Shown in pieces: positions 1 through 64,000 of a stretch of DNA of 64,000 nucleotides. This DNA comes from Leucobacter sp. Psy1. GTDB lineage: Bacteria > Actinomycetota > Actinomycetes > Actinomycetales > Microbacteriaceae. The stretch lies in the NCBI RefSeq assembly GCF_020096995.1, contig NZ_CP083692.1:2666001-2730000 (forward strand). The letters run 5' to 3'. A program made the translations under genes and the position numbers. The notes below the pieces were generated by a model, which searched no databases, was not told where the DNA came from, and was given only the letters and a program-made list of their open reading frames with translations. Within the stretch, counting starts at the first letter, position 1, and every line of letters begins with the position of its first letter.

Positions 1-1268
<1,268 letters not shown>

Positions 1269-1353
1269 TGGGAAACCTCCGTCGCTGTCGAGACACGCAC
1301 CGTTGCCAAGTGTAGCGAAGCGAACGTGGCGCTGTGATTGTGAGGTTCGGATC

Positions 1354-1387
1354 GACGCTGAGCGCACCGCACGGCGCGCTCAGCGTC
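1354..1387. terminator. Hairpin between recR and lysC
   Basis: A perfect 12-bp inverted repeat (1354-1365 with 1376-1387, arm GACGCTGAGCGC) with a 10-base loop overlaps the recR stop codon. No T-tract follows on the minus strand. It may be a weak terminator or an RNA-stabilising structure that partly separates recR from lysC. The pairing is seen directly; the function is inferred. Confidence 0.5.
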
Positions 1388-1982
1388 AACCGAGCTTCTG
1401 CCGCCCCTCGAACGCGCGGCCGAGAGTGACCTCATCGGCGAACTCGAGGTCGCCGCCGACCGGCAGGCCGGAGGCGAGTCGGGTGACCGGCACTTCGATG
1501 GCGGTCAGGAGCCGCGAGAGGTAGGCTGCGGTTGCTTCGCCTTCCAGGTTCGGGTCGGTCGCGATGATGACCTCATGCACTTCGGTGCTCGAAAGACGCG
1601 TCATGAGCTGCGGGATGCTGAGATCGTCGGGCCCGATGCCGTCGATCGGGCTGATCGCCCCGCCGAGCACGTGGTAGAGACCGCGGAACTGGCGGGTCCG
1701 CTCGATCGCCACGACGTCTTTCGGCTCCTCGACGACGCAGATCAGCGACTGGTCGCGCCGAGGGTCGCGGCAGATGGCGCAGCGCTCCTCCTGGGTGATG
1801 TTGCCGCAGACCTCGCAGAAGCGCACCTTTTCGCGAACCTCGATGAGCAGCTCGGAGAGTCGCGAGACGTCGAAGTTCTGGGTCTGCAGAATGTGGAACG
1901 CGATGCGCTGCGCCGACTTGGGGCCGATGCCGGGGAGCCTGCCGAATTCGTCGATGAGCTCCTGCACGATGCCGTCGTACAC
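1386..1982 (-). CDS. recR: Recombination mediator protein RecR
   Basis: With RecO, RecR loads RecA onto SSB-coated gaps in recombinational repair. The 198-residue protein has the family's normal length and layout. A helix-hairpin-helix ([19 protein letters not shown], about residues 14-32) is followed by a four-cysteine zinc finger (CEVCGN...CAIC, about 57-72) and a Toprim domain containing [14 protein letters not shown]. The start is a GTG with a GAGAGGGG Shine-Dalgarno that lies in the end of dnaX. Only three bases separate it from the dnaX stop, so it is translated from the dnaX transcript. The dnaX-recR pair is one of the most conserved bacterial arrangements. Confidence 0.97.
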
Positions 1983-1985
1983 GGG

Positions 1986-4715
1986 CTACCCCTCTCTCCG
2001 GACGGGGAGCGGACGCTCCTCGATGAACTTCGCTCCGAGCACCTCGCGAACGACTGCTTCACCGTACCGCGTGAAGGCGGGTGCGGTGGAACGCCGCTCG
2101 GGCTCGGCGGTCTCCGCGGGCGACGGCGGATCCTCGGCTGCGGACTGGGTCGCCGCGGCGGGCTGAGCCTCGGCCACGGACTGAGCCACCGCGGCCGGGG
2201 GCTGCGGTGCTCGTGCCGGCTCGCCCGGTTCGGCATAGGGATCCCCCGCGACGTCAGCGTAGGGATCGTCATCGGGGTCACCGTACGCGTCGGGGTCAGG
2301 GTACGCGGGATCCGGATCGACGGTGCGCGGAACCTCGGGCACGGGTGCCGCCGGGGCCGAACGCTGGTCCGCAGCGGGGGGTTCGGCGACGGGGTTCGCG
2401 GGAGGGGCGGGAGCGGGTTCCGCTGCAGGCACGGGAGCAGGATCGGGAGCGGCCAAGGGGCCCTCGGGCGTCTGCGCGCGCGGTGGTGCTGACGGTGGCG
2501 TTACCCCGCCCTGGAGCGTGCTGATGCGGGCGGCGGCTCGGGCGAGCACGTCGTCGACGGAGCTCGTCGCGTGGTCCGTGCCCGGTGTGCGGGTGCCGCC
2601 CGACGCTGCGGGGGCTGCCGAGGCGTCTGGGGGCGTGTCCGCCGAAGACGGCCCGCCTCGGTGGGGCTCCTCAGTGTCGCCGGAGGGCTCGGCGGCAGGG
2701 CTCGGGCGCTGTGCTGATTCACGAGGGGCCTGCTGCGTGATCCCCGAGCTGTCGCCCGTCTGCGCCGGCGGCACGGAACCGGGCGGAACCTGCTTCGGCA
2801 CATAGCGGACCCGCACGCCCACCGCGGCGAGGATGGTCTCACGGAGCGGACCGGCACCGGAAGCCTTGAAGCTGTTGAGGTCGGAGCCGCTCGCGAACCC
2901 GATCGTGAGCATGTCGCGCTCGAGGCCGAGCGGTACCGCGACGCGCACGGCGTTCCAGGCGTCGCGGTCGGATTCGAGGATCTCCTCGAGCAGTTCGGGC
3001 CACATGTCCGCGAGTTCGGAGAAGCTGACGTCGCCGCCCGAGTCTGCCGCTGCAGCAGGCGCGGGCGATTCAGCGGGCTGAGGCGCGGACGGGGCTGCGG
3101 AACCAGGCGCGGCTTCAGGCAACGGCTGAGCGGCGTCCGCGGATGTCGCAGGATCGCCGGCGGGTGTCGGCGTCGCATCTGTCGGCGCTGACACTGCATC
3201 GGCGGGTGCCGAGGAAGGGTTCTGCGACTGCTGCTCCGTCTGGGGTGCGGCTGCGGCGCGCTCATCCATCATGCCGAGCACGTCGGTGACCGGGCGCCCG
3301 AATGCTGCGGTGCCAGCTGAATCGGTGCGGAGGAACTCGCGCGCCGCTCTCGCCGCCTCTGCAGCGTTCATCTCGGAGGACTCGGGCGCCGCCTGTGCAG
3401 GAGCGGGAGCAGATGACTGCGCCGGCCCGGACGCCGGTGGCGCTGCGGAAGCCGGGGCGGAGGCTGCAGCCTCGGGCGCCGGGGCCGGGACGGAGGGCGA
3501 CGGCTGAACCGAGGGCGACGCCGACGTCTGGTGCGGTGCCTGCCGAGCCGGCTGGGCACCCCCTGCGGCGAGCGCCTGCGAGAGGCTGCCCCCGCCCCCG
3601 TCCGTCTGAGCCGAGCGCTCGACGAGTGCGCGGGCGATCATGAGCTCAAGCTGCAATCGCGGTGCGGTGGCTCCGCTCATCTTGTCGAGCGCTTCGCTCA
3701 CGATGTCGGCGATGCGCGAGAGCTCGCCTCGTCCGAAGGACTGGGCCTGCTCGAACATCCGCTGGAGCTGGTCTTCGGGTACACCCCGGAATACGGCAGC
3801 TGCACCCTGCACCGTCGTGGCGCTGACCACGATGAGGTCGCGGAGGCGCTCGAGGAGGTCTTCGACGAAGCGACGCGGATCCTGCCCCGTCTGCACGACG
3901 CGGTCGGTGGCGGTGAACGCGGCCGCGGAGTCGCCCGCTCCGAGCGCGACCACGACGTCGTCGAGAAGCTCGGTGTGGGTGAAACCGAGCAGGCCGGCGG
4001 CACGGGTCGCGGTGACGGTCCGGTTCTCGGACCCCGCGATGAGCTGGTCGAGGATCGAGAGAGTGTCGCGCACCGATCCCCCGCCCGAGCGCACCACGAG
4101 CGGCAGCACGCCTGGTTCGACGGTGATGCCCTCGCTGTCGCAGAGCGACTGCACGTACTCGATGAGCGTCGCCGGGGCGATGAGGCGGAACGGGTAGTGG
4201 TGGGTGCGCGAGCGGATGGTGCCGATCACCTTGTCTGGCTCCGTCGTCGCGAAGACGAACTTCACGTGCGGCGGCGGCTCCTCCACGATCTTCAGCAGCG
4301 CGTTGAAGCCGCCAGGCGTCACCATGTGGGCCTCGTCGATGATGAAGATCTTGAAGCGGTCGCGTGCCGGAGCGAAGACGGCGCGCTCGCGCAGGTCGCG
4401 CGCGTCGTCGACACCGCCGTGGCTCGCGGCGTCGATCTCGACGACGTCGAGCGAACCCCCGCCGTCGCGGCTGAGCTCGACGCAGCTGGGGCAGGTGCCG
4501 CACGGGGTGTCGGTGGGACCCTCGGCGCAGTTCAGGCAGCGGGCGAGGATGCGCGCCGATGTGGTCTTGCCGCACCCGCGAGGACCGCTGAACAGGTAGG
4601 CGTGGCCGACCCGCTCGGAACGCAGCGCGGTCATGAGGGGTTCGGTGACCTGCGACTGTCCGATCATCTCGGAGAAGGCTTCTGGCCGATAGCGGCGGTA
4701 GAGTGCGGTGACCAC
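1986..4715 (-). CDS. dnaX: DNA polymerase III subunit gamma/tau
   Basis: This AAA+ subunit of the clamp loader organises the replicative polymerase. From the GTG at 4715 the protein is 909 residues. It opens VTALYRRYRPEAF, the invariant family start, with Walker A GPRGCGKTT at about 44-52, a cysteine zinc module (CLNCAEG...CGTCPSC) and Walker B IIDEAH. From about residue 430 the sequence is largely Pro/Ala/Ser-rich low complexity, as in other actinobacterial DnaX, with a more ordered island (VSFSELADMWPELLEEILE). The frame is open upstream of 4715, but that extension shows no homology. A TACCAT -10-like hexamer (4722-4727, minus strand) ends exactly six bases before the GTG, which suggests a leaderless promoter between ackA and dnaX. 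Confidence 0.96.
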   Translation of the reverse strand: MVTALYRRYRPEAFSEMIGQSQVTEPLMTALRSERVGHAYLFSGPRGCGKTTSARILARCLNCAEGPTDTPCGTCPSCVELSRDGGGSLDVVEIDAASHGGVDDARDLRERAVFAPARDRFKIFIIDEAHMVTPGGFNALLKIVEEPPPHVKFVFATTEPDKVIGTIRSRTHHYPFRLIAPATLIEYVQSLCDSEGITVEPGVLPLVVRSGGGSVRDTLSILDQLIAGSENRTVTATRAAGLLGFTHTELLDDVVVALGAGDSAAAFTATDRVVQTGQDPRRFVEDLLERLRDLIVVSATTVQGAAAVFRGVPEDQLQRMFEQAQSFGRGELSRIADIVSEALDKMSGATAPRLQLELMIARALVERSAQTDGGGGSLSQALAAGGAQPARQAPHQTSASPSVQPSPSVPAPAPEAAASAPASAAPPASGPAQSSAPAPAQAAPESSEMNAAEAARAAREFLRTDSAGTAAFGRPVTDVLGMMDERAAAAPQTEQQSQNPSSAPADAVSAPTDATPTPAGDPATSADAAQPLPEAAPGSAAPSAPQPAESPAPAAAADSGGDVSFSELADMWPELLEEILESDRDAWNAVRVAVPLGLERDMLTIGFASGSDLNSFKASGAGPLRETILAAVGVRVRYVPKQVPPGSVPPAQTGDSSGITQQAPRESAQRPSPAAEPSGDTEEPHRGGPSSADTPPDASAAPAASGGTRTPGTDHATSSVDDVLARAAARISTLQGGVTPPSAPPRAQTPEGPLAAPDPAPVPAAEPAPAPPANPVAEPPAADQRSAPAAPVPEVPRTVDPDPAYPDPDAYGDPDDDPYADVAGDPYAEPGEPARAPQPPAAVAQSVAEAQPAAATQSAAEDPPSPAETAEPERRSTAPAFTRYGEAVVREVLGAKFIEERPLPVRREG

Positions 4716-4747
4716 CCGACCATGGTATCGGTGGGCTCCGACATCCG

Positions 4748-5935
4748 TCAGTGCGCGACGGACTCCCAGGCCTGACGTGCGATCTCGGCCTCCTCGTCGG
4801 TGGGCACGACGAGCACCGCGACGCGCGAGGCATCGGAGCTGATGACACGCGGTCCCGAGTCCTGGGCAGCGTTCCGCTCTTCGTCGAGGCGGATGCCGAA
4901 CCAGTCGAGGTCGCTGCACACCTCGGCGCGCACGGCCGCGTCGTTCTCGCCGACGCCCGCGGTGAAGACGATCGTGTCGGCTCCGCCGAGCTCGACGAGG
5001 TACGCCCCGAGGTAGTGCCGGATCCGGCGTCCGTAGATCCTGAGCGCCAGCGCGGCGCGCTCATCCCCATCAGCCGCGGCCTTCCGCACGTCGCGCATGT
5101 CGACGCTGCCGCTCAGCCCGCGCAGCCCGGAGTGCTGGTTCAGGAGTCCGTCGACCTGGTCGGCGCTCATGCCCGATCGGAGCAGGTGGAGGATCGCACC
5201 GGGGTCGATATCCCCGGAGCGGGATCCCATGACGAGCCCCTCGAGCGGCGTCAGCCCCATCGAGGTGTCGACCGACCTGCCGCCGTCGATCGCGCAGACG
5301 GAGGCACCGTTGCCGAGGTGGAGCACGATCTGCCGGAGCGCCGTCACGGGTTCTCCGAGCAGCTCGGCCGCCCGCTGCGACACCACCTGGTGCGAGGTGC
5401 CGTGGAACCCGTACCGGCGCACCCCGTACTCATCGGCGACCGCGAGGTCGATCGCGTAGGTGTACGCCTCGGCTGGCAGCGTCTGATGGAAGGCGGTGTC
5501 GAAGACGGCGATGTGCGGCACGTCGGGCAGCAGCAGCCGTGCCGCCGCGATGGCTTGGGCGTGAGCCGGATTGTGGAGGGGAGCGAGTTCAGAGAGTTCG
5601 AGGATCCGCTCCGCGACCGCGTCGTCGATGAGCGTCGGGCCGACGAAGTCGGATCCGCCCTGGACCACCCGGTGGCCCACCGCCGCGACCCCGAGGGTCG
5701 GCAACGGGGATCCCGCTGCCGCGAATGACCGCACGATCTCGCGGAACGCCTCCGTGTGATCGGCTGCCTCCACCGTTCGGTCCGCCGTCGCCCCGCCCTG
5801 CCGGTGGGAGGAGCGGGCGGCGCCGTGCCCGATGCGCTCGATCAGACCCGAGGCGAGGCGCTCACCCGATTCGGGATCGATGAGCTGGTACTTGATCGAC
5901 GAGGATCCGCTGTTGACCACGAGCACCGTGCGCAT
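4748..5935 (-). CDS. ackA: Acetate kinase
   Basis: Interconverts acetyl phosphate plus ADP with acetate plus ATP in the cytosol. At 395 residues it has the normal length and all the family signatures: VLVVNSGSSSIKYQLID at the N-terminus, HRVVQGG, YGFHGTSHQVVS, the GLTPLEGLVMGSRSGD loop and FTAGVGEN. The ATG start has AAGGGG in front. It begins 15 bases after the pta stop, so pta-ackA is a single operon forming the acetyl-CoA to acetate branch. dnaX starts 32 bases downstream and may also be reached by readthrough. Confidence 0.97.
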   Translation of the reverse strand: MRTVLVVNSGSSSIKYQLIDPESGERLASGLIERIGHGAARSSHRQGGATADRTVEAADHTEAFREIVRSFAAAGSPLPTLGVAAVGHRVVQGGSDFVGPTLIDDAVAERILELSELAPLHNPAHAQAIAAARLLLPDVPHIAVFDTAFHQTLPAEAYTYAIDLAVADEYGVRRYGFHGTSHQVVSQRAAELLGEPVTALRQIVLHLGNGASVCAIDGGRSVDTSMGLTPLEGLVMGSRSGDIDPGAILHLLRSGMSADQVDGLLNQHSGLRGLSGSVDMRDVRKAAADGDERAALALRIYGRRIRHYLGAYLVELGGADTIVFTAGVGENDAAVRAEVCSDLDWFGIRLDEERNAAQDSGPRVISSDASRVAVLVVPTDEEAEIARQAWESVAH

Positions 5936-5950
5936 CGTCGGCCCCTTCCC

Positions 5951-8068
5951 TTATTCGGCGTCCGCGCGCTCGCGCTGCGCGGCGGTGATGGCGATCGTGT
6001 TCACGATGTCCTCGACGGTGGCTCCTCGCGACAGGTCGTTGACCGGCCGGTTGAGCCCCTGGAGAACGGGGCCGATGGCCACCGCCCCGGCCGAGCGCTG
6101 CACGGCCTTGTAGGTGTTGTTGCCCGTGTTGAGGTCGGGGAAGACGAAGACGGTCGCGCGACCGGCGACCTCCGATTCGGGGAGCTTGGCCGCGCCCGCC
6201 ACCGGATCGCTCGCGGCGTCGTACTGGATCGGCCCCTCGACACGGAGGTCGGGCTTCGATTCGCGCACGATCCGGGTCGCCTCTCGGACCTTGTCGACGT
6301 CCGCTCCCGATCCGGATTCCCCGGTCGAGTACGAGAGCATGGCAACGCGGGGGTCGACGCCGAAGCGCTCGGCCGTCTCGGCGGAGGAGATCGCGATCGC
6401 CGCGAGCTGCTCGGCGTCGGGATCCGGGTTGACCGCGCAGTCACCGTAGACCAGCACGCGGTCGGCGAGCGCCATGAAGAATACGCTCGACACGACAGCG
6501 ACCCCCGGTCGGGTTTTGATGATCTCGAGGCTCGGCCGGATCGTGTGCGCTGTGGTGTGCGCGGCCCCGGAGACCATGCCGTCCGCCAGCCCGGCGTGGA
6601 CCATCATCGTGCCGAAGTAGCTCACATCGGCGACGATGTCCCACGCCGTCTCCGGGGTGACGCCGCGATGCGCTCTGAGGCGGGCGTACTCTTCGGCGAA
6701 CTGCTCACGGAGTGGCGAGGTGGCCGGGTCCACCACGGCGGCATCGTCGAGTGCGAGTCCGAGTTCGGAGCCCCGCTGCCGCACCTCGGCTTCGTCGCCG
6801 AGGAGCGTGATCCGGACGATCCCGCGCGCGAGCACACTGCTCGCGGCACGGAGCACGCGGTCATCCGCACCCTCCGGCAGCACGATGTGGGCGTCTGCGG
6901 CGGCGGCCCGCTCGAACAGTTCGTAGGCGAACATGGTCGGGGTCCGCGTGCTGCTCCGCTGCACCGAGAGGCGCTCACGCAGCGCTTCGGTGTCGACGTG
7001 GGAGCGGAACTGGGCGAGGGCGGTATCGAATTTGCGGGGCGACTCGCGCGTCAGCAGCCCGCGGGAACGGGTGATCCGCTGGACCGTGTCGAACGTGCCG
7101 TGGGAGGTGCGGATCACCGGCAGCGACGCCGCGATGCCGTCGAGCAGCCGCTCGACATCGGGCGCGAGCGCGAAGTCGCCGTTCAGCACCACGGCGGCGA
7201 GCGTCGGGAAGGTGGGCGCCTCGTGCGCCACCGTCACCGCGAGAAGCGTCTCGGCGCGATCGGCGGCGATCACCACGACGGCGCCCTCGATGAGACGCGG
7301 AAGCACGTTCGGCATCGACATGCCGGCGACGACGACGTCGGTGACCTCGCGGGCGAGCAGGTCATCATCACTTGCGCGGACGATGCGACCGTCGACCGCC
7401 TCGATGATCGCGCTCACGGGAGGGGCGACGAGCACGGCATCCTCTGGGATCGCCCAGACTGGCGCCCCGCTCGGCACGACCGCCCCGACGGTCGCGACGA
7501 TGTCCTCCAACCCTGCTGGGTCGGCCCGGTTGACGATCACGGCGGCGAGTGTGACGTGCGCGGCGCGGAGCTCGCTCATGCCGAGCTCCGCGACCTGCGC
7601 TATCTCAGCCGGCGACCGCGGAGTGGATTTGCCGAGCGCCTCGGGTTCGTCGTGGAGACGCCCGCCGATGACGAGCAGCACCGGTGCGTCGAGGTTCGCG
7701 GCGATGCGGGCATTGAACGCAAGCTCGGTGGGTGCCGCGACGTCGGAGAAATCGGACCCGACGGTGACGACGGCGTCGCACCGCGCGAGGAGGGCGCGGT
7801 ACGCGGCGACGATGGTGGTGAGCGCCGCTTCGGGATCCCGGTGCGCCTCCTCGTAGGTGGCGCCGACGCAGTCGTCGTAGGCGACGTCGGAGCCGGCGTG
7901 GGCCAGAAGCAGTTCGAGCACCCGATCGCGCTGGTCGCGGGAGCGGATGAGCGGGCGGAATACGCCCACGCGCGGCGCGTGGGGCAGCAGGGCGTCGAGG
8001 ACCCCGAGCGCGACGGCGCTCTTGCCCGAGCGGCCCTCGGCCGAGGTGAGGTAGATGCTCGCAGTCAC
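5951..8068 (-). CDS. pta: Phosphate acetyltransferase (long form)
   Basis: Converts acetyl-CoA and phosphate to acetyl phosphate for AckA. The 705-residue protein is the long, regulated form. It has an N-terminal P-loop/BioD-like domain (SAEGRSGKSAVALGVLDAL), a central DRTGG-type region, and the catalytic PTA_PTB domain from about residue 385 (IVLPEGADDRVLRAASS; GLADGMVSGAAHTT; FPDLNTGNNTYKAVQRSAGA). The start is a GTG with no clear ribosome site. A TAGGCT hexamer (8075-8080, minus strand) ends six bases before it, the spacing of a leaderless transcript. It is divergent from the semialdehyde dehydrogenase gene across 103 bp. Confidence 0.96.
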   Translation of the reverse strand: MTASIYLTSAEGRSGKSAVALGVLDALLPHAPRVGVFRPLIRSRDQRDRVLELLLAHAGSDVAYDDCVGATYEEAHRDPEAALTTIVAAYRALLARCDAVVTVGSDFSDVAAPTELAFNARIAANLDAPVLLVIGGRLHDEPEALGKSTPRSPAEIAQVAELGMSELRAAHVTLAAVIVNRADPAGLEDIVATVGAVVPSGAPVWAIPEDAVLVAPPVSAIIEAVDGRIVRASDDDLLAREVTDVVVAGMSMPNVLPRLIEGAVVVIAADRAETLLAVTVAHEAPTFPTLAAVVLNGDFALAPDVERLLDGIAASLPVIRTSHGTFDTVQRITRSRGLLTRESPRKFDTALAQFRSHVDTEALRERLSVQRSSTRTPTMFAYELFERAAAADAHIVLPEGADDRVLRAASSVLARGIVRITLLGDEAEVRQRGSELGLALDDAAVVDPATSPLREQFAEEYARLRAHRGVTPETAWDIVADVSYFGTMMVHAGLADGMVSGAAHTTAHTIRPSLEIIKTRPGVAVVSSVFFMALADRVLVYGDCAVNPDPDAEQLAAIAISSAETAERFGVDPRVAMLSYSTGESGSGADVDKVREATRIVRESKPDLRVEGPIQYDAASDPVAGAAKLPESEVAGRATVFVFPDLNTGNNTYKAVQRSAGAVAIGPVLQGLNRPVNDLSRGATVEDIVNTIAITAAQRERADAE

Positions 8069-8130
8069 GGGACCAGCCTATGCACTCCCGCCTGCGCCCG
8101 CTTGACCGATCTCTCACACCCCCACTACGC

Positions 8131-8144
8131 TGTAGCATGTCACA
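8131..8144 (+). promoter_or_regulatory. Candidate operator of the hydroxyproline GntR regulator (site 1)
   Basis: TGTAGCATGTCACA, 27 bases before the dehydrogenase start. It matches 11 of 14 positions of the sequence at 22753-22766 upstream of the hydroxyproline operon (common form TGTnnnATGTCACA). A -10-like TATTGA follows immediately at 8145-8150. A second local inverted repeat, CATGTC/GACATG (8136-8141 and 8153-8158), overlaps the site. Binding by the GntR protein encoded at 25844 is inferred from the shared pathway. Confidence 0.5.
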
Positions 8145-8171
8145 TATTGAGAGACATGATCGGAGTCGCAT

Positions 8172-9695
8172 TTGACCCACGAACCGCTCACCCCGGAACT
8201 CGAGCGCACCGTCGCAGCCGCGGCGGCCGCGGCACCGACCTTCGCTTCCGCCGCTCCCCGCGATCGCGCCGCCGCCCTCGTCGCGGTCGCTGACGCACTC
8301 GAAGCGCACCGCGAGAGCCTGGTCGAGACGGGAGCGGCCGAGACGGGCCTCACCACCGCTCGCCTGAACGGCGAGCTCACCCGGACCGCCGTGCAGCTGC
8401 GGATGTTCGCCGACACCGCGATCGCCGGCGACGAGATCGACGCGCGCATCGACGAGGCCGACAGCGAGTACGCGCTCGGCGTGCGCCCCGACGTGCGCCG
8501 CATGCACCTCCCCCTCGGTCCGGTGCTGAACTTCGCGGCGTCGAACTTCCCGTTCGCCTTCTCAGTCGCCGGCGGAGACACGGCGGCCGCGCTCGCGGCC
8601 GGGTGCCCCGTCATCGTGAAGGCGCACTCGGGACACCCGAAACTCTCGGACGCCACAGCACAGGTGGTCAGCGATGCGCTCAGCGCTGCCGGCATGCCGG
8701 AGGGGACCTTCGGCCTCATCCACGGTCAGGAGAACGGCGTCGCCGTGCTGCAGGACCCGCGGATCAAGGCCGGAGCATTCACGGGGTCCATCGCAGCGGG
8801 CCGCCGCCTCGCAGACATCGCGGCCGCACGGCCCGCGCCGATCCCGTTCTTCGGAGAGCTCGGCAGTGTGAACCCGGTCTTCATCACCCCCGCCGCCGTC
8901 GCGGAGCGCGCCGACGAGCTCGCCTCAGGCCTTGTCACGAGCGTGTCGGGTTCTGCCGGACAGCTCTGCACCAAGCCCGGATTCGTCTTCCTGCCGGAGG
9001 GGCACGACCTCGACACTGCAATCGCGGCGGCCGCCGCGGATATCCCGGAGCACCGGATGCTCGGCCCGCGCATCGCCTCGGGGTTCGCCGACCGACGCGA
9101 TGAGATCCTCGCAGCCGATGGCGTGCGGGTGATCGCCGACGGTGGCGTCCGATTCGACGATGACGGACAGGGCTGGGTCACCGCGACCATCGTCGCCGTC
9201 TCGCTCGACGACTTCCGCCGGAACCACGAAGCACTCATCGAGGAGGCCTTCGGACCCCTCACGATCATCGTCGAGACGCCTGCGGGAACCGACCTCGCCT
9301 CGCTCCTTCCCGAGTTCTTCGCGGGGAACCTCACGGGAACGGTGCACCTGAGCGCCGAGGAGGCCGCGGGGTCGACCGACAACCGGGCAGACCTCGCCGC
9401 GCTCGTCGCAGCGCTGAGCCAGCAGGTGGGTCGCGTGCTCTTCAACGGCTGGCCGACGGGTGTCGCGGTCACCCCCGCGATGCAGCACGGCGGACCCTGG
9501 CCCGCGACGACCAACGACTCCAGCACCTCGGTGGGCAGCGCCGCGATTCAGCGGTTCGTGCGCCCCGTCGCCTACCAGAGCGCACCCGAGGCACTGCTGC
9601 CGATTGCCCTGCGCGATGACAATCCGCTCGGAGTGCCGCAGCGACGCTCCCCCGCAGGAGATTCGAAGACCTGGGGCGACGCGGCGCGACGCTGA
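8172..9695 (+). CDS. Alpha-ketoglutarate semialdehyde dehydrogenase (NADP+-type aldehyde dehydrogenase)
   Basis: The protein belongs to the aldehyde dehydrogenase branch that oxidises 2,5-dioxopentanoate to 2-oxoglutarate, the last step of hydroxyproline and some sugar-acid pathways. It has 507 residues with LGPVLNFAASNFPFAFSVAGGD near the cofactor site, the general-base glutamate in FFGELGSVNP (E229) and the catalytic cysteine in SAGQLCTKPG (C266), all typical of this class. The start is TTG at 8172, with GGAG six bases upstream; the nearby ATG at 8156 is in another frame. The gene stands alone here but shares an operator-like sequence with the hydroxyproline operon about 13 kb downstream, so hydroxyproline is the likely source of its substrate. 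A strong hairpin follows. Confidence 0.86.
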   Translation: MTHEPLTPELERTVAAAAAAAPTFASAAPRDRAAALVAVADALEAHRESLVETGAAETGLTTARLNGELTRTAVQLRMFADTAIAGDEIDARIDEADSEYALGVRPDVRRMHLPLGPVLNFAASNFPFAFSVAGGDTAAALAAGCPVIVKAHSGHPKLSDATAQVVSDALSAAGMPEGTFGLIHGQENGVAVLQDPRIKAGAFTGSIAAGRRLADIAAARPAPIPFFGELGSVNPVFITPAAVAERADELASGLVTSVSGSAGQLCTKPGFVFLPEGHDLDTAIAAAAADIPEHRMLGPRIASGFADRRDEILAADGVRVIADGGVRFDDDGQGWVTATIVAVSLDDFRRNHEALIEEAFGPLTIIVETPAGTDLASLLPEFFAGNLTGTVHLSAEEAAGSTDNRADLAALVAALSQQVGRVLFNGWPTGVAVTPAMQHGGPWPATTNDSSTSVGSAAIQRFVRPVAYQSAPEALLPIALRDDNPLGVPQRRSPAGDSKTWGDAARR

Positions 9696-9721
9696 GCCAG
9701 TCGACCGGTATCGCGGCATCG

Positions 9722-9761
9722 GCGATGAGGCGGCCGGGACAGCGCCCGACCGCCTCATCGC
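9722..9761. terminator. Bidirectional hairpin between convergent genes
   Basis: A perfect 12-bp inverted repeat (9722-9733 with 9750-9761, arm GCGATGAGGCGG) encloses an inner CGGG/CCCG stem (9735-9738 with 9745-9748). It lies exactly between the dehydrogenase stop (9695) and the stop of the convergent amidohydrolase (9768). There is no T-tract, but position and strength suit a two-way terminator. Confidence 0.75.
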
Positions 9762-9767
9762 GTACGG

Positions 9768-10961
9768 TCACTCGACTCGTCGTCCAGCGAGCAGCACGGC
9801 CTCGCGCGCTTCAGGCGACCAGAGCGCCGACGGGGTGGACATCGGGTCCTGGGACAGCACGACGGCGTCTCCGTAGGCACCGGGGCGCAGGTGCCCGAGC
9901 GCACGGTCACCCAGGATCTCTGCGTTGACGACCGTCATGGCGTGCAGCGTTGCCTCTGCACCGGAGGCTTCGACCTGCAGTTGGACACCCCGGAGCTGGT
10001 CGTCTTCGAGATCTCCCATGAGGTCGCTGCCGAATCCGACTTGCACCCCGGCATCGAGCGCGATGCGGATCGCCTCCTGTCCGCGAGTGAGGACCTCCTC
10101 GTTCTTCGCGAGCGACACTTCATTGAGCCCGAGGCCCGCACCGCGGCGGCTCATCGCGTCGTATGCGGCCAGAGTCGGAACCAGGTAGGCGCTGCGCCTG
10201 GCCATCTCCCTAGCGGTCTTCCGGTCGAGCAGATTCCCGTGCTCGATGGTGCGCACCCCGTTCTCGATCGCGTGCATGATCGCCTCGGGCGAGTAGGCGT
10301 GCGCCGCAACGTAGCTCTTCCGGCGCGCAGCCTCCGCCGTCACCGTCTGCAGTTCCTCCGGCGCGTACTGCGGCACGCTCAGCGGGTCCGTGAGCGAGAA
10401 GACGCCACCCGAGGTCATCACCTTGATCGCGTGCGCTCCGGTGCGCAACCGTTCGCGGACGGCGACACGTAGCGCATCGACACCGTCGACGATCTCGCAC
10501 ATGTGCCCGTGACTGAAACAGACGTCGACGTGCTCCGAGCGCGGGTCCCCGTGTCCACCGGTCTGGCTCAGAGCGGGCCCGGTGAAGAAGTACCGCGGAG
10601 CGGTGATCACTCCGGTGTCCCTCGCGCGCAGCAGCCCGATGTCGCCTCCCGCGACATCGCGCACCGTGGTGAAGCCGCGGCGAAGCGCTTTACCGAGACG
10701 CGCAGCGCCGTTCACCGCCGCAAAACTCAGCGGTCCGCGTTCATTCTCGAACCCGTCCATGCTCGTGGCGTAGGCGTGGAAGTGGTTGTCGATGAGTCCT
10801 GGAAGCACCCAGAAGCCCCGACCGTCGAACGACTCGGCACCGGGGTCCGGCGCATCCGCGACGATCCCGTCGACGATGTGCAGGTCACGCAAGGAGAATC
10901 CCACCTCGTTCCCGTCCCACACTCGCGCCTGACGGATCGTGATCGAGCGGTCTGATTTCAT
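9768..10961 (-). CDS. Metal-dependent amidohydrolase (imidazolonepropionase/prolidase-like)
   Basis: A 397-residue cytosolic hydrolase of the amidohydrolase superfamily. It shows the metal-binding N-terminal motif PGLIDNHFHAY, a probable carboxylated lysine in HAIKVMTSGG, further histidines in YVAAHAYS and TIEHGNLL, and the aspartate in VGFGSDLMGD. This set is typical of the group annotated as Xaa-Pro dipeptidases or imidazolonepropionase-like hydrolases, whose substrates vary. The ATG at 10961 is chosen because CCAGGAG lies just upstream; the frame is open further but without similarity. It is the last gene of the hyu operon, 76 bp after hyuB with a strong hairpin between. I infer that it cuts the ring-opened product of HyuAB or a related amide. 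The exact substrate cannot be read from sequence. Confidence 0.85.
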   Translation of the reverse strand: MKSDRSITIRQARVWDGNEVGFSLRDLHIVDGIVADAPDPGAESFDGRGFWVLPGLIDNHFHAYATSMDGFENERGPLSFAAVNGAARLGKALRRGFTTVRDVAGGDIGLLRARDTGVITAPRYFFTGPALSQTGGHGDPRSEHVDVCFSHGHMCEIVDGVDALRVAVRERLRTGAHAIKVMTSGGVFSLTDPLSVPQYAPEELQTVTAEAARRKSYVAAHAYSPEAIMHAIENGVRTIEHGNLLDRKTAREMARRSAYLVPTLAAYDAMSRRGAGLGLNEVSLAKNEEVLTRGQEAIRIALDAGVQVGFGSDLMGDLEDDQLRGVQLQVEASGAEATLHAMTVVNAEILGDRALGHLRPGAYGDAVVLSQDPMSTPSALWSPEAREAVLLAGRRVE

Positions 10962-10999
10962 GTCTGCACTCCTGGGGTTCATCCGATATTGCCGAGAGA

Positions 11000-11032
11000 T
11001 GCGGCCGGAGCGGAGTTCGCGCTCCGGCCGCA
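11000..11032. terminator. Strong intercistronic hairpin between hyuB and the amidohydrolase
   Basis: A perfect 13-bp inverted repeat (11000-11012 with 11020-11032, arm TGCGGCCGGAGCG) with a 7-base loop lies six bases after the hyuB stop. No T-tract follows on the minus strand. It could attenuate transcription into the amidohydrolase gene or protect the upstream mRNA from 3' decay. Confidence 0.6.
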
Positions 11033-11037
11033 CGGTT

Positions 11038-12741
11038 CTAGCCGCGCAGCTGCGCTGTCTCCGCTTCGTCGATCGTGTAGTCGGGGCGGACCGCGACGCC
11101 GTAGTCGCTTCGTGCCGCAAGCGCGGAGACGAAGCCGTTGCGGACGTCCCTGGCCACCGCCGCGGGGTCGCGATCGAACGGATTTCCGTACCCGCCGCCG
11201 CCACCGGTCTGATTCACCAGGACCTCGCCTGCGTCCAACTGGTTGTAGCTCCCGCCCTGCACGACCTCGCGCGGAGTGCCGGGGTTGAGGACGACGCGGT
11301 TCGGGCTCCCCTCGAGACCACCATCGATCGACCACGGACTCGTCCGGGTCTTGTAGACCAGGCAGATCCCGGTGGCCGGTGCGGTGAACCTATACGTGCG
11401 GCTCACTCCGACACCTCCGCGGAATCGACCGGCGCCTCCGGTATCCGGACGGTACCCGTAGTGGTCGATGATCATCGAGGACTTTGCTTCGAGGACCTCG
11501 ACCGGGTTGTTCCGGCAGCCCGGCTCCGAGAGATGCATGATGCCGTCCTCGCCGTCATGCGTCGCGGAGCCGCCGTAGCCCACCGCCTCATTGGTGGCTT
11601 CCTGCCAGAAGTCCCCCGTGCGAGGGTTTACGCCGAGACCCATCATTGAGCAGACGTCTCCGCCAGAGCAGGCCGGCACGCGATCGGGCATCCCCTGGGC
11701 CAGCGCTTTCAGAATGACTTCGCCTGCGAGAAGTCCTGTCCAGAGGGTGAACGTCGGCATCGGTTCGACGGCGTGCATCACCGAACCGGGTACCGTTACG
11801 ACCCTCAGAGGAGCGAAGTTGCCGGCTACAACGGGCGAATCGGGGGTCGTGAGCGATTTGAAGATGAGGCTCGACAGCGCTTCCGTCTGTCCGGGCGGAA
11901 GGTTGATCGGTCCGCGGACGTTCTCTGCGCTCCCCGTCCAGTCGACAATCATCTCGTCATCGGTCACCGTGACGGTGCAGTGCATCTTGACGAGCGTGTC
12001 CAGGTCAATCCCGTCGTGATCGAGATAGTCGGTCGCCGACCAGGATCCGCGCGGAAGTTTCGCGAGCGCAAGGCGCGCGAGCCGTTCGCCGTGCTCGTTG
12101 ATGGTCCGCATCGACTCGCCGAGGGTCTCCACACCGTATTTCTCGGCGAGCTCCTGCGTCCGCTTCACGCCGGTGACGCAGGCGGACACCTGCGCCTGAA
12201 TATCGCCGATCGTGTGCTTCGGGGTCCGGCTGTTGAACCTGATGATGTTGAAGACGTCCGCGTTCCGCTCGCCGCGTCGATACAGCTTCGAGGCGGGCAT
12301 CACCAACCCTTCCTGCGCCTTATCCGTGGAGTCGAGAACGTACCCGGGATCTTTCTGATTCAAGTCCGTGATGTGGACACGGCACGAGGCGAAGCCGATC
12401 AGCTGCCCGTCGAAATGAATCGGGGCGAACACCAGCGGATCAAGCGTGTGAGCGCTCGACCAGTAGGGGTGATTGATGATGAACACGTCACCCGCCTCCA
12501 TAGAGTCCGCTCCGAGGAATTCGATGGAGTGTTTGATTCCGGCGTCGTTCCCCCTCGTGAACACGGCGATTCCCGGCGCATCCGCCACCACGTCGCCGTT
12601 CGCGTCGTGAATGCCGATGCCGTAGTCGTGAATCTCGTACACGACCGTGTTGTAGGCGGTGCGGCAGAGATTTCTGGCGATCTCCTCAGCGGCCGCGAGC
12701 AGACCGTGTCGGATGATCTCGGTGGTGATTGCATCAGCCAT
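11038..12741 (-). CDS. hyuB: Hydantoinase/oxoprolinase subunit B
   Basis: Partner of HyuA in ATP-dependent opening of five-membered cyclic amides (N-methylhydantoinase, 5-oxoprolinase and relatives). The 567 residues match the normal B-subunit length. It begins with ITTEIIRHGLLAAAEEIARNL, a typical HyuB start, and contains GDVFIINHPYWSSAHTLD, a GSAENVRGPINLP region and the C-terminal stretch GGAGRFRGGVGVSRTY ending in GGGGGYGNPFDRDP. It starts two bases after the hyuA stop, with AAAGGGG in the end of hyuA. That tight coupling fits a stoichiometric complex. Family assignment is certain; the true substrate (hydantoin, oxoproline, creatinine-type compound or other) is unknown. Confidence 0.92.
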   Translation of the reverse strand: MADAITTEIIRHGLLAAAEEIARNLCRTAYNTVVYEIHDYGIGIHDANGDVVADAPGIAVFTRGNDAGIKHSIEFLGADSMEAGDVFIINHPYWSSAHTLDPLVFAPIHFDGQLIGFASCRVHITDLNQKDPGYVLDSTDKAQEGLVMPASKLYRRGERNADVFNIIRFNSRTPKHTIGDIQAQVSACVTGVKRTQELAEKYGVETLGESMRTINEHGERLARLALAKLPRGSWSATDYLDHDGIDLDTLVKMHCTVTVTDDEMIVDWTGSAENVRGPINLPPGQTEALSSLIFKSLTTPDSPVVAGNFAPLRVVTVPGSVMHAVEPMPTFTLWTGLLAGEVILKALAQGMPDRVPACSGGDVCSMMGLGVNPRTGDFWQEATNEAVGYGGSATHDGEDGIMHLSEPGCRNNPVEVLEAKSSMIIDHYGYRPDTGGAGRFRGGVGVSRTYRFTAPATGICLVYKTRTSPWSIDGGLEGSPNRVVLNPGTPREVVQGGSYNQLDAGEVLVNQTGGGGGYGNPFDRDPAAVARDVRNGFVSALAARSDYGVAVRPDYTIDEAETAQLRG

Positions 12742-12743
12742 GT

Positions 12744-14792
12744 TCAGGCCCCTTTCGTCGCGGTCTGGATAGAAATGCTGAGTTCGCCATAGCTCCCGAC
12801 CCGTAAGCGATCGCCTGCGTGGAGAACCGTCGTCGCCGTGTGCTCCGTGATGACGGCGGGACCATCAACCGTGTCACCGGCGCGCAGGTCCTCGCGCGCG
12901 ATCAGCGCGTAATCGACAGCCGTATCTCCCGGCTGCATCACGGTGCGGCGACCCCTGGGGTAATCGTCACCCGGGCGACGTTTGTCGGCGAACGGAAGAT
13001 CGGGCTTGCTCACCTTTCCCACTGCGTTGAGCCGGAGCGTCGTCGTCTCGATGGGGTCGTCCATCGTGTGCCCGTACTGACGCTGATGGAGCCGGTCGAA
13101 TTGCTCCCTGATGGCAGCGCGCGGGTCTCCCTGACCACTCGGGAAATCGATCGTCACGGCGTGTTCCTGGCCCGAATAGCGAACCGACACGACCCTCCGG
13201 AACTCCATCTGGCCAGGTGAGAATCCTTCCGCTTTCAAGGTCTCAGTCGCTTCCGCTTCCATTCCGGCGAAGAGTTCGTGGACGGCCTGCGAGTCGAGGT
13301 CGTCGAGCGGCTGAATGCTCGTGCGAGAGGAGTCGTGCTGCACATCGGCCATGAGCATGCCGAGCGCCGAGAACGCGCCCTGCCCTGGGGGCACGATCAC
13401 CTCGGGAATGCCCAGCTCACGGGCGACATCAACGGCGACCAAGCCCCCTCCGCCTCCGAATGAGAGCAGCGCGAAGTCCTGCGGGTCGTGCCCCAGCTCG
13501 ATCGTGATCGCGCGCACGGCTCCCATGATCTTCGTGTTCGAGATCTGGATCATCCCCCTGGCGAGCTCGGTGACCGAGAGGCCCAGCTGCTCGGCGATGG
13601 GCGCGAGCGCGGTGATCGAACGGTCGCGGTCGAGGGTGAGCTCGCCTCCCAGCGGCGTATCCGCACCCAGATACCCGATCGCCAGCGCGGCGTCGGTGAA
13701 CGTCGGCTGCGTTCCGCCGCGGCCGTATGCGGCAGGACCGGGCAGCGCACCGGCGCTTTTGGGCCCGACCTGCAGGGCACCAGCGTCGTCCAGATAGCCG
13801 AGTGAACCCCCGCCTGCCCCGATCGTGTGGATATAGAGGGAGGGCGTGTTGATCGGCAATCCCTCGAATTCCGCCCCGTGGTATCGCACCGGCTCACCCT
13901 CGAGCACCAGTGAGGCATCGAGACTTGTACCCCCCATGTCGATGGTGATCAGGTTCGGACGGTCGATGAGCTTCGCGAACGCCGCTGCGCCGACGACTCC
14001 GCCCGCTGGCCCTGAAAGGATGAGATTTACCGGCTGCTCCCGAGCAGCGGAGGCGGTCATCGCGCCCCCTCCCGATCTCGACATGAGGAACCGCCCATCA
14101 AAGCCGCGTTTCGCGAGTTCGTCCTCCAGTGCGCGGAGGTAGCTGCGCATGATGGGCTTGATATAGGCATCGAGCACGGCCGTGCTCGTCCGTTCGTATT
14201 CGCGGTATTCGCGGGACAACTCGTGAGACAGCGTCACTTCGACGTTCGGCGCTTCCTCTTCGAGGATCTCGCGCATGCGACGCTCATGTGCCGGGTTCGC
14301 GTACGAGTGGAGGAATCCGACGGCCACGGCGGTGTAGCCGCGGTGCGCGATCTCACGGGCGACTTCACGAGCATCGGCGTCGTCGAATGGCGTGACGACG
14401 CTACCGGAGACCGAACTCCGCTCCGTGACCTCGAAGGTGTCGTATCGTTCGAGTAGCGGCTCGGGTTTGCGATAGGAGAAGTCGTACATGACCTTCCGGT
14501 CGGTCCGGCCGAGCAGGTACACGTCACGGAAGCCGCGCGTCGCGATCGTCGCGATCCTCGCCCCGGACCGCGTCAGAAGCGAGTTGAGGCCGAGCGTACT
14601 GCCGTGGTTGAACGTGGTGACGGTCGCGAGATCGGCATCCGCCTTCTCGAACGCGGCAAGCACCCCGGAGGTCGGCTCATCCGGAGTAGTGGGGACTTTT
14701 TCGAAGCGAAGTTCGCCGGTCTCCGGCACCAGTTTCACCACATCGGTGAATGTGCCGCCGACATCAATGGCGATGCGAACGTTTTCGGGCAT
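12744..14792 (-). CDS. hyuA: Hydantoinase/oxoprolinase subunit A
   Basis: ATP-dependent subunit of the HyuAB ring-opening enzyme; it has an actin-like ATPase fold and should phosphorylate the cyclic amide. The 682-residue protein has IAIDVGGTFTDVVKLV at the N-terminus (Hydant_A_N domain, about 5-180). The Hydantoinase_A core (about 200-490) contains LSGPAGGVVGAAAFA, ITIDMGGTSLDASLV and TIGAGGGSLGYLD, and a C-terminal domain follows. All nucleotide-binding glycine loops appear intact, in contrast to the diverged relative at 18870. It lies 60 bp after the permease gene and directly before hyuB in the same minus-strand operon. Confidence 0.94.
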   Translation of the reverse strand: MPENVRIAIDVGGTFTDVVKLVPETGELRFEKVPTTPDEPTSGVLAAFEKADADLATVTTFNHGSTLGLNSLLTRSGARIATIATRGFRDVYLLGRTDRKVMYDFSYRKPEPLLERYDTFEVTERSSVSGSVVTPFDDADAREVAREIAHRGYTAVAVGFLHSYANPAHERRMREILEEEAPNVEVTLSHELSREYREYERTSTAVLDAYIKPIMRSYLRALEDELAKRGFDGRFLMSRSGGGAMTASAAREQPVNLILSGPAGGVVGAAAFAKLIDRPNLITIDMGGTSLDASLVLEGEPVRYHGAEFEGLPINTPSLYIHTIGAGGGSLGYLDDAGALQVGPKSAGALPGPAAYGRGGTQPTFTDAALAIGYLGADTPLGGELTLDRDRSITALAPIAEQLGLSVTELARGMIQISNTKIMGAVRAITIELGHDPQDFALLSFGGGGGLVAVDVARELGIPEVIVPPGQGAFSALGMLMADVQHDSSRTSIQPLDDLDSQAVHELFAGMEAEATETLKAEGFSPGQMEFRRVVSVRYSGQEHAVTIDFPSGQGDPRAAIREQFDRLHQRQYGHTMDDPIETTTLRLNAVGKVSKPDLPFADKRRPGDDYPRGRRTVMQPGDTAVDYALIAREDLRAGDTVDGPAVITEHTATTVLHAGDRLRVGSYGELSISIQTATKGA

Positions 14793-14852
14793 GCGAGGGA
14801 TTCCTTTCCCATAGTGGTCGAGATGTGAGGTGACGGGTCGGCGCTGATGCGC

Positions 14853-15836
14853 TCAGCGTCTCGTCCGGTCCGCGGCGGCAAGTCCCACCGCAGCGAGGAT
14901 GATGAAACCCGTCACCATGTCCTTGAGCTGGGGGTTCAAATTCAGTAGGTCGAATCCGTTGCCGATGAGCGCGATCAGGAACACGCCCGCAACCGACCTC
15001 CACACCGCTCCGACTCCGCCGTAGATGCTGGTGCCGCCCAGAATGACGGCGGCGATCGCACTGAGCTCGAGCCCCGCCCCCGCCAGGGGCTGACCTGAAG
15101 CGATACGCGAGACGCCGATCGCGGCGGCGCTCCCTGCCGCGAGGCCGCTCAGCATGAAGACGATCACGCGGGTCCGATTCACCCTGATCCCCGAGAGCTC
15201 GGCGGCTTCGGCGTTGCCGCCGACGGCGTAGACGTGACGCCCGAACACCGACCTCGAGAGGAGAAACCACATTCCCGCGACGACGACGATCATGACGATC
15301 ACTGCGATGAAGATGCCGCCGATACGATCGCGGCCGAGAGCGGTGAAACCCGGAGTCGTGACGGTGATCAAGCTTCCCCCGGTGACCAGTACCGCGACCG
15401 TCGTGAAGATCATCGATGACGCGAGCGTCGCAAGGAATGAGTGCACTCGTAAGCGAGTGATCACCGCGCCGTTGAACGCCCCGAGAACAAGTCCGATCAC
15501 CGGTGCGGCGAGCAGCGCGAGCCAGGGGTTCCCCAGCGTCACTGCGAGCCAGGCCGCGACGACGCCGGCGACACTGTAGATCGCGCCGGTGGAGAGGTCG
15601 AAGTTCCCCGAGACGATGACGAAGGTGCCCGCGGAGGCGATGATCACCAGCGGCGCGTTCTGGTTGAGGATGTTCACGATGTTCGCAAACGTGAAGAAGG
15701 ATGGTGAGAGCAAGGCGAGCGCAGCGATCACTGCGAGCAGCAGAATGACGACAGCGTACTCGATCACCAGGTCGCGTGCGGAGAGCTTTCGGCGGGCCCG
15801 CATCTCGGTCACTGTGGTGTTGACGGCCTCGCTCAT
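14853..15836 (-). CDS. Ribose-type ABC transporter permease
   Basis: Inner-membrane channel of an RbsC/BPD_transp_2-family importer, 327 residues with about ten hydrophobic segments. It shows the family loops FANIVNILNQNAPLVIIA, GNFDLSTGAIYSVAG, YAVGGNAEAAELSGIRV and AIAAVILGGTSIYGGVGAVW. Its ATG overlaps the ATPase stop by four bases. Transporters of this family carry sugars, but some carry nucleosides and other ring compounds. Here, next to hyuAB, a heterocyclic amide is a reasonable inferred substrate. Confidence 0.92.
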   Translation of the reverse strand: MSEAVNTTVTEMRARRKLSARDLVIEYAVVILLLAVIAALALLSPSFFTFANIVNILNQNAPLVIIASAGTFVIVSGNFDLSTGAIYSVAGVVAAWLAVTLGNPWLALLAAPVIGLVLGAFNGAVITRLRVHSFLATLASSMIFTTVAVLVTGGSLITVTTPGFTALGRDRIGGIFIAVIVMIVVVAGMWFLLSRSVFGRHVYAVGGNAEAAELSGIRVNRTRVIVFMLSGLAAGSAAAIGVSRIASGQPLAGAGLELSAIAAVILGGTSIYGGVGAVWRSVAGVFLIALIGNGFDLLNLNPQLKDMVTGFIILAAVGLAAADRTRR

Positions 15837-17392
15837 GCTGCGGGCTCCTCTCCGGTGGTCACGTGGAAAAGCCGGAACAGCACCTGCTCCACGGTGGTGT
15901 GTCGGGGGTCAATTTCGTCGAAGGTCCGTCCCCCTGCGACGAGGTAGGCGCGATGCGCGAGCTCCATGACCTCCTCGTGCTCCGATGAGATCAGCACGAC
16001 CGCGATACCTTCGGCTGCGAGGTGCGCGATGAGCTCGTAGATCGTGCGTTTCGCCCCGACGTCGACGCCTCGAGTGGGCTCGTCGAGGACGATGAGCCTC
16101 GGTCGCGCGGCGAGCGCCTTGCCGAGGAGCGCCTTCTGCTGATTTCCTCCCGAGAACCAGCTGACTGGCAATTCGATGTCGAGCGGTCTCATCTCCATCG
16201 CCCTGGCGTGCTCGAGTGCGGTCTCCCGTTCACGGGAGCGCTGAACGACACCCATGCGTGAGCGAGCACCGAGGCTCGCGAGGGCAATGTTCTCGCGCAC
16301 CGATCGTTGCAGGATGAGGCCGTCTCGATGTCGGTCCTCGGAGGCGAAGACGAACCCGGCCTCGATGGACCGCTTCGGGGATGCCGAGGTCCAGTCCTTC
16401 CCATCGAACACGACCGACCCGCCGAGCACGGGATCGATACCGAAGACGGCGCGGAGGCACTCGGTGCGCCCGCTGCCGACGAGGCCGAGGAGGCCGACGA
16501 TCTCGCCGGGTCGCACCTCGAACGACATGTCCTCGACGCCCGTCCGGGTGCGAAGGTGATCGACCCGCAGAATCGGCGGCTGCGCCTGGGCGGGCCCCGC
16601 GGCGCGCTCGGGGTACGCCTGATCCATCTCCCGCCCCAGCATCGCCGTGACCAGGTCGTGTTTGGTGACCGCGGCCGCTGCAACGGTGTCGATTCGCCGC
16701 CCGTCACGCATGACGGTAATGCGGTCTGCCACTTCGAGCACTGAATCGAGGAAGTGTGAGACGTAGATGACGCAACAGCCGCGATCGCGCAGAAGCCGCA
16801 TGAGGTCTTCGAGCTGGCGCATCTCGTGGGCGGTGAGGGAGGAGGTTGGCTCGTCCATCACGATCACTCGCGCGTCGCGGGCGAGCGACCGGAGGATCTC
16901 GACCTTCTGCTGATCGGCGATGCGGAGATCGCGCACGTGGGTGCGACCATCGATGCCAAACCCGATATCCGCGTCCAAGCGTCGGTAACGGTCGAGCACG
17001 TTGCCGCGCTCGATGCCCCAACGGTGTTCTTCCGCCCCGAGGAAGACGTTCTGGGCGACCGTCAGATCCGGGACGAGCGCAAGTTCCTGGGCAATCATGG
17101 CGACCCCTCTGCGCTGGGCGGTTCCCGGGTCCCACCGTCCGACGGATGCGCCATCCACGAGGAGTTCCCCCTGGTCAGCTGAGTACACCCCGGCGATGAC
17201 CTTCCCGAGCGTGGACTTGCCTGCGCCGTTCTCACCGACGAAGGCGTGGATCTCTCCTCGGCGTACGGTGAGCGAAACATTGCTCAGCGCCTGCGTGGCC
17301 CCGAAGCGCTTGCCGATTCCGCGGAGCTCGACAGCGTCGACCTCGGAAGCCGCGCGCGTCGACGGGATCTCTTGATCAGCCATTCCACTCAC
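15833..17392 (-). CDS. Ribose-type ABC transporter ATPase (two nucleotide-binding domains)
   Basis: A 519-residue RbsA/MglA-type ATPase that powers import through the neighbouring permease. The first ABC domain has Walker A GENGAGKST and Walker B VIVMDEPTSSL. The second has the altered P-loop GLVGSGRTE, signature SGGNQQKALLGKALA and LIVLDEPTRGVDVGAK. Unequal domains are normal in this family. Its start lies inside the end of the binding-protein gene (17-bp overlap) and its stop overlaps the permease start, so the three transporter genes are translationally coupled. Confidence 0.93.
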   Translation of the reverse strand: MSGMADQEIPSTRAASEVDAVELRGIGKRFGATQALSNVSLTVRRGEIHAFVGENGAGKSTLGKVIAGVYSADQGELLVDGASVGRWDPGTAQRRGVAMIAQELALVPDLTVAQNVFLGAEEHRWGIERGNVLDRYRRLDADIGFGIDGRTHVRDLRIADQQKVEILRSLARDARVIVMDEPTSSLTAHEMRQLEDLMRLLRDRGCCVIYVSHFLDSVLEVADRITVMRDGRRIDTVAAAAVTKHDLVTAMLGREMDQAYPERAAGPAQAQPPILRVDHLRTRTGVEDMSFEVRPGEIVGLLGLVGSGRTECLRAVFGIDPVLGGSVVFDGKDWTSASPKRSIEAGFVFASEDRHRDGLILQRSVRENIALASLGARSRMGVVQRSRERETALEHARAMEMRPLDIELPVSWFSGGNQQKALLGKALAARPRLIVLDEPTRGVDVGAKRTIYELIAHLAAEGIAVVLISSEHEEVMELAHRAYLVAGGRTFDEIDPRHTTVEQVLFRLFHVTTGEEPAA

Positions 17393-18404
17393 CCGTGAAC
17401 TCGGGCGCGGCCTCCAGGTCGTCTCGCGTGACGATGGGGCCGAGATCGACCAGCGAGTCCGCGTCGATCACCGCAGTGACGTTCTCTCCCCTGATCGCAG
17501 CTACGGCCTGCTCCAGTGCGGCCTCACCCATGCTGACCGGGAAGTTCAGGTAGTCGTTCGTCCACAGGCCGTCCCGGACCGCCTGGACGGCCTCCGTGGT
17601 CCCGCCGCCTCCGGTGAGGAAGACGGATGCGGGATCAATACCGGCATTCTCGAGGGCGATCTGGGCGCCGAGCGTCTGCTGATCGGCATTGCTCAGGATG
17701 CCGCTGATGTCCGGGTTGCCCTGCAGCAGATTCGACACGGCCGACAGGGACTGATCCCGGTCGTACGCGCCCTCGACGGTCCCGACGATCTCGATGTTGT
17801 CGTGTCCGCCGAGCACCGTCTCCCAGGCTTCGATCCGCTCGATGTCGAGCGGGGAGTTGAGGAGGCCGGCGAGCAGTCCGATCTTGCACGGGTCGATGTC
17901 TGCGCAGTAGTCGACCACCGATTCCGCTTGCGCGGTCGCACCGACGGCTGGGGGTGTCGCGATGGTCGAGACGACGCCGTCGACCTGGGGCTCCATCTCG
18001 GAGATGTCCGGGCCGATCGGGTTGAGCACCGTGACGACGGGAATGTCGCTGCCGAGCGGGAATGCTGCGCCCAGGCCCGGTCCGTCGTGCGGAACCACGA
18101 CGACGCCGTCGGCCTGACCGGTCGTTCCCACGTTCTGCAGCTGGGAGAGCTGGGTGTTCGCGTCGAACTGGCCGTCCTGGATCTTGGTGTTGATGGTGAT
18201 GCCGAGCTCCTCGGAGAGCTCGGCCGCCCGCTGCTCGATTCCGGTGTTCACGGCCTGGTTGTAGCCGTTCTGCGAAGAGGAGGCGAGCAGGACTATGGTG
18301 AGGGATTCTCCGTCGCCGCCCGTTCCATCTGAGCTGCACGCGACGAACACGGTGGAGAGCGCGATGGCTCCCACTCCGGCGAGGGTACGAGTGATGCGCT
18401 TCAT
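17376..18404 (-). CDS. Ribose-type ABC transporter substrate-binding lipoprotein
   Basis: A 342-residue periplasmic-binding-protein-like lipoprotein (Peripla_BP_4 family) that would capture the transported compound outside the membrane. The signal peptide is MKRITRTLAGVGAIALSTV followed by a lipobox ending in cysteine 23. The mature protein shows the two-lobed family pattern, with QADGVVVVPHDG and GILSNADQQTLGAQIALENAG. The ATG at 18404 has only a weak AGAAAG site, 26 bases after the ABM gene stop. Ligand type is not predictable from the fold; the hyuAB context points to a cyclic amide or a purine/pyrimidine-derived ring. Confidence 0.9.
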   Translation of the reverse strand: MKRITRTLAGVGAIALSTVFVACSSDGTGGDGESLTIVLLASSSQNGYNQAVNTGIEQRAAELSEELGITINTKIQDGQFDANTQLSQLQNVGTTGQADGVVVVPHDGPGLGAAFPLGSDIPVVTVLNPIGPDISEMEPQVDGVVSTIATPPAVGATAQAESVVDYCADIDPCKIGLLAGLLNSPLDIERIEAWETVLGGHDNIEIVGTVEGAYDRDQSLSAVSNLLQGNPDISGILSNADQQTLGAQIALENAGIDPASVFLTGGGGTTEAVQAVRDGLWTNDYLNFPVSMGEAALEQAVAAIRGENVTAVIDADSLVDLGPIVTRDDLEAAPEFTGEWNG

Positions 18405-18430
18405 TGCAATCTACTTTCTGAGTGGCGGGG

Positions 18431-18748
18431 TCAGGGAGTGGTCGTGACAGCGTGGTCGATCCGGAAGAGGCGGGCAGCGCCGATCTCGGCGTCGCCCAGC
18501 AGCATCCGAAGCTCGGGACCGATTCGGTCGCGGCGCGGATGGTCCAACCACTCCTGATACGCCCCCTCGTCCGGCCATACTGCGGACACGAGGATCTCGT
18601 GCGAGCCATCGGTCGCGACCGAGATCTCCGATGAGATCGCCCGGGTGAGATCGAGGGATTCCTGAAGGATGTGCTCGGCGCGGTACAGGCCGAGCACGGC
18701 GGCACTGTCCTCCCTGAGCGGGTGCAGGGTCAAAAGGCTTCGAATCAT
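18431..18748 (-). CDS. Small ABM-domain protein (antibiotic biosynthesis monooxygenase-like)
   Basis: A 105-residue protein with the dimeric alpha/beta-barrel ABM pattern: an N-terminal strand (MIRSLLTLHPL), helices, then EILVSAVWPDEGAYQEWLDH near the middle. ABM proteins include cofactor-free monooxygenases, isomerases and proteins of unknown role, so no reaction can be assigned. The ATG at 18748 has GGAG ten bases upstream; the longer open frame crosses the regulatory region and is unlikely. It is the first gene of the hyu/ABC operon, next to the divergent promoters. Its presence suggests an oxidation or tautomerisation step in the pathway, which is inference. Confidence 0.7.
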   Translation of the reverse strand: MIRSLLTLHPLREDSAAVLGLYRAEHILQESLDLTRAISSEISVATDGSHEILVSAVWPDEGAYQEWLDHPRRDRIGPELRMLLGDAEIGAARLFRIDHAVTTTP

Positions 18749-18826
18749 GTGGTTCGTACTCCGTCGTCTGGCCAACATCGCTCTGAGCGAGCGCAGACTG
18801 AACATACCTCGCACGTACTCCCCGGC

Positions 18827-18843
18827 ATTGTGCATTGTGCACA
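18827..18843. promoter_or_regulatory. Candidate operator in the divergent hyu control region (distal site)
   Basis: Two tandem ATTGTGC units (18827-18833 and 18834-18840) merge into the palindrome TGTGCACA (18836-18843). The site lies upstream of a -10-like TATGTT for the minus-strand operon (18801-18806), the position expected for an activator. It shares TGTGCACA with the proximal site at 18860. I infer that the PucR regulator encoded at 21226 binds it. Confidence 0.5.
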
Positions 18844-18857
18844 GGCCAGGGACGAAG

Positions 18858-18869
18858 TAATGTGCACAT
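18858..18869 (+). promoter_or_regulatory. Leaderless promoter with overlapping palindromic operator
   Basis: TAATGT (18858-18863) ends six bases before the ATG at 18870, the usual layout of an actinobacterial leaderless promoter. The 10-bp perfect palindrome ATGTGCACAT (18860-18869) covers the -10 element and the expected transcription start. A protein bound here would block the plus-strand operon, including the regulator gene. Confidence 0.55.
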
Positions 18870-20150
18870 ATGCGAGTGGGTGTCGCGTTGTGGCCGAATT
18901 CCGTGACGTGCGGGTGGATGTCGCCGGACGGAAACCGCACCGCCAGCGGTGAGCCCGAGCCTCACGATGGTCGGGATTCCACTCTGCGTGCCGCGCTGCG
19001 ACGGGCCCTCTCTACCGTGTCGGAACGATGTGGGGAAGTCGCCGGCGAGCCCACGTCGATCGTGTTCGACGCAAGCCCTCTGCTTGATCTGAGCGTCCGA
19101 CCCACCACCACACTCATCCGAATCGCACCACGGCCACCACTCGACGCGCAGCACGAGGAGGAGATCTCCCCCGAGGCCACCCGCGTCGTTCACGTTCGCG
19201 GCGGTCACACTGCGCTGGGGGAAGAGCTGGTCCCGCTCGACACCGACGCTCTCCGCTCGGTGGCCGTAACCGCGGCCGCCGGCGAGCGCTTCGTGATCAC
19301 CGGCGCCGGCTCCGTGGTGAACGCCGAGCATGAACGACGCGCGGGAGAGATTCTGCTGGAGCACGCCGAACCGGCGGGCATCGAATACGGGCACGCCTTC
19401 CCCGCGAGTTCTTTCACTCTGCGCGAGGCCACCGCACTCGCGAACAGTTCGCTCCTCACCCAAGCCGTCGCGCTCGGCACGAATCTGGCCCTTGCAGCAG
19501 AGGACATCGCTCCCGATGCACGGATGTACGTCGCGACGAACGACGGGGGATGCACCCCTCTGGCCCGCCTGTCGAGCGCTCCGGTCCACTCCGCCATCTC
19601 GGGCCAGGCCACTGAACTGGTGGGTGCTGCCGCACTCTGCGGCGTTCGCGACGGACGCGTCATCGTCGCAGACACGGACGGCGAGGCGCTCGGAGAGTTC
19701 GTCTCTGGCGTGCCGACGGTCGTCGCCGGCCCATCGCGCGCGCACGGCCTCGATCTCGCGATCCGCAGCGCGCACGTGCTCCCCGCTTCCGAGGAGCACG
19801 TCTCCGGCAGAGCCGAACGCCCGGTGCTGCTCGCGCGGGGTGGCATCGATCCAGGGTTCATCGGGCTCGACGCCCGCGTACATCTCGATGAGGATCTCCG
19901 CGCGATCGGTGCAGGTCGCCTCCCCCTCACCGAGTGGGAGGAACGCACCCTGAGCGTCGCCAGCGCGTCGGAAATGAATCAGGAAGTGGAGACCGCGGAG
20001 GCACGGGTACGCGCACGACTAGTTTCGTTCGGCGCCGCCCCCTCCGAGGTCCGCATCCACGAGTCGCGAGTCATCGCCACGGCCTACGAGCTTCCCCGCG
20101 TCGTTTCCGTCCGGGTGCGGGGCGTCGCGTTCAGGGCGGGGACCGCATGA
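18870..20150 (+). CDS. Diverged hydantoinase/oxoprolinase A-like protein
   Basis: A 426-residue relative of the HyuA actin-fold family, shorter than HyuA (682) and clearly diverged. The position of the HyuA DVGGTFTD loop reads VALWPNSVTCGWMSPDG, so the first phosphate-binding loop is lost. Later family-like stretches remain (EEISPEATRVVHVRGG, AGHAFPAS-type region, LLARGGIDPGFIG). Such proteins commonly sit beside DUF917 genes, as here. The ATG follows a leaderless promoter with an overlapping operator. Its stop overlaps the DUF917 start (ATGA). It may be a non-ATPase partner of the DUF917 protein; catalytic competence is doubtful because the glycine loop is missing. Confidence 0.72.
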   Translation: MRVGVALWPNSVTCGWMSPDGNRTASGEPEPHDGRDSTLRAALRRALSTVSERCGEVAGEPTSIVFDASPLLDLSVRPTTTLIRIAPRPPLDAQHEEEISPEATRVVHVRGGHTALGEELVPLDTDALRSVAVTAAAGERFVITGAGSVVNAEHERRAGEILLEHAEPAGIEYGHAFPASSFTLREATALANSSLLTQAVALGTNLALAAEDIAPDARMYVATNDGGCTPLARLSSAPVHSAISGQATELVGAAALCGVRDGRVIVADTDGEALGEFVSGVPTVVAGPSRAHGLDLAIRSAHVLPASEEHVSGRAERPVLLARGGIDPGFIGLDARVHLDEDLRAIGAGRLPLTEWEERTLSVASASEMNQEVETAEARVRARLVSFGAAPSEVRIHESRVIATAYELPRVVSVRVRGVAFRAGTA

Positions 20151-21223
20151 GACTCAGTACCGATGAAATCCAGCATCTCAGGACAGGTGCGATGTTCCTC
20201 GCCTGCTGCCCGGACCCCGAGTGGTGCGACGAGCAGACCGCGCGCATCGTGTCGTACATGGCCAGATCCGGCGAATCGCCCGACCTCGTCGAGGTGACGG
20301 ATCTCCCTGCAGATGCGCTCGTCGTTTCACTGGGCTATGTGAACAACGGACTGCCGCTCTCCGACCTCCGTCCAGTCGGCGACGAGTTCTCGACCAGCCT
20401 CGAACTCGTCGAAGATGCCCTCGGTCAGAAGGTCTCCGGCATCATGCCCCTGGCCGGCGCGAACATCAATGCACTGGTCCCGGCCATGACCGCTCTCCAG
20501 CTCGGCATCCCAGTGGTCGACGCCGACCCGATGGGCCGAGTGTTCCCGCTGCTCTACCAGTCCGTGTTCACTTTGGCCGGCCTCCCCGCCGGGCCGGTCG
20601 GCGCGACGGGTCCGAACGGCGAATCCGCGCTGCTCGATGTCGAGAACCCGCTGCGAGCGGAACGCCTCGTCCGCGCACTTGCCGGAGAGTTCGGCGGATG
20701 GTCGGCGACCGCGCTGTATCCGATGACCGCCCGGCTCCTCCACGAGCACGGAATTCTCGGGAGCGTTTCGCGAATGATTCGCATTGGACGCGTGCTGAAT
20801 GCGGCGATCTCGGTTCCGGAGAAGCATGCCGAGCTGCGGCGGGCCGAGGGAGTGCGGCGTATCATCCGAGCACGAGTGAGCGACACCGCCGGGATCTCCC
20901 GCCCCGCCCCGCCCGGGCAGCCGGACAACCCGTCGACCGTCGTCCTCATCGAGGAGAGCCAGGGACGGATCGTCCAGATCGAAATTCAGAACGAGTTGTT
21001 GCTCCTGCTCGTCGACGGAGATGTCATCGCGGCCGTGCCGGACATCATCACCATGCTCCGCCCGGAGGACGGAAGCGTGGCGAGCCTCAATGATCTCTGG
21101 GTCGGGAACCAACTCGACATCGTCGTCCTCCCCGCACCGGCCCAGTGGTATGCGCCCGCCGCAGTCGATCTCGTGGGTCCCGCCGCGCTGCACGTGTGGT
21201 TGCAGACCCGTGGAAGGAAATAA
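20147..21223 (+). CDS. DUF917 (S-methyl-thiohydantoin desulfurase-like) family protein
   Basis: A 358-residue member of the DUF917 family, Pfam S-Me-THD N- and C-terminal domains. The match rests on the N-terminal start, the middle segment SGIMPLAGANINALVPAMTA, IPVVDADPMGRVFPLLYQSVF and the C-terminal WVGNQLDIVVLPAPAQWY...VGPAAL. The typical N-terminal GTGGGG loop is replaced by LRTGAMFLACCPD, so this member is atypical. The ATG at 20147 overlaps the preceding stop; an upstream open frame belongs to the overlap. Members often neighbour hydantoinase genes and are linked to processing of hydantoin-like rings, but most are uncharacterised. It sits between the HyuA-like gene and the PucR regulator. 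Confidence 0.78.
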   Translation: MRLSTDEIQHLRTGAMFLACCPDPEWCDEQTARIVSYMARSGESPDLVEVTDLPADALVVSLGYVNNGLPLSDLRPVGDEFSTSLELVEDALGQKVSGIMPLAGANINALVPAMTALQLGIPVVDADPMGRVFPLLYQSVFTLAGLPAGPVGATGPNGESALLDVENPLRAERLVRALAGEFGGWSATALYPMTARLLHEHGILGSVSRMIRIGRVLNAAISVPEKHAELRRAEGVRRIIRARVSDTAGISRPAPPGQPDNPSTVVLIEESQGRIVQIEIQNELLLLLVDGDVIAAVPDIITMLRPEDGSVASLNDLWVGNQLDIVVLPAPAQWYAPAAVDLVGPAALHVWLQTRGRK

Positions 21224-21225
21224 GC

Positions 21226-22716
21226 GTGTCACTCACCGGAACCGTGCTCCTCAGAGACCTCGCGGGCTCGCATGAACTTCGCGGTCTGGATGTTCTGCAT
21301 CTAGCCTCGCCGATGAGCCCGGTCCGCGACCTCGCACTGCTCACCGATGTCGAGGAGATCGCCACGGTCGGGCCGGACACAGTCGTGCTGCTCACGCGCG
21401 AGGTCGCACGCGGAGGGTGGGTGATCTCGGCCGCGCTCCGCTACGCCTGGGAGCGGAAGGCATGCGCACTGATCGTGCCGCAGCAGAGCACGACCCGCAC
21501 GGTGCGAGAGCTCGCGGAGCGCTTGGACGTGTCGCTGCTCACGACGAACGAGAACATGACGAAACTCGCGATCGACATGGCGATGCAGATCGGCGTCGCC
21601 CGCGCGGGAGTGCTCTCACGGGTGCAGTCGTTCAGCGAGCGGATCTCGAGGGAAACCACGCTCGACGGCGCTCTCGACTGCGTGTCGATCGAGCTCGCCG
21701 GTGCCGGCGTCGCGATTGAGACCGCTGGCACGACGGTGTTTCACCGAGGGGTGCTTTCGACGCTCGCGGACGCCTCGGAGATCGGCCGGGGAACGCGCAT
21801 AGTGGTCCCGCTCGGACTTGGCAGCGCACCGGGAGACGCGCTGGTCGCCACCGTCGCCGGTGTCGCGGAGGCCAACGCCAGACACGTCCTCGAGACCGCC
21901 GGCCCGCACGTGCGCGCGCTCCTCGCGGAGACGCGGCTCCGCGCTCTGCAGGCAGCGCTCCCCGTCATGTCCTATTCGACGCTGACCGGCACTCACCTGG
22001 GCCGCGGGTTCGACGCTCCGCCGGTGGACTCCGCAACGGGGACGGCCCCCTGGCCGCTTGGCGGCCGCTACATCGCGATCTGCCTCCTCGCCGACGATGT
22101 CGACCGAGCCGCACCGGCGGTGCACCACCTGTGGACCGAGCGTTTCGAAAGCCTCCCCCTCTCCCGCTTTTCGGAGGGGTGGGTTGGGTGTGTCCCGGTG
22201 ACCGGGGACGGGGACCGCGCGCGCCTGATAGCGGACATCAGCAGACGGATCGCCCATGCGTCTCCCCGGCTCGCGATGATCGGGGTCTCCCGCGAACGTG
22301 AGACCGCGGAGGAGGCACCAGCGGCGATCCGTGAGGCCTGGCTCGCCGCCCGCCTCGCCGATCCCGAGGGCCCGATTCCGATCGTGGACTTCGAAAGACT
22401 CCACGAGCATCTGCTCAGCAGACTGCTCCCAGAGGACTTCGCCGCCCACTGCGCCGCGGTGCTCTTCCCTCGACTCGTTGCCGATGACCAGGCCAGGGAG
22501 CTCATCGCGGCGGTCGTCGCCTACCTCGAGTGCTGCGGTTCGGTCACCCGAGCAGCGGAGCGGATCGGCGTACACCGGAACACCCTCCAGAGCCGCCTCC
22601 AGCGGGCGGAGGGCCTGGGAGTAGCGCTCGCAAGCGCATCGGATCTGCTGGACACCTTCATGCTTCTCGCATCATTGCATCGCTCGGCACTTCGCAGCCC
22701 GGAATCTACCCGCTGA
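21226..22716 (+). CDS. PucR-family transcriptional regulator
   Basis: A 496-residue regulator. The N-terminal purine-catabolism-regulator-like domain (about 1-125) contains VLLRDLAGSHELRGL and LLTREVARGGWVISAALRYA. A GAF-like middle follows, and the C-terminal HTH_30 domain has SVTRAAERIGVHRNTLQSRL (about 445-464). The GTG start has GGAAGG eight bases upstream, two bases after the DUF917 stop. Family members control purine, hydantoin or amino-acid catabolic genes. It is the last gene of the plus-strand operon and the only regulator between the two hyu operons, so it is the likely reader of the TGTGCACA sites and would autoregulate. Confidence 0.88.
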   Translation: MSLTGTVLLRDLAGSHELRGLDVLHLASPMSPVRDLALLTDVEEIATVGPDTVVLLTREVARGGWVISAALRYAWERKACALIVPQQSTTRTVRELAERLDVSLLTTNENMTKLAIDMAMQIGVARAGVLSRVQSFSERISRETTLDGALDCVSIELAGAGVAIETAGTTVFHRGVLSTLADASEIGRGTRIVVPLGLGSAPGDALVATVAGVAEANARHVLETAGPHVRALLAETRLRALQAALPVMSYSTLTGTHLGRGFDAPPVDSATGTAPWPLGGRYIAICLLADDVDRAAPAVHHLWTERFESLPLSRFSEGWVGCVPVTGDGDRARLIADISRRIAHASPRLAMIGVSRERETAEEAPAAIREAWLAARLADPEGPIPIVDFERLHEHLLSRLLPEDFAAHCAAVLFPRLVADDQARELIAAVVAYLECCGSVTRAAERIGVHRNTLQSRLQRAEGLGVALASASDLLDTFMLLASLHRSALRSPESTR

Positions 22717-22752
22717 AGCCGCGCGTGCAGAGCACTCGCACCCGTGCTACCA

Positions 22753-22766
22753 TGTGCAATGTCACA
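22753..22766 (+). promoter_or_regulatory. Candidate operator of the hydroxyproline GntR regulator (site 2)
   Basis: TGTGCAATGTCACA, with inverted ends TGTG/CACA, lies just upstream of a -10-like TATACA (22770-22775) and 57 bases before the operon's first ATG. It matches the sequence upstream of the semialdehyde dehydrogenase gene (8131-8144) at 11 of 14 positions. Placement over the -35/-10 spacer suits repression. Confidence 0.55.
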
Positions 22767-22823
22767 CTTTATACAGCTTCGTCACACCTCCCCGGCTCAC
22801 CGCCACCACGCGAAAGGAACCCC

Positions 22824-23729
22824 ATGACCGATCAGAAACCCTGGCACGGCGTCATCGTCGCCTCGGCTCTCCCCTTCAACGAAGACCTGTCCGTGAACTA
22901 CGACAAGTTCGCCGAGCACGTGCAGTTCCTCGCCGACAACGGGTGCGACGGCATCGCCCCGAACGGGTCGCTCGGCGAGTACCAGAACCTCAGCGAGGAG
23001 GAGCGCGCCCGCGTCATCACCACCGCCGTCGAGGCCGCCCCCGAGGGCTTCTCGGTTATGGCCGGCGTCGGAGCGTACGGCGCACTGCAGTCGCTGCAGT
23101 GGGCGGAACAGGCCGCGGAGGCCGGCGCAGACTGTGTCATGCTGCTCCCCCCGAACACCTACCGCGCCAGCCGCGAGCAGGTGAAGCACCACTACGCCAC
23201 TGTCGCGAAGGCCGGCCTGCCGATCGTCGGCTACAACAACCCGATCGACACGAAGGTCGACCTCGTTCCCGATCTCATCGCCGAGATCCACGACGCCGGC
23301 CACATGGTCGGGGTCAAGGAGTTCACCGGCGATCCCCGCCGGATCTACGAGATCCAGGAGCTCGCCCCGAGCATCGACATCCTCATCGGCACCGACGACA
23401 GTGTGCTCGAGGTCGGCATCGCCGGCGCCGTGGGCTGGGTCGCCGGGTACCCCAACGCGATCCCGCAGTCGACGGTGGAGCTCTTCAAGCTGGCCACCTC
23501 GGGCGACGTCCGCGACCTCGAGCGCGCGCAGGCCATCTACCGCGACCTGCACTCGCTGCTGCGCTGGGACACCAAGACCGAGTTCGTGGAGTCGATCAAG
23601 CTCTCGATGGACGTGCTCGGCCTGTACGGCGGCCCCTGCCGTCCCCCGCGCCTGGCCCTGCCGCAGGACGTCGCCGACCGCATCGTGGCGGACACGAAGG
23701 CAGCAGCCGCCAAGGGCTACGACAAGTAA
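22824..23729 (+). CDS. Dihydrodipicolinate synthase-family protein, probable Pyr4H2C deaminase
   Basis: A 301-residue class I aldolase-fold enzyme. The Schiff-base lysine is K165 in GVKEFTGD and the family tyrosine is Y137 in GYNNP; GSLGEYQNLSEEER near residue 49 replaces the DapA GTTGE loop, as in non-DapA members. In hydroxyproline operons such a protein deaminates 1-pyrroline-4-hydroxy-2-carboxylate to alpha-ketoglutarate semialdehyde, the substrate of the dehydrogenase at 8172. The ATG at 22824 has AAAGGA upstream. It is the first gene of the hydroxyproline operon and lies directly behind the candidate operator. True DapA is less likely given the neighbours. Confidence 0.82.
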   Translation: MTDQKPWHGVIVASALPFNEDLSVNYDKFAEHVQFLADNGCDGIAPNGSLGEYQNLSEEERARVITTAVEAAPEGFSVMAGVGAYGALQSLQWAEQAAEAGADCVMLLPPNTYRASREQVKHHYATVAKAGLPIVGYNNPIDTKVDLVPDLIAEIHDAGHMVGVKEFTGDPRRIYEIQELAPSIDILIGTDDSVLEVGIAGAVGWVAGYPNAIPQSTVELFKLATSGDVRDLERAQAIYRDLHSLLRWDTKTEFVESIKLSMDVLGLYGGPCRPPRLALPQDVADRIVADTKAAAAKGYDK

Positions 23730-23850
23730 AGCCGCGCGAGTAGCGTGGGGTGCGACAGTCCGGCACCGACTATCGCGCCTCACGCACTCCCTGCCTTTCC
23801 CGCTGCGGAGCCACCCGCACGCTTCCCACACGAACACACCCAGGAGCACC

Positions 23851-24858
23851 ATGCGCACCACTCGCGTCTTCCACGCGGTCGACTCGCACACCGAGGGCAT
23901 GCCGACTCGCGTGATTACCGGCGGAGTCGGCGTCTTGCCCGGCGAGACCATGGCCGAGCGACGCACCTGGTTCATGGAGCACTCCGACCACATCCGGACG
24001 CTGCTCATGACCGAGCCGCGCGGGCACGCCTCGATGAGCGGTGCGATTCTCCAACCCGCGACGCGGCCAGATGCGGACTGGGGCGTCCTCTACATCGAGG
24101 TCTCCGGGTGCCTGCCGATGTGCGGGCACGGCACCATCGGCGTCGCCACGGTCCTCGTCGAGACCGGAATGGTCACGGTGACGGAACCCGTCACCACGAT
24201 CCGCCTCGACACTCCCGCGGGCCTCGTCGTCGTGGACGTCGCCGTGAACGACGGCCGGGCCGAGTACGTCACCATCACGAACGTCCCCTCGTTCATCGAC
24301 CGGCTCGACGCCTCGGTCGAGGTGCCCGGCCTCGGGACCGTGCCGTACGACCTCGCGTTCGGGGGAAACTTCTACGCCATCGTGGACCTCGAGCAGATCG
24401 GGATCGAGTGGCGCGATGACCGCGCCAACCAGGGCGAGCTCCTCGATGCCGGCCTGGCGATCATGGATGCGATCAACGCGACCGACGCACCGGTGCACCC
24501 CGAACGCGCCGACATTCGCGACTGCCACCACGTCTACCTCAAGGCACCAGGCTCGACGGCGGAGCGCTCACGGCACGCCATGGCCATCCACCCGGGGTGG
24601 TTCGACCGCTCCCCCTGCGGCACCGGCACCAGTGCGCGCATGGCACAGCTGCACGCTCGCGGCGAGCTCCCGCTCGACACCGATTTCGTGAACGAGTCCT
24701 ACATCGGGTCACGCTTCATCGGCCGCCTCACCGGCGAGACGACGGTGGCCGGTCGCCCTGCGGTGATCCCGACGGTCACGGGGCGCGCCTGGATCACGGG
24801 GACCGCCCAGTACTTCCTCGACCCGACCGACCCGTTCCCGGAAGGATTCCTCCTGTGA
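23851..24858 (+). CDS. 4-hydroxyproline 2-epimerase (proline racemase family)
   Basis: Converts trans-4-hydroxy-L-proline to cis-4-hydroxy-D-proline. The 335-residue protein keeps both catalytic cysteines: C91 in MCGHGTIG and C256 in SPCGTGTSA. The pair distinguishes racemases and epimerases from the trans-3-hydroxyproline dehydratases, which have Thr or Ser at the second position. The ATG at 23851 has AGGAG six bases upstream. A 121-bp gap separates it from the previous gene. Its stop overlaps the start of the next gene (GTGA). Substrate choice between 4-hydroxyproline and proline rests on the operon context. Confidence 0.88.
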   Translation: MRTTRVFHAVDSHTEGMPTRVITGGVGVLPGETMAERRTWFMEHSDHIRTLLMTEPRGHASMSGAILQPATRPDADWGVLYIEVSGCLPMCGHGTIGVATVLVETGMVTVTEPVTTIRLDTPAGLVVVDVAVNDGRAEYVTITNVPSFIDRLDASVEVPGLGTVPYDLAFGGNFYAIVDLEQIGIEWRDDRANQGELLDAGLAIMDAINATDAPVHPERADIRDCHHVYLKAPGSTAERSRHAMAIHPGWFDRSPCGTGTSARMAQLHARGELPLDTDFVNESYIGSRFIGRLTGETTVAGRPAVIPTVTGRAWITGTAQYFLDPTDPFPEGFLL

Positions 24859-25817
24859 CGCTGCCGTACTTCGATGCCGAAGCCGTGCTCGAGACGCTCA
24901 CCTTCGCACGCGCCATGGACGCCGTCGAGGAGGCGCTGCGGAACGACGTCGACCCTGAACTCGACGGCCCGCGCCTGTTCAGTCCGGCTCCGGACGGCGA
25001 GTTCCTGCTCATGCCCGCCCAGGGCGCGCGTTTCAGCGGCCTGAAGGCGCTCACCGTCGCGCCGCAGAACCCGGCGCGCGGTCTCGAGAAGATCCAGGGA
25101 CTCTACATTCTGCTCGACTCCGGCACGCTGGCGCCCGCCGCCATCATGGAGGGATCGAGCCTCACGGCGATCCGCACCCCCGCGGTCGCGATCAGTGCCG
25201 TACGGCAGCTCGCCGCTCTCGCGCCCGCCGGCGCCGAAGTGCCCACGAGCCCGCAGGTTCTCGTCTTCGGAGCGGGCACCCAGGGGCGGGGTTCGGTGCT
25301 CGCCGCACGCAGCGTCTTCCCCGACGCGACCTTCGGCGTCGTCGGCCGCAGTGCGGAGCGCGTCTCCCAGCTGCAGAGCGACCTCGCATCCCACGGCATC
25401 GACATCGTCGACCGAGGGAACGACGCCGAGGCAGCGGTGCGCGCCGCCGACATCATCATCTGCGCGACCACCGCGAGCACCCCGCTCTTCGACGGCTCGC
25501 TCGTGCGCGACACCGCGATCGTCGTCGCCATCGGCACGCACGGGCGCGACCTCCGCGAGCTCGACGACGCGCTCATCACCCGAGCCGATCTCGTCGTCGA
25601 GGGCCGCGCGTCGGCCGAGCGTGAGAACGGGAACCTCGCGACCGCGCTCGGGCCAGCGGAATGGGTCTCGAATCCGCCGCCCAACCTCCGCGACCTCGCG
25701 ACCGGGGCCGTCACCCGCCGCCCAGGGCACCCAGCCGTCTACACCGGCGTCGGCATGTCGTGGGAGGATCTGGTATGCGCGACGGTCGTGTTCACCGAGG
25801 GCACGCCCACCCGGTAG
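24855..25817 (+). CDS. Ornithine cyclodeaminase/mu-crystallin family reductase
   Basis: A 320-residue NAD(P)-dependent protein with the family's SGLKALTVAPQNPARGL region, the substrate-binding SLTAIRTPAVAISAV stretch and the Rossmann loop VLVFGAGTQGRGSVLAA (about 137-153). In hydroxyproline clusters, relatives act as 1-pyrroline-2-carboxylate reductases, forming L-proline from the product of trans-3-hydroxyproline dehydration; others are true cyclodeaminases. The GTG start overlaps the epimerase stop. Since no dehydratase is visible here, its role may be to salvage a side product or a second imino acid. That role is inferred. Confidence 0.8.
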   Translation: MTLPYFDAEAVLETLTFARAMDAVEEALRNDVDPELDGPRLFSPAPDGEFLLMPAQGARFSGLKALTVAPQNPARGLEKIQGLYILLDSGTLAPAAIMEGSSLTAIRTPAVAISAVRQLAALAPAGAEVPTSPQVLVFGAGTQGRGSVLAARSVFPDATFGVVGRSAERVSQLQSDLASHGIDIVDRGNDAEAAVRAADIIICATTASTPLFDGSLVRDTAIVVAIGTHGRDLRELDDALITRADLVVEGRASAERENGNLATALGPAEWVSNPPPNLRDLATGAVTRRPGHPAVYTGVGMSWEDLVCATVVFTEGTPTR

Positions 25818-25843
25818 CGCCGCCAGAACTCAGGAGGAATCCA

Positions 25844-26557
25844 GTGCCCACGCTCAGTCAGCTCAAGCGTCCGATGAACCTGCGCGAGACGGTGCTCGAC
25901 CAGTTGCGCACCGCCATCATCACCGGCGAACTCGCCGAGGGTGTCCTGGTGTCCGCCCCGACGCTCGGACAGCAGCTCGGCGTCTCCGCGACCCCCGTGC
26001 GCGAGGCGATGATGGATCTCGCACGTGAAGGACTCGTCGAGACCGTCAAGAACAAGGGGTTCCGGGTGACCCAGATGAGCGAGAAGGATCTCGACGACCT
26101 CGCCCAGATTCGGCAGCTGCTCGAGCCGCCGACGATGCACGACGTCGTCGGCCGGATCCCCGACGAGGCCTTCGACGAGCTCATCGCACTCGCCGACCGC
26201 TGCGCGGAGGGCGCCGCCGGCGAAGACCTCGTCGAGTACCTGCGCAACGATCGCGCCTTCCACGCGCTCGTCCTCTCCTTCGCCGGGAACCGGCAGCTCA
26301 CGGATCTCGCCACCTCCCTTCGTTCCCGCACCCGTCTCTACGGGATCACGGCTCTCGCGCACGACGGTCGCCTGACGGCTTCGGCGCACGAGCACCACGA
26401 GCTCGTGCGCCTGCTCCGCGACGGCGACGGCGACGGCGCCGAAGCGCTGATGCGCAGCCACATCGGGCACGCCAGGTCGCTCTGGGCGACGGGTGGCGAG
26501 GGCCGCACGCCAGAGGACTCCGCGACCGCAGACACGCCCCCAGGAGAGGCAACGTGA
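25844..26557 (+). CDS. GntR-family (FCD) transcriptional regulator of the hydroxyproline genes
   Basis: A 237-residue regulator. The N-terminal winged helix (about 10-75) includes TLGQQLGVSATPVREAMMDLAREGLVE. The C-terminal FCD helical ligand domain has the conserved Asp/His positions in LEPPTMHDVVG, NDRAFHALVLSFAGN and HHELVRLLRDGD. The GTG start is preceded by AGGAGG six bases away; the open frame upstream belongs to the previous gene. It is embedded in the operon, 26 bases after the reductase, and its stop overlaps the next start. It probably represses the operon and the dehydrogenase gene at 8172, with hydroxyproline or an intermediate as inducer. Confidence 0.88.
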   Translation: MPTLSQLKRPMNLRETVLDQLRTAIITGELAEGVLVSAPTLGQQLGVSATPVREAMMDLAREGLVETVKNKGFRVTQMSEKDLDDLAQIRQLLEPPTMHDVVGRIPDEAFDELIALADRCAEGAAGEDLVEYLRNDRAFHALVLSFAGNRQLTDLATSLRSRTRLYGITALAHDGRLTASAHEHHELVRLLRDGDGDGAEALMRSHIGHARSLWATGGEGRTPEDSATADTPPGEAT

Positions 26558-27768
26558 CCAGAACCACCGACGTCATCGTCATCGGCGCAGGGATCACCGG
26601 CTGCGCCGCCGCGTTCTTCGCAGCCAGGGCAGGACTCTCGGTCACGGTGCTCGAACGCGATCTCCCCGTCAGCGGCACGACGTCGCGCTGTGAGGGGAAC
26701 ATCCTCGTCTCCGACAAGGAGCTCGGCCCCGAGCTCGAACTCATGCAGTACTCGCTCGACATCTGGAAGGGCGAGCTCGCCGAGTTCGGCCATCTCTGGG
26801 AGTTCGAGAGCAAGGGCGGCATCATCGTCGCATCGCGGCCGAGCAGTCTCGCGTCACTCGAGCGGGTGATGACGGCCCAGCGCGCCTCGGGCATCTCGGC
26901 TCGCGAGCTCTCCTCCGACGAGCTCAGGGAGCTCGAGCCCCACGTGACCGACCAGGCACTCGGCGCCGCGTTCTACCCGGAGGACAGTCAGGTACAACCC
27001 ATCCTCGCCGCGGCCGAGATGCTCCGGCTCGCGCGCGAAGCGGGCGCCACCCTGGTGACCCGTGCCCCCGTCACCGCCCTGCTGCGCGACGGCGACCGGG
27101 TGGTCGGCGCCCGCACCCCGAGCGGCGATTTCACGGCGGCGCACGTCGTCAATGCGGCCGGCAGCTGGGCCGGCGACGTCGCGGCGCTCGCCGGTGTCTC
27201 CGTGCCCGTGCTCCCCCGACGCGGCTTCGTCATGGTTACCGAACCGCTGCCGCCACGCGTCTTTCACAAGGTCTACGCCGCCGAGTACATCGACAACGTC
27301 GGGAGCTCCGACGAGGGCTTGCAGGCGAGCCCGGTCGTCGAGGGAACTCCCGCCGGCACGATCCTCATCGGCTCGAGCCGCGAGCGCGTCGGCTTCGACA
27401 GCACCGTCAGCACCGAAGCGCTCCGCACCATCGCAGCCAACGCGATCGAGCTCTTCCCGTTCCTTGAGCGCACCAGGATCATGCGGCAGTACCACGGGTT
27501 CCGTCCCTACTGCCCCGATCACCTGCCCGTCATCGGGCCGGATCCCCGCGCGCCCGGGCTGTGGCACGCCTGCGGGCACGAGGGCGCGGGAATCGGGCTG
27601 GCTGCGGGAACCGGGAAGCTCCTCGCGCAGGCGCTGAGCGGCGACGATCCCGACATGTCACTCGTCCACTTCCGACCCGAGCGATTCGGGGACGGCGGGG
27701 CCCAGGCTCCCATCGCACCGACCGGCGCATCGACCACCCAGACCGACTTCGAGGAGGCGAGCGCGTGA
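26554..27768 (+). CDS. D-hydroxyproline dehydrogenase, FAD-dependent DAO-type subunit (HcnC-like)
   Basis: A 404-residue flavoprotein of the D-amino-acid oxidase/glycine oxidase family. It has the dinucleotide-binding start DVIVIGAGITGCAAAFFAA, VNAAGSWAGDVAALAG in the middle and the C-terminal FAD contact WHACGHEGAGIGLAAGTG. It oxidises cis-4-hydroxy-D-proline, passing electrons to the partner subunits rather than to oxygen. The GTG overlaps the regulator stop (GTGA) and the stop overlaps the next start, so three dehydrogenase subunits are coupled in translation. The trio resembles HcnABC and the hetero-oligomeric D-hydroxyproline dehydrogenases of pseudomonads. Confidence 0.87.
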   Translation: MTRTTDVIVIGAGITGCAAAFFAARAGLSVTVLERDLPVSGTTSRCEGNILVSDKELGPELELMQYSLDIWKGELAEFGHLWEFESKGGIIVASRPSSLASLERVMTAQRASGISARELSSDELRELEPHVTDQALGAAFYPEDSQVQPILAAAEMLRLAREAGATLVTRAPVTALLRDGDRVVGARTPSGDFTAAHVVNAAGSWAGDVAALAGVSVPVLPRRGFVMVTEPLPPRVFHKVYAAEYIDNVGSSDEGLQASPVVEGTPAGTILIGSSRERVGFDSTVSTEALRTIAANAIELFPFLERTRIMRQYHGFRPYCPDHLPVIGPDPRAPGLWHACGHEGAGIGLAAGTGKLLAQALSGDDPDMSLVHFRPERFGDGGAQAPIAPTGASTTQTDFEEASA

Positions 27769-28139
27769 GCGACATTCCACAGGCAGGAAGTCCGCACGGT
27801 TCGGAGCGCACCGGTGCCGCGACGAGCCGCGTGCGCGGCACCTTCGACGGAGAGCCGCTCGAGGCGGAAGCGGGCACGAGCGTCGCCTCGGCCCTGATCG
27901 CGACAGGCACCCGCTCGTGGCGCACGACCCGCGAGGGCCGCTCCCGCGGACTCTTCTGCGGCATCGGCGTCTGCTTCGACTGCCTCGTCGAGATCGACGG
28001 AGAGTCCGGACAGCGCGCCTGCATGATCCCGCTCGGCGAGGGCATGGATGTGCGCTCGGCATCGGGGCCGCGGACGACCCACGACGCCGGCACCGGTACC
28101 AGCACCGGCCGTGATGCCGACGGGACGGACGCCGCATGA
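27765..28139 (+). CDS. D-hydroxyproline dehydrogenase, small [2Fe-2S] subunit (HcnA-like)
   Basis: A 124-residue ferredoxin-like subunit. The cluster ligands are in LFCGIGVCFDCLVEID plus a later cysteine in QRAC (spacing C-x4-C-x2-C-x12-C), and VRGTFDGEPLEAEAGTSVASALIA forms the preceding beta-grasp part. It carries electrons between the two flavoprotein subunits encoded on either side. The GTG start overlaps the previous stop, and its own stop overlaps the next ATG. The Thr/Gly/Asp-rich C-terminal tail is probably disordered. Confidence 0.87.
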   Translation: MSDIPQAGSPHGSERTGAATSRVRGTFDGEPLEAEAGTSVASALIATGTRSWRTTREGRSRGLFCGIGVCFDCLVEIDGESGQRACMIPLGEGMDVRSASGPRTTHDAGTGTSTGRDADGTDAA

Positions 28140-29635
28140 GCGCGCCCCTCGAGAGCCTCGGCCAGACAGAGCCCCGTCCCACCGGACCTGCTCCGCACTT
28201 CGAGGTCGCCGTCGTGGGCGCGGGGCCGGCGGGTCTCGCCGCGGCGGCGAGCGCTGCCGAGCGCGGTGCCCGTGTGGCCGTCATCGATGCGGCAGAGCAG
28301 CCGGGCGGCCAGTTCTGGCGGCACCGGTCGGAGGCCGCAGGCATCCGGGACGACGGGTCGCTGCACCACGGCTGGAAGACCTACCTCGACCTGCGTCGAC
28401 GCTTCGACTCCGGCGTGGATACGTCGCGGATCACCTATCTGCCCCGCACCAGTGTGTGGATGGCGCAGCGACGGCCGCAGGGCTTCACTCTGCGGCTGTC
28501 GTCGAGCTTCGGTACGACGACGGGCCCGTCCACCGTCCACGCGTCCGCCCTGGTCCTCGCGACCGGCGGGTACGACCGGCAGCTGCCGGTGCCCGGGTGG
28601 GAGCTGCCCGGTGTGATGGCCGCTGGCGGCATTCAGGCGTTCATCAAACAGAATGGCGCACTCCCCGGTTCGCGTTTCGTCGTGGCTGGCACCGGCCCGT
28701 TCCTCCTGCCGGTCGCCGCGAACATCGTCGAGGCCGGTGGCAGCGTCGCGGCGGTGTGCGAGTCAGCGGATCTCTCCGGCTGGTTGCCACGCGCGCACCG
28801 CGCGCTCGCGGTGCCGGAGAAGGGGCTCGAAGGCGCCGAGTACGCATGGACCTTCGTCAAGCATCGAATCCCGTATCGCACCCGCACCGTGGTCACGGAG
28901 ATCCTCGGCGACTCCGCAGTTGAGGCGGTGCGAACCGCTCGGGTCCGTCGCGACGGGACCGAAGTGCCCGGAAGCGCGCGAACGATCGACGGCGTCGATT
29001 CCGTCGGGCTCGGCTGGGGCTTCACCCCGCAGCTGGAACTTCCCGTCGCCCTCGGCGCCCGGACACGGGTGGACGTCGATGGATCCCTCGTCGCCGATGT
29101 CGACGCGGCCCAGCGCTCCAGCGTGCCCGGCCTGTATCTCGCCGGCGAACTGACCGGCGTCGGCGGCGCGGCGCTCGCGGTCGTCGAGGGTGCCGTGGCG
29201 GGGCGTGCAGCGGCGCTCGCGACCACCACCGGCACGGATGGCTCCGGCGCCATCGCCACGGCCCGTGAGGCGCGGACCATCAGTCGGCAGCGCGCCTTCG
29301 CCGAGGCGATGCACCTCGCACACCCGCTCCCGCCCGGGTGGGAGTCGCGCATGCGCGACGAGACCGTCGTGTGCCGCTGCGAGGAGGTCACCGCCGGGGC
29401 GATCCTCGGCGCCCGCGATGAGATGGATGCGGCCGACTCGCGCACCCAGAAGGGCGTGAACCGGGCCGGCATGGGGTGGTGCCAGGGCCGCGTCTGCGGC
29501 GTCGCGGTGGCCTGCCTCTCGGGCTCGGCGCCGCAGGCGAAGTCTGACGACCCGATGATCTCGCTGCGCCAGAACGCGAACCGGCCCATCGCCCAGCCGA
29601 TCCCGCTCGGCGACCTGCGCGACCTCGTCGACTGA
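28136..29635 (+). CDS. D-hydroxyproline dehydrogenase, large FAD/NAD(P)-type subunit (HcnB-like)
   Basis: A 499-residue pyridine-nucleotide-disulphide-oxidoreductase-like flavoprotein. It has the FAD loop VAVVGAGPAGLAAAASAAE (about 24-42), a second nucleotide fold beginning FVVAGTGPFLLPVA, and a C-terminal BFD-like [2Fe-2S] domain with cysteines in VVCRCEEVTAG and GWCQGRVCG. This three-part layout is typical of HcnB/SoxA-type subunits that work with a small ferredoxin subunit and a DAO-type subunit. It is the last gene of the operon. Confidence 0.87.
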   Translation: MSAPLESLGQTEPRPTGPAPHFEVAVVGAGPAGLAAAASAAERGARVAVIDAAEQPGGQFWRHRSEAAGIRDDGSLHHGWKTYLDLRRRFDSGVDTSRITYLPRTSVWMAQRRPQGFTLRLSSSFGTTTGPSTVHASALVLATGGYDRQLPVPGWELPGVMAAGGIQAFIKQNGALPGSRFVVAGTGPFLLPVAANIVEAGGSVAAVCESADLSGWLPRAHRALAVPEKGLEGAEYAWTFVKHRIPYRTRTVVTEILGDSAVEAVRTARVRRDGTEVPGSARTIDGVDSVGLGWGFTPQLELPVALGARTRVDVDGSLVADVDAAQRSSVPGLYLAGELTGVGGAALAVVEGAVAGRAAALATTTGTDGSGAIATAREARTISRQRAFAEAMHLAHPLPPGWESRMRDETVVCRCEEVTAGAILGARDEMDAADSRTQKGVNRAGMGWCQGRVCGVAVACLSGSAPQAKSDDPMISLRQNANRPIAQPIPLGDLRDLVD

Positions 29636-29683
29636 GCTCGCGGCGGACGGAGGAACCGCGGGGCGGCGGTAGACTGGAGGGCG

Positions 29684-30079
29684 ATGAGTACCCCCGCCGA
29701 CACGCACGCCCCCGCCACTGCTCCGCACAGTCGCGCGACCGCAGCCCTGCAGCTGCTCCGCGCCGTCGGACACGTCATCGCGGTCGGCTGCATCGGACTG
29801 TGGGGGTTCCTCGCGTGGCCGCTCCCCTTCCCCGGGGTGCTGACCGGGCTCGGTCTCCTCGCTCTCGCGATCGTGGTGTGGGCGCTGTTCCTCTCCCCGC
29901 GCCCCGTGCTCCGCACGGATCGATTCGGCCAGGCCTTCATCGAGTTGCTGTTCATCGCCGCCGCGGTCGCCGCGATGCTCGACGCCGGTATCCCCTGGGT
30001 GCTGGCGGGCGTCTTCGGTGTCGCCGCCGCCGTGCTCGGGTACCTCGTCCCGGCACGCCTGCGCTCCGCCGCCGCCTGA
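29684..30079 (+). CDS. DUF2568 (YrdB-like) membrane protein
   Basis: A 131-residue protein with four hydrophobic segments, including HVIAVGCIGLWGFLAWPL and AFIELLFIAAAVAAMLDAG. The positively charged linker SPRPVLRTDRFGQAF between segments is typical of the DUF2568 family. Function is unknown. The ATG has GGAGGG three bases upstream, and a TAGACT hexamer (29670-29675) eight bases upstream suggests that transcription starts very close to the gene. It stands alone between two operons. Confidence 0.75.
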   Translation: MSTPADTHAPATAPHSRATAALQLLRAVGHVIAVGCIGLWGFLAWPLPFPGVLTGLGLLALAIVVWALFLSPRPVLRTDRFGQAFIELLFIAAAVAAMLDAGIPWVLAGVFGVAAAVLGYLVPARLRSAAA

Positions 30080-30168
30080 GATCTGAGCGGCCGTCGGCCT
30101 GGCCGAGCTCGGCCGCCTCCTCCAGACCGCAGATGCGCCCGCTCACATCGGACGAATACACTTTCAGC

Positions 30169-31929
30169 GTGTCCCAGCAGCCACCAGGCCCCCACTCGAC
30201 TCCTCACCCCGGTCACTCGCGCCCCGGCCACCCGGGAGCCGGTGCCACTGCAATTCCGACCCACCCGGACGTCCGCTCGGCTGTGCCCCGCGGCGTCCAG
30301 GCGCTCGCCGTCGGACTCGCGTGGCTGAGAGCCGCGGCCCTCTGCGGGTTCCTGATCGCGATCGGGCGGGACGTCGATGCCCTCGCCTCCGGTCACGACC
30401 CGGTCGCGGCGGCTCTCGCCCTGGCGGCGCTCGGTGCCATCGTCGCCGCGACCTCGGCGACGGACAAGCTGGTGACCGCTCGGGTGCAGGCGCACGCCGA
30501 GGGCCACCTGAGGCAGCGCATCGTCGCTTCGGTGTTCCGCGGGGGTCTCGTCGCCGCCCAGTCCCGCTCGGGTGCGCTGCTCGCGCTGGCGACGGGCTCC
30601 GCTGAGCGCGCAGCGCGCTACCGCGGCGCGTTCCTCGGGCCCACCATCGGTGCGCTCACGACGCCCGTACCGGTGCTCATCATCGCGGCGGTCGCGATCG
30701 ACCCCGTGGTCGGGCTCCTGCTCGCGGGCGGCGCGGTGCTCGTACCGGGAATCGTCGTGATCGCCCGCCGCACCGTGCGCGCCTCCGGGGCGGCGCAGCG
30801 CCGCACGCAGGCGCAGCTCACCGCTGAGTTCCTGCGATCGATCCAGGGGCTCTCCACGCTGGTCACGGCGAGGGCCGCCGATCGCGCGGGGGTTGAACTC
30901 GCGAATCGCGGGGAGCGCCTGCGCCGCGCCCTCATGCGCGTGCTTGCGGTCAATCAGGTCCTCATCCTCGTCATCGACGCCGCCGTCACCCTCACCGTCC
31001 TCCTCGTCGCAACCCTCGCCGCGGTCTCCCGCGTCGAAGCCGGCGCGCTCTCCCTCGGCGAGGGCCTCTCCGTCATCCTGATCGCACTCCTCGTCATCGC
31101 CCCGGCCGACCTCGTGGGGCAGTTCTTCTACATCGGCATCGGCGGGCGCGCCGCCGAGCAGGCGATCAGCCGCCAGCTCGCCCGCGCCCCCCGCAGTGCC
31201 ACGGCTGCAGGTCAGGGCTCCGCCGAGTCCGAGCAGCCCGCGTCACCTCAGCCGGGCCACGATGCGACGGACCGGACCGCGATCTCCCTCGACGGCGTCA
31301 CGGCAGGTTGGACACCCGGTCAGGAAGTGCTGCGCGACCGCACTCTCCAGGTGCGCACCGGCGAGCACGTCGCACTGGCCGGCCCGAGCGGAGCAGGCAA
31401 GTCCACCGTCTCTGCCCTCGTGCAGGCGCACCTCTTGCCGACAGCGGGGCGGGTGACCCTCCTCGGTGCGGACACCCGCACGACGCCGGCGCGGGAGATC
31501 CGACGCATGATCTCCGTCGTCGAGCAGCGCACGTTCCTCTTCCACGGCACCATCGCAGAAAACCTACGTGTTGCACGCCCGCACGCCACCGACGCGGAGC
31601 TCTGGGATGCGCTCGGACAGGCGGGCCTGGAGGCGGAGATCCGCAACTCCGATCACGGGCTCGATACCCCGGTCGGCGAGCAGGGCAGAAACCTCTCGGG
31701 CGGGCAGAGCCAGCGACTCGCGATCGCTCGCGCGATCCTGCGCGACTCGCCGATCCTGATCCTCGACGAACCGACCTCGCAGGTGGATCTCGCCGGCGAG
31801 GCCGCGTTCCTCCAGACCCTCGAGCACCTCGCCTCCGGTCGCACCGTCCTCATGATCGCCCATCGGCCGGGAGCGATCCTCGCCGCCGACCGCGTCGAAC
31901 ACCTCGACGCAGCGGGAGCCGCACGATGA
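30169..31929 (+). CDS. ABC exporter subunit, CydD-like (fused permease-ATPase)
   Basis: A 586-residue half-transporter with an N-terminal exporter membrane domain of about six segments. Its ATPase domain (from about 375) has Walker A GPSGAGKST, signature LSGGQSQRLAIARAIL and Walker B ILILDEPTSQVD. Its partner is the next gene, which overlaps it by four bases. The pair resembles CydDC, which exports thiols and supports cytochrome bd assembly. The GTG at 30169 is preferred to the ATG at 30133 because TACACT (30157-30162) ends six bases before it, a leaderless layout. A Pro/His-rich 30-residue leader precedes the first membrane segment. The specific cargo is not established. Confidence 0.8.
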   Translation: MSQQPPGPHSTPHPGHSRPGHPGAGATAIPTHPDVRSAVPRGVQALAVGLAWLRAAALCGFLIAIGRDVDALASGHDPVAAALALAALGAIVAATSATDKLVTARVQAHAEGHLRQRIVASVFRGGLVAAQSRSGALLALATGSAERAARYRGAFLGPTIGALTTPVPVLIIAAVAIDPVVGLLLAGGAVLVPGIVVIARRTVRASGAAQRRTQAQLTAEFLRSIQGLSTLVTARAADRAGVELANRGERLRRALMRVLAVNQVLILVIDAAVTLTVLLVATLAAVSRVEAGALSLGEGLSVILIALLVIAPADLVGQFFYIGIGGRAAEQAISRQLARAPRSATAAGQGSAESEQPASPQPGHDATDRTAISLDGVTAGWTPGQEVLRDRTLQVRTGEHVALAGPSGAGKSTVSALVQAHLLPTAGRVTLLGADTRTTPAREIRRMISVVEQRTFLFHGTIAENLRVARPHATDAELWDALGQAGLEAEIRNSDHGLDTPVGEQGRNLSGGQSQRLAIARAILRDSPILILDEPTSQVDLAGEAAFLQTLEHLASGRTVLMIAHRPGAILAADRVEHLDAAGAAR

Positions 31930-33674
31930 CCCCCACCTCCCCAGTCACCAGCCGCCGCACCCTCACCGCATGGCTCTTCCGCCACACGAGCGGCCTGCTC
32001 CCGATGCTCGGCGCATCGACCCTCGCGCGCATCGTCGGCAACCTCCTGAACGTCGCGATCCTCGTCATCGCCGTCCGGGCACTGCTCAGCGCCGCCTCCG
32101 GAGCGTCGGAGCACCTCATCCGGCTGGCGCTCACCGTGATAGCGCTCGCCGCCGTCAAGGCGGTACTGCGATACCTCGAGCAGTTCACCGGACACTGGGT
32201 CGCCTTCACCGCGCTGCAGCGGCTCCGGGTGCTCTTCTTCAGTCGGCTCGTTCCCCAGGCTCCCGCAGCGACGTCGGGGCGCGCGTCGGCCGAGCTCACG
32301 GAACGCGCCACCCGCGACATCGACCGCATCGAAGTCTTCTTCGCGCATACGTTCCCGCCGGTGATCGCCTCAGTCGTTGTACCGGCCATCACGCTGGTCT
32401 GGTTCGGGATCGCGGTCGACCCGCTCCTCGCCTGCCTCATCGCCGGATTCCTCACCGTCGCCTTGCTCCTGCCTTTCCTGAGCGCGACGGCGACCTGGCG
32501 TGTCTCACGCGACATCGCAGAAGAACGCGGACGCGTCGCCACCCACGTCGCCGACGATGTGCAGGGCGTGCGCGAGGTGCTGGCCTTCGAGGCGGAGGAC
32601 TCCCGCCTCGCCGCGCTCGCCGACGCGGACTCGGCACTCGCCGAAGCGCAACGCGGACTCGGCAGCGTGGTCGGCATCAGGCTCGCCGTCGAGCACCTGC
32701 TGCGTGCCGCCTGTCTCGCAGCCCTGCTCCTGAGCGGCCGCCCGGTCGAGGACGTCGTGATTGCGGTCGCCGTGCTCTTCGGGCTGTGGTTCAAGAACGC
32801 GGGAACCGACGACTTCGCCACGGGACTCGACGCCGCCTTCGCCGCGTGCGACCGCGTGCGCAGCGTCGTCGAGGCGCCGCCCGCGGTCGCCGACACGGGC
32901 ACCGGCGCTGTACCGGGAGGCGGCGGGGCATCGGTCGAGTTCGCGGGGGTATCGTTCACCTATCCCGGCACCAGGACACCGGCGCTCACCGAGGTCACGA
33001 CGGCGTTCGCGGCCGGCGGCTGGCACGCGATCGTCGGCGTCTCCGGAAGCGGGAAGTCCACCGTCGCGTCGCTGCTCACCCGATCCTGGGATCCGGATGC
33101 CGGCGAGATCAGGCTGGCCGGCGTACCGCTCCCTACGCTCTCCCTCGAAGCGCTGCGCGAGGCAGTCGCTCTCGTCGATCAGCGCCCCACCCTCTTCCCA
33201 GGCACCCTCGCCGAGAACCTTCGGCTCGCACGGACCGACGCCACCGACGCCGAGCTCGAAGCGGCGTTGCAGGACGTCTGCCTCGGCCCCGAGTCGCTGC
33301 CCGATGGCCTGGAGACAGAGGTCGGCGAGCGCGGGACCACGCTCTCGGGTGGGCAATTGCAGCGCGTCGCGCTCGCGCGGGCTCTCGTCGCCGAACCGCG
33401 GCTGCTCGTTCTCGACGAAGCGCTGAGCCAGCTCGACGCTGCCACGGCCCGCACCGTCCGGTCCCGTCTCGTCGCACGCTTCCGCGCTCGAGCGAACGCC
33501 GGAGGCGACGTCTCAGGCCCGACGGTCATCGAGATCACCCACCGGGCCGACGAGGTCGCCGAACACGGAGGCGTTTCTGTGATCGACCGCGGCGCCCTCG
33601 TCGAATCAGGAACCGCCGACGAACTCCTCGCTCGCCGGGGTGCATTCGCGAGACTCGCGCTGCGCGACGCGTAG
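31926..33674 (+). CDS. ABC exporter subunit, CydC-like (fused permease-ATPase)
   Basis: A 582-residue partner of the CydD-like subunit. It has an N-terminal exporter membrane domain with the CydC-like LTERATRDIDRIEVFFAHTF stretch. The ATPase domain carries Walker A GVSGSGKST, signature TLSGGQLQRVALARALV and LLVLDEALSQLD, where Ala replaces the usual Pro after the catalytic Glu, a common feature of one subunit in heterodimers. The ATG overlaps the upstream stop (ATGA). No cydA or cydB is present in the window, so the thiol-exporter label comes from sequence resemblance only. Confidence 0.8.
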   Translation: MTPTSPVTSRRTLTAWLFRHTSGLLPMLGASTLARIVGNLLNVAILVIAVRALLSAASGASEHLIRLALTVIALAAVKAVLRYLEQFTGHWVAFTALQRLRVLFFSRLVPQAPAATSGRASAELTERATRDIDRIEVFFAHTFPPVIASVVVPAITLVWFGIAVDPLLACLIAGFLTVALLLPFLSATATWRVSRDIAEERGRVATHVADDVQGVREVLAFEAEDSRLAALADADSALAEAQRGLGSVVGIRLAVEHLLRAACLAALLLSGRPVEDVVIAVAVLFGLWFKNAGTDDFATGLDAAFAACDRVRSVVEAPPAVADTGTGAVPGGGGASVEFAGVSFTYPGTRTPALTEVTTAFAAGGWHAIVGVSGSGKSTVASLLTRSWDPDAGEIRLAGVPLPTLSLEALREAVALVDQRPTLFPGTLAENLRLARTDATDAELEAALQDVCLGPESLPDGLETEVGERGTTLSGGQLQRVALARALVAEPRLLVLDEALSQLDAATARTVRSRLVARFRARANAGGDVSGPTVIEITHRADEVAEHGGVSVIDRGALVESGTADELLARRGAFARLALRDA

Positions 33675-33707
33675 GCCGTTGGGCGCGCGGCCACGGCGCT
33701 CGCCTAC
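33671..33707. terminator. Inverted repeat between convergent cydC-like and glycosyltransferase genes
   Basis: GTAGGC (33671-33676) and GCCTAC (33702-33707) flank the 29-bp gap between two convergent genes. A competing inner hairpin GGCCG/CGGCC (33674-33678 with 33688-33692) is also possible. There is no T-tract. A two-way terminator is plausible from position. Confidence 0.4.
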
Positions 33708-35005
33708 TGCGCTCTCGCCGCCACCCGCACCTGCAGCTCGTGCTCGATCTGCGCGAGCGGGTCGCGGTTGGCCGCCTCCTCGGCGAGCCCGCGGGCCGCT
33801 GCACGGTACGCCGGATCATCGAGCACGCGGGTCACGGCGTCCCGCACCGTGACCGGCGCTGGTGTGCCGTCGCGCAGGTCGATCCCCGCACCCGCCCAGG
33901 CGACACGCGCTGCCACCTCCGGCTTGTCCTCGGTCACGCCGGCAACGACCAGGGGTACCCCGTGCGAGATCGCGGCGAGCACACCCCCGTACCCGCCGTT
34001 CGTCACCATGACGTCAGTGCGTGGGAGCAGCGCGTCATAGGAGAGATAACTCGCGGCACGGACGTTGGCGGGCAGCGGGCCGAGCGCCGAGATCGGGCTG
34101 CCGCCTGCGGACACGACCACGAGCACGTCGTCGCCGGCGAGCGCGTCGATCGTCGGACGCACGAGCCGGCCGAAATTCGCATTGTCGATGGTGCCCTGAG
34201 TGACGTGCACCACACGGTTGCCGTCGAGATCATCCCACCATTCGGGGAGTTCCCGGGTGGTCGGGGCCTGCGGAAGCACACCGGTGTACAGGACGTTCCG
34301 CGAGAGTTCGGGACGGGGGTAGTCGAGTCCGCGCGGACCCGTCTGGAAGAAGACGTCGAACTGGCGTGCGACGTCCATTGCCGGTCGGTCGAGGCGCATG
34401 CCGGCGAGCGCCAGCGCCCGTTCCGCGGCGCGCTGCACGCTGCGGAAGACCACCTGTTTCGCGATGACGCCGAGCACTCGGTAGCGCAGCCGATCGACAG
34501 CGGTACGCGCCGGCGGGAGCCCCATCCCGTGCGGGGCCAATCCGTCATCGCTCTGACTCAGGGGCATGACTCCGAGCCCCGCGATCACCGGTTGGAACCC
34601 CTCGCTGGGCGCTGTCGCTCGCGCGGCTCGCGTGAACGGGAGCGCACCGGCGAACGTATTGTCGACGAGCACCGCGTCCGGCTGGATCAGCGAGATCTGC
34701 TGCTTGAGCGCGGCGAACTGATCGGGCACCGGCTCGAAGAAGATCGTGCGGATCTCGTACTGCGCCCTCCGGATTCCCCGGTAGCGCAGGCGGTCAGGAA
34801 TGTAGCTGTCGGCATCGCGATCGTCGAAATCCGCTTTCCCGGAGAGCGGTGCGAAGCGCACTCCTCGACCCTCCACGGTCTCGCGGAACCGAGTGCCCGT
34901 GAGCAGGGTGACATCGTGACCTCGCTCGTGCAGGTAAGCTGCAATCTCGAGGACCGGGCCGACGTGGCCATGGATCGGAGTCGCAGCCAGCAGGAATGTC
35001 GACAT
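33704..35005 (-). CDS. MGT/UGT-type glycosyltransferase
   Basis: A 433-residue GT-B glycosyltransferase of the macrolide/UDP-glucuronosyl type. The N-terminal acceptor domain starts TFLLAATPIHGHVGPVLEIA. The C-terminal donor-binding domain has VVHVTQGTIDN and MVTNGGYGGVLAAISHGVPLVV, the UDP-sugar signature. Such enzymes glycosylate small hydrophobic molecules, including antibiotics. The ATG at 35005 has GGGGAGG five bases upstream and matches the family start; an upstream ATG would add 18 residues across the operator. It is divergent from a TetR regulator, which suggests induction by its own acceptor. The acceptor is unknown. Confidence 0.87.
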   Translation of the reverse strand: MSTFLLAATPIHGHVGPVLEIAAYLHERGHDVTLLTGTRFRETVEGRGVRFAPLSGKADFDDRDADSYIPDRLRYRGIRRAQYEIRTIFFEPVPDQFAALKQQISLIQPDAVLVDNTFAGALPFTRAARATAPSEGFQPVIAGLGVMPLSQSDDGLAPHGMGLPPARTAVDRLRYRVLGVIAKQVVFRSVQRAAERALALAGMRLDRPAMDVARQFDVFFQTGPRGLDYPRPELSRNVLYTGVLPQAPTTRELPEWWDDLDGNRVVHVTQGTIDNANFGRLVRPTIDALAGDDVLVVVSAGGSPISALGPLPANVRAASYLSYDALLPRTDVMVTNGGYGGVLAAISHGVPLVVAGVTEDKPEVAARVAWAGAGIDLRDGTPAPVTVRDAVTRVLDDPAYRAAARGLAEEAANRDPLAQIEHELQVRVAARAQ

Positions 35006-35033
35006 CACACCCTCCCCCGGGCGTTGAATTGGG

Positions 35034-35048
35034 TAGATACTTGATCTA
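35034..35048. promoter_or_regulatory. Candidate TetR operator between glycosyltransferase and tetR
   Basis: TAGATACTTGATCTA, an inverted repeat TAGAT-N5-ATCTA in the 102-bp divergent region. Its AT-rich composition stands out from the surroundings. Control of both divergent genes by the adjacent TetR protein is the usual arrangement. Confidence 0.5.
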
Positions 35049-35107
35049 ACCATATTCATCAGGTGAGGTGAAGCGCCGGTTTCAAGTTCGGCAGAAAGGC
35101 GACCAGC

Positions 35108-35806
35108 ATGGCGCGCAACTACTCGTCACCGCTCCGAGAAGCGGAGGCAGCGCGCACACGCACACGGATCATCAATGCTGCCGGCACTCTCTTCTCGAGT
35201 CACGGCTACAACGGGACGACGATGCGCGACATCGCCCGCGAAGCTGGAGTCTCCGTCCAGTCCGTACGCCTGGCTGGTACGAAGGCCTCGCTCCTCATCG
35301 CCGCGTTCGAGACGGCCTTCGCCGGGGACGAGTGGCCCGAGAGCCTCAGCGAGCGGGTGGAACTCAGGGAGATCATGTGCCTCCCCTCAACCGAAGAGGC
35401 GCTCAGCAGGTATCTGGACTACATCGCCGAGGCGAATCGACGCAGCGCAGCGCTCTCGCGCGCGATGCAGTCCGCAGCCGAGGTCGATAGCGCCGCCTCA
35501 GAGGCGGTCGACGACCTCTGGGTGCGACGTCGGCACGACATGCGAATCGCCATCGACTGGACAGTGTCCCGCGGATTGCTCACCGCCGATACGCCGGAGG
35601 AGATCGACGTCGCCGCGGCCGAACTCAGCCTCATCGTCGGCCCGGAGGCCCACCTCTTCTTCACCGATCAGATCGGCTGGAATCACGACCGCTACCGCTG
35701 GTGGCTCGGCACCGCGTTCCGCTCGCTGCTCCAGTCCTGGCGCGAGCGCGGAGCGCTCGATGCGTCCGTCAACTCCCCATCGCCTGCGCCCCGGACACGG
35801 CCGTGA
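35108..35806 (+). CDS. TetR-family transcriptional regulator
   Basis: A 232-residue regulator. The TetR DNA-binding domain at residues 15-62 includes IINAAGTLFSSHGYNGTTMRD and DIAREAGVSVQSVRLAG. The C-terminal ligand domain is all-helical and poorly conserved. AGAAAGG lies before the ATG. It is divergent from the glycosyltransferase and its 3' end overlaps the convergent cytidylyltransferase by 38 bp. It probably represses the glycosyltransferase; the inducer is unknown. Confidence 0.88.
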   Translation: MARNYSSPLREAEAARTRTRIINAAGTLFSSHGYNGTTMRDIAREAGVSVQSVRLAGTKASLLIAAFETAFAGDEWPESLSERVELREIMCLPSTEEALSRYLDYIAEANRRSAALSRAMQSAAEVDSAASEAVDDLWVRRRHDMRIAIDWTVSRGLLTADTPEEIDVAAAELSLIVGPEAHLFFTDQIGWNHDRYRWWLGTAFRSLLQSWRERGALDASVNSPSPAPRTRP

Positions 35807-36239
35807 GCGCCCGCCGCAGCGCCGTACTCGACGTGTGCGCGGTGTACGGGAAGTAGACGACCTCGACCCCCACCGCCGAGAACTCCCGCTCGAGCCGGAT
35901 GCCCTTCTCCGTACCGCGCCAGTCGTCACCCTTGAAGAAGTGGGTGAAACCGACTTCCCGCCACACGTCGATCTTGTTCGGGACCTCCTCGACGAAGACC
36001 TCGTCGACGAAGCTGATGTGGCTGACGATCTCAGCGCGCTCGTGCGTCGGGATGAACGGTTCGACGCCCTTCACGAGGCGCAGCATCTCATCGCTCACCA
36101 CCCCGGCGATGAGCACGTCGCAGCGTTGTTTCGCGTGCTTCAGCAGGTTGAGGTGCCCGATGTGGAAGAGGTCGAATGCGCCCGCCGCATACCCGATGCG
36201 CTGCGCTCCCTGGCGCACGACGCCTTCCTGCCGCATCAC
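35769..36239 (-). CDS. Cytidylyltransferase-like nucleotidyltransferase (TagD/RfaE family)
   Basis: A 156-residue nucleotidyltransferase with the N-terminal GAFDLFHIGHLNLLKHAK signature (HIGH motif) and the substrate-binding HFFKGDDWRGTEKG. The C-terminal motif reads TSSTALR where glycerol-3-phosphate cytidylyltransferases have RTxGxSTT. It should join CTP (or ATP) to a small phosphorylated alcohol or sugar. The GTG at 36239 overlaps the preceding stop (GTGA) and has GGAG seven bases upstream; an ATG follows at 36236. As last gene of the polyprenyl-transferase operon it probably supplies an activated precursor for a surface polymer. Confidence 0.82.
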   Translation of the reverse strand: MMRQEGVVRQGAQRIGYAAGAFDLFHIGHLNLLKHAKQRCDVLIAGVVSDEMLRLVKGVEPFIPTHERAEIVSHISFVDEVFVEEVPNKIDVWREVGFTHFFKGDDWRGTEKGIRLEREFSAVGVEVVYFPYTAHTSSTALRRALTAVSGAQAMGS

Positions 36240-36505
36240 GGCTCGACTCCGACCTGCCGGGCATCGCCCGACGCCGGAACGAAGAAGGCCTCACCGGTGC
36301 TGCGGGACCGCAGTCGACTTGCGTGCACAGCGAACGCGAGAAACAGCGCAGAGGCGAGGGGAAGCGCCAGTGCGACTGCCGCCCCGGTGAGGCCGGTCTG
36401 AAACCCGATCGGCGGAACGCCGCCGATCGGAAGATATGGGTGGGTGGCGGCGTGGATCCCGTCGATGCGGGCGCCGGTGCAGGCGGGAGGGACGACGAAG
36501 GTCAT
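36236..36505 (-). CDS. Small single-span membrane protein of unknown function
   Basis: An 89-residue predicted protein that I do not recognise. After a short N-terminus (MTFVVPPACTGARIDG) it has LPIGGVPPIGF, then one hydrophobic segment (TGAAVALALPLASALFLAFA), then Arg-rich HASRLRSRS and a short tail. The ATG at 36505 shares a base with the transferase stop (TGATG) and GGGAG lies eight bases upstream. The stop overlaps the cytidylyltransferase start. Coupling to both neighbours makes real translation likely. The LPxxG-hydrophobic-Arg order faintly recalls a sortase sorting signal, but it is too short and lacks a secreted domain. Confidence 0.6.
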   Translation of the reverse strand: MTFVVPPACTGARIDGIHAATHPYLPIGGVPPIGFQTGLTGAAVALALPLASALFLAFAVHASRLRSRSTGEAFFVPASGDARQVGVEP

Positions 36506-38001
36506 CAGTACGCTCCCTTCGGATGAAACATGACTCTGGCGGTGCGCCACATGATCTGAAGGTCCTGCATGAGGGACCAGTTCTCGACGTAGCTGAGATC
36601 GAGACGCACGCTCTGCTCCCAGGTCAGATCACTGCGCCCGCTCACCTGCCAGAGGCCGGTGATCCCCGGCTTGATGTACAGCCGGCGGTACACCGTCCCG
36701 TCGTAGCTCGTCACCTCGTCGGGGAGCGGCGGGCGAGGGCCGACCACGCTCATGTCCCCGGTGAGCACGTTCCAGAACTGGGGCAGCTCATCGAGCGACA
36801 GACGCCGCAGCGTGCGACCGACGCGAGTCACTCGCGGATCCTCACGCATCTTGAAGAGCGGACCCGATCCCTCGTTCTGCGCGAGCAACTCTGCTCGGCG
36901 AGCCTCGGCATCGACGTGCATGGTACGGAACTTGAGCATCCGGAACCGCTCCCCGTCACGACCGACACGGTCCTGCCAGAAGAGCACCGGCCCGCTGGAA
37001 TCGAGCTTGATGCAGAGCGCCACCACCGGGGCGATCAGCGCGATGGCCCCGAGCGCCGCACTCGCGACGACGATGTCGAGAGCGCGCTTGAGCAGGTGCT
37101 GTCCGCCCTCATAACGCGGAATCTTGATCTGCAGCAGCGGCAGTCCGTCGATGGGGCGGAAGGAGATCCTGGGTCCCACCACATCGGTGACGCGGTGCGA
37201 GAGCACGAGCTCGGACGCCGTCCCCTCGAGTTGCCAGCTAAGCGCCTTCACGTAGTTCGGCGAATTCGCCGGGAGACTCGCGATGATGATCTTGTCCGCC
37301 CCGATGCGCGCCGCCGTCGCCGCAACCGTCTCGGGCTCACCGAACACCGGGTAGTCGGTCTCGCCGACCGTCAGCACGCGCCGCGCGCCGGACGACGACG
37401 CATCCCCCATGAGTGCGGCGCCCCGCTCGTCTGCGCCGAAGAGGCTCACCCCCACGACGAAGATCGCATTCTCTCCGCCTTCGCGCAGCGCGCCGAGCAC
37501 ATACCGCGCATCGTCTTCCGTGCCGACCACGAGAGTGCGGCTCAGGAGGCGGCCCCGAAGACGCTGACGGCGCAGCCACTTCCGCCACAGCCAGCGTCCG
37601 AGCAGCACGCCTCCCGTGCCGAGCGGCGCGACGACGATGATGAGCAGCCTGAGGTCGATCCAGTCGACCAAGCTGCCGACGAGAGCGAAAACACCGAGGG
37701 CGAGCCCGCTGGCGTGTACGACGCCGCGGTACTCCGCGACGCCTGCGCCCATGATCCCGGCGTCCCGCGTGCGGAGCGCCGCGAGCATCGCGAACCACAC
37801 GACTCCGAGCACGCCGGCCTGCGCTGCGGATGCAGCGTCGCCACCCGCCAGGAGGACCACCGCAGCACCGACCGCCGATACCGCGAAGACGATGGCGGCA
37901 TCGGTGCCCACCAGACGCGAGTGGTATCGGCGCTCCCAGCGCCTGCGGTACTCCAGCGCGGGAGTGGCTCTGGGAGTCAGAACCTCGGTGATTGAACGCA
38001 A
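36505..38001 (-). CDS. Polyprenyl glycosylphosphotransferase (WcaJ/CpsE-type)
   Basis: A 498-residue membrane enzyme that transfers a sugar-1-phosphate to undecaprenyl phosphate, the first step of exopolysaccharide or cell-wall glycopolymer synthesis. It has four N-terminal membrane segments, a CoA-binding-like middle domain, another segment and the C-terminal bacterial sugar transferase domain (from about 300). That domain shows LKRALDIVVASAALGAIAL, FWQDRVGRDGERFRMLKFRTM, LRRLSLDELPQFWNVLTGDMSVVGPRPPLP in part and GITGLWQVSGRSDL. The start is TTG at 38001 with GAGGGG five bases upstream. A TACCAT -10-like element (38035-38040, minus strand) and a 20-bp operator lie upstream. Confidence 0.9.
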   Translation of the reverse strand: MRSITEVLTPRATPALEYRRRWERRYHSRLVGTDAAIVFAVSAVGAAVVLLAGGDAASAAQAGVLGVVWFAMLAALRTRDAGIMGAGVAEYRGVVHASGLALGVFALVGSLVDWIDLRLLIIVVAPLGTGGVLLGRWLWRKWLRRQRLRGRLLSRTLVVGTEDDARYVLGALREGGENAIFVVGVSLFGADERGAALMGDASSSGARRVLTVGETDYPVFGEPETVAATAARIGADKIIIASLPANSPNYVKALSWQLEGTASELVLSHRVTDVVGPRISFRPIDGLPLLQIKIPRYEGGQHLLKRALDIVVASAALGAIALIAPVVALCIKLDSSGPVLFWQDRVGRDGERFRMLKFRTMHVDAEARRAELLAQNEGSGPLFKMREDPRVTRVGRTLRRLSLDELPQFWNVLTGDMSVVGPRPPLPDEVTSYDGTVYRRLYIKPGITGLWQVSGRSDLTWEQSVRLDLSYVENWSLMQDLQIMWRTARVMFHPKGAY

Positions 38002-38034
38002 CTTTACCCCTCAGATGCAGCGATCGGATGCCTC

Positions 38035-38088
38035 ATGGTAGGGAGGAGGATCCGGGGCGATGGGGGAAGTTACGCAAGCCGTACGTAG
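38035..38088 (-). promoter_or_regulatory. Promoter and candidate LuxR-type operator of the glycosylphosphotransferase operon
   Basis: The 20-bp site GTTACG-N8-ACGTAG (38069-38088, with core inverted repeat TACG-N9-CGTA) precedes a -10-like TACCAT (38040 to 38035, minus strand). The site and spacing are the same as in the promoter of the regulator gene at 40856-40875: in both, 28 bases separate the site from the hexamer. The regulator encoded at 38118-40760 is the obvious candidate binder. Confidence 0.6.
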
Positions 38089-38117
38089 AGCAGTTCATGC
38101 CAGGCATCGCGCGGCAG

Positions 38118-40760
38118 TCAGGCGGGGACGCGGCCGTTCCGGAAGAAGGCGCGGAGCTCGTCGCGGTTCGTCGTTCCGAGCTTCGTGAAGACGTGTCGCA
38201 GGTGGGTCTCGACCGTGCGTGTGGAGAGGTGGAATCGCTCCGCGATCCATCGACTCGAGTAGCCGAGCGCCGCGTGGAGCGCGATCTCGCGCTCTCTGGC
38301 GGAGAGGAGCGAGGTGCGCGGAAGCGGCAGCCACACCCCGAGGTCGGCGAGCAATCGGGTGGCCGGACTCTCCCATGCCGGGGTGCCCGCCGCAATCTCT
38401 TCGAAGTACGCCAGCAGCGCGTCGCCCATAGGCGCGTCAACGCCGGGAGCGATCGCTCGCACGCGCGACAACTGGGCCTGCTCGATGCGCCCCTCGGCGG
38501 TGGCGACCACGCGAAGCGCGCGCAGTTCGACGAGCGGCAGCGACTCCGCCGCCGCCCACGCGGCGAGTCGCGCAGCGTGATCTCCGGCGTCGGGATCCCC
38601 GTTCCACTGGCGCGCCTCGACCGTCAGCAGTCGCACCAGACCGCGAATCATCTGCCCGGTGCCCGGCTGCGCGACCTCGGCGGCCCGAATGGCTCGCCGC
38701 GCGCTCTCGCGCTCTCCGAGCGCCGCATCAGCGAGAGCGAGGATCGCGGCCGAGAGCGGGCGCATGCCGAACCCGTCGTGCTTCGCCAATCGGTCGCGCA
38801 CCCGGGCGGCGCGCTGCGCGGCCTCGCGCCACTTCCCGTCGTTGAGCGCGAGCATCGCCAGCCCGTTCTCGATGAACCCGGTCTGGTTCAGATCGGTGAT
38901 GGCCCGCTGCTGCAGCCCTTCGATCGTCTCGCGCGCTGCTTCCGTAGCCCCCGAGAAGAGGTGCGCGACGCAGGTCACGAGCGTGAGGAGGTCGGCGACA
39001 TGGTGTTGCGCCCGCTCTCCGAGCACGGCGAACATGCGCGCCTCATCGGCGACCTGGATCGCATCGCCGAAGCGGCCCTGCTGCACCAGGACGAGCGCGG
39101 ACATCACCCGCGCGTTGCCCCGCACCCACTCCAGCTGCATGCGCCCGAGCGGCTCGATGGCCGGGCACTCGCGCATCGCCCGGGAAAGCTGCCCCGTCCG
39201 ACCGAAGAGCTGCGCTCTGGCCGTCACGATCATCTCCCGAGAGAGTTCATCGTCGGCATCGACCTCCTGATCGAGTCTGGAGATGATCTGGAACGCCTGA
39301 CCGTACTGCTCCTGGTCGAGCGTGAGGTGCGTCACGAGTTCGAGGTGCAGGGAGACCCGCAGGGCCGGAGGGAGATCATCGACATCGTCGCGGCGCAGCA
39401 CTCCCCGAATCACCTCGGCGGAGGAGAGCAGCGCGTCTCGATCGCCGAGCAAGCGGGACGACTGGCTCGCACGGGAAGCCGCCACGGCGACCTCCCGCGG
39501 TGATGCCTCCGGGTGCGCCGCGATCGCCAGAGCCACCCGCATGGAGAACTTCAGGTCTCGGCCTCCGCTGAGATAGGCGAGCGCACCGGTCAACCAGGTG
39601 AGGGGCATCGGCTGCATCGCTTCGAGTCCGAGCGACACGAGTCGCAGGAGACGCTGCGGCGAACCCGTCGGATCCTCGCCGCCCAGATCGCTGAGCAGCG
39701 CCTGGTAGAAGTCCTCGCTGATCCGCATCCGCTGCGTCTGGAGGAGTCGACTCGTCAGCGCCTGTGCGAGCAGCGGGTGACTCACGGTGAGCGCCGTCTC
39801 ACCAGTGGGCTGGCGACGAGCCACGACGAAGCCGAGGGACTGGAGCGACGCGAGGTGCTCGGTGTTCAGGTTCTTCAGCAGTACCGTCTCCGAAACGGGT
39901 TCGGCGAGCGCCACCGCCTCGAGCGTCAGCAGCTCGTCCGCGGTACAGGTGTCACTCAGATACGCGAAGAACTCCTCGGGCACTCCGTCGTAGCCGGTCT
40001 CCTCCCAGAGCATTCCCCGGTCGCGTTTCACGAGCCCCTGCCGGTCGAGCGCGAGTGCTAGCACGGAGAGGGAGTGCACATTCCCGCCCGTGATGGCGTA
40101 CCACCGCCGCAGCGTCTCAAACTCGACCCGTTCGCCCTCGAGCAGGCGCGAGAGCAGCACCGCCGCCTCAGCGTGGGTGAGCGGGCCGACGCCGATCCGC
40201 TGAACTCGCGGGTGGCGCACCATCCGCTCGGCTGCACCGCTCAGGCGCCGCGCCGTGGCGATCACTCGGACACCGCCGGATCGAGCGAGGCTCTCGAGCA
40301 CCTGACCCGTGGCCGCAGCATACCGGTCGATGGACGGCGCCACGATGACCGGCTCTGCTCCCTCGGCGGCGTCCGCTTCGATGAGCTCGAGTACGCGGCG
40401 CGCGAGGCTCGCGTTGGATCCGTGACCGTGCCCCGACGACACCGAGGCCACTCCGGAGAACAGGTCGGGGAAGACCTCGCCGAAGATCTCGGTCGGCGGT
40501 GCCTGCTCACCGACCGGTGACGGCAGCAGAATGACATCCGTTGCCGTGTCACCCGCGTCGGCGAGCGCGTACGCGGCTTCCTCCGCAAGACGGGTCTTGC
40601 CACTCCCCGGCTCCCCGAACAGCAGCACCGAGGAGCCGGATGGGGTCATCGCCTCGACCACACGTTCGAGTCGGTCGGGGGCGCACTCCGCCGCACTCAC
40701 CCAGCCGCTCTGCTCCTCGCCGTTGCGCCGAAGAGAGACACCTTGTTCCTGCGCCTTCAT
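38118..40760 (-). CDS. Large ATPase LuxR-family regulator (LAL/MalT-type)
   Basis: A protein of about 880 residues: an N-terminal AAA/STAND ATPase with P-loop FGEPGSGKT (about 48-56), a long helical repeat region, and a C-terminal LuxR helix-turn-helix. The last contains LSAREREIALHAALGYSSRW and RFHLSTRTVETHLRHVFTKL. Such proteins integrate a signal through ATP binding and activate transcription. The frame is open to 40826, but that ATG lies inside a -10-like TATGAT (40822-40827, minus strand), so the ATG at 40760 is preferred despite a weak ribosome site. Its own promoter and that of the downstream glycosylphosphotransferase operon share a 20-bp site, suggesting autoregulation and control of surface-polymer synthesis. 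Confidence 0.85.
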   Translation of the reverse strand: MKAQEQGVSLRRNGEEQSGWVSAAECAPDRLERVVEAMTPSGSSVLLFGEPGSGKTRLAEEAAYALADAGDTATDVILLPSPVGEQAPPTEIFGEVFPDLFSGVASVSSGHGHGSNASLARRVLELIEADAAEGAEPVIVAPSIDRYAAATGQVLESLARSGGVRVIATARRLSGAAERMVRHPRVQRIGVGPLTHAEAAVLLSRLLEGERVEFETLRRWYAITGGNVHSLSVLALALDRQGLVKRDRGMLWEETGYDGVPEEFFAYLSDTCTADELLTLEAVALAEPVSETVLLKNLNTEHLASLQSLGFVVARRQPTGETALTVSHPLLAQALTSRLLQTQRMRISEDFYQALLSDLGGEDPTGSPQRLLRLVSLGLEAMQPMPLTWLTGALAYLSGGRDLKFSMRVALAIAAHPEASPREVAVAASRASQSSRLLGDRDALLSSAEVIRGVLRRDDVDDLPPALRVSLHLELVTHLTLDQEQYGQAFQIISRLDQEVDADDELSREMIVTARAQLFGRTGQLSRAMRECPAIEPLGRMQLEWVRGNARVMSALVLVQQGRFGDAIQVADEARMFAVLGERAQHHVADLLTLVTCVAHLFSGATEAARETIEGLQQRAITDLNQTGFIENGLAMLALNDGKWREAAQRAARVRDRLAKHDGFGMRPLSAAILALADAALGERESARRAIRAAEVAQPGTGQMIRGLVRLLTVEARQWNGDPDAGDHAARLAAWAAAESLPLVELRALRVVATAEGRIEQAQLSRVRAIAPGVDAPMGDALLAYFEEIAAGTPAWESPATRLLADLGVWLPLPRTSLLSAREREIALHAALGYSSRWIAERFHLSTRTVETHLRHVFTKLGTTNRDELRAFFRNGRVPA

Positions 40761-40821
40761 GGTCCCCACACTCACTTCGCAGAGGTCGCGCACTCCGCTG
40801 TGCGCGACTCCTCGTGAGTGG

Positions 40822-40875
40822 ATCATATCCCCGGCCAGGAACGCCCAAGCCGTGAGTTACGTGTTCTTCACGTAG
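40822..40875 (-). promoter_or_regulatory. Promoter and candidate autoregulatory operator of the LuxR-type regulator
   Basis: GTTACG-N8-ACGTAG (40856-40875), containing the perfect inverted repeat TACGTG-N5-CACGTA (40858-40874), precedes a -10-like TATGAT (40827 to 40822, minus strand). The same 12 fixed bases and the same spacing occur upstream of the glycosylphosphotransferase gene. The site also lies about 90 bp upstream of the divergent GNAT promoter. Confidence 0.6.
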
Positions 40876-40975
40876 GTGTTTTCCACCCAGTATTCCCGAT
40901 CGCCGAGCATCACAATCATGTGACAGCGCCGGGGAACCGTTGGTGATTCACGGCTGCGCGGCTAGCCTGTCTAAC

Positions 40976-41428
40976 ATGAGCGAGCTACGACTGGAAGAAC
41001 TGTCAGCGGCGACGATCGTGCACGTGAACGCGCTCGGTTTGAAACCGGGGCAGGAGCAGTTCATCACGCCCGTCTCTTACGCGGCGGCAGCCGCAGTCAC
41101 CCCTCCGGAGTCCGCGTGGCAGCGCGTCGTGCTGCGCGGTGACCGCGTTGTCGGCTTCATCCACGCGAACTTCGACCCCGAGGCGACGCAGGAGGAGTTC
41201 CGCGCCGCGCTCTGGCGGATCAACGTTGACGCCGACGAGCAGGGCTCCGGTATCGGGTCGTTCGCCGTGGACGCGCTGGTGCAGGAGGCGCGCCGTCGCG
41301 GCGTGGAGCGCCTCACGGTGCTCTGGGAACGGGGTGAGGACGGCCCTGAGGGCTTCTTCCTGAGGCAGGGGTTCGCTCCCGTCGGCGAGACGCCGTACGG
41401 AGAGGTCATCGGGGCGATCGAGGTCTGA
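40976..41428 (+). CDS. GNAT-family N-acetyltransferase
   Basis: A 150-residue acetyl-CoA-dependent acetyltransferase with the acetyl-CoA loop DADEQGSGIGSFAVDALV (motif A, about 85-102), an upstream strand VVGFIHANFDP and a C-terminal FFLRQGFAPVGE strand typical of GNAT motif B. It resembles BltD/PaiA-like polyamine or small-molecule acetyltransferases, but the acceptor cannot be assigned. TAGCCT (40963-40968) ends seven bases before the ATG with no ribosome site, indicating a leaderless transcript. It is divergent from the LuxR-type regulator. Confidence 0.85.
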   Translation: MSELRLEELSAATIVHVNALGLKPGQEQFITPVSYAAAAAVTPPESAWQRVVLRGDRVVGFIHANFDPEATQEEFRAALWRINVDADEQGSGIGSFAVDALVQEARRRGVERLTVLWERGEDGPEGFFLRQGFAPVGETPYGEVIGAIEV

Positions 41429-41441
41429 GCCCACCCCATGG

Positions 41442-41460
41442 ATACCCCTCGGGGGTGTAT
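41442..41460 (+). promoter_or_regulatory. CsoR-type operator and leaderless promoter
   Basis: ATACCCCTCGGGGGTGTAT, a near-palindrome with the C/G-tract core typical of CsoR-family operators. It runs into TATGAT (41458-41463), which ends six bases before the csoR ATG at 41470. The regulator therefore very likely represses its own gene. Confidence 0.78.
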
Positions 41461-41469
41461 GATGCAGCC

Positions 41470-41775
41470 ATGGAAACGGCAGCGGACGCCCCCGTGGGGC
41501 ACGGGTACGTCAACCACAAGGACGACCTCCTGAAGCGACTGCGACGCGCCGAGGGGCAGGTTCGCGGGATCCAGCGCATGGTCGAAGAAGACACGTACTG
41601 CATCGACATCCTGACCCAGGTGTCCGCGGCGACGAAAGCACTGGAGCGCGTCGCGCTGGCGTTGCTCGACGACCACCTGAGCCACTGCGTCGCCGAAGCC
41701 GCCGAAGCAGGTGGAACGATGTCGCAGGAGAAACTGAAAGAGGCGTCGAACGCCATCGCGCGTCTCGTCGGCTAG
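41470..41775 (+). CDS. csoR: CsoR-family metal-sensing repressor
   Basis: A 101-residue all-helical repressor of the CsoR/RcnR (DUF156) family. The Cu(I) ligands are C44, H69 and C73 (YCIDIL and DDHLSHC), with the same spacing as C36, H61 and C65 of Mycobacterium tuberculosis CsoR, so copper sensing is expected. The ATG at 41470 is chosen over the in-frame GTG at 41455, which lies inside the operator. TATGAT ends six bases before the ATG, giving a leaderless transcript. No copper ATPase or chaperone gene is next to it; the downstream gene is a convergent amino-acid permease, so its metal-export targets, if any, must lie elsewhere. Confidence 0.92.
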   Translation: METAADAPVGHGYVNHKDDLLKRLRRAEGQVRGIQRMVEEDTYCIDILTQVSAATKALERVALALLDDHLSHCVAEAAEAGGTMSQEKLKEASNAIARLVG

Positions 41776-41786
41776 CGCCTCGCCCG

Positions 41787-43301
41787 TCAGTCCTCGTCGG
41801 GAACGAGTACCGGTGTGTCCCGGTTCAGGCTCTCGCCGCGGAAGAAGGGGCGCGAGTTCGGTCGCAGCCACCAGATGCCCATGAGCACGAATCCGGCCAG
41901 AATCGCTCCCACACCGACGACGAAAGCCCCACCGATTCCGAGCAGCACCGTTTCGCTGTAGTCGGTGCTGATCATGTCGATCGCCGACTGGACGAAGGCG
42001 TAGCCGAGCATGAGCCCGCCGAGCGCAGGGAAGATGCCCCGCATCCAGAGGTTCCTCGCACTGTCACGGAGCGTCGCTCGGAAGTACCACACGCACGAGA
42101 ACGAGGTGATGGCGTAATAGAGGGCCACCGCGAGGCCCATCGAGGTGAGAGAGTCGGCGAGCACATCCTCGGAGATGATCGACATCGAGACGTAGTAGAC
42201 GATCGCGGCCGCGCCCATGACGGTGGTCGAGAACCACGGCGTCTTGAACTTCGGGTGCAGCTCGGAGAATTTCGCCGGGAGCGCTTTGTAGACCGCCATC
42301 GACAACGTGCCTCGAGCCGTGGGCAGGATGGTGGTCTGCGTCGATGAAGCCGCCGAGAGCATGACGCCGAGCAGCAGGAACCAACCCCATGGCCCGAACA
42401 GGACGCCACCGAGCACCGAGAACACGTCGTCGAGGTTCTCCGGATTCGTGAGCCCGGTCCCCGTGTCGCCGAACCCGGCGAACATCATCACCGCGACCGA
42501 GACGCCGACGTAGGCCACGATGAGCACGGCGATGCTCGAGAGGGCGGCCCGTGCGGGGGTCTTCCGCGGGTTCTTGGTCTCCTCATTGAGGGCGAGGCAG
42601 GTGTCCCACCCCCAGTAGATGAAGAGCGCCAGCAGCACCGCCTCCATGAAGCCCGACCAGGAGGTCAGTTCAGCGGGGTTGAACCAGTGCCAGTCGAAGG
42701 CGACCGAGTCGGGGTTCGCACCCGACAGGGCGTTCACCAGGGCGAGGCCTCCGAAGAGCGCCATCGCGAGCATCTGAATCGCCATGAGCACCATCTGCAG
42801 GCGCTCGCCGATCTGCACCCCGATCGTACTGATGAAGGTCATGAGCGCCATGAAGACGACCGACGTCACGACGACGATGACCCGGTCGTCCGCGAACTCC
42901 TCATTGCCGAGCAGTAACCAGAAATACTGCCCAGTGATCTCGCCGACGTTCGCGAGCACCATGACGGACGCCACCGCCACCGACCAGCCACCGATCCACC
43001 CCGTCACCGGCCCGAACGCCTTCGTGCCCCACACGAACGTGGTGCCGCAATCTGGCGCTTCCCGGTTGAGCTCTTGATACGCGAACGCGGCGAACACCAT
43101 GGGTACGCACGCCACGATGAACACGAGGGGAGCTTGCGCACCGACGGCGAGGATCACGTATCCGAGAGTCGCAGCAAGCGAGTAGAGGGGCGCGGTCGAC
43201 GCGAGTCCGATGACCGTCGATCCGACGACGCCGAGCGCGCCGGAGTTCAGGCCCTTGCCGACATCGACACGGGCCGGTTCGCTGCTGGTCTCCTGCGACA
43301 T
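41787..43301 (-). CDS. APC-superfamily amino acid permease
   Basis: A 504-residue cytoplasmic-membrane transporter with about twelve hydrophobic segments. The APC start GVVGSTVIGLASTAPLYSLA contains the substrate-binding loop of segment 1, and segment 3 has GWIGGWSVAVASVMVLANVG. The conserved LYIYWGWDTCLALNEETKNP-like stretch near residue 240 reads IYWGWDTCLALNEETKNPRK. It probably imports an amino acid or amine; the substrate is not readable. It stands as a single gene, convergent with csoR and 81 bp downstream of the next gene's stop. Confidence 0.88.
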   Translation of the reverse strand: MSQETSSEPARVDVGKGLNSGALGVVGSTVIGLASTAPLYSLAATLGYVILAVGAQAPLVFIVACVPMVFAAFAYQELNREAPDCGTTFVWGTKAFGPVTGWIGGWSVAVASVMVLANVGEITGQYFWLLLGNEEFADDRVIVVVTSVVFMALMTFISTIGVQIGERLQMVLMAIQMLAMALFGGLALVNALSGANPDSVAFDWHWFNPAELTSWSGFMEAVLLALFIYWGWDTCLALNEETKNPRKTPARAALSSIAVLIVAYVGVSVAVMMFAGFGDTGTGLTNPENLDDVFSVLGGVLFGPWGWFLLLGVMLSAASSTQTTILPTARGTLSMAVYKALPAKFSELHPKFKTPWFSTTVMGAAAIVYYVSMSIISEDVLADSLTSMGLAVALYYAITSFSCVWYFRATLRDSARNLWMRGIFPALGGLMLGYAFVQSAIDMISTDYSETVLLGIGGAFVVGVGAILAGFVLMGIWWLRPNSRPFFRGESLNRDTPVLVPDED

Positions 43302-43382
43302 GAGCGTCTCCTGGGGGTGGGTTCCGAGGTGTGCTCCGCAAGCATATCCTCGGTTCGGGAGTCGAGGAACGGTGCGGTCGTG

Positions 43383-45128
43383 TCAGTGGGCGCCGTGCAG
43401 GATCATCGCCTGCACACCCCACCCCAGAGGGACGGTGCGCTCATGGATCCACCCGGTCTTGCGTCCGAGTCCGGCAATCGCCTCGGCGTCCCGCATCCCC
43501 GACCCGTTGACCCCGATGGCGCGCACCCGTTCTTCATGAGCGTGCGGATCGAGCGAGTCAGGCGACGTCGCATCGACGACGACGAGCACGTCGGTGCGCG
43601 CGCGGAGCCGCTGGAGCAGGTTCCGGGCTTCGGCGTCGGTCCGGTTCCGCAGCGCGAAAGCGGCGATACCGAGGTCGGCGTGAGGCAGCTCGGGCCCAGA
43701 GTCGGGGACCCCGTGCTCTGAAGCCTCGGCGAGGACGGCGACCTCGGTCTCGTTGCCGCCGAGCCTGAGCTCGGCACCGATTCCCACCTCGCGGGCAAGA
43801 TCAGCGAGCTCTGCAGCCCCTGCCCCGGCGAGGAGCACGCGTTCGGCTCCGTCCCAGACCGCGTCACGGAGCAGCGCCGGTGCGAGGAACCGCAGGATGC
43901 CGGCTTCTTCGCACTGCTCGGCGAACAGCGCGCGGTCCTGTTCCAGTTCCTCCGCGAGCGTGCGCCCCCTGGCCGCCTCCCAAGCCGAGCGGCCAGAAGC
44001 GAGTGCCTCGGGGAGCGCGCCGAGCGCGTGCATCACGTCCCCGTCGTGCCCGTCGAACTCCTCGCGCGCGCGCTCGTCGGCGAGCAGCGCTTCGGCCGCC
44101 GGCCCGATCGCGAGGCCGTCATCGGTGAGACCGCTCGGTACCACCATCCCGTAGTGCACGAGCGTCGGCATCAGAGCTGAGACCGCAGGGGCTGCGAGCC
44201 CGCGGCGACCGGCGATCTCCCCCGGTGTCGCACCGGGGTGATCGGCGAGGTCGTCGAGGATCCCGCTCCGCAGCGCCGCCCGCACCGTGAACCAGGCGAC
44301 CGGCGATGGAATCTCGGGTGAGGCCTGGTCGTCCGAGTGCTCGGCGTGCCAGTACCCGGTGATGTTGACGCGCTGCTTCGGCAGCCCCAGCTCGCGCGAG
44401 ACGAGACGCCTGATCGGCAGCAGCGTCCGGCTCTCCGCCGCGGCCCAGAAGAAGCCGTCGCCGTCTTCGGGGATCGCCTGCCGTGCCGCGCGTTCGAGGG
44501 GTGCCCGGTCCGTGGGATCGGCGACGACCCACTCGATCGTGTCACCCTCGGCCAGCGCCAGGTCCTGCCGTGCCCGCGGGTGCGAGACGGTGACGACGAT
44601 GCGGGCGGGCGCCGGGGTCGGACGCTCGTCGAGAAACCGCCCGATGGCGGGGAGTGCGGTCTCATCCCCGATCAGCACGATCCAGTCAAGGCGCTCAGGC
44701 AGTACGAGCGACGACTTCGGGCCCACCACCCACAGCGCGTCGCCGCGAGCCGCACCTCTGGCCCACGTCGCTGCGGGTCCGTGGCCGTGCAGCACGAAGT
44801 CGAGATCGACTTCGCCGCGCTCATGGTCGACCCGGCGAGGCGTGTAGTCGCGAGCGACTCGGGCGGGCGCCGCCGTCCACTCGATACCGTGGGCGAGCTG
44901 GATCGGCAAGACGTCGGGGAGCTCGGACTCATCGGCGAAGATCGCCTTCACGTGGTCGTCGAACATCGGAGCGTGGAACGCTCCGAGCGTCAGGCCGTCG
45001 CGTTCGAAGGCGTCGAACTCTGGTCCGCCGAGGGTGATGCGTCGCATCCGGGGAGTCACCTCCCGCACGGCGAGAACGTCGAGACGTCGCAGGACCAGAG
45101 GATGAGTGACGAAGTCCCGATGAGCCAT
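43383..45128 (-). CDS. Siderophore-interacting ferric reductase fused to a methyltransferase-like domain
   Basis: A 581-residue two-part protein. Residues 1-265 are a complete siderophore-interacting protein (FAD-dependent ferric-siderophore reductase), with LDVLAVREVTPRMRRITLGG, DYTPRRVDHERGEVDLDFVLHG in part, GPKSSLVLPE, LIGDETALPAIGRFL and ITGYWHAE at the end. Residues 275-335 look like the winged-helix dimerisation domain of O-methyltransferases (FTVRAALRSGILDDLADHPG). From about 340 to the end the sequence resembles a class I methyltransferase, with a degenerate SAM loop VLLAGAGAAELADLA (about 431-445). The first part should release iron from ferric siderophores in the cytosol; the role of the second is unknown. 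A weak iron-box-like sequence lies upstream. Confidence 0.85.
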   Translation of the reverse strand: MAHRDFVTHPLVLRRLDVLAVREVTPRMRRITLGGPEFDAFERDGLTLGAFHAPMFDDHVKAIFADESELPDVLPIQLAHGIEWTAAPARVARDYTPRRVDHERGEVDLDFVLHGHGPAATWARGAARGDALWVVGPKSSLVLPERLDWIVLIGDETALPAIGRFLDERPTPAPARIVVTVSHPRARQDLALAEGDTIEWVVADPTDRAPLERAARQAIPEDGDGFFWAAAESRTLLPIRRLVSRELGLPKQRVNITGYWHAEHSDDQASPEIPSPVAWFTVRAALRSGILDDLADHPGATPGEIAGRRGLAAPAVSALMPTLVHYGMVVPSGLTDDGLAIGPAAEALLADERAREEFDGHDGDVMHALGALPEALASGRSAWEAARGRTLAEELEQDRALFAEQCEEAGILRFLAPALLRDAVWDGAERVLLAGAGAAELADLAREVGIGAELRLGGNETEVAVLAEASEHGVPDSGPELPHADLGIAAFALRNRTDAEARNLLQRLRARTDVLVVVDATSPDSLDPHAHEERVRAIGVNGSGMRDAEAIAGLGRKTGWIHERTVPLGWGVQAMILHGAH

Positions 45129-45170
45129 GTCTGTCCTGTGCTCCTGTCGCGCGCGCTATTTCTTTCTGAT

Positions 45171-45189
45171 CACAACCAGATTTACCTTA
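45171..45189 (-). promoter_or_regulatory. Weak iron-box-like sequence upstream of the siderophore reductase
   Basis: On the minus strand TAAGGTAAATCTGGTTGTG matches the left half of the DtxR/IdeR consensus (TWAGGTWA) and the central CT, but the right half is poor. It lies 43 bases before the start codon in an AT-rich patch. Iron control of this gene is expected for the family, but this site is only a candidate. Confidence 0.25.
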
Positions 45190-45216
45190 TCGGCGGCGCG
45201 GTACGGCGGCAATGGT

Positions 45217-46020
45217 TCAGAGCTTGTCGTAGCGCGCACGGAAGACGCAGAACAGCGCATAGGCGAGGAACCCGATCCCCATCGCTGTGACGATCGCGGT
45301 GCCGGCGGGGAGGTCCTTCAGCAATCGGATGGCCGCGTCGAGCGCACCTGCGGCGTCGGGATCCTGCTTGATCGCCGCGGTCACGACGAGTCCGCCGACC
45401 ACACCGAGCGACGCGCCCTTCGCCACGTACCCGAACGCGCCGAGCGCCTCGATTGCACGACCGCCGGGCCCCTTCGGAAGTTTGACGCGCTTGCGGAACC
45501 CGCGTCGCACCCCGATCACGATGAACACCACACCGGCTATGCCGATGGCGATGCCCGCTATCGCGAGCAGGAACGGGCCACCCGGCATCTGCAGCAGACC
45601 GCCGCTCGCCTGCTCGGCACTCTGCTCCCCGTCGGATCGCGATCCTGATGCATACTTCCCCGCAACAAAGCCGAGCACCAGGTAGATCACCGCGCGACCC
45701 CACTCGGAGATCCGCCAGGACCAGCGCTGTTTCGTGTCGCTGATGCGGATGGAGAACCCGTTGACCACGTAGTACACGCCGAGTGCCACGAGCACCGCAG
45801 CGAGCAGCCACAGAGCGAACGCACCGAACGGTGCCTCAGCGATGGTCTGGAACGCCTGCGACTGGTCGCTCTGACCGCTGCCCGTCCACGCGAGCATCAG
45901 CGCGAAGACACCGATGATCCCGTGCACCAGGCCGTTCGCGACGTGACCGCAGCGCGCCGCGACCCGGAAAGAGGGATGTTGTTCCGCGCGCTCCGCTGCG
46001 GCTTTGACGCGTTCGTCCAC
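45217..46020 (-). CDS. DUF1206 membrane protein
   Basis: A 267-residue protein made of three similar two-helix repeats, the DUF1206 pattern. Each repeat begins with a Gly/Tyr/Ala-containing helix (ARCGHVANGLVHGIIGVFAL, RISEWGRAVIYLVLGFVAGK and EALGAFGYVAKGASLGVVGG) and is followed by a second hydrophobic helix. Function is unknown. The GTG start has no ribosome site, but TACTCT (46027-46032, minus strand) ends six bases before it, indicating a leaderless transcript. Confidence 0.85.
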   Translation of the reverse strand: MDERVKAAAERAEQHPSFRVAARCGHVANGLVHGIIGVFALMLAWTGSGQSDQSQAFQTIAEAPFGAFALWLLAAVLVALGVYYVVNGFSIRISDTKQRWSWRISEWGRAVIYLVLGFVAGKYASGSRSDGEQSAEQASGGLLQMPGGPFLLAIAGIAIGIAGVVFIVIGVRRGFRKRVKLPKGPGGRAIEALGAFGYVAKGASLGVVGGLVVTAAIKQDPDAAGALDAAIRLLKDLPAGTAIVTAMGIGFLAYALFCVFRARYDKL

Positions 46021-46038
46021 AGTGGCAGAGTACCGGGT

Positions 46039-47163
46039 CTAGTGGTCGAACGCGGCGCGGATCTCCTCGTGGGGGATCGCGAAACTCGCGTGACCGTTGC
46101 GGCCCTCGATGTCGCGCGCCGCGACGAGAGCGTTCAGCACCGCCTCCTCCGTGGCCTCGACGACCGCGCTATAGAGAGCATCAATGGCACCCCACGCGAG
46201 CACCTCGAGCTGCTCGGTCGTCGCCGCCGGCGTGCCCATGCGCGACCTCAGCGCCCCAGCGTTCGCGGTGGAGAACGCGAGGAAGATGTCCCCCGAAAAG
46301 TGACTCCCGGTCGTGCCGGTACGGGCAAGACCCAGCGGTACCCGGCGGGCGAGGGCGCGGCACTGGTCGGGGAGGAGCGGGGCGTCGGTCGCGACGACCA
46401 CAATGACGCTGCCCGCGCCGGGCGTTGCGCCTGCCGCCTCGCCGGTCTCGTGCGCGAACCAGTCGGTCGTCTCGATCGGGCACGCCGCTGCGGAGCCGCG
46501 CCCGAGCCGGTGTCCGTCGACGCGGAGCTCGGCCCGGGAGCCGAAGTTCGCCTGCAGCAGCACCCCCACCGTCCACGACCGGTCCCCCGCACCGACGATG
46601 CGTGACGCGGTTCCGGTGCCTCCCTTGAACCCGTAGCAGTTCATGCCGGTTCCGCCACCGACGTTGCCTTCCGCGACGGGACCGGAAGCCGCCGAGTCGA
46701 GGGCGCGCATCGCGTGCTCGGGAGTCACCGCTTCGGCATTGATCTCGTTGAGGTAACCGTCCCAAGTCTCTCCCACGACGGGCAGCATCCACTGCGCAGC
46801 CGCACCCGGATCGTGCGCGGCAAGCCACCGGTCGATCCCGCGGTGCACTGACCCTACGGCGTGCGAGTTAGTGATCGCGAGCGGCGTCTGGAACTGTCCG
46901 GCCTCGTCGATCCAGGAGCGCCCGGTAAGTTCACCGTTGCCGTTGAGCACAGCTACTCCCGCGGCGCAGGGGACCCCGAGCCCCGAGCGGCCCCGGGGCA
47001 GGATCGCGGTGACCCCCGTCCGCGCGACACTCGGCTCGTCGTGCACGATCGTCTCGAAGCCGACTTCGAGACCGGGCACGTCGGTGATCGCGTTCCACCT
47101 GCCGGTCACGCCGTCGAGCGGCACTCCCAGGTCGCGGGCACGGGGGGATGCTGGATCGGTCAC
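46039..47163 (-). CDS. P1-family (DmpA-type) aminopeptidase
   Basis: A 374-residue self-processing Ntn-type hydrolase that removes N-terminal residues from peptides, including beta-amino-acid peptides in some members. The autocleavage and nucleophile site is clear: Gly251-Ser252 in PGAGSVIVVVATDAPL, matching the G-S junction of DmpA. Upstream motifs ITNSHAVGSVHRGIDRW, EGNVGGGTGMNCYGFKGG and GVLLQANFG are family hallmarks. The start overlaps the TetR gene end by four bases, forming an operon with a TetR regulator and an amino-acid permease. That suggests uptake and hydrolysis of a peptide-like or amidated compound. Confidence 0.9.
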   Translation of the reverse strand: MTDPASPRARDLGVPLDGVTGRWNAITDVPGLEVGFETIVHDEPSVARTGVTAILPRGRSGLGVPCAAGVAVLNGNGELTGRSWIDEAGQFQTPLAITNSHAVGSVHRGIDRWLAAHDPGAAAQWMLPVVGETWDGYLNEINAEAVTPEHAMRALDSAASGPVAEGNVGGGTGMNCYGFKGGTGTASRIVGAGDRSWTVGVLLQANFGSRAELRVDGHRLGRGSAAACPIETTDWFAHETGEAAGATPGAGSVIVVVATDAPLLPDQCRALARRVPLGLARTGTTGSHFSGDIFLAFSTANAGALRSRMGTPAATTEQLEVLAWGAIDALYSAVVEATEEAVLNALVAARDIEGRNGHASFAIPHEEIRAAFDH

Positions 47164-47807
47164 GGCGCGTCCTTTCGGGGTTCTCCTGCGGGTGCGAGTG
47201 GTTCGGTACCAACCTCGAGCGAGCAGTCCAGGGCAATCTCGGCGAACGCGATAGCGTTCCGCAGGTACCGTCCGCGGGAGCGGTTGCTTGGGTCAAGAAG
47301 GTAGAGGTCGTACGCGTCCTCGAGCGCGACGAGATTCTCGGCGATTGCATGCACACTCATCCGGGGCCGGAAGGCGCCGACGGCGGTGCCGACCTCGACG
47401 ACGGTGCGGTAGAGCGCGACCTGCCGCTCCATGAGCACGTTCACAGAGGCGCGGAACTGCGGCCGTTCGCGGAGCATCGACGAGGCTTCGTACACGATCC
47501 TGAGATCATTGCTGATGGTTTCAGGGATGCCCGCCTCGAGCATGCGACGCAAGCGCAGTACGGGATCTGACTCACCCTCGACCATCCGGGCTCGACGATC
47601 GCTGAACTCGTCGATCGCGCCCTGCACCGCGGCGTCCACGAGCTGGTCGATGCTCTCGAAGTGATAGAGCACGCTGCCGGCGCTCACGGAAGCGCGGTCC
47701 GCGACCGCGCGGACGCTTGTGCCGGCGATTCCGAGTTCGCTGATCGTCTCGCTCGCCGCGGCGACGAGCCGTTCTCTGCGCAGGCGACCCTTGGGCGTGG
47801 GAGTCAT
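47160..47807 (-). CDS. TetR-family transcriptional regulator
   Basis: A 215-residue TetR regulator. The N-terminal DNA-binding domain (about 10-58) includes LVAAASETISELGIAGTSVR and VADRASVSAGSVLYHFESID. The C-terminal helical domain should bind a ligand. Its ATG overlaps the permease stop by four bases and its stop overlaps the aminopeptidase start, so regulator, transporter and enzyme are co-translated. The palindrome upstream of the permease (49385-49400) is a fitting operator. Confidence 0.88.
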   Translation of the reverse strand: MTPTPKGRLRRERLVAAASETISELGIAGTSVRAVADRASVSAGSVLYHFESIDQLVDAAVQGAIDEFSDRRARMVEGESDPVLRLRRMLEAGIPETISNDLRIVYEASSMLRERPQFRASVNVLMERQVALYRTVVEVGTAVGAFRPRMSVHAIAENLVALEDAYDLYLLDPSNRSRGRYLRNAIAFAEIALDCSLEVGTEPLAPAGEPRKDAP

Positions 47808-49288
47808 CTGGCCTCCACTTCGTCGACGGCGATCACGCGCACTGACTGTGTAAGCGCCGCGTAGCGGCGCGGAGCCCGCCGTTTCATCACGAGACCGACG
47901 CCGACCCCGAAGAGGAACACCACCGGCACACAGGCGATCATAATCCAGTTGACGCCGCCCTCGACCCCCGAGACGAGGTCGAAGTGGGTCACGATCACCG
48001 TAAACGCGGTGAGCAGGCCGATCGCTCCGAAGATCGGCGCCACAACGACTCGCCAGACGCCGTACCCGCGGCGATCACGCCAGAAGAACCCGATCACGGA
48101 GACGGCTGCGACGCCCTGAGAGAAGATGAGTCCCGCAACTCCGATCGCGTAGCTCCAGAGACCGATGCCCAAGAACGGATCCGCGCCAGATACGGCGCCG
48201 ATCACCATCGCGAGGAGTGAGATCGCAGTGAGCACGATGCTCGCGATGTGCGGGGACGACATCTTCGGGTGCGTGCGCGCGAACACCTTCGGCAGCAGTC
48301 GCTCGCGGCCGAGCGAGAAGAGGTACCGCGCGCAGGCGTTGTGGAACGCGAGGACGCAGGCAAAGAAGCTCGTGACGATGAGAATCTCCAGGACGATGCC
48401 CGCCCACGCCCCCAGCGCGTTCTCGCCGGCGATGAACATCATCTCCTCGAAATTGTCCGAGTTGGCAAGTGCGATTACGCCTTCAGCACCGAAGGCGACG
48501 GTCAGCGCCCAGAAGGTGAAGGCGTAGAAGATCGCGAGAAAGGCGATCGCGATGTACGTCGCGCGGGGAACGGTTCGCGTCGGACGATCAGCCTCCTCTG
48601 CATAGATCACCGTGCCTTCGAAGCCGAGGAACGCGCCGAACCCGAACACGAATAGGGCGCTCGCCCCCGCCGCGAAGAAGACGTTCTGCGGGTTGAACGA
48701 TGCCGCCGTGGCCTCGGGGATCGCCGCGCCGTTCTGAGCGACGATGGCGATCGAGATCACGAGCAGGATCGCGATCTCGGCGGTCAGCAGCACCGCGAGA
48801 ACCTTGGCTCCGACATCGATCCTCCGGTAGCCGAGGAATCCGACGATGGCGACGGCCAGCGCGGCCCAGACTCCCCAGTGCAGCTCGAAGCCGAACAGGT
48901 GGGAGAAGGTGAGATTCGCGTAGAACCCGAGCAGCGCGTAGAAGCAGATGCAGAGAAACGCATACGCGACGATGGTGATGAACGCGACACCGATCCCGAC
49001 TGGCTTGCCAAGCCCGGCTGCGGCGTACGCGTAGAACGCGCCAGTGTTCCTCACGAAGCGGGACATGGCGGTGAACCCGATCGCGAAGAGAATCAGCACT
49101 GCGCCACTCGCCAGCATGGCGCCGGGCGCACCCACTCCGCCGACGAGAAACGCGAGGGGCGCCGAGCTCACGGCCACCGTGAGCGGCGCTGCAGCGGAGA
49201 CGACGAAGAAGACTATGTCGAAGGTGCCGAGCTTTCCTCGCGCGAGTGTCCCCTCGCGTGGACCCTCGGTTGTCTCGTTCGTATGCAT
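47804..49288 (-). CDS. APC-superfamily amino acid permease
   Basis: A 494-residue membrane transporter of about twelve segments. It opens GTFDIVFFVVSAAAPLTVAV, with FVRNTGAFYAYAAAGLGKPVG in segments 2-3 and the conserved GFGAFLGFEGTVIYAEEADRP around residues 220-240. AGGAGG lies six bases before the ATG. It is the first gene of the three-gene operon ending with the DmpA-type aminopeptidase. The likely role is import of an amino acid or small amidated compound handled by that peptidase. Confidence 0.88.
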   Translation of the reverse strand: MHTNETTEGPREGTLARGKLGTFDIVFFVVSAAAPLTVAVSSAPLAFLVGGVGAPGAMLASGAVLILFAIGFTAMSRFVRNTGAFYAYAAAGLGKPVGIGVAFITIVAYAFLCICFYALLGFYANLTFSHLFGFELHWGVWAALAVAIVGFLGYRRIDVGAKVLAVLLTAEIAILLVISIAIVAQNGAAIPEATAASFNPQNVFFAAGASALFVFGFGAFLGFEGTVIYAEEADRPTRTVPRATYIAIAFLAIFYAFTFWALTVAFGAEGVIALANSDNFEEMMFIAGENALGAWAGIVLEILIVTSFFACVLAFHNACARYLFSLGRERLLPKVFARTHPKMSSPHIASIVLTAISLLAMVIGAVSGADPFLGIGLWSYAIGVAGLIFSQGVAAVSVIGFFWRDRRGYGVWRVVVAPIFGAIGLLTAFTVIVTHFDLVSGVEGGVNWIMIACVPVVFLFGVGVGLVMKRRAPRRYAALTQSVRVIAVDEVEAR

Positions 49289-49384
49289 ACTGGCCTCCTG
49301 GCACGTCGTCGTGCATTACTCATCGAGCGTGCAGGGAATACTCGCTCCGCCGCTCAATATGAAGGATGAACCTGGGAGATTTAT

Positions 49385-49400
49385 CTGAACACATGTTCAG
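49385..49400. promoter_or_regulatory. Candidate TetR operator upstream of the permease operon
   Basis: CTGAACACATGTTCAG, a 7-bp perfect inverted repeat (CTGAACA/TGTTCAG) with a 2-base centre, 97 bases upstream of the permease ATG. It is typical in size and symmetry for a TetR-family dimer; the TetR gene of the same operon is the likely source of the binder. Confidence 0.6.
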
Positions 49401-49459
49401 GTTTTGAGTTGCCGCGCACCCCGCCTCGGGCTTGGGCAGCACGATCCCGAACTGTGCAT

Positions 49460-49490
49460 CTGCGCGTCACCTGCGCGTCACCTGCGCCTG
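49460..49490. repeat. Short 11-bp tandem repeat
   Basis: Two perfect copies of CTGCGCGTCAC (49460-49470 and 49471-49481) are followed by a partial third (49482-49490), directly upstream of the small CxxC protein gene. A replication-slippage product or a small regulatory element are both possible. Confidence 0.8.
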
Positions 49491-49503
49491 CTCTGATGGA
49501 GGC

Positions 49504-49737
49504 ATGAAGCAGCTCATGAAAACGGTCAGGAAGATGCCGGACCTCGTCATGTTCGCGGTCCTCACCGCCCTGGAAGGCACGACGGAGCGTGTGCGCGTCT
49601 GTCCCGCCTGCGGGTTCGAACTCGTCGATCCATTCGCCGAGCCCTCGCCCTACGCCGATGACTTCGGCTACGGGCAAGACATGGACGATGCCGAGTTCGA
49701 CGAGTCCGAGTGCCTCAACTGCGGTACCGGGTACTGA
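49504..49737 (+). CDS. Small CxxC-pair (zinc-ribbon-like) protein
   Basis: A 77-residue predicted protein that I do not recognise. It begins MKQLMKTVRKMPDLVMFAV and carries two CxxC pairs, VCPACGFELVDP in the middle and ECLNCGTGY at the end, separated by an acidic, Tyr/Asp-rich linker. Together these could bind one zinc ion. GGAGG lies upstream but only one base before the ATG at 49504, so the ATG at 49516 (MKTVRK) may be the real start. It is divergent from the permease operon and stands alone. Confidence 0.6.
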   Translation: MKQLMKTVRKMPDLVMFAVLTALEGTTERVRVCPACGFELVDPFAEPSPYADDFGYGQDMDDAEFDESECLNCGTGY

Positions 49738-49793
49738 TCCGCGGCTGACCCTCGGCCCACCGGGAACACTGACCGGGTGCTACCGTGTCACGC

Positions 49794-50948
49794 ATGGTGG
49801 ACGGGTCCGTAATCCTCGGCATCCTGGCGATCGGCTCCGGCCTGACGCTCATCGGGCTCCTGATCGTCGCGATCGCCCGCCCGATCGCCTCCCACCTCCC
49901 GCGTCCGCTCGTGACCGAGTACGTTCCCCCGCCGGGGAGCGTCATCGAGCACGGCCTGCTCCTCCGAGCGGACCGCCGTGTCGTCGCGGCCGCACTGGTC
50001 GACCTGGCCGTCCGGAAGCAGATCAGGATCCTCGCTCCGCGCGGCTCCCGGGGGCCGGTCGCGGTGTCACCGGCTCCGGGCGCCTCCCTCTCGAGCGAGG
50101 AGCGCATGCTCCTCGACGCGCTGCGACCCGCAGCGCTCCGCCCGCGACAGGAACGGCGCCTGCTCCGCGCGCTCGCCGCCGTCGACCTGCACGTCGAGAG
50201 CGTCTCCGCGGCGCCCGACATCGCGTTTCTCCGCGGTCGGGGCGCATTCCGGCGGACGCAGCGCCGGCAGCTGACCGCGTTCCTGACTGCCGAACGGGAA
50301 CGGTTGGCCGCCGAAGGGCTCACGCGTTCGAGACCATCGAGCGCCCATCTGATCCTGCTCTCGCTCCTGTTCCTCGCCACGCTGCTGATCGGGGCGTTCC
50401 TCGCCCTCGGTGCCGTGCTCGAGGGCGAGTGGATGGGCGCCGTCGCGGTGCTGCTCGTGATCGCCGCGGTGTTCGGCGTCCTGATGCTCGCTCCCCCGCC
50501 GATCACCCGGTTCTCGGACCGGGGGCGTGACCTCCGTCGGCACCTGGCTGGCCTCCGCGAGTACATCCGTCTCGGCGAGCAGCGTCGTCTCGCGGCACTC
50601 GAGTCGGTCGCGGGCGCGCTTCGGACCGGGGCAGGGGCACCGACCGCCGGGGGCCTGGCCCTGGGTGTGGCCCAGGCCCCCGCGAGCGATGATCCGGTGG
50701 CGCAAGCGCAGCTCGACCGCTACGTCCTCCTCGAACGGCTGGTGCCGTACGCGATCCTGTTCCGCCAAGAGCGTTCCTGGCAGCGGGAGCTCGAGCATCT
50801 TGGCGACCTCGACGCCGCGGAGAACCTGCGCGTGCTGGGCGGCACGTTCGAGGGCGTCATGGCCGTCCTCGAAGTGCTCGTCATCATCGGGCAGATCTTC
50901 CGGGTCATCGGTGGTGTCGCCTCCCTCATCGGACGGATCGGGAACTAG
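49794..50948 (+). CDS. DUF2207-like membrane protein
   Basis: A 384-residue protein with an N-terminal membrane segment (ILGILAIGSGLTLIGLLIVA), then TEYVPPPGSVIEHGLLLRAD and VAAALVDLAVRKQIRIL. The last two match the cytoplasmic part of the DUF2207 family. Two central hydrophobic segments and GLREYIRLGEQRRLAALES follow, and a C-terminal hydrophobic segment ends the protein. The long extracytoplasmic domain of typical DUF2207 proteins is absent. Function is unknown. TACCGT (49781-49786) ends seven bases before the ATG at 49794, a leaderless layout; a GTG at 49785 lies inside that hexamer and is less likely. Confidence 0.7.
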   Translation: MVDGSVILGILAIGSGLTLIGLLIVAIARPIASHLPRPLVTEYVPPPGSVIEHGLLLRADRRVVAAALVDLAVRKQIRILAPRGSRGPVAVSPAPGASLSSEERMLLDALRPAALRPRQERRLLRALAAVDLHVESVSAAPDIAFLRGRGAFRRTQRRQLTAFLTAERERLAAEGLTRSRPSSAHLILLSLLFLATLLIGAFLALGAVLEGEWMGAVAVLLVIAAVFGVLMLAPPPITRFSDRGRDLRRHLAGLREYIRLGEQRRLAALESVAGALRTGAGAPTAGGLALGVAQAPASDDPVAQAQLDRYVLLERLVPYAILFRQERSWQRELEHLGDLDAAENLRVLGGTFEGVMAVLEVLVIIGQIFRVIGGVASLIGRIGN

Positions 50949-52387
50949 CGACCGGCAGTCGTCCGCTCCGGCTGCGGCTTGGACTCCGACACCGGCTCGG
51001 CCTTCGCCTCGGGCTCGGGCTTCGGCTCCAGCTGCAGATCGGACTGTGCGACGGGCTCGTCGTCTCCGTGTCCGTCGCCCGAGACGAGCGACTCGTCGAA
51101 GGGGATCCGCCCGGCGAGCACGTTCTGCACGCGCTCGATGTCGATCTGCTTCGTCCATCGCCCGATGAGCAGGGTCGCGACTGCGTTGCCGGTGAAGTTC
51201 GTGAGGGCGCGGCCCTCAGACATGAAGCGGTCGATGCCGACGATCACGCCCACGCCGTTCACGAGGTCGGGCCGGTACGCCTGGAGACCGGCCGCGAGCG
51301 TGGCGAGCCCCGCACCGGTCACACCCGCCGCACCCTTCGACGCGATGATCATGAAGACGAGGAGCCCGATCTGCTCGGGGATGGACATCGGCTGCCCGAG
51401 CCCCGTCGCGATGAACAGTGAAGCCATCGTCAGGTAGATCGCGGTGCCGTCGAGGTTGAAGGAGTACCCCGTCGGCACCGTGATCCCGACCACGGGCTTC
51501 GAAACCCCGAGGTGCTCGAGCTTCGCGATGAGGCGCGGGAGCGCCGATTCCGAGGAGGAAGTGCCGACGATCAGCAGGTATTCGCGCCCCAAGTACTTCA
51601 TGAGGCTGAAGATGTTCACGCGCGTCACGAAGTAGAGCAGGGAGCCGAGCACACCGACGATGAAGACGATGCACGTGATGTAGAACGCGACCATGAGAAG
51701 CCCGAGGCTCCAGATCGCCGCCGCACCGGTCTTGCCGACCACCGCAGCGATCGCACCGAACGCGCCGATCGGGGCCACCCAGAGGATCATGCTGAGCACG
51801 CGGAAGACGAGCGTCTGCAGGTGCTTGATGGCGGTCATGATGGGAGCGCCTTTGCTCTTCAGGCCCTGCAGCGCGAAGCCGACGAGCAGCGCCACGAAGA
51901 GCACCTGAAGTACCGACTCGCCCGTGAACGACGAGAAGAACGTGGTCGGGATCACTCCGAGCAGGAACTCGGTGGTCGTGCTCGCCTCACCCTCGGCCTG
52001 GTACTCGGCGCCCGACATGTTGAGGCCCTCACCCGGGTGGATGATGTTGCCGACGACCAGTCCGATCGCGAGGGCGAAGGTGGACATCGCCATGAAGTAG
52101 AGCAGGGCGAGGCCGCCGATCTTGCCGACCGTCGCGGCTTTCGCGATCGATCCGATGCCGATCACAATGGTGCAGAAGATGATCGGGGCGATCATCATCT
52201 TGATCAGCGCGACGAACGCCTTCCCGAGGGGCTCAAGCTGCGTCGCGAAGTCGGGTGCGACGAGTCCGAGCACGGCGCCCGCGACGACCGCGAAGATAAC
52301 GCTCATGTACAGCCACGTGTGCTTGTCCCACCGCTTGCCTCTGCGCGGCAGTCCCGTCGCCGTCGTTCTGACCGGATTCGTACTCAT
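50945..52387 (-). CDS. dctA: Dicarboxylate/amino acid:cation symporter (DctA/GltP family)
   Basis: A 480-residue sodium- or proton-coupled transporter for C4-dicarboxylates or acidic amino acids. Family hallmarks are IIFCTIVIGIGSIA, the serine-rich hairpin IVGTSSSESALPRLI, the TVPTGYSFNLDGTAIYLTMA motif and the C-terminal substrate site VGIDRFMSEGRALTNFTGN. A charged Glu/Pro/Lys tail of about 50 residues follows. The ATG at 52387 is preferred (GAGGAG seven bases upstream); a second ATG lies just before it, and the frame is open further without similarity. It is divergent from a DcuS/DcuR-type system, which favours C4-dicarboxylates. It overlaps the convergent DUF2207-like gene by four bases. 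Confidence 0.9.
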   Translation of the reverse strand: MSTNPVRTTATGLPRRGKRWDKHTWLYMSVIFAVVAGAVLGLVAPDFATQLEPLGKAFVALIKMMIAPIIFCTIVIGIGSIAKAATVGKIGGLALLYFMAMSTFALAIGLVVGNIIHPGEGLNMSGAEYQAEGEASTTTEFLLGVIPTTFFSSFTGESVLQVLFVALLVGFALQGLKSKGAPIMTAIKHLQTLVFRVLSMILWVAPIGAFGAIAAVVGKTGAAAIWSLGLLMVAFYITCIVFIVGVLGSLLYFVTRVNIFSLMKYLGREYLLIVGTSSSESALPRLIAKLEHLGVSKPVVGITVPTGYSFNLDGTAIYLTMASLFIATGLGQPMSIPEQIGLLVFMIIASKGAAGVTGAGLATLAAGLQAYRPDLVNGVGVIVGIDRFMSEGRALTNFTGNAVATLLIGRWTKQIDIERVQNVLAGRIPFDESLVSGDGHGDDEPVAQSDLQLEPKPEPEAKAEPVSESKPQPERTTAGR

Positions 52388-52423
52388 CATCGCGCTCCTC
52401 TGCAACGCCCTTGTTACCTTCGC

Positions 52424-52445
52424 GGTGGTTACCGCCTGAACCACC
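52424..52445. promoter_or_regulatory. Inverted repeat upstream of dctA
   Basis: GGTGGTT-N8-AACCACC in the 179-bp divergent region, 37 bases before the dctA start. It could be a response-regulator site or an mRNA leader structure. Size and place suit control of dctA by the adjacent two-component system, but only one copy is seen. Confidence 0.4.
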
Positions 52446-52566
52446 TTGGCTCCGGCCGGGGCCACCCGCCCCCTTTTGGTCGTATTGATCGCGAACGATT
52501 GCGCGCGGACCCGACCGAATCTCCCACCGATGGGCCAAGATGGATGACGGATCACGAGGAGGTGCG

Positions 52567-53820
52567 ATGTCACGGGTCAGCAGCCGGAGCACGGCGACGA
52601 AAGTGTTCGTCGCACTCGGACTCACGGGGCTCGTGCTCGCGGCCATCGTCGCCGTGTTCCTCGTGCTCGACTCCCAGCGCACCGTCCGCGCCGAAGCCGA
52701 GCATGTCACGCTCGCCGTCGCCGGCGCGATCAGCGCCGACCCGGGAGTAGTGACGGCGCTCGGCGGCAACGACCCCTCCGCCTCGCTGCAACCGGTCGCG
52801 CAGCGGATCATGGCCGATTCCGATGTGGATTTCGTCACGATCATGACGGTCGACGGCGTCCGCGTCACCCATGCCGACGCGGAGAACATCGGCAAACCCT
52901 ACGTCGGCACCATCCCCGATCAGCCCCGCATGCTCACCGAGGAGTACACCGGCACGCTCGGCCCCTCGGTCCGCACGATCGCACCGGTGTTCGATGGCGC
53001 GCAGCACGAGGGCTGGGTCGCCGTCGGCGTCACGGTATCGAGCATTTCGGAGACGGTGGCCTCCCGGCTGCCGATCGTGATCGCGTGGTTCCTCGGACTG
53101 GTCGTGGCCGGGCTCATCGGCGCGCTCATCGCCCGCCGGGCGACCCGACGCGTGACCGGAGATCTCGAGCCGACTCGCGTGCAGGACGCGGTGCTGGCGT
53201 ACGAATCCATCCGCACCCTCGGAGAGGCCCTGCGCGCGCAGACCCACGAGCACGGGAACCGCATGCACACGGCGATCGCGCTCATGGAGCTGGGCCGCAC
53301 GGACGAGGCCATCGAGGTCCTCGCCGAGACCTCCAGACAGAGCCAGATGCTGGTGGATCACGCGGCGTCCGGAGACGGGGATCCCACGGTGGGCGCCCTC
53401 CTGCTCGGAAAGGCAGCGCAGGCCCAAGAGCGGGGCGTGGTGTGGATCTCGGACATCATCCCGAACACACCGCGATCCTCGCTCCGGGCGATGGACGCGA
53501 TCACCCTGCTCGGGAACGTGATCGACAACGCGATCGATGCCGCCGCCGCCGGGCCGGAGCCACGGTGGGTCAACGTGCGCCTCGGACCAGGCACCCCGAA
53601 CGGCGTGCGCTTCGTCGTACGCGACAGCGGCACGGGGATCCCCGAGGAGATCATCGATCGGGCCTTCGAGTTCGGGGTCTCCACGAAGCCGTCTGAGACC
53701 GGTGGCCGCGGGGTCGGGCTCGCGCTCGTGCGATCGATCGTCGATCAGGCCGGCGGAGAGATCCACATCTCCGACGCACCGACGACCGTGCTCATCACCC
53801 TGCCGGAGCGCACAACATGA
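52567..53820 (+). CDS. Sensor histidine kinase, DcuS/CitA type
   Basis: A 417-residue membrane sensor. One segment at about 13-35 precedes an extracytoplasmic sensor domain (about 36-165) with VDFVTIMTVDGVRVTHAD and TLGPSVRTIAPVFD, the PAS-like fold that binds dicarboxylates or citrate. A second segment is at 168-190. The kinase core has the phosphorylated H227 in QTHEHGNRMHT (the DcuS-type H-box), N-box NVIDNAIDAAAAG and G-box STKPSETGGRGVGLALV. The usual cytoplasmic PAS domain between them seems missing or much reduced. GAGGAGG lies just before the ATG. The response regulator overlaps by four bases. Confidence 0.91.
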   Translation: MSRVSSRSTATKVFVALGLTGLVLAAIVAVFLVLDSQRTVRAEAEHVTLAVAGAISADPGVVTALGGNDPSASLQPVAQRIMADSDVDFVTIMTVDGVRVTHADAENIGKPYVGTIPDQPRMLTEEYTGTLGPSVRTIAPVFDGAQHEGWVAVGVTVSSISETVASRLPIVIAWFLGLVVAGLIGALIARRATRRVTGDLEPTRVQDAVLAYESIRTLGEALRAQTHEHGNRMHTAIALMELGRTDEAIEVLAETSRQSQMLVDHAASGDGDPTVGALLLGKAAQAQERGVVWISDIIPNTPRSSLRAMDAITLLGNVIDNAIDAAAAGPEPRWVNVRLGPGTPNGVRFVVRDSGTGIPEEIIDRAFEFGVSTKPSETGGRGVGLALVRSIVDQAGGEIHISDAPTTVLITLPERTT

Positions 53821-54518
53821 TTCGGGTGCTGGTGGTCGACGACGAAGCGCTCACGCTCGAGCTGCATCGCGGATACGTCGAGAAGGTCGCGGGGTTCACA
53901 GTCGCGGGCGAAGCGAGTTCAGCGCGCGGTGCCCTCACGATGGCGATGCAGGAGACCGATCGGTTCGACCTCGTCCTGCTCGACATGACGATGCCTGACG
54001 GGTCTGGCCTCGATGTGCTGCGGCACCTGCGGAGCCGCGGCGTGACGCTCGACGTCATCGCCATCACGGCGGTGCGCGACTCCGAGATCGTGCGGCAGGT
54101 GCTGGCGCTCGGAGCGGTCAACTACCTGGTGAAGCCCTTCACCTTCGCCATGTTCCGCGATCGCCTCGAGGCCTATGCGCGGTATCGGGAGCAGGCGGAA
54201 CAGGCGAGCGGTGCCAGCACGCAAGCCGAGATCGACGCGATGCTCGGCATGATGCACCCTCCCGTGCAGACGGAGCTGCCCAAAGGTCTGTCGTCTGAGA
54301 CGCTTGCGCTCGTCAGCGCCGACGTCCGTGAACACGGACCGGTGTCGGCGCGCGAATCGAGTGCCAGGCTCGGCGTCTCACGCGTCGTTGTGCGGCGCTA
54401 CCTCGAGCAGCTCGTCACGGAGGGCAGGGTCCACCGGGCACCCCGTTACGGATCCCCAGGCCGACCGGTCTCCGAGTACCATTGGGCGGGAGCCGGGGAG
54501 AGTGAGGAGAGCTCGTGA
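53817..54518 (+). CDS. Response regulator, DcuR/CitB type
   Basis: A 233-residue regulator. The receiver domain (1-120) has acidic residues D8 and D9, phosphorylation site D56 in LVLLDMTMP, T84 and K106 in YLVKPF. The C-terminal helix-turn-helix at about 180-215 contains SARLGVSRVVVRRYLEQLV. It pairs with the preceding kinase (ATGA overlap) and should control dctA, the divergent transporter. Its stop overlaps the start of the nitronate monooxygenase gene, so that enzyme is co-expressed. Confidence 0.91.
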   Translation: MIRVLVVDDEALTLELHRGYVEKVAGFTVAGEASSARGALTMAMQETDRFDLVLLDMTMPDGSGLDVLRHLRSRGVTLDVIAITAVRDSEIVRQVLALGAVNYLVKPFTFAMFRDRLEAYARYREQAEQASGASTQAEIDAMLGMMHPPVQTELPKGLSSETLALVSADVREHGPVSARESSARLGVSRVVVRRYLEQLVTEGRVHRAPRYGSPGRPVSEYHWAGAGESEESS

Positions 54519-55534
54519 CCGCTGCATTCCTCGAGACCGCGCTGCCGCTCGTCGCCGCACCGATGGCCGGAGGCGCGACGACAGTGGATCTCGGTGCAGC
54601 AGCCACGGGCGCGGGCGCTTTGGCTTTCCTCGCCGGGGGCTATCTCAGCGCGGAGGCGCTGCACGCCCGCATCCGGGCCGCACGCGATTGGGGCGTGTTC
54701 GGCGTGAACCTCTTCGTGCCGGGCGCGGACGCCGTCGACGCCGAGGCGTTCAGGCGATACGCGGGCGAGCTCGCGGACGAGGCGCGGGCAGGGGGCGTGA
54801 CGCTCGATCCTGTTCCCCGAACCGACGACGATGCGTGGTCCGACAAGGTGGCACTCCTCTGCGAGGAGCCCGTGCCGGTGGTGTCGTTCACCTTCGCGCT
54901 CCCCGACCGCTCCGATATCGAAAGGCTCAGACGCGCCGGCTCCGCGGTACTCGCGACCGTCACCACGGTCGCCGAGGCCCGATTCGCGGAGGATGCGGGC
55001 GTCGATGGACTCATCGTGCAGGGACCGTCGGCGGGAGGGCACTCGGCGACGTGGGATCCGGATCGCCGGATCGCCGACGGCGCGACGGCACCGATCGTCT
55101 CGGCCGTCCGTAGGAACACCTCCCTGCCACTCATCGCCGCAGGCGGGGTCGACGGGCCCGCTGCCGTCGCGGCGCTCCTGCACGCAGGGGCAGACGCTGT
55201 CGCGGTGGGCACGCTCCTCCTCCGCACTGACGAGAGCGGCGCCTCCCCGACGCACCGCGACGCCCTCGCCTCGCCGGAGTACACCGAAACGGCCGTGACG
55301 CGCGCGTTCACCGGCCGGCCCGCGAGAGCGCTGCGCAACGGGTTCATCGACCGCCACGCATCGCACGAGATCACGGCGTACCCTGCGGTCCACCATCTCA
55401 CGCGGGAACTCCGCCAGCGCGCCGCCGCCTCAGGCGACGCCGAGCGGCTCCACCTCTGGGCGGGAACCGGCTATCGGGCCGCGGGCACCGGCTCTGCGTC
55501 GGATGTGCTCCGCTCGCTCGCTGCCTCGCTCTGA
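54515..55534 (+). CDS. Nitronate monooxygenase (2-nitropropane dioxygenase family)
   Basis: A 339-residue FMN-dependent TIM-barrel enzyme that oxidises alkyl nitronates such as propionate-3-nitronate. It shows the N-terminal VAAPMAGGATTVDL, the catalytic-site segment VQGPSAGGHSATW with the family histidine, and the FMN phosphate loops PLIAAGGVDG and DAVAVGTLLLRTDESGAS. The GTG start overlaps the response-regulator stop. Co-expression with a dicarboxylate-sensing system is unusual; nitronates derived from 3-nitropropionate, a succinate analogue, offer one possible link. The 3' end overlaps the convergent GntR gene by 64 bp. Confidence 0.88.
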   Translation: MTAAFLETALPLVAAPMAGGATTVDLGAAATGAGALAFLAGGYLSAEALHARIRAARDWGVFGVNLFVPGADAVDAEAFRRYAGELADEARAGGVTLDPVPRTDDDAWSDKVALLCEEPVPVVSFTFALPDRSDIERLRRAGSAVLATVTTVAEARFAEDAGVDGLIVQGPSAGGHSATWDPDRRIADGATAPIVSAVRRNTSLPLIAAGGVDGPAAVAALLHAGADAVAVGTLLLRTDESGASPTHRDALASPEYTETAVTRAFTGRPARALRNGFIDRHASHEITAYPAVHHLTRELRQRAAASGDAERLHLWAGTGYRAAGTGSASDVLRSLAASL

Positions 55535-56232
55535 GGATCTGCGTCCCTGGTAGCGCCACCATGCTCGGCGGCGAGCGCCGGCACCGTCTCGGCGCGGCTC
55601 CGCTCGACGTGCGCGAGAGCCAGTGCGGCCGCACGCTCGACCTGACCGCGCACGATCGCGTCACAGAGATCTCGATGCTCTCGGTGCACGTCGCCGTCGT
55701 CCCGCTCGCTGGCGATGTGGAAGAGCCGCTTCACCCGTCCCTTCACAGGTCGGAGAAGGCTCTGCAGGAGGTGGCTGCCCGCGAGGTCGACAATGGCATC
55801 GTGGAACTCCGAGGTGGCATCGGCGATGGCCGCGCCCTCGGCGGACTCGACGGCGTGCTCGGCGATCCTGAGCGCGTCGCGCAGCTCGTCTCCTGACGCT
55901 CCTTCCGCGCACCGGCTCGCGGCCAGCCGCGCCGCAAGCACCTCGAGCGCCGCCCGCACATCGAACAGCTCGACGATGTCGGCGAGTTCCATGGGCGCCA
56001 CGACGGCACCGCGACGGGGCAGCGTACGAATGTACCCCTCCGCCTCGAGCCTCGGGAACGCCTCGCGGATCGGGATCCGCGACACGCCCAGCGCGTCGGC
56101 CACCTCGCGTTCCCTGACACGGCTGCCCGTCGCGAGCCTGCCATCGATGATGCGGTCGCGCACCCACTCGTAGACGCGTTGACCCTGCGAGACGTCGGTG
56201 CGCGCATCGTCGGGCTCCATGGGCAGCTTCAC
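55471..56232 (-). CDS. GntR-family (FCD) transcriptional regulator
   Basis: A 253-residue regulator. The N-terminal winged helix (about 18-80) includes VREREVADALGVSRIPIREAF. The C-terminal FCD domain has LFDVRAALEVLAARLAA, TSEFHDAIVDLAGSHLL and HREHRDLCDAIVRG, which provide the metal and ligand residues. The GTG start is supported by GAGGAG seven bases upstream. It is divergent from the permease-amidohydrolase-MFS operon across 239 bp that contain repeated GTATGCC half-sites, so it is probably the repressor of that operon. Confidence 0.88.
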   Translation of the reverse strand: MKLPMEPDDARTDVSQGQRVYEWVRDRIIDGRLATGSRVREREVADALGVSRIPIREAFPRLEAEGYIRTLPRRGAVVAPMELADIVELFDVRAALEVLAARLAASRCAEGASGDELRDALRIAEHAVESAEGAAIADATSEFHDAIVDLAGSHLLQSLLRPVKGRVKRLFHIASERDDGDVHREHRDLCDAIVRGQVERAAALALAHVERSRAETVPALAAEHGGATRDADPQSEAASERSTSDAEPVPAAR

Positions 56233-56286
56233 GGGCTCACTCCTCGATTGCTCAGGCCACGATGCGGCTGATCAGACTCCACCAGT

Positions 56287-56411
56287 GTATGCCTGAACTC
56301 TCAAGGAGCGATTCTTATGTATGCCAGGCTGATATGACAGCTACGTCAGTTGGCGTATTCTTGGGATTTTTTCAGTACTAGACTCCGCATGGTCCACTTT
56401 TTGGCATACAA
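56287..56411. promoter_or_regulatory. Repeated GTATGCC/GGCATAC half-sites in divergent region
   Basis: GTATGCC occurs at 56287-56293 and within TGTATGCCA at 56318-56326, and the reverse complement occurs within TTGGCATACAA at 56401-56411. A variant, TTGGCGTAT, is at 56350-56358. The elements resemble FCD-family GntR sites (TNGT...ACNA type). They bracket the start regions of both the GntR gene and the permease operon. Confidence 0.55.
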
Positions 56412-56471
56412 TCCATGATGGTTCGGGCTCGCCCGATCTCGGGATGCACACCAGAGCAAAGGAGTCTGCGC

Positions 56472-57860
56472 ATGACCGTTCCAGCACCCACCGCCGCAGC
56501 GGCCGAACGCCCCCGCACGCTGAAGCGCGCGCTCGGGCTCCCCGCACTGATCGCGTACGGCCTCACCTCGATGGGAGTCCTCTCCGTGGTCTCCGTGTAC
56601 GGACCGGCCACGGAACTCAGCGACGGGCACCTCCCGGCCGCCTACGTCGCCGCGATCGTCATCATGCTCTTCACGGCGCACAGCTACGGGCGCATGGCTG
56701 CGCACGTGCCGATCACCGGGGGCGCCTACGCCTACGTCACGCGGGGCTTCGGATCAGCCGTCGGCTTCGTCACCGGATGGGTCATGCTACTGGACTACCT
56801 CTTCCTGCCGATGGTGAACTTCCTGCTTTTCGGCCTCTACTTCAACAGCCTTTTCACGGCGGTGCCCACCTGGGCCGGCACGCTCCTCTGCATCGCGATC
56901 GTCGCCGTCCTCAGCATTATCGGCGTCAATTGGATCAAGCGGATGAACTCGGTCGTGATCGTCGCGTCGGTGCTGGTCATCGTCGTGTTCCTCTCGCTCG
57001 CGGTGCTGAACGCTCCCGATCTCTCCCTCGCGTCGCTGACCGAGCCGCTCTCGATCGGCGACGGCGGCATCGCCCCGATCCTCTCCGCGGCTGCGATCGT
57101 CGCGTTCGCCTTCCTCGGATTCGACGGCGTCTCCACACTTGCCGAGGAGACCCAGGATCCGCGTCGCAAGGTGCCGAAGGGCATCGTCCTCGCCACCCTC
57201 TTCGCCGGGCTCGGGTACCTCGCGTTCTCGATCGCGGGCAGCCTCATCGCACCAGACTGGACGCAGCTCGAGAACCTCGATGCCGCGGGCACCGAACTCA
57301 TGCAGCAGGCGGGAGGCGACGCGCTCATGGTGATCTTCGTGATCGTCAACACGCTCGGGATCGTGCTGTGCGGCACCGCCGCGCAGATGAGCGTGAGCCG
57401 CGTGCTCTTCGCCATGGGGCGCGACGGCATCCTGCCGCCCGTCCTCGCTCGCCTCCACCGGCGTTTCCGTACTCCGTACGTCGCCGCGCTTCTCGTGTCG
57501 GTCGTCGCGCTCGTCGCACTGTTCATCACCCTCGACCAGGCCGTTTACATGATCAATTTCGGCGCGCTCGCGGCGTTCGCGATGGTGAACCTCGCGACGA
57601 TCAAGGTCCTCTTCTTCGACCTCGGGCTCCGCAGCGGCTGGGCCCTGCTCCGGCACCTCGTGATGCCGCTGATCGGGTTCGCCTCGATCGCGTGGTTGTG
57701 GACCTCGCTCGCCCCCTTCACCTACGTGCTGGGCGGCGCCTGGCTCGTCGTGGGCGTGATCGTCTATCTCGTCAGGCGCAAGCGCCATGGCGGTCCGCTC
57801 GCGCTCCAGCTCGACGGCGCATCCACCGAGGCGATGCCCACGCTGCCGTACCAGTCGTGA
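56472..57860 (+). CDS. APC-superfamily permease
   Basis: A 462-residue transporter with about twelve membrane segments: LPALIAYGLTSMGVLSVVSV at the first, HVPITGGAYAYVTRGFGSAVG at segments 2-3, and AFAFLGFDGVSTLAEETQDP in the conserved loop. It probably imports an amine, amino acid or nucleobase-like compound hydrolysed by the next gene's product. The ATG at 56472 has AAAGGAG about eight bases upstream; an in-frame ATG at 56415 lies just behind the operator-like repeat and is less likely. First gene of a three-gene operon. Confidence 0.88.
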   Translation: MTVPAPTAAAAERPRTLKRALGLPALIAYGLTSMGVLSVVSVYGPATELSDGHLPAAYVAAIVIMLFTAHSYGRMAAHVPITGGAYAYVTRGFGSAVGFVTGWVMLLDYLFLPMVNFLLFGLYFNSLFTAVPTWAGTLLCIAIVAVLSIIGVNWIKRMNSVVIVASVLVIVVFLSLAVLNAPDLSLASLTEPLSIGDGGIAPILSAAAIVAFAFLGFDGVSTLAEETQDPRRKVPKGIVLATLFAGLGYLAFSIAGSLIAPDWTQLENLDAAGTELMQQAGGDALMVIFVIVNTLGIVLCGTAAQMSVSRVLFAMGRDGILPPVLARLHRRFRTPYVAALLVSVVALVALFITLDQAVYMINFGALAAFAMVNLATIKVLFFDLGLRSGWALLRHLVMPLIGFASIAWLWTSLAPFTYVLGGAWLVVGVIVYLVRRKRHGGPLALQLDGASTEAMPTLPYQS

Positions 57861-57906
57861 CTCACCGCCGCACGCACCGCGCTCCCACCGACCGGAAAGG
57901 CCGATT

Positions 57907-58959
57907 ATGACTGATTCCCCCTCCGCTTCACTCCTCCGAACCCCAGGACTCGTGGACGGGCACATCCACCCAGACAAGACCTCGTGGGGCGGGCCGTGGC
58001 TCTCGCGTCGCCCCGCAGCATCGCTGGCCGATCTCATCGAGAACGATCGGGCGACGCAGGCCGCCTATCGCTCGAGCGTCGAGGATCGGGCGCACGCCCT
58101 GTTCACCCGGGCGCTCGCGAACGGCACGTTCGGCATGCGCGCCCACGTCGACGTCTCCTCGGAGCTCGGCACCGCGAACGTCGAGGGCGTGCGCGCCGCA
58201 GCGGAGCGCTTCGGCGAAGACCTGACGGTGCAGATCGTGGCGTTCCCCCAGTTCGGACTGCTCACGAACCCCGGCACACTGGACGCCATGGCGGCCGCCC
58301 TGGCGAGCGGGGCTGACCTGGTCGGGGGCATCGATCCCGGAGGAATCGAGGGCGACCTCCACGGTCACCTCGACGCGATCTTCGGCCTCGCCGATCGTGC
58401 CGGACGCGACCTCGACATCCACCTGCACGACGGCGGTGAGGACGGCCTCGCCCAGATCCGGGAAATCGCTAAGCGCACCATCGCGAGCGGTCGACAGGGG
58501 CGGGTTACCATCGGGCACGCATTCGCGGTGTGCGACGCCTCTCTCCCCTCGCTCGGCGAGACGCTCGACCGAGTCGCCGAGGCCGGCATCTGGATCGCGA
58601 CCTGCGCGCTCGGAGCAGACCCCGTTCCCGACCTGGACCGCCTGGAGCACCACGGCGTGCGCGTCGTCGCCGGATCCGACGGCGTACGCGACTCCTGGAG
58701 CCCGTTCGGCACCGGGAGCATGGTCGACCGCGCACACCTCCTCGCGTACCGGACCGGTGCGCTTACGGACGCCGATCTCGAGCGGGCCTTCCGCATCGCC
58801 TCGACCGCGGGAGCGGAGATGCTCGGCCTTACCGAGATCACGGACTGGACCGAGCGCAGCGACACCCGGCTCGAGTTCGACGCCCAGCACATCGCGCAAC
58901 TCGTCACCGATCGCCCCGCTCCGATCCGTGTGCTGCGAGGCGGACGGGAGATCCGATGA
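57907..58959 (+). CDS. Amidohydrolase, cytosine deaminase/AtzC-like
   Basis: A 350-residue member of the amidohydrolase superfamily: metal-binding GLVDGHIHPDKTSWGG at the N-terminus, the histidine pair in LDIHLHDGGEDGL, the GHAFAVCDAS histidine and the catalytic aspartate in VVAGSDGVRDSWSPFG. The HxHxDK form is typical of cytosine deaminase and N-alkylammelide hydrolase relatives, which deaminate or deamidate ring compounds. GAAAGG precedes the ATG. It lies between two transporters in one operon, so import, hydrolysis and export or second import of an N-ring compound is likely. The substrate is not known. Confidence 0.85.
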   Translation: MTDSPSASLLRTPGLVDGHIHPDKTSWGGPWLSRRPAASLADLIENDRATQAAYRSSVEDRAHALFTRALANGTFGMRAHVDVSSELGTANVEGVRAAAERFGEDLTVQIVAFPQFGLLTNPGTLDAMAAALASGADLVGGIDPGGIEGDLHGHLDAIFGLADRAGRDLDIHLHDGGEDGLAQIREIAKRTIASGRQGRVTIGHAFAVCDASLPSLGETLDRVAEAGIWIATCALGADPVPDLDRLEHHGVRVVAGSDGVRDSWSPFGTGSMVDRAHLLAYRTGALTDADLERAFRIASTAGAEMLGLTEITDWTERSDTRLEFDAQHIAQLVTDRPAPIRVLRGGREIR

Positions 58960-60146
58960 GCGCGCTGCGCCGCCAAGGGGTCGCCGCCGGGATCCTTACC
59001 GTCGCCGTCGGCCTCAGCGTACGGTTCCCGATCACCAATGTGTCCTCGCTCCTCGGGGAGATCGGAGTGGGGTACGACCTCTCCCAGACGGGACTCGCCG
59101 TGCTCAGCACGATTCCCGTGCTCCTCTTCGCGCTCGCCGCTCCGCTCGCGCCGCTGATCGTGGCCCGCCTCGGACTGGCGCGCTCACTCGCGCTGTTGCT
59201 CGCGGTACTCGCCTGCGCGACCCTGCTCCGCCCGCTCGCGCCCGCCACCCTCTTCGTCGGCGCCGTGCTCGTCGGAGCCTCCATCGCGCTCCTCGGCATT
59301 CTCGCTCCCCAGATCATTCGCCGCGCGCTCGCTGCGCGTGGCGGCTTCTGGACCGGTGTCTACACCGCATCGTTCGGGCTCAGCGCCGCGACCGGCGCCG
59401 CCCTGTCGGTCCCGCTGTTCCACGTGCTCGACAACCGGATCGGTCCGGCGCTCTCGGCGTGGGGCGTGCCCCTGCTCATCGCGCTCGCCCTCTCCCTGGT
59501 GTTCGGGCGTCGGATCGACGCGGGCGGGTCAGGCGGCGCACCCGCGGAACCCTCCACCGGGGCGTCGATCCTCCACGCCCGCGGACTGTGGCCCGTCACC
59601 GGCTTCTTCGCCTGCCAGGCGCTCCTCTACTTCTCGATGACCGCGTGGCTGCCGACGATCGCGCTCGACCGCGGAGCGACGCCGTCGCAGGCCGGTCTGC
59701 TCCTCGCCTGGATGAGCATCGCGGGTCTCCCCGCCTCGCTGTTCGCACCGATGCTCGCCTCGCGACGCGGGTGGCGCACGCCGATCCTCGTGGCGACCGC
59801 ACTCCTCGGGACCGCGAGCCTCCTCTGCCTCGCGATCGCCCCGCTCGAGCTCATGACGCTCGTCGTCGCGGTGCTCGGCATTGCACTGAGCTCGGCGTTC
59901 GGGCTCTCGGTCGTGCTCATCGTCTTCACGGCGCCGAGTGCCGCACGCACCGCGGCGTTCTCCGCAGTGAGCCAGGGCGTCGGGTACGGGTTCGCCGCGG
60001 CGGGGCCACTGGTTCCCGGCCTGCTCGTCGGCGCGGGGATCGGCTGGCCCGCCGTCATCGCGATGCTCGCGTGCATCGCGGCCGCTGAGATCGGGTTCGG
60101 GATCGCGAGTTCCCGCGCCTCGCTCGCGGTTGAGCGCGCCGAGTAG
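58956..60146 (+). CDS. MFS transporter (CynX/NimT-like)
   Basis: A 396-residue major facilitator with about twelve membrane segments. It starts AAGILTVAVGLSVRFPITNV and has LVARLGLARSLALLLAVLA, a 4-TM pattern with GASIALLGILAPQIIRR, and later LLYFSMTAWLPTIALDRG and SQAGLLLAWMSIAGLPASL, typical of the CynX/NimT (cyanate, nitroimidazole) group. The ATG overlaps the amidohydrolase stop (ATGA). It may import a related substrate or export a toxic product of the hydrolase. Confidence 0.85.
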   Translation: MSALRRQGVAAGILTVAVGLSVRFPITNVSSLLGEIGVGYDLSQTGLAVLSTIPVLLFALAAPLAPLIVARLGLARSLALLLAVLACATLLRPLAPATLFVGAVLVGASIALLGILAPQIIRRALAARGGFWTGVYTASFGLSAATGAALSVPLFHVLDNRIGPALSAWGVPLLIALALSLVFGRRIDAGGSGGAPAEPSTGASILHARGLWPVTGFFACQALLYFSMTAWLPTIALDRGATPSQAGLLLAWMSIAGLPASLFAPMLASRRGWRTPILVATALLGTASLLCLAIAPLELMTLVVAVLGIALSSAFGLSVVLIVFTAPSAARTAAFSAVSQGVGYGFAAAGPLVPGLLVGAGIGWPAVIAMLACIAAAEIGFGIASSRASLAVERAE

Positions 60147-60209
60147 TCCTGACCCGGAACAACGCACCGGGCGATCCAGGCGCGCCGCCTCAGCCGAGCT
60201 GGACGTCAC

Positions 60210-60752
60210 TCAGCCCGCGGTGTAGTCGGAGATCTGCGCCTCGAACGTCTTCCCGTCGAGTTCAAGGTACATCTGCCCCTCAGTGGCAGAGAGAGTGAGG
60301 GTGTTGCGCCGCCCGATCTCCGCTGCAACCGCATCGATGAAACTCCGATCGAACGCGCGCAGCACGACCGCGTCCGCCCGATGGATCGTCTTCCCCTGCC
60401 AGGCCGCCAGCAGCTTCTCGGGATCGCGGTGGGTGTAGACAGCCGCACGGTCCGCGAGCTTGCTGGCGTGGTGCAGGCGCTGCGCATCGGGTGCTCCGAC
60501 CTCGATCCAGTCGGTGATCCGGCCGGTCAGATCGCGCACGAACACGGCGGGCTCATCCGTGGACGAGATGCCGCCTGCTCCGAAGGCGATGCCCTCTGCG
60601 TACTCGAGGCAGTAGGCGAGGATCCGGGTCACCATGAACGGTGCCGTCTCGGACGGGTGCCTGGCTACGCGCAACGACAGCTCCTCGTACACACCCCGGT
60701 CCACATCCGCCAGATGGATCTCGAACGTGTGGATCGTCGCGCCGGTCGCCAT
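60210..60752 (-). CDS. YaeQ-family protein
   Basis: A 180-residue protein matching YaeQ along its full length: ATIHTFEIHLADVDRGVYEE at the start, VTRILAYCLEYAEGIAFGAG, TDWIEVGAPDAQRLHHASK and YLELDGKTFEAQI near the end. The fold resembles PD-(D/E)xK nucleases; the cellular role is uncertain. TAGGCT (60761-60766, minus strand) ends eight bases before the ATG with no ribosome site, another probable leaderless gene. It is a single gene, convergent with the MFS gene. Confidence 0.9.
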   Translation of the reverse strand: MATGATIHTFEIHLADVDRGVYEELSLRVARHPSETAPFMVTRILAYCLEYAEGIAFGAGGISSTDEPAVFVRDLTGRITDWIEVGAPDAQRLHHASKLADRAAVYTHRDPEKLLAAWQGKTIHRADAVVLRAFDRSFIDAVAAEIGRRNTLTLSATEGQMYLELDGKTFEAQISDYTAG

Positions 60753-60804
60753 GAGTCACGAGCCTACCGGCCAGATGGCCGTCGCGTCGTCGTCACTCGG
60801 CCCA

Positions 60805-61878
60805 TCAATCCTCCTCGGGACGCAGCACTGCGATGTCCTCCCGCGACACGTGGAAGACTCCACTCGCGATCTCGACCTCTCCACTGCCGCTCGGTACCCG
60901 AGCCACGATCTCCGCACCGTCGGGCGTGGCCAGATGGACGACGGTTTCATCTCCGATGTAGACCTCTCGAGTGCGGGTCGTCTCGCAGCTCATCGCAGCC
61001 GTACGGCCCCCCTCGCCCGGGATCACCCGGCTGCTCCGAAAGGCCAGCGCATCTCCGATGCGCACATCGTGCAACCCGGCGAAACGGAGACCCCCCGCGA
61101 AGGCTTCAGAGCCATCGGAGGATACGCGATCGATGTCGAGTATGTTCTCGTAGCCGACGAAGTCCGCAACGTACCGCGAGACTGGAGTGTCGAAGATCTC
61201 ACGAGGGGTACCGACCTGCTCGATGCGGCCCCCCTTCATGATGATGACCCGGTCCGAGATCGCGAAAGCTTCCTCCTGATCATGCGTTACATAGATCGAT
61301 GTGTGTCCGAACTCTTCATGGAGTCGTCTGACTTCGTCCCGCATGGCAATGCGCAGCTTCGCATCGAGGTTCGACAGCGGCTCGTCGTACAGCATGACCT
61401 CACCAGCGGATACCAGGCCGCGGGCGAGAGCGACCCGCTGCTGCTGCCCGCCCGAAAGCTCGTGCGGATAGCGTTCGGCGTATTCGGCCATGCCGACCGC
61501 TGAGAGCGCTCGCTGCGCCGTCGCCCGTCGCTCTTCGCGCGTCCCCTGCTTCCGCCGACGCAGGGGGAACTCGACGTTCGACCGGACCGACATGTGCGGC
61601 CATATCGCGTAGCTCTGAAAGACCATGCCCACCCTGCGGCGATGCGGAGGCACGAAACTCTCGTTCGCGCTATCCGACACCGGCACAGTACCGATGGTGA
61701 TTCGACCCGAGGTCGGGGTCTCGAGACCCGCCACGCAGCGCAGGGTCGTCGTCTTGCCGCAGCCGCTCGGCCCGAGCAGTGTTACGAACTCGCCCGCCTC
61801 GATGAGCAGGTCGAGCGAGTGGAGCACCTGCGTGGATCTGAAGGACTTCTCGAGCCCCTCGATGCGAATCTCTCCCAT
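60805..61878 (-). CDS. ABC importer ATPase (PotA/FbpC-like)
   Basis: A 357-residue ATPase with Walker A GPSGCGKTT, signature LSGGQQQRVALARGL, Walker B VMLYDEPLSNLDAK and the switch histidine in YVTHDQEEA. A C-terminal TOBE-type regulatory domain follows from about 240. This type energises importers of polyamines, iron(III), thiamine or phosphonates. The ATG at 61878 has AAGGGA eight bases upstream; the longer frame has no similarity. No permease or binding protein is visible downstream in the window. Upstream, 32 bases away, is the flavin reductase fusion, so the transporter partners may lie beyond 64000 in the same operon. Confidence 0.9.
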   Translation of the reverse strand: MGEIRIEGLEKSFRSTQVLHSLDLLIEAGEFVTLLGPSGCGKTTTLRCVAGLETPTSGRITIGTVPVSDSANESFVPPHRRRVGMVFQSYAIWPHMSVRSNVEFPLRRRKQGTREERRATAQRALSAVGMAEYAERYPHELSGGQQQRVALARGLVSAGEVMLYDEPLSNLDAKLRIAMRDEVRRLHEEFGHTSIYVTHDQEEAFAISDRVIIMKGGRIEQVGTPREIFDTPVSRYVADFVGYENILDIDRVSSDGSEAFAGGLRFAGLHDVRIGDALAFRSSRVIPGEGGRTAAMSCETTRTREVYIGDETVVHLATPDGAEIVARVPSGSGEVEIASGVFHVSREDIAVLRPEED

Positions 61879-61910
61879 TCCGAATTCCCTTCCGAACCGA
61901 CACCGTGACG

Positions 61911-63065
61911 CTAGAGGGCGCCACCGTGCTCCTGAATCATCTGCTTTGCCGACTGCTTCACGAAGTCGACCTGCTGCCTGACGAGTGCCCGAGCGCCTGC
62001 AGCATCTCGGATCGTCAATGCTGCGGCGATCTGCGGGATCAGCGGGTGACCCGTGCGATCTCGCCAGACATCGGAGCGATAGGTCTCGCGCCACACCGTG
62101 GCGATGCTCAACTGCCTGAAATGCGCCACGAGCTGTCGCGAGTCCGCGAGGCTCACGATCGAACAGTGAAACTCCAGGTTCGCCTCGAGGAAGTCATCGA
62201 GCTCCTCCGAGGTCTGCGGCGACCGCGCGATGAGCGCCTCGGCTTGCGCGACGATGGGAGCGATCCGCTCATCCGACGCCGACTCGAGATACTCCGCGAG
62301 CACACCTGCCTCGATCGAGGCGCGCGCGTCATACAGGTTGTCCACCAGTTCCGCGGTAAGCGGGGTCGGAGTACAACCACCGTCCTCTCCGGCGGTCACG
62401 ACGTTCTCGGCAACCAGCCTGACCAGGGCGTTGTACACTGCCGCAGGATCGCATGCGAACTCACGTGCTAGGAAAGCCGGATCGAGCGTTTCGCCGAGCG
62501 GTGTGCGTCGACGCAGCACCCAATCGCGTGTCTGCTCGTACACCGAGAGCTCGCTCGAGTGCTCGAGGGCGTCGAACCGACCTCGGTAGTAGGCCAGCGG
62601 CTCCCCCTCGCGCGAGCTCGCGTGCTGCACGCTCCCGAGGAAGACGGTGTGCGTTCCACCCGTGGCCATTTCGGAGACGAGGCACTCGATAGTCGCGAGC
62701 GCACCGTCGAGGAGCGGCAACCCTCTGGGGCTCAGCGAGTACTCCACCGAGGCGAACTTGTCGTCGCCCTTTCGTCCGAAATGGCTCGCGAGAGTGCCCT
62801 GGTCGATTGCGAGAATGTTGATCGCGAACCGTCCGGCATCGACGATGGCTGCGTGGGTGGCGCTCGATCGATTCAGACAGGCCAGCATCATCGGCGGCTC
62901 CATGGAGAGCGATGTCACCGCGGAGGCTGTCGTTCCGAAGAGGGTTCCGTCCGCGTTCGTCGTGATCACGGTCACCCCCGACGCGAAGTGACCCACGACA
63001 TGACGGAAGAGGGACTGGTCGAAAGAATCGGCCGTGTCCGGCCGCTCGGGAAACTGCGTACTCAT
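61911..63065 (-). CDS. Flavin reductase fused to a GntR-like regulator (NtaB-like)
   Basis: A 384-residue fusion. Residues 15-165 form an FMN-binding split-barrel flavin reductase, with FRHVVGHFASGVTVITT, TTASAVTSLSMEPPMMLACL, FAINILAIDQGTLASHF and FLGSVQHAS. Such domains supply reduced flavin to two-component monooxygenases. Residues 170-232 look like a GntR winged helix (LDPAFLAREFACDPAAVYNAL), and 238-370 like an FCD ligand domain (LDDFLEANLEFHCSIVSLAD). The nitrilotriacetate monooxygenase B component has a similar C-terminal extension. The protein may couple flavin supply to ligand sensing. It lies between marR and the ABC ATPase in one operon; no oxygenase partner is visible here. Confidence 0.87.
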   Translation of the reverse strand: MSTQFPERPDTADSFDQSLFRHVVGHFASGVTVITTNADGTLFGTTASAVTSLSMEPPMMLACLNRSSATHAAIVDAGRFAINILAIDQGTLASHFGRKGDDKFASVEYSLSPRGLPLLDGALATIECLVSEMATGGTHTVFLGSVQHASSREGEPLAYYRGRFDALEHSSELSVYEQTRDWVLRRRTPLGETLDPAFLAREFACDPAAVYNALVRLVAENVVTAGEDGGCTPTPLTAELVDNLYDARASIEAGVLAEYLESASDERIAPIVAQAEALIARSPQTSEELDDFLEANLEFHCSIVSLADSRQLVAHFRQLSIATVWRETYRSDVWRDRTGHPLIPQIAAALTIRDAAGARALVRQQVDFVKQSAKQMIQEHGGAL

Positions 63066-63091
63066 ACTCTGCCTTCGGGTCGAAATTGATC

Positions 63092-63646
63092 TCAGTTGTT
63101 CACGGCGCGGCCAGGACCGAAGATCTGGCCCCTCGGGCTCGCCATGATCTTGCCGAGAAGTCCGAGGAGAATCTGCTGTTCAGGGGCCGATAGCGGTTCC
63201 AGCCATTCGGCGGTCAGCTGCAGATGCCGTTGATAGATCTCCGTGATCTGCCGGTACCCCTCCGGAGTCAGCGACATCACGATCGAGCGAAGATCGCTGG
63301 GCGAGGAGGCGGTCGTCACATAACCTTTGTCAACGAGCGCCTTTCGCGCTGCGGACACCGAGGCCCGACTCATCGATGTGGAGATCGCGACCCGATGCGG
63401 CTCTTGCGGACCGGCGACCCAGAGCGCGAAACAGACCCGAAAGCTCGCCCAGGTGAGGTTGTGCGGGCCAAGAACCACCTGCTCGGCGTCCACTGCCATC
63501 AGCTTGTTCACCCGCCTCATCAAGAGGCTCAGCGCGACGACGGAGTTCCCGCCGTAGTCGACCAGCTCCGCACGAGCACGCTCTTCTGCGGTCTCGACGA
63601 AGCGCAGGAAGCTGTTGTCGGCACCCCTCTGCTCGGATTCAGGCAT
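63092..63646 (-). CDS. MarR-family transcriptional regulator
   Basis: A 184-residue winged-helix regulator. The MarR core includes LTWASFRVCFALWVAG, recognition-helix region SRASVSAARKALVDKGYVTT and the wing DLRSIVMSLTPEGYRQIT, with helical dimerisation parts on both sides. The ATG at 63646 has GAGGAG six bases upstream and overlaps the aldehyde dehydrogenase end by eight bases; the longer open frame is the shadow of that gene. It is in an operon with an aldehyde dehydrogenase and a flavin reductase, a grouping seen in aromatic-compound catabolism, where MarR proteins usually respond to the aromatic substrate. Confidence 0.88.
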   Translation of the reverse strand: MPESEQRGADNSFLRFVETAEERARAELVDYGGNSVVALSLLMRRVNKLMAVDAEQVVLGPHNLTWASFRVCFALWVAGPQEPHRVAISTSMSRASVSAARKALVDKGYVTTASSPSDLRSIVMSLTPEGYRQITEIYQRHLQLTAEWLEPLSAPEQQILLGLLGKIMASPRGQIFGPGRAVNN

Positions 63647-64000
63647 CCACTTCTCCTCTGCTGCCAATGACCTTGATCTCGCAAAATGCATCGATTCCGT
63701 GCTCGCCGCCCTCGCGACCGATTCCGCTCTGCTTCGTACCCCCGAACGGAATCGAGGGGTCAGGGACCGGGGTGCGATTGATCCAGACCATTCCCACCTC
63801 GATCTGACGGGCGAGGGATCGCGCATGCTCCTGGGGGCCGTTCGACCAGATGGTCGAGCCCAAGCCATAAGGGCCCCGGTTGATCGCGTCGACCACCGCA
63901 TCGATGTCGTCATACGGCACGATCGGCACGACGGGACCGAACTGCTCTTCATCAACGAGCTCCGCGCCGGCCGCGAGTCCACTCACCACCGTGGGCCGAA
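63639..64000 (-). CDS. Aldehyde dehydrogenase, C-terminal part (5' end beyond window)
   Basis: Only the last 120 or so codons are visible. They match the C-terminal half of NAD(P)-dependent aldehyde dehydrogenases: EEQFGPVVPIVPYDDIDAVV, GLGSTIWS, VGMVWINRT and PFGGTKQSGIGREGGEHGID. The catalytic cysteine lies upstream of the edge. It is the first visible gene of the minus-strand operon with marR, the flavin reductase fusion and an ABC ATPase. The aldehyde cannot be named from this piece. Confidence 0.9.
   Translation of the reverse strand, partial: RPTVVSGLAAGAELVDEEQFGPVVPIVPYDDIDAVVDAINRGPYGLGSTIWSNGPQEHARSLARQIEVGMVWINRTPVPDPSIPFGGTKQSGIGREGGEHGIDAFCEIKVIGSRGEVDA

Follow-up and report, generated by a model that had tools for sequence, protein, structure and literature searches.

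A ten-gene HyuAB island flanked by hydroxyproline catabolic genes in Leucobacter sp. Psy1, a candidate route for cyclic dipeptide catabolism

ATP-dependent ring opening by the HyuA/HyuB family is an established chemistry, with 5-oxoprolinase as its prototype and with N-methylhydantoinase acting on a substrate in which the ring nitrogen is substituted. Bacteria catabolise trans-4-hydroxy-L-proline (Hyp) by means of an epimerase, a D-Hyp dehydrogenase, a DapA-type deaminase and an alpha-ketoglutaric semialdehyde (alpha-KGSA) dehydrogenase, whereas release of Hyp from Xaa-Hyp dipeptides requires a prolidase, because the imide bond is a poor target of ordinary peptidases. Prolidases of the COG1228 group also cleave N-acyl-prolines. 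Isolates of Microbacteriaceae that degrade cyclic dipeptides have been reported, the degrading enzymes being called unclear in 2013 in the parts of PMC3852281 drawn on here, and a passage of PMC6061476 suggests that many genes annotated as 5-oxoprolinase may encode a lactamase or a cyclic dipeptide hydrolase. Cyclodipeptide-oxidase clusters without CDPS, as set out in section 6 of PMC11055893, also contain hydantoin racemase, DUF917, peptidase and ABC peptide importer genes, kinds of gene shared with the loci described below; that section mentions neither HyuAB nor Hyp genes.

The window, a stretch of 64,000 nucleotides from Leucobacter sp. Psy1, carries ten genes in two facing sets (Table 1). 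A sequence-only reading had proposed this gene set with its strands, and an ORF check together with Pfam, which backs most of the families, verified every gene at its position; the likely start of the DUF917 gene is the ATG at 20147, which gives a 4-base overlap with the HyuA-like stop. That reading overlooked the Hyp genes that bracket the island (8172-9695 and 22824-29635), with an aldehyde dehydrogenase upstream, and DapA-type, epimerase, reductase, GntR and three redox subunit genes downstream. A lack of co-occurrence in other genomes, which it had named as a refutation, was not what was seen: the complete set was found in 7 loci besides the window (nine genes in 4 further loci), but it is made up of two separable modules, namely an importer–HyuAB–amidohydrolase unit and a trio of HyuA-like, DUF917 and PucR genes. 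The former occurs without an adjacent trio in four loci (L019, L021, L121, L122), and the trio also accompanies a second type of HyuAB (type II, that of the window being type I).

Table 1. Genes of the island and of the flanking hydroxyproline run, with positions in the window
Feature	Position	Strand	Evidence
Aldehyde dehydrogenase, probable alpha-ketoglutaric semialdehyde dehydrogenase, last Hyp step	8172-9695	plus	Aldedh 7e-41
COG1228 amidohydrolase, probable prolidase / Xaa-Hyp dipeptidase	9768 to ~10961 or 10982	minus	PDB matches
HyuB, hydantoinase B/oxoprolinase subunit	11038-12741	minus	Pfam 9.9e-152
HyuA (type I), predicted ATP-dependent cyclic-amide activating subunit	12744-14792	minus	Hydantoinase_A 5.5e-90, Hydant_A_N 2.2e-49
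ABC importer permease, ribose type	14853-15836	minus	BPD_transp_2 3.3e-41
ABC importer double ATPase	15833-17392	minus	ABC_tran, two stretches
Substrate-binding protein (SBP), lipoprotein-like	17376-18404	minus	Peripla_BP_4 3.3e-37
ABM-like small protein	18431-18748	minus	ABM E 0.0038, below cut-off
HyuA-like protein without ATP motifs (sHyuA)	18870-20150	plus	Pfam weak, hhalign firm
DUF917 / S-Me-THD-like protein, Gly loop lost	20147-21223	plus	S-Me-THD_N E 3.6e-27, S-Me-THD_C E 5.3e-34
PucR/CdaR-type transcription regulator	21226-22716	plus	HTH_30 4e-12, GGDEF_2 3e-8
DapA-superfamily protein, probable pyrroline-4-hydroxy-2-carboxylate deaminase	22824-23729	plus	dapA 150 bits, cut-off 206
Proline racemase family, probable 4-hydroxyproline epimerase	23851-24858	plus	Pro_racemase 4.6e-131
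OCD/mu-crystallin reductase, pyrroline-2-carboxylate type	24855-25817	plus	Pfam 1.8e-35; NCBIfam best 152 bits, cut-off 322
GntR-FCD regulator, true start probably later	25661-26557	plus	FCD 1.5e-26, GntR 1e-13
FAD oxidoreductase, probable D-Hyp dehydrogenase subunit	26554-27768	plus	DAO 1.1e-78
ORF of a 2Fe-2S protein, actual start likely close to 27765	27561-28139	plus	Fer2_4 3.7e-26
Pyr_redox_2 flavoprotein, probable D-Hyp dehydrogenase subunit	28136-29635	plus	6.7e-19

HyuA and HyuB match the Hydant_A_N, Hydantoinase_A and Hydantoinase_B domains at full length, and HyuA retains both DxGGT phosphate-binding motifs, which are also found in 65/65 full-length HyuA ORFs (some of them from overlapping loci). 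Judged by sequence, the pair is a member of the ATP-dependent cyclic amidase superfamily with a predicted activity. For both subunits the nearest PDB entry is N-methylhydantoinase (7.2e-115 for HyuA, 2.2e-78 for HyuB), and the NCBIfam equivalog scores lie below their cut-offs (CapA 486 of 1000, CapB 217.5 of 1000, ApcC 296.7 of 1500). With N-methylhydantoinase, the caprolactamase CapAB and 5-oxoprolinase the island shares two-subunit architecture, ATP motifs and full-length matches, but it differs from them in its linkage to Hyp genes and to a prolidase-like enzyme, and in falling short of the CapA and CapB cut-offs.

This prolidase-like enzyme is the amidohydrolase, a probable prolidase or Xaa-Hyp dipeptidase by sequence, whose best PDB matches are 3feq/3n2c (named 'putative amidohydrolase' and 'prolidase'; 1.3e-79) and 3mkv (3e-74), so that its closest solved relatives are COG1228 prolidases, one of the two entries being named as such. 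We take these structures to be those of Sgx9260b/c and to have been characterised as prolidases. Across 41 homologues (ORFs longer than 370 aa that score above 300 bits) the Lys, Asp and His residues, the His of GGHGD and the Tyr of HAYS are kept in 41/41 and the second His of HxH in 40/41, residues which presumably act as metal ligands or in substrate binding. The score against the NCBIfam Xaa-Pro dipeptidase equivalog is 194.1, below the cut-off of 500. The island enzyme has the metal site and substrate residues of the COG1228 prolidases and differs from them in sharing an operon with HyuAB and in having an activity that is predicted. In a survey of 38 hand-picked genomes, 33 had a match to it; in four Microbacterium genomes (G150, G152, G153, G165) the gene adjoins Hyp genes, and locus L020 is without it, although its genome (G064) carries the gene on a different contig, with the epimerase 21 kb away. 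Two loci, L119 and L120, hold second prolidase-like genes without HyuAB, and in L119 a deacylase adjoins.

The genes on either side are the set known from bacterial trans-4-hydroxy-L-proline catabolism, in that a two-Cys epimerase, D-Hyp dehydrogenase parts, a DapA-type deaminase and a KGSA dehydrogenase stand together; what sets the island apart is the attached cyclic-amide module, which would supply the pathway from outside. The epimerase, whose specificity for 4-hydroxyproline is probable, keeps both Cys and scores 357.8 bits against PRK13971 4HypE, under the cut-off of 376. Every NCBIfam score of the aldehyde dehydrogenase, including those for AlphKGSA and 2,5-dioxovalerate DH, is far under cut-off; its homologues close the Hyp gene run in eight loci (L088-L091, L098, L101-L103), and homologues of the DapA-type protein travel with Hyp genes.

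An epimerase gene was present in 25/25 genomes found to have a type I HyuA (G085 and G151 being the sole identical pair recognised among them), lying within 20 kb in 9 of the 25, in several arrangements (8/24 with the window excluded), and at more than 20 kb or unlinked in 16, where some assemblies are fragmented. In the family sample (150 genomes, taken as the same draw in three surveys since the handles agree) it occurs in 6/6 genomes with type I HyuA versus 27/144 others (Fisher 7.7e-5), and in module-bearing genomes (50 of 53 named loci, excluding L041, L071 and L086) in 17/17 versus 14/33 (Fisher 2.7e-5), p-values that are optimistic because related genomes are not independent; when the genomes are collapsed into 4 arrangements across some 12 genera, a rough count, the values are 1e-5 to 7e-5. 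Among 19 control genomes of the family with only other HyuA types, 3 have an epimerase, and 0/19 have it on the same contig as HyuA at a distance of up to 200 kb. Hyp genes adjoin the module in L039, L040, L046, L047, L049 and L050 (Leucobacter or other Actinomycetota records) and neighbour it in Arthrobacter L069 and G033, while in G218 and G395, from another family, a single locus with no trio unites the Hyp genes with those for the importer, HyuA, HyuB and the amidohydrolase.

This pattern bears on the substrate, which the sequence-only reading took to be hydantoin-like. On that model an ordinary hydantoin or purine-type ring compound would be imported and degraded, the Hyp genes being nearby by chance, and it draws on the hydantoinase family itself and on the PucR and hydantoin racemase neighbours of type II loci. 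Type II HyuAB, with its trio, is mostly distant from Hyp genes; a hydantoin racemase gene accompanies it in 13/53 loci (a table bounded by 10-kb flanks and short contigs), in several Arthrobacter loci with an MFS transporter alongside, a context that hydantoins fit as well as cyclic dipeptides do. Against the model as applied to type I stand the epimerase in every type I genome, linked in several arrangements, and the 0/19 of the control, and we regard it as very improbable. Neighbour genes and amidohydrolase indicate instead a substrate from which hydroxyproline is released, the simplest candidates being Hyp/Pro cyclic dipeptides.

We therefore read the island, with a probability of about 0.6, as a catabolic route for cyclic dipeptides with a hydroxyproline residue, and probably also for those with proline, from import to alpha-ketoglutarate. 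In its favour are the flanking Hyp genes, the co-occurrence and proximity of the epimerase, the amidohydrolase with prolidases as its nearest relatives, an M17 aminopeptidase gene in 9/53 loci, an oligopeptide-type importer that replaces the ribose type in L020, and the cited reports on Microbacteriaceae isolates and on genes annotated as 5-oxoprolinase. Cyclo(Xaa-Hyp) would enter through the ribose-type ABC importer; HyuA would phosphorylate the sole enolisable (N-H) ring amide, that of the Hyp-CO-NH-Xaa bond, and HyuB would finish the hydrolysis to linear Xaa-Hyp, which the amidohydrolase, going by its family and residues, would cut as a prolidase to free Hyp. By homology, the flanking genes would supply the remaining steps: the epimerase would act on Hyp first, the three-part D-Hyp dehydrogenase would then oxidise it, the DapA-type enzyme would carry out the deamination, and a last oxidation would give alpha-ketoglutarate. 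The model would explain why HyuAB and a prolidase-like enzyme travel together, and it retains the predicted order of import, ATP-dependent ring opening and later amidohydrolase action that had been put forward from the sequence. Counting against it, cyclo(Pro-Tyr) was cleaved by no strain examined, according to the parts of PMC3852281 drawn on here. Also on that side stand the 16 type I genomes in which the epimerase is not within 20 kb, the L020 locus with no amidohydrolase, the type II loci away from Hyp genes, the second prolidase-like genes of L119 and L120, and the NCBIfam equivalog scores of HyuAB, amidohydrolase and epimerase, all under their cut-offs.

A second candidate is a proline- or hydroxyproline-derived bicyclic hydantoin (or some other cyclic derivative of the N-acyl type), which HyuAB would convert to N-carbamoyl-Hyp and the amidohydrolase would decarbamoylate to Hyp. 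The Hyp linkage fits it equally well, N-methylhydantoinase, nearest in the PDB to both subunits, likewise has a substrate with a substituted ring nitrogen, and the racemase of type II loci would suit it. N-carbamoyl-Hyp would also suit a prolidase, given the cleavage of N-acyl-prolines by the group, which counts against the cyclic dipeptide model. We know of no Hyp hydantoins that are abundant natural compounds, however, and with peptide-side genes recurring (the M17 aminopeptidase and the L020 importer) we think this substrate unlikely. It is quite improbable that HyuAB acts on a Hyp-derived lactam, such as a hydroxylated 5-oxoproline, as a Hyp side branch, with the amidohydrolase processing unrelated Hyp dipeptides: Hyp linkage and the prototype chemistry of the family agree with this, but the HyuA, HyuB and amidohydrolase genes are contiguous in many type I loci and the product would miss the epimerase route.

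As to the importer, the SBP is a distant relative of ribose-binding proteins (best PDB 2.4e-14), a sugar-binding class that counts against the cyclic dipeptide model, and the ATPase scores under the cut-offs of AraG/xylose-type models. The ABM-like protein is present in 11/53 named loci, and of three homologues tested only that of L082 passed the ABM cut-off (9e-8).

The trio, as a strongly conserved accessory separable from the rest, is likeliest to be a regulatory sensor; its HyuA-like/DUF917 pair is conserved jointly across several actinobacterial families and almost always has a PucR-type regulator next to it. The HyuA-like protein has a weak Pfam match (4.5e-6, residues 103-165) and aligns with 520-aa HyuA partners in an hhalign profile comparison (probability 99.9, E 4e-34, 426 columns). 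DxG[GS]T was found in 0/48 distinct HyuA-like ORFs examined (the window, L016, L018 and 45 of 53 named loci, the rest having no ORF above the score limit), a recount restricted to distinct loci after an earlier one had taken in ORFs of overlapping loci. The HyuA-like test applied to the 53 loci does not by itself separate degenerate from ordinary proteins, as it picked up the 520-aa partner of L020, an ordinary form, as well. The window DUF917 protein keeps the entire fold, with both S-Me-THD_N and S-Me-THD_C domains, and of 57 clade ORFs 55 have the DxDxMGRxFP pocket motif, 2 have GxGGG and 4 have GGGG in any form; three of the four are ORFs with over-long N-ends, and the fourth, L081, is a deep member with a partial Gly loop. 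The sequence-only reading was right about both missing loops, which are absent from most of the clade; its description of DUF917 as mostly uncharacterised is not borne out as worded, Pfam and NCBIfam now naming the family after S-methyl thiohydantoin desulfurase, although the window member scores 57.9 of 450 and 52 of 440 against those equivalogs. From S-methyl thiohydantoin desulfurase with its 520-aa HyuA-like partner the island pair differs in the loss of Gly loop and partner ATP motifs. The regulator ends in a PucR-family HTH_30 domain, and PF07905, the PucR N-terminal domain, gave no match up to E 5 under filters that drop weak matches.

Two enzyme relatives without catalytic loops, beside a regulator, would most likely sense the cyclic substrate for PucR, a role already listed among the options and consistent with the evidence. 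Our tentative proposal is that the degenerate pair binds the cyclic dipeptide and switches PucR, so that a retired ring-opening complex would now receive the signal for a pathway in which the live HyuAB carries out the chemistry. That the pair is instead catalytic, as a second enzyme that opens or isomerises a ring without ATP, seems doubtful: the whole DUF917 fold, its pocket motif and the partial loop of L081 would suit catalysis, but the partner ATP motif is absent throughout, the four type I loci named above do without a neighbouring trio, and G395 has no DUF917 match anywhere in its genome.

Cyclic dipeptides are abundant in nature, in food and in microbial signalling. If the reading is true, the island would encode a full and testable route by which a cyclic dipeptide with hydroxyproline enters central metabolism, the joint degeneration of the HyuA-like and DUF917 proteins would represent an unusual origin of a metabolite sensor, and the island would offer a handle on the function of the large set of genes annotated 'hydantoinase/oxoprolinase'.

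All ten genes that the sequence-only reading assigned to two operons are present as it stated. The minus-strand operon is transcribed in the order ABM-like protein, SBP, double ATPase, permease, HyuA, HyuB and amidohydrolase, with short gaps or overlaps between genes (2 bases from HyuA to the HyuB start; a 4-base overlap of ATPase and permease). Diverging from it across a 121-base gap lies the plus-strand trio: a HyuA-like protein lacking the ATP motifs (sHyuA), a DUF917 protein, which starts inside the sHyuA stop codon (ATGA), and a PucR-type regulator, which starts 2 bases past the DUF917 stop. The genome is a single contig of 3.25 Mb, and the window's DUF917 gene has its closest named counterparts in Microbacterium and Leucobacter. 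The expected co-occurrence was borne out by tblastn with fixed score limits against 58 comparison loci (L numbers), where all ten genes occur together in seven (L016, L036, L039, L040, L047, L049, L050) and nine, minus the amidohydrolase, in four (L035, L037, L038, L051). The palindromes of the divergent promoter (see table) are the sole two in the window, and their conservation was looked for in relatives and found absent.

Both flanks of the island belong to a single pathway, which that reading did not mention. Bacteria convert trans-4-hydroxyproline (Hyp) to alpha-ketoglutarate by an epimerase, a three-part D-hydroxyproline dehydrogenase, a DapA-type deaminase and an alpha-ketoglutaric-semialdehyde (KGSA) dehydrogenase. 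The right-flank genes begin 107 bases past the PucR stop, on the same strand. Their epimerase scores 357.8 bits against the 376 cut-off of the 4-hydroxyproline epimerase model and has both catalytic Cys. The Hyp genes also form a stand-alone run in L088-L091, L098 and L101-L103, whose last gene is a homologue of the aldehyde dehydrogenase.

Features in and around the island
Feature	Position	Placement
dnaX-type clamp-loader gene, acetate kinase, phosphotransacetylase	1986-8068	left neighbours; island adjoins core genes
Aldehyde dehydrogenase	8172-9695	left flank
Two TGTGCACA palindromes	18836, 18861	divergent promoter
DapA-family protein		right flank, 1st
Proline-racemase/4-hydroxyproline-epimerase		right flank, 2nd
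OCD/mu-crystallin reductase		right flank, 3rd
GntR-FCD regulator		right flank, 4th
DAO-type flavoprotein		right flank, 5th
2Fe-2S protein		right flank, 6th
Second flavoprotein		right flank, 7th
ABC-type protein (ABC_membrane + ABC_tran)	29800-31929	
1024-aa ORF, no Pfam match	31970-35044	after ABC-type protein

The linkage is demonstrated, as are the gene identities, and it takes several arrangements. Hyp genes follow PucR in the window, L039, L040 and L049, diverge from the second-type (type II) HyuA in L046, L047 and L050, and in Arthrobacter L069/L098 come after the amidohydrolase and two more ORFs. In genome G033 (L099, L021) Hyp and module genes run one way, one opposite-strand ORF excepted: GntR, DAO, flavoprotein, DapA, epimerase, KGSA dehydrogenase, ABM, SBP, ATPase, permease, HyuA, HyuB, amidohydrolase. 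Two genomes of another family (G218, G395; L121, L122), with the trio absent from the locus, have Hyp genes and importer together on the strand opposite to HyuA-HyuB-amidohydrolase, and in G192 and G193 (L114, L118) relatives of the importer, DapA and GntR adjoin type I HyuA-HyuB-amidohydrolase.

Type I HyuA denotes the orthologues of the window protein (E <= 1e-220 in the DUF917-clade and class-wide samples; identity of 67% or higher in the family list). Of 150 family genomes 6 carry it, with the epimerase in all 6 versus 27 of 144 others (Fisher 7.7e-5). It is also carried by 17 of 50 genomes with the DUF917 clade, and all 17 have the epimerase versus 14 of the other 33, these 14 at 60% identity or more (Fisher 2.7e-5); genome relatedness inflates both p-values, and the gene arrangements therefore carry more weight. 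Two more of those 33 have it at 38-43% only. A class-wide sample of 394 genomes held three type I genomes besides the window's, and the epimerase is present in 25/25 type I genomes in total (the identical G085 and G151 entered once). In nine of them (G000, G033, G154, G155, G161, G163, G164, G218, G395; 8/24 without the window) a single contig carries both HyuA and the epimerase, with 7-16 kb between the two gene starts; the remaining 16 show no such placement. As a control, 3 of 19 family genomes with only non-type-I HyuA have the epimerase, and in no case does a shared contig bring it to within 200 kb of HyuA.

HyuA and amidohydrolase are each split into two ORFs in L065 (Arthrobacter sp. 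Hiyo8), a copy that is thus broken or contains sequence errors. In L109, L110, L111, L092 and L094 another relative of the proline racemases lies beside or near the amidohydrolase. It matches the epimerase at 34-38% and retains both Cys in the copies checked, and its top model, trans-3-hydroxyproline dehydratase, falls below cut-off. A 151-aa protein with no Pfam match (L060:20560-21015 and relatives) occurs in 25/53 loci, mostly with type II HyuAB, and the trio and type II HyuA accompany an Asp/Glu/hydantoin racemase and an MFS transporter in L057-L063, L066-L068, L075-L076 and L086.

The closest solved relatives of the amidohydrolase are 3feq/3n2c (1.3e-79; named putative amidohydrolase and prolidase) and 3mkv (3e-74); the next PDB entry reaches no more than 1.2e-42, ahead of those for arginine carboxypeptidase, ochratoxinase and imidazolonepropionase. 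The first two are the Sgx9260 prolidases, which cut Xaa-Pro and N-acyl-Pro and contact the substrate with one His and one Tyr. Residue conservation is likewise demonstrated: all 41 homologues compared retain the His of GGHGD and the Tyr of HAYS at the aligned positions, along with the first His of HxH and the metal-site Lys, His and Asp, and 40/41 retain the second His of HxH. Four Microbacterium genomes (G150, G152, G153, G165) have the nine other module genes together, and their sole amidohydrolase orthologue found (69-71% identity) adjoins the Hyp genes, 1.6-2.4 kb from the epimerase; the enzyme is therefore separable from HyuAB and tied to hydroxyproline by itself. In L119 and L120 a prolidase-like gene is paired with an ABM-like gene, HyuAB being absent; L119 additionally has an AstE/AspA-type deacylase and a BPD_transp_1/SBP_bac_6 importer.

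Cyclo(Xaa-Hyp) has one N-H amide (Hyp-CO-NH-Xaa), the other being a tertiary imide on the Hyp ring nitrogen. For caprolactamase, PMC6061476 gives phosphorylation of the lactim tautomer as the expected mechanism. By this route only the N-H amide would be accessible to HyuA, which would phosphorylate its lactim form, as expected for the superfamily; opening would yield Xaa-Hyp, leaving a prolidase-type target. The ring chemistry thus predicts a prolidase partner and a downstream Hyp pathway, and both match the observed genes. The closest solved HyuA/HyuB is N-methylhydantoinase, whose substrate, like cyclo(Xaa-Hyp), has a substituted nitrogen linked to an N-H amide. The peptide side is also hinted at by an M17 leucyl-aminopeptidase-type gene in 9/53 named loci and, in L020, an oligopeptide-type ABC importer replacing the ribose-type beside type I HyuAB. 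L020 also has an ordinary 520-aa HyuA partner and DUF917 where the degenerate pair would be.

All parts of the island come from known families. Scores stay below the equivalog cut-offs of caprolactamase, acetophenone carboxylase, S-methyl thiohydantoin desulfurase and Xaa-Pro dipeptidase, and a model's name therefore lends none of the parts a specific function. Bacterial degradation of cyclic dipeptides is documented, with enzymes called unclear in PMC3852281; oxoprolinase-like genes may include cyclic dipeptide hydrolases, as suggested in PMC6061476, and DUF917 and hydantoin-racemase genes are reportedly enriched near cyclodipeptide oxidases (PMC11055893). The literature searched yielded no connection between HyuAB and hydroxyproline catabolism. 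A sensor role for the trio is a tentative proposal. The earlier interpretation, in which importer, HyuAB and amidohydrolase serve a hydantoin-like compound, holds in part, its substrate moving from hydantoins to hydroxyproline-containing cyclic dipeptides. We infer all substrate assignments in the pathway from these genes: the island would act on some cyclic amide, broadly defined, that yields Hyp (probability about 0.85), and a cyclic dipeptide specifically is the somewhat favoured candidate.
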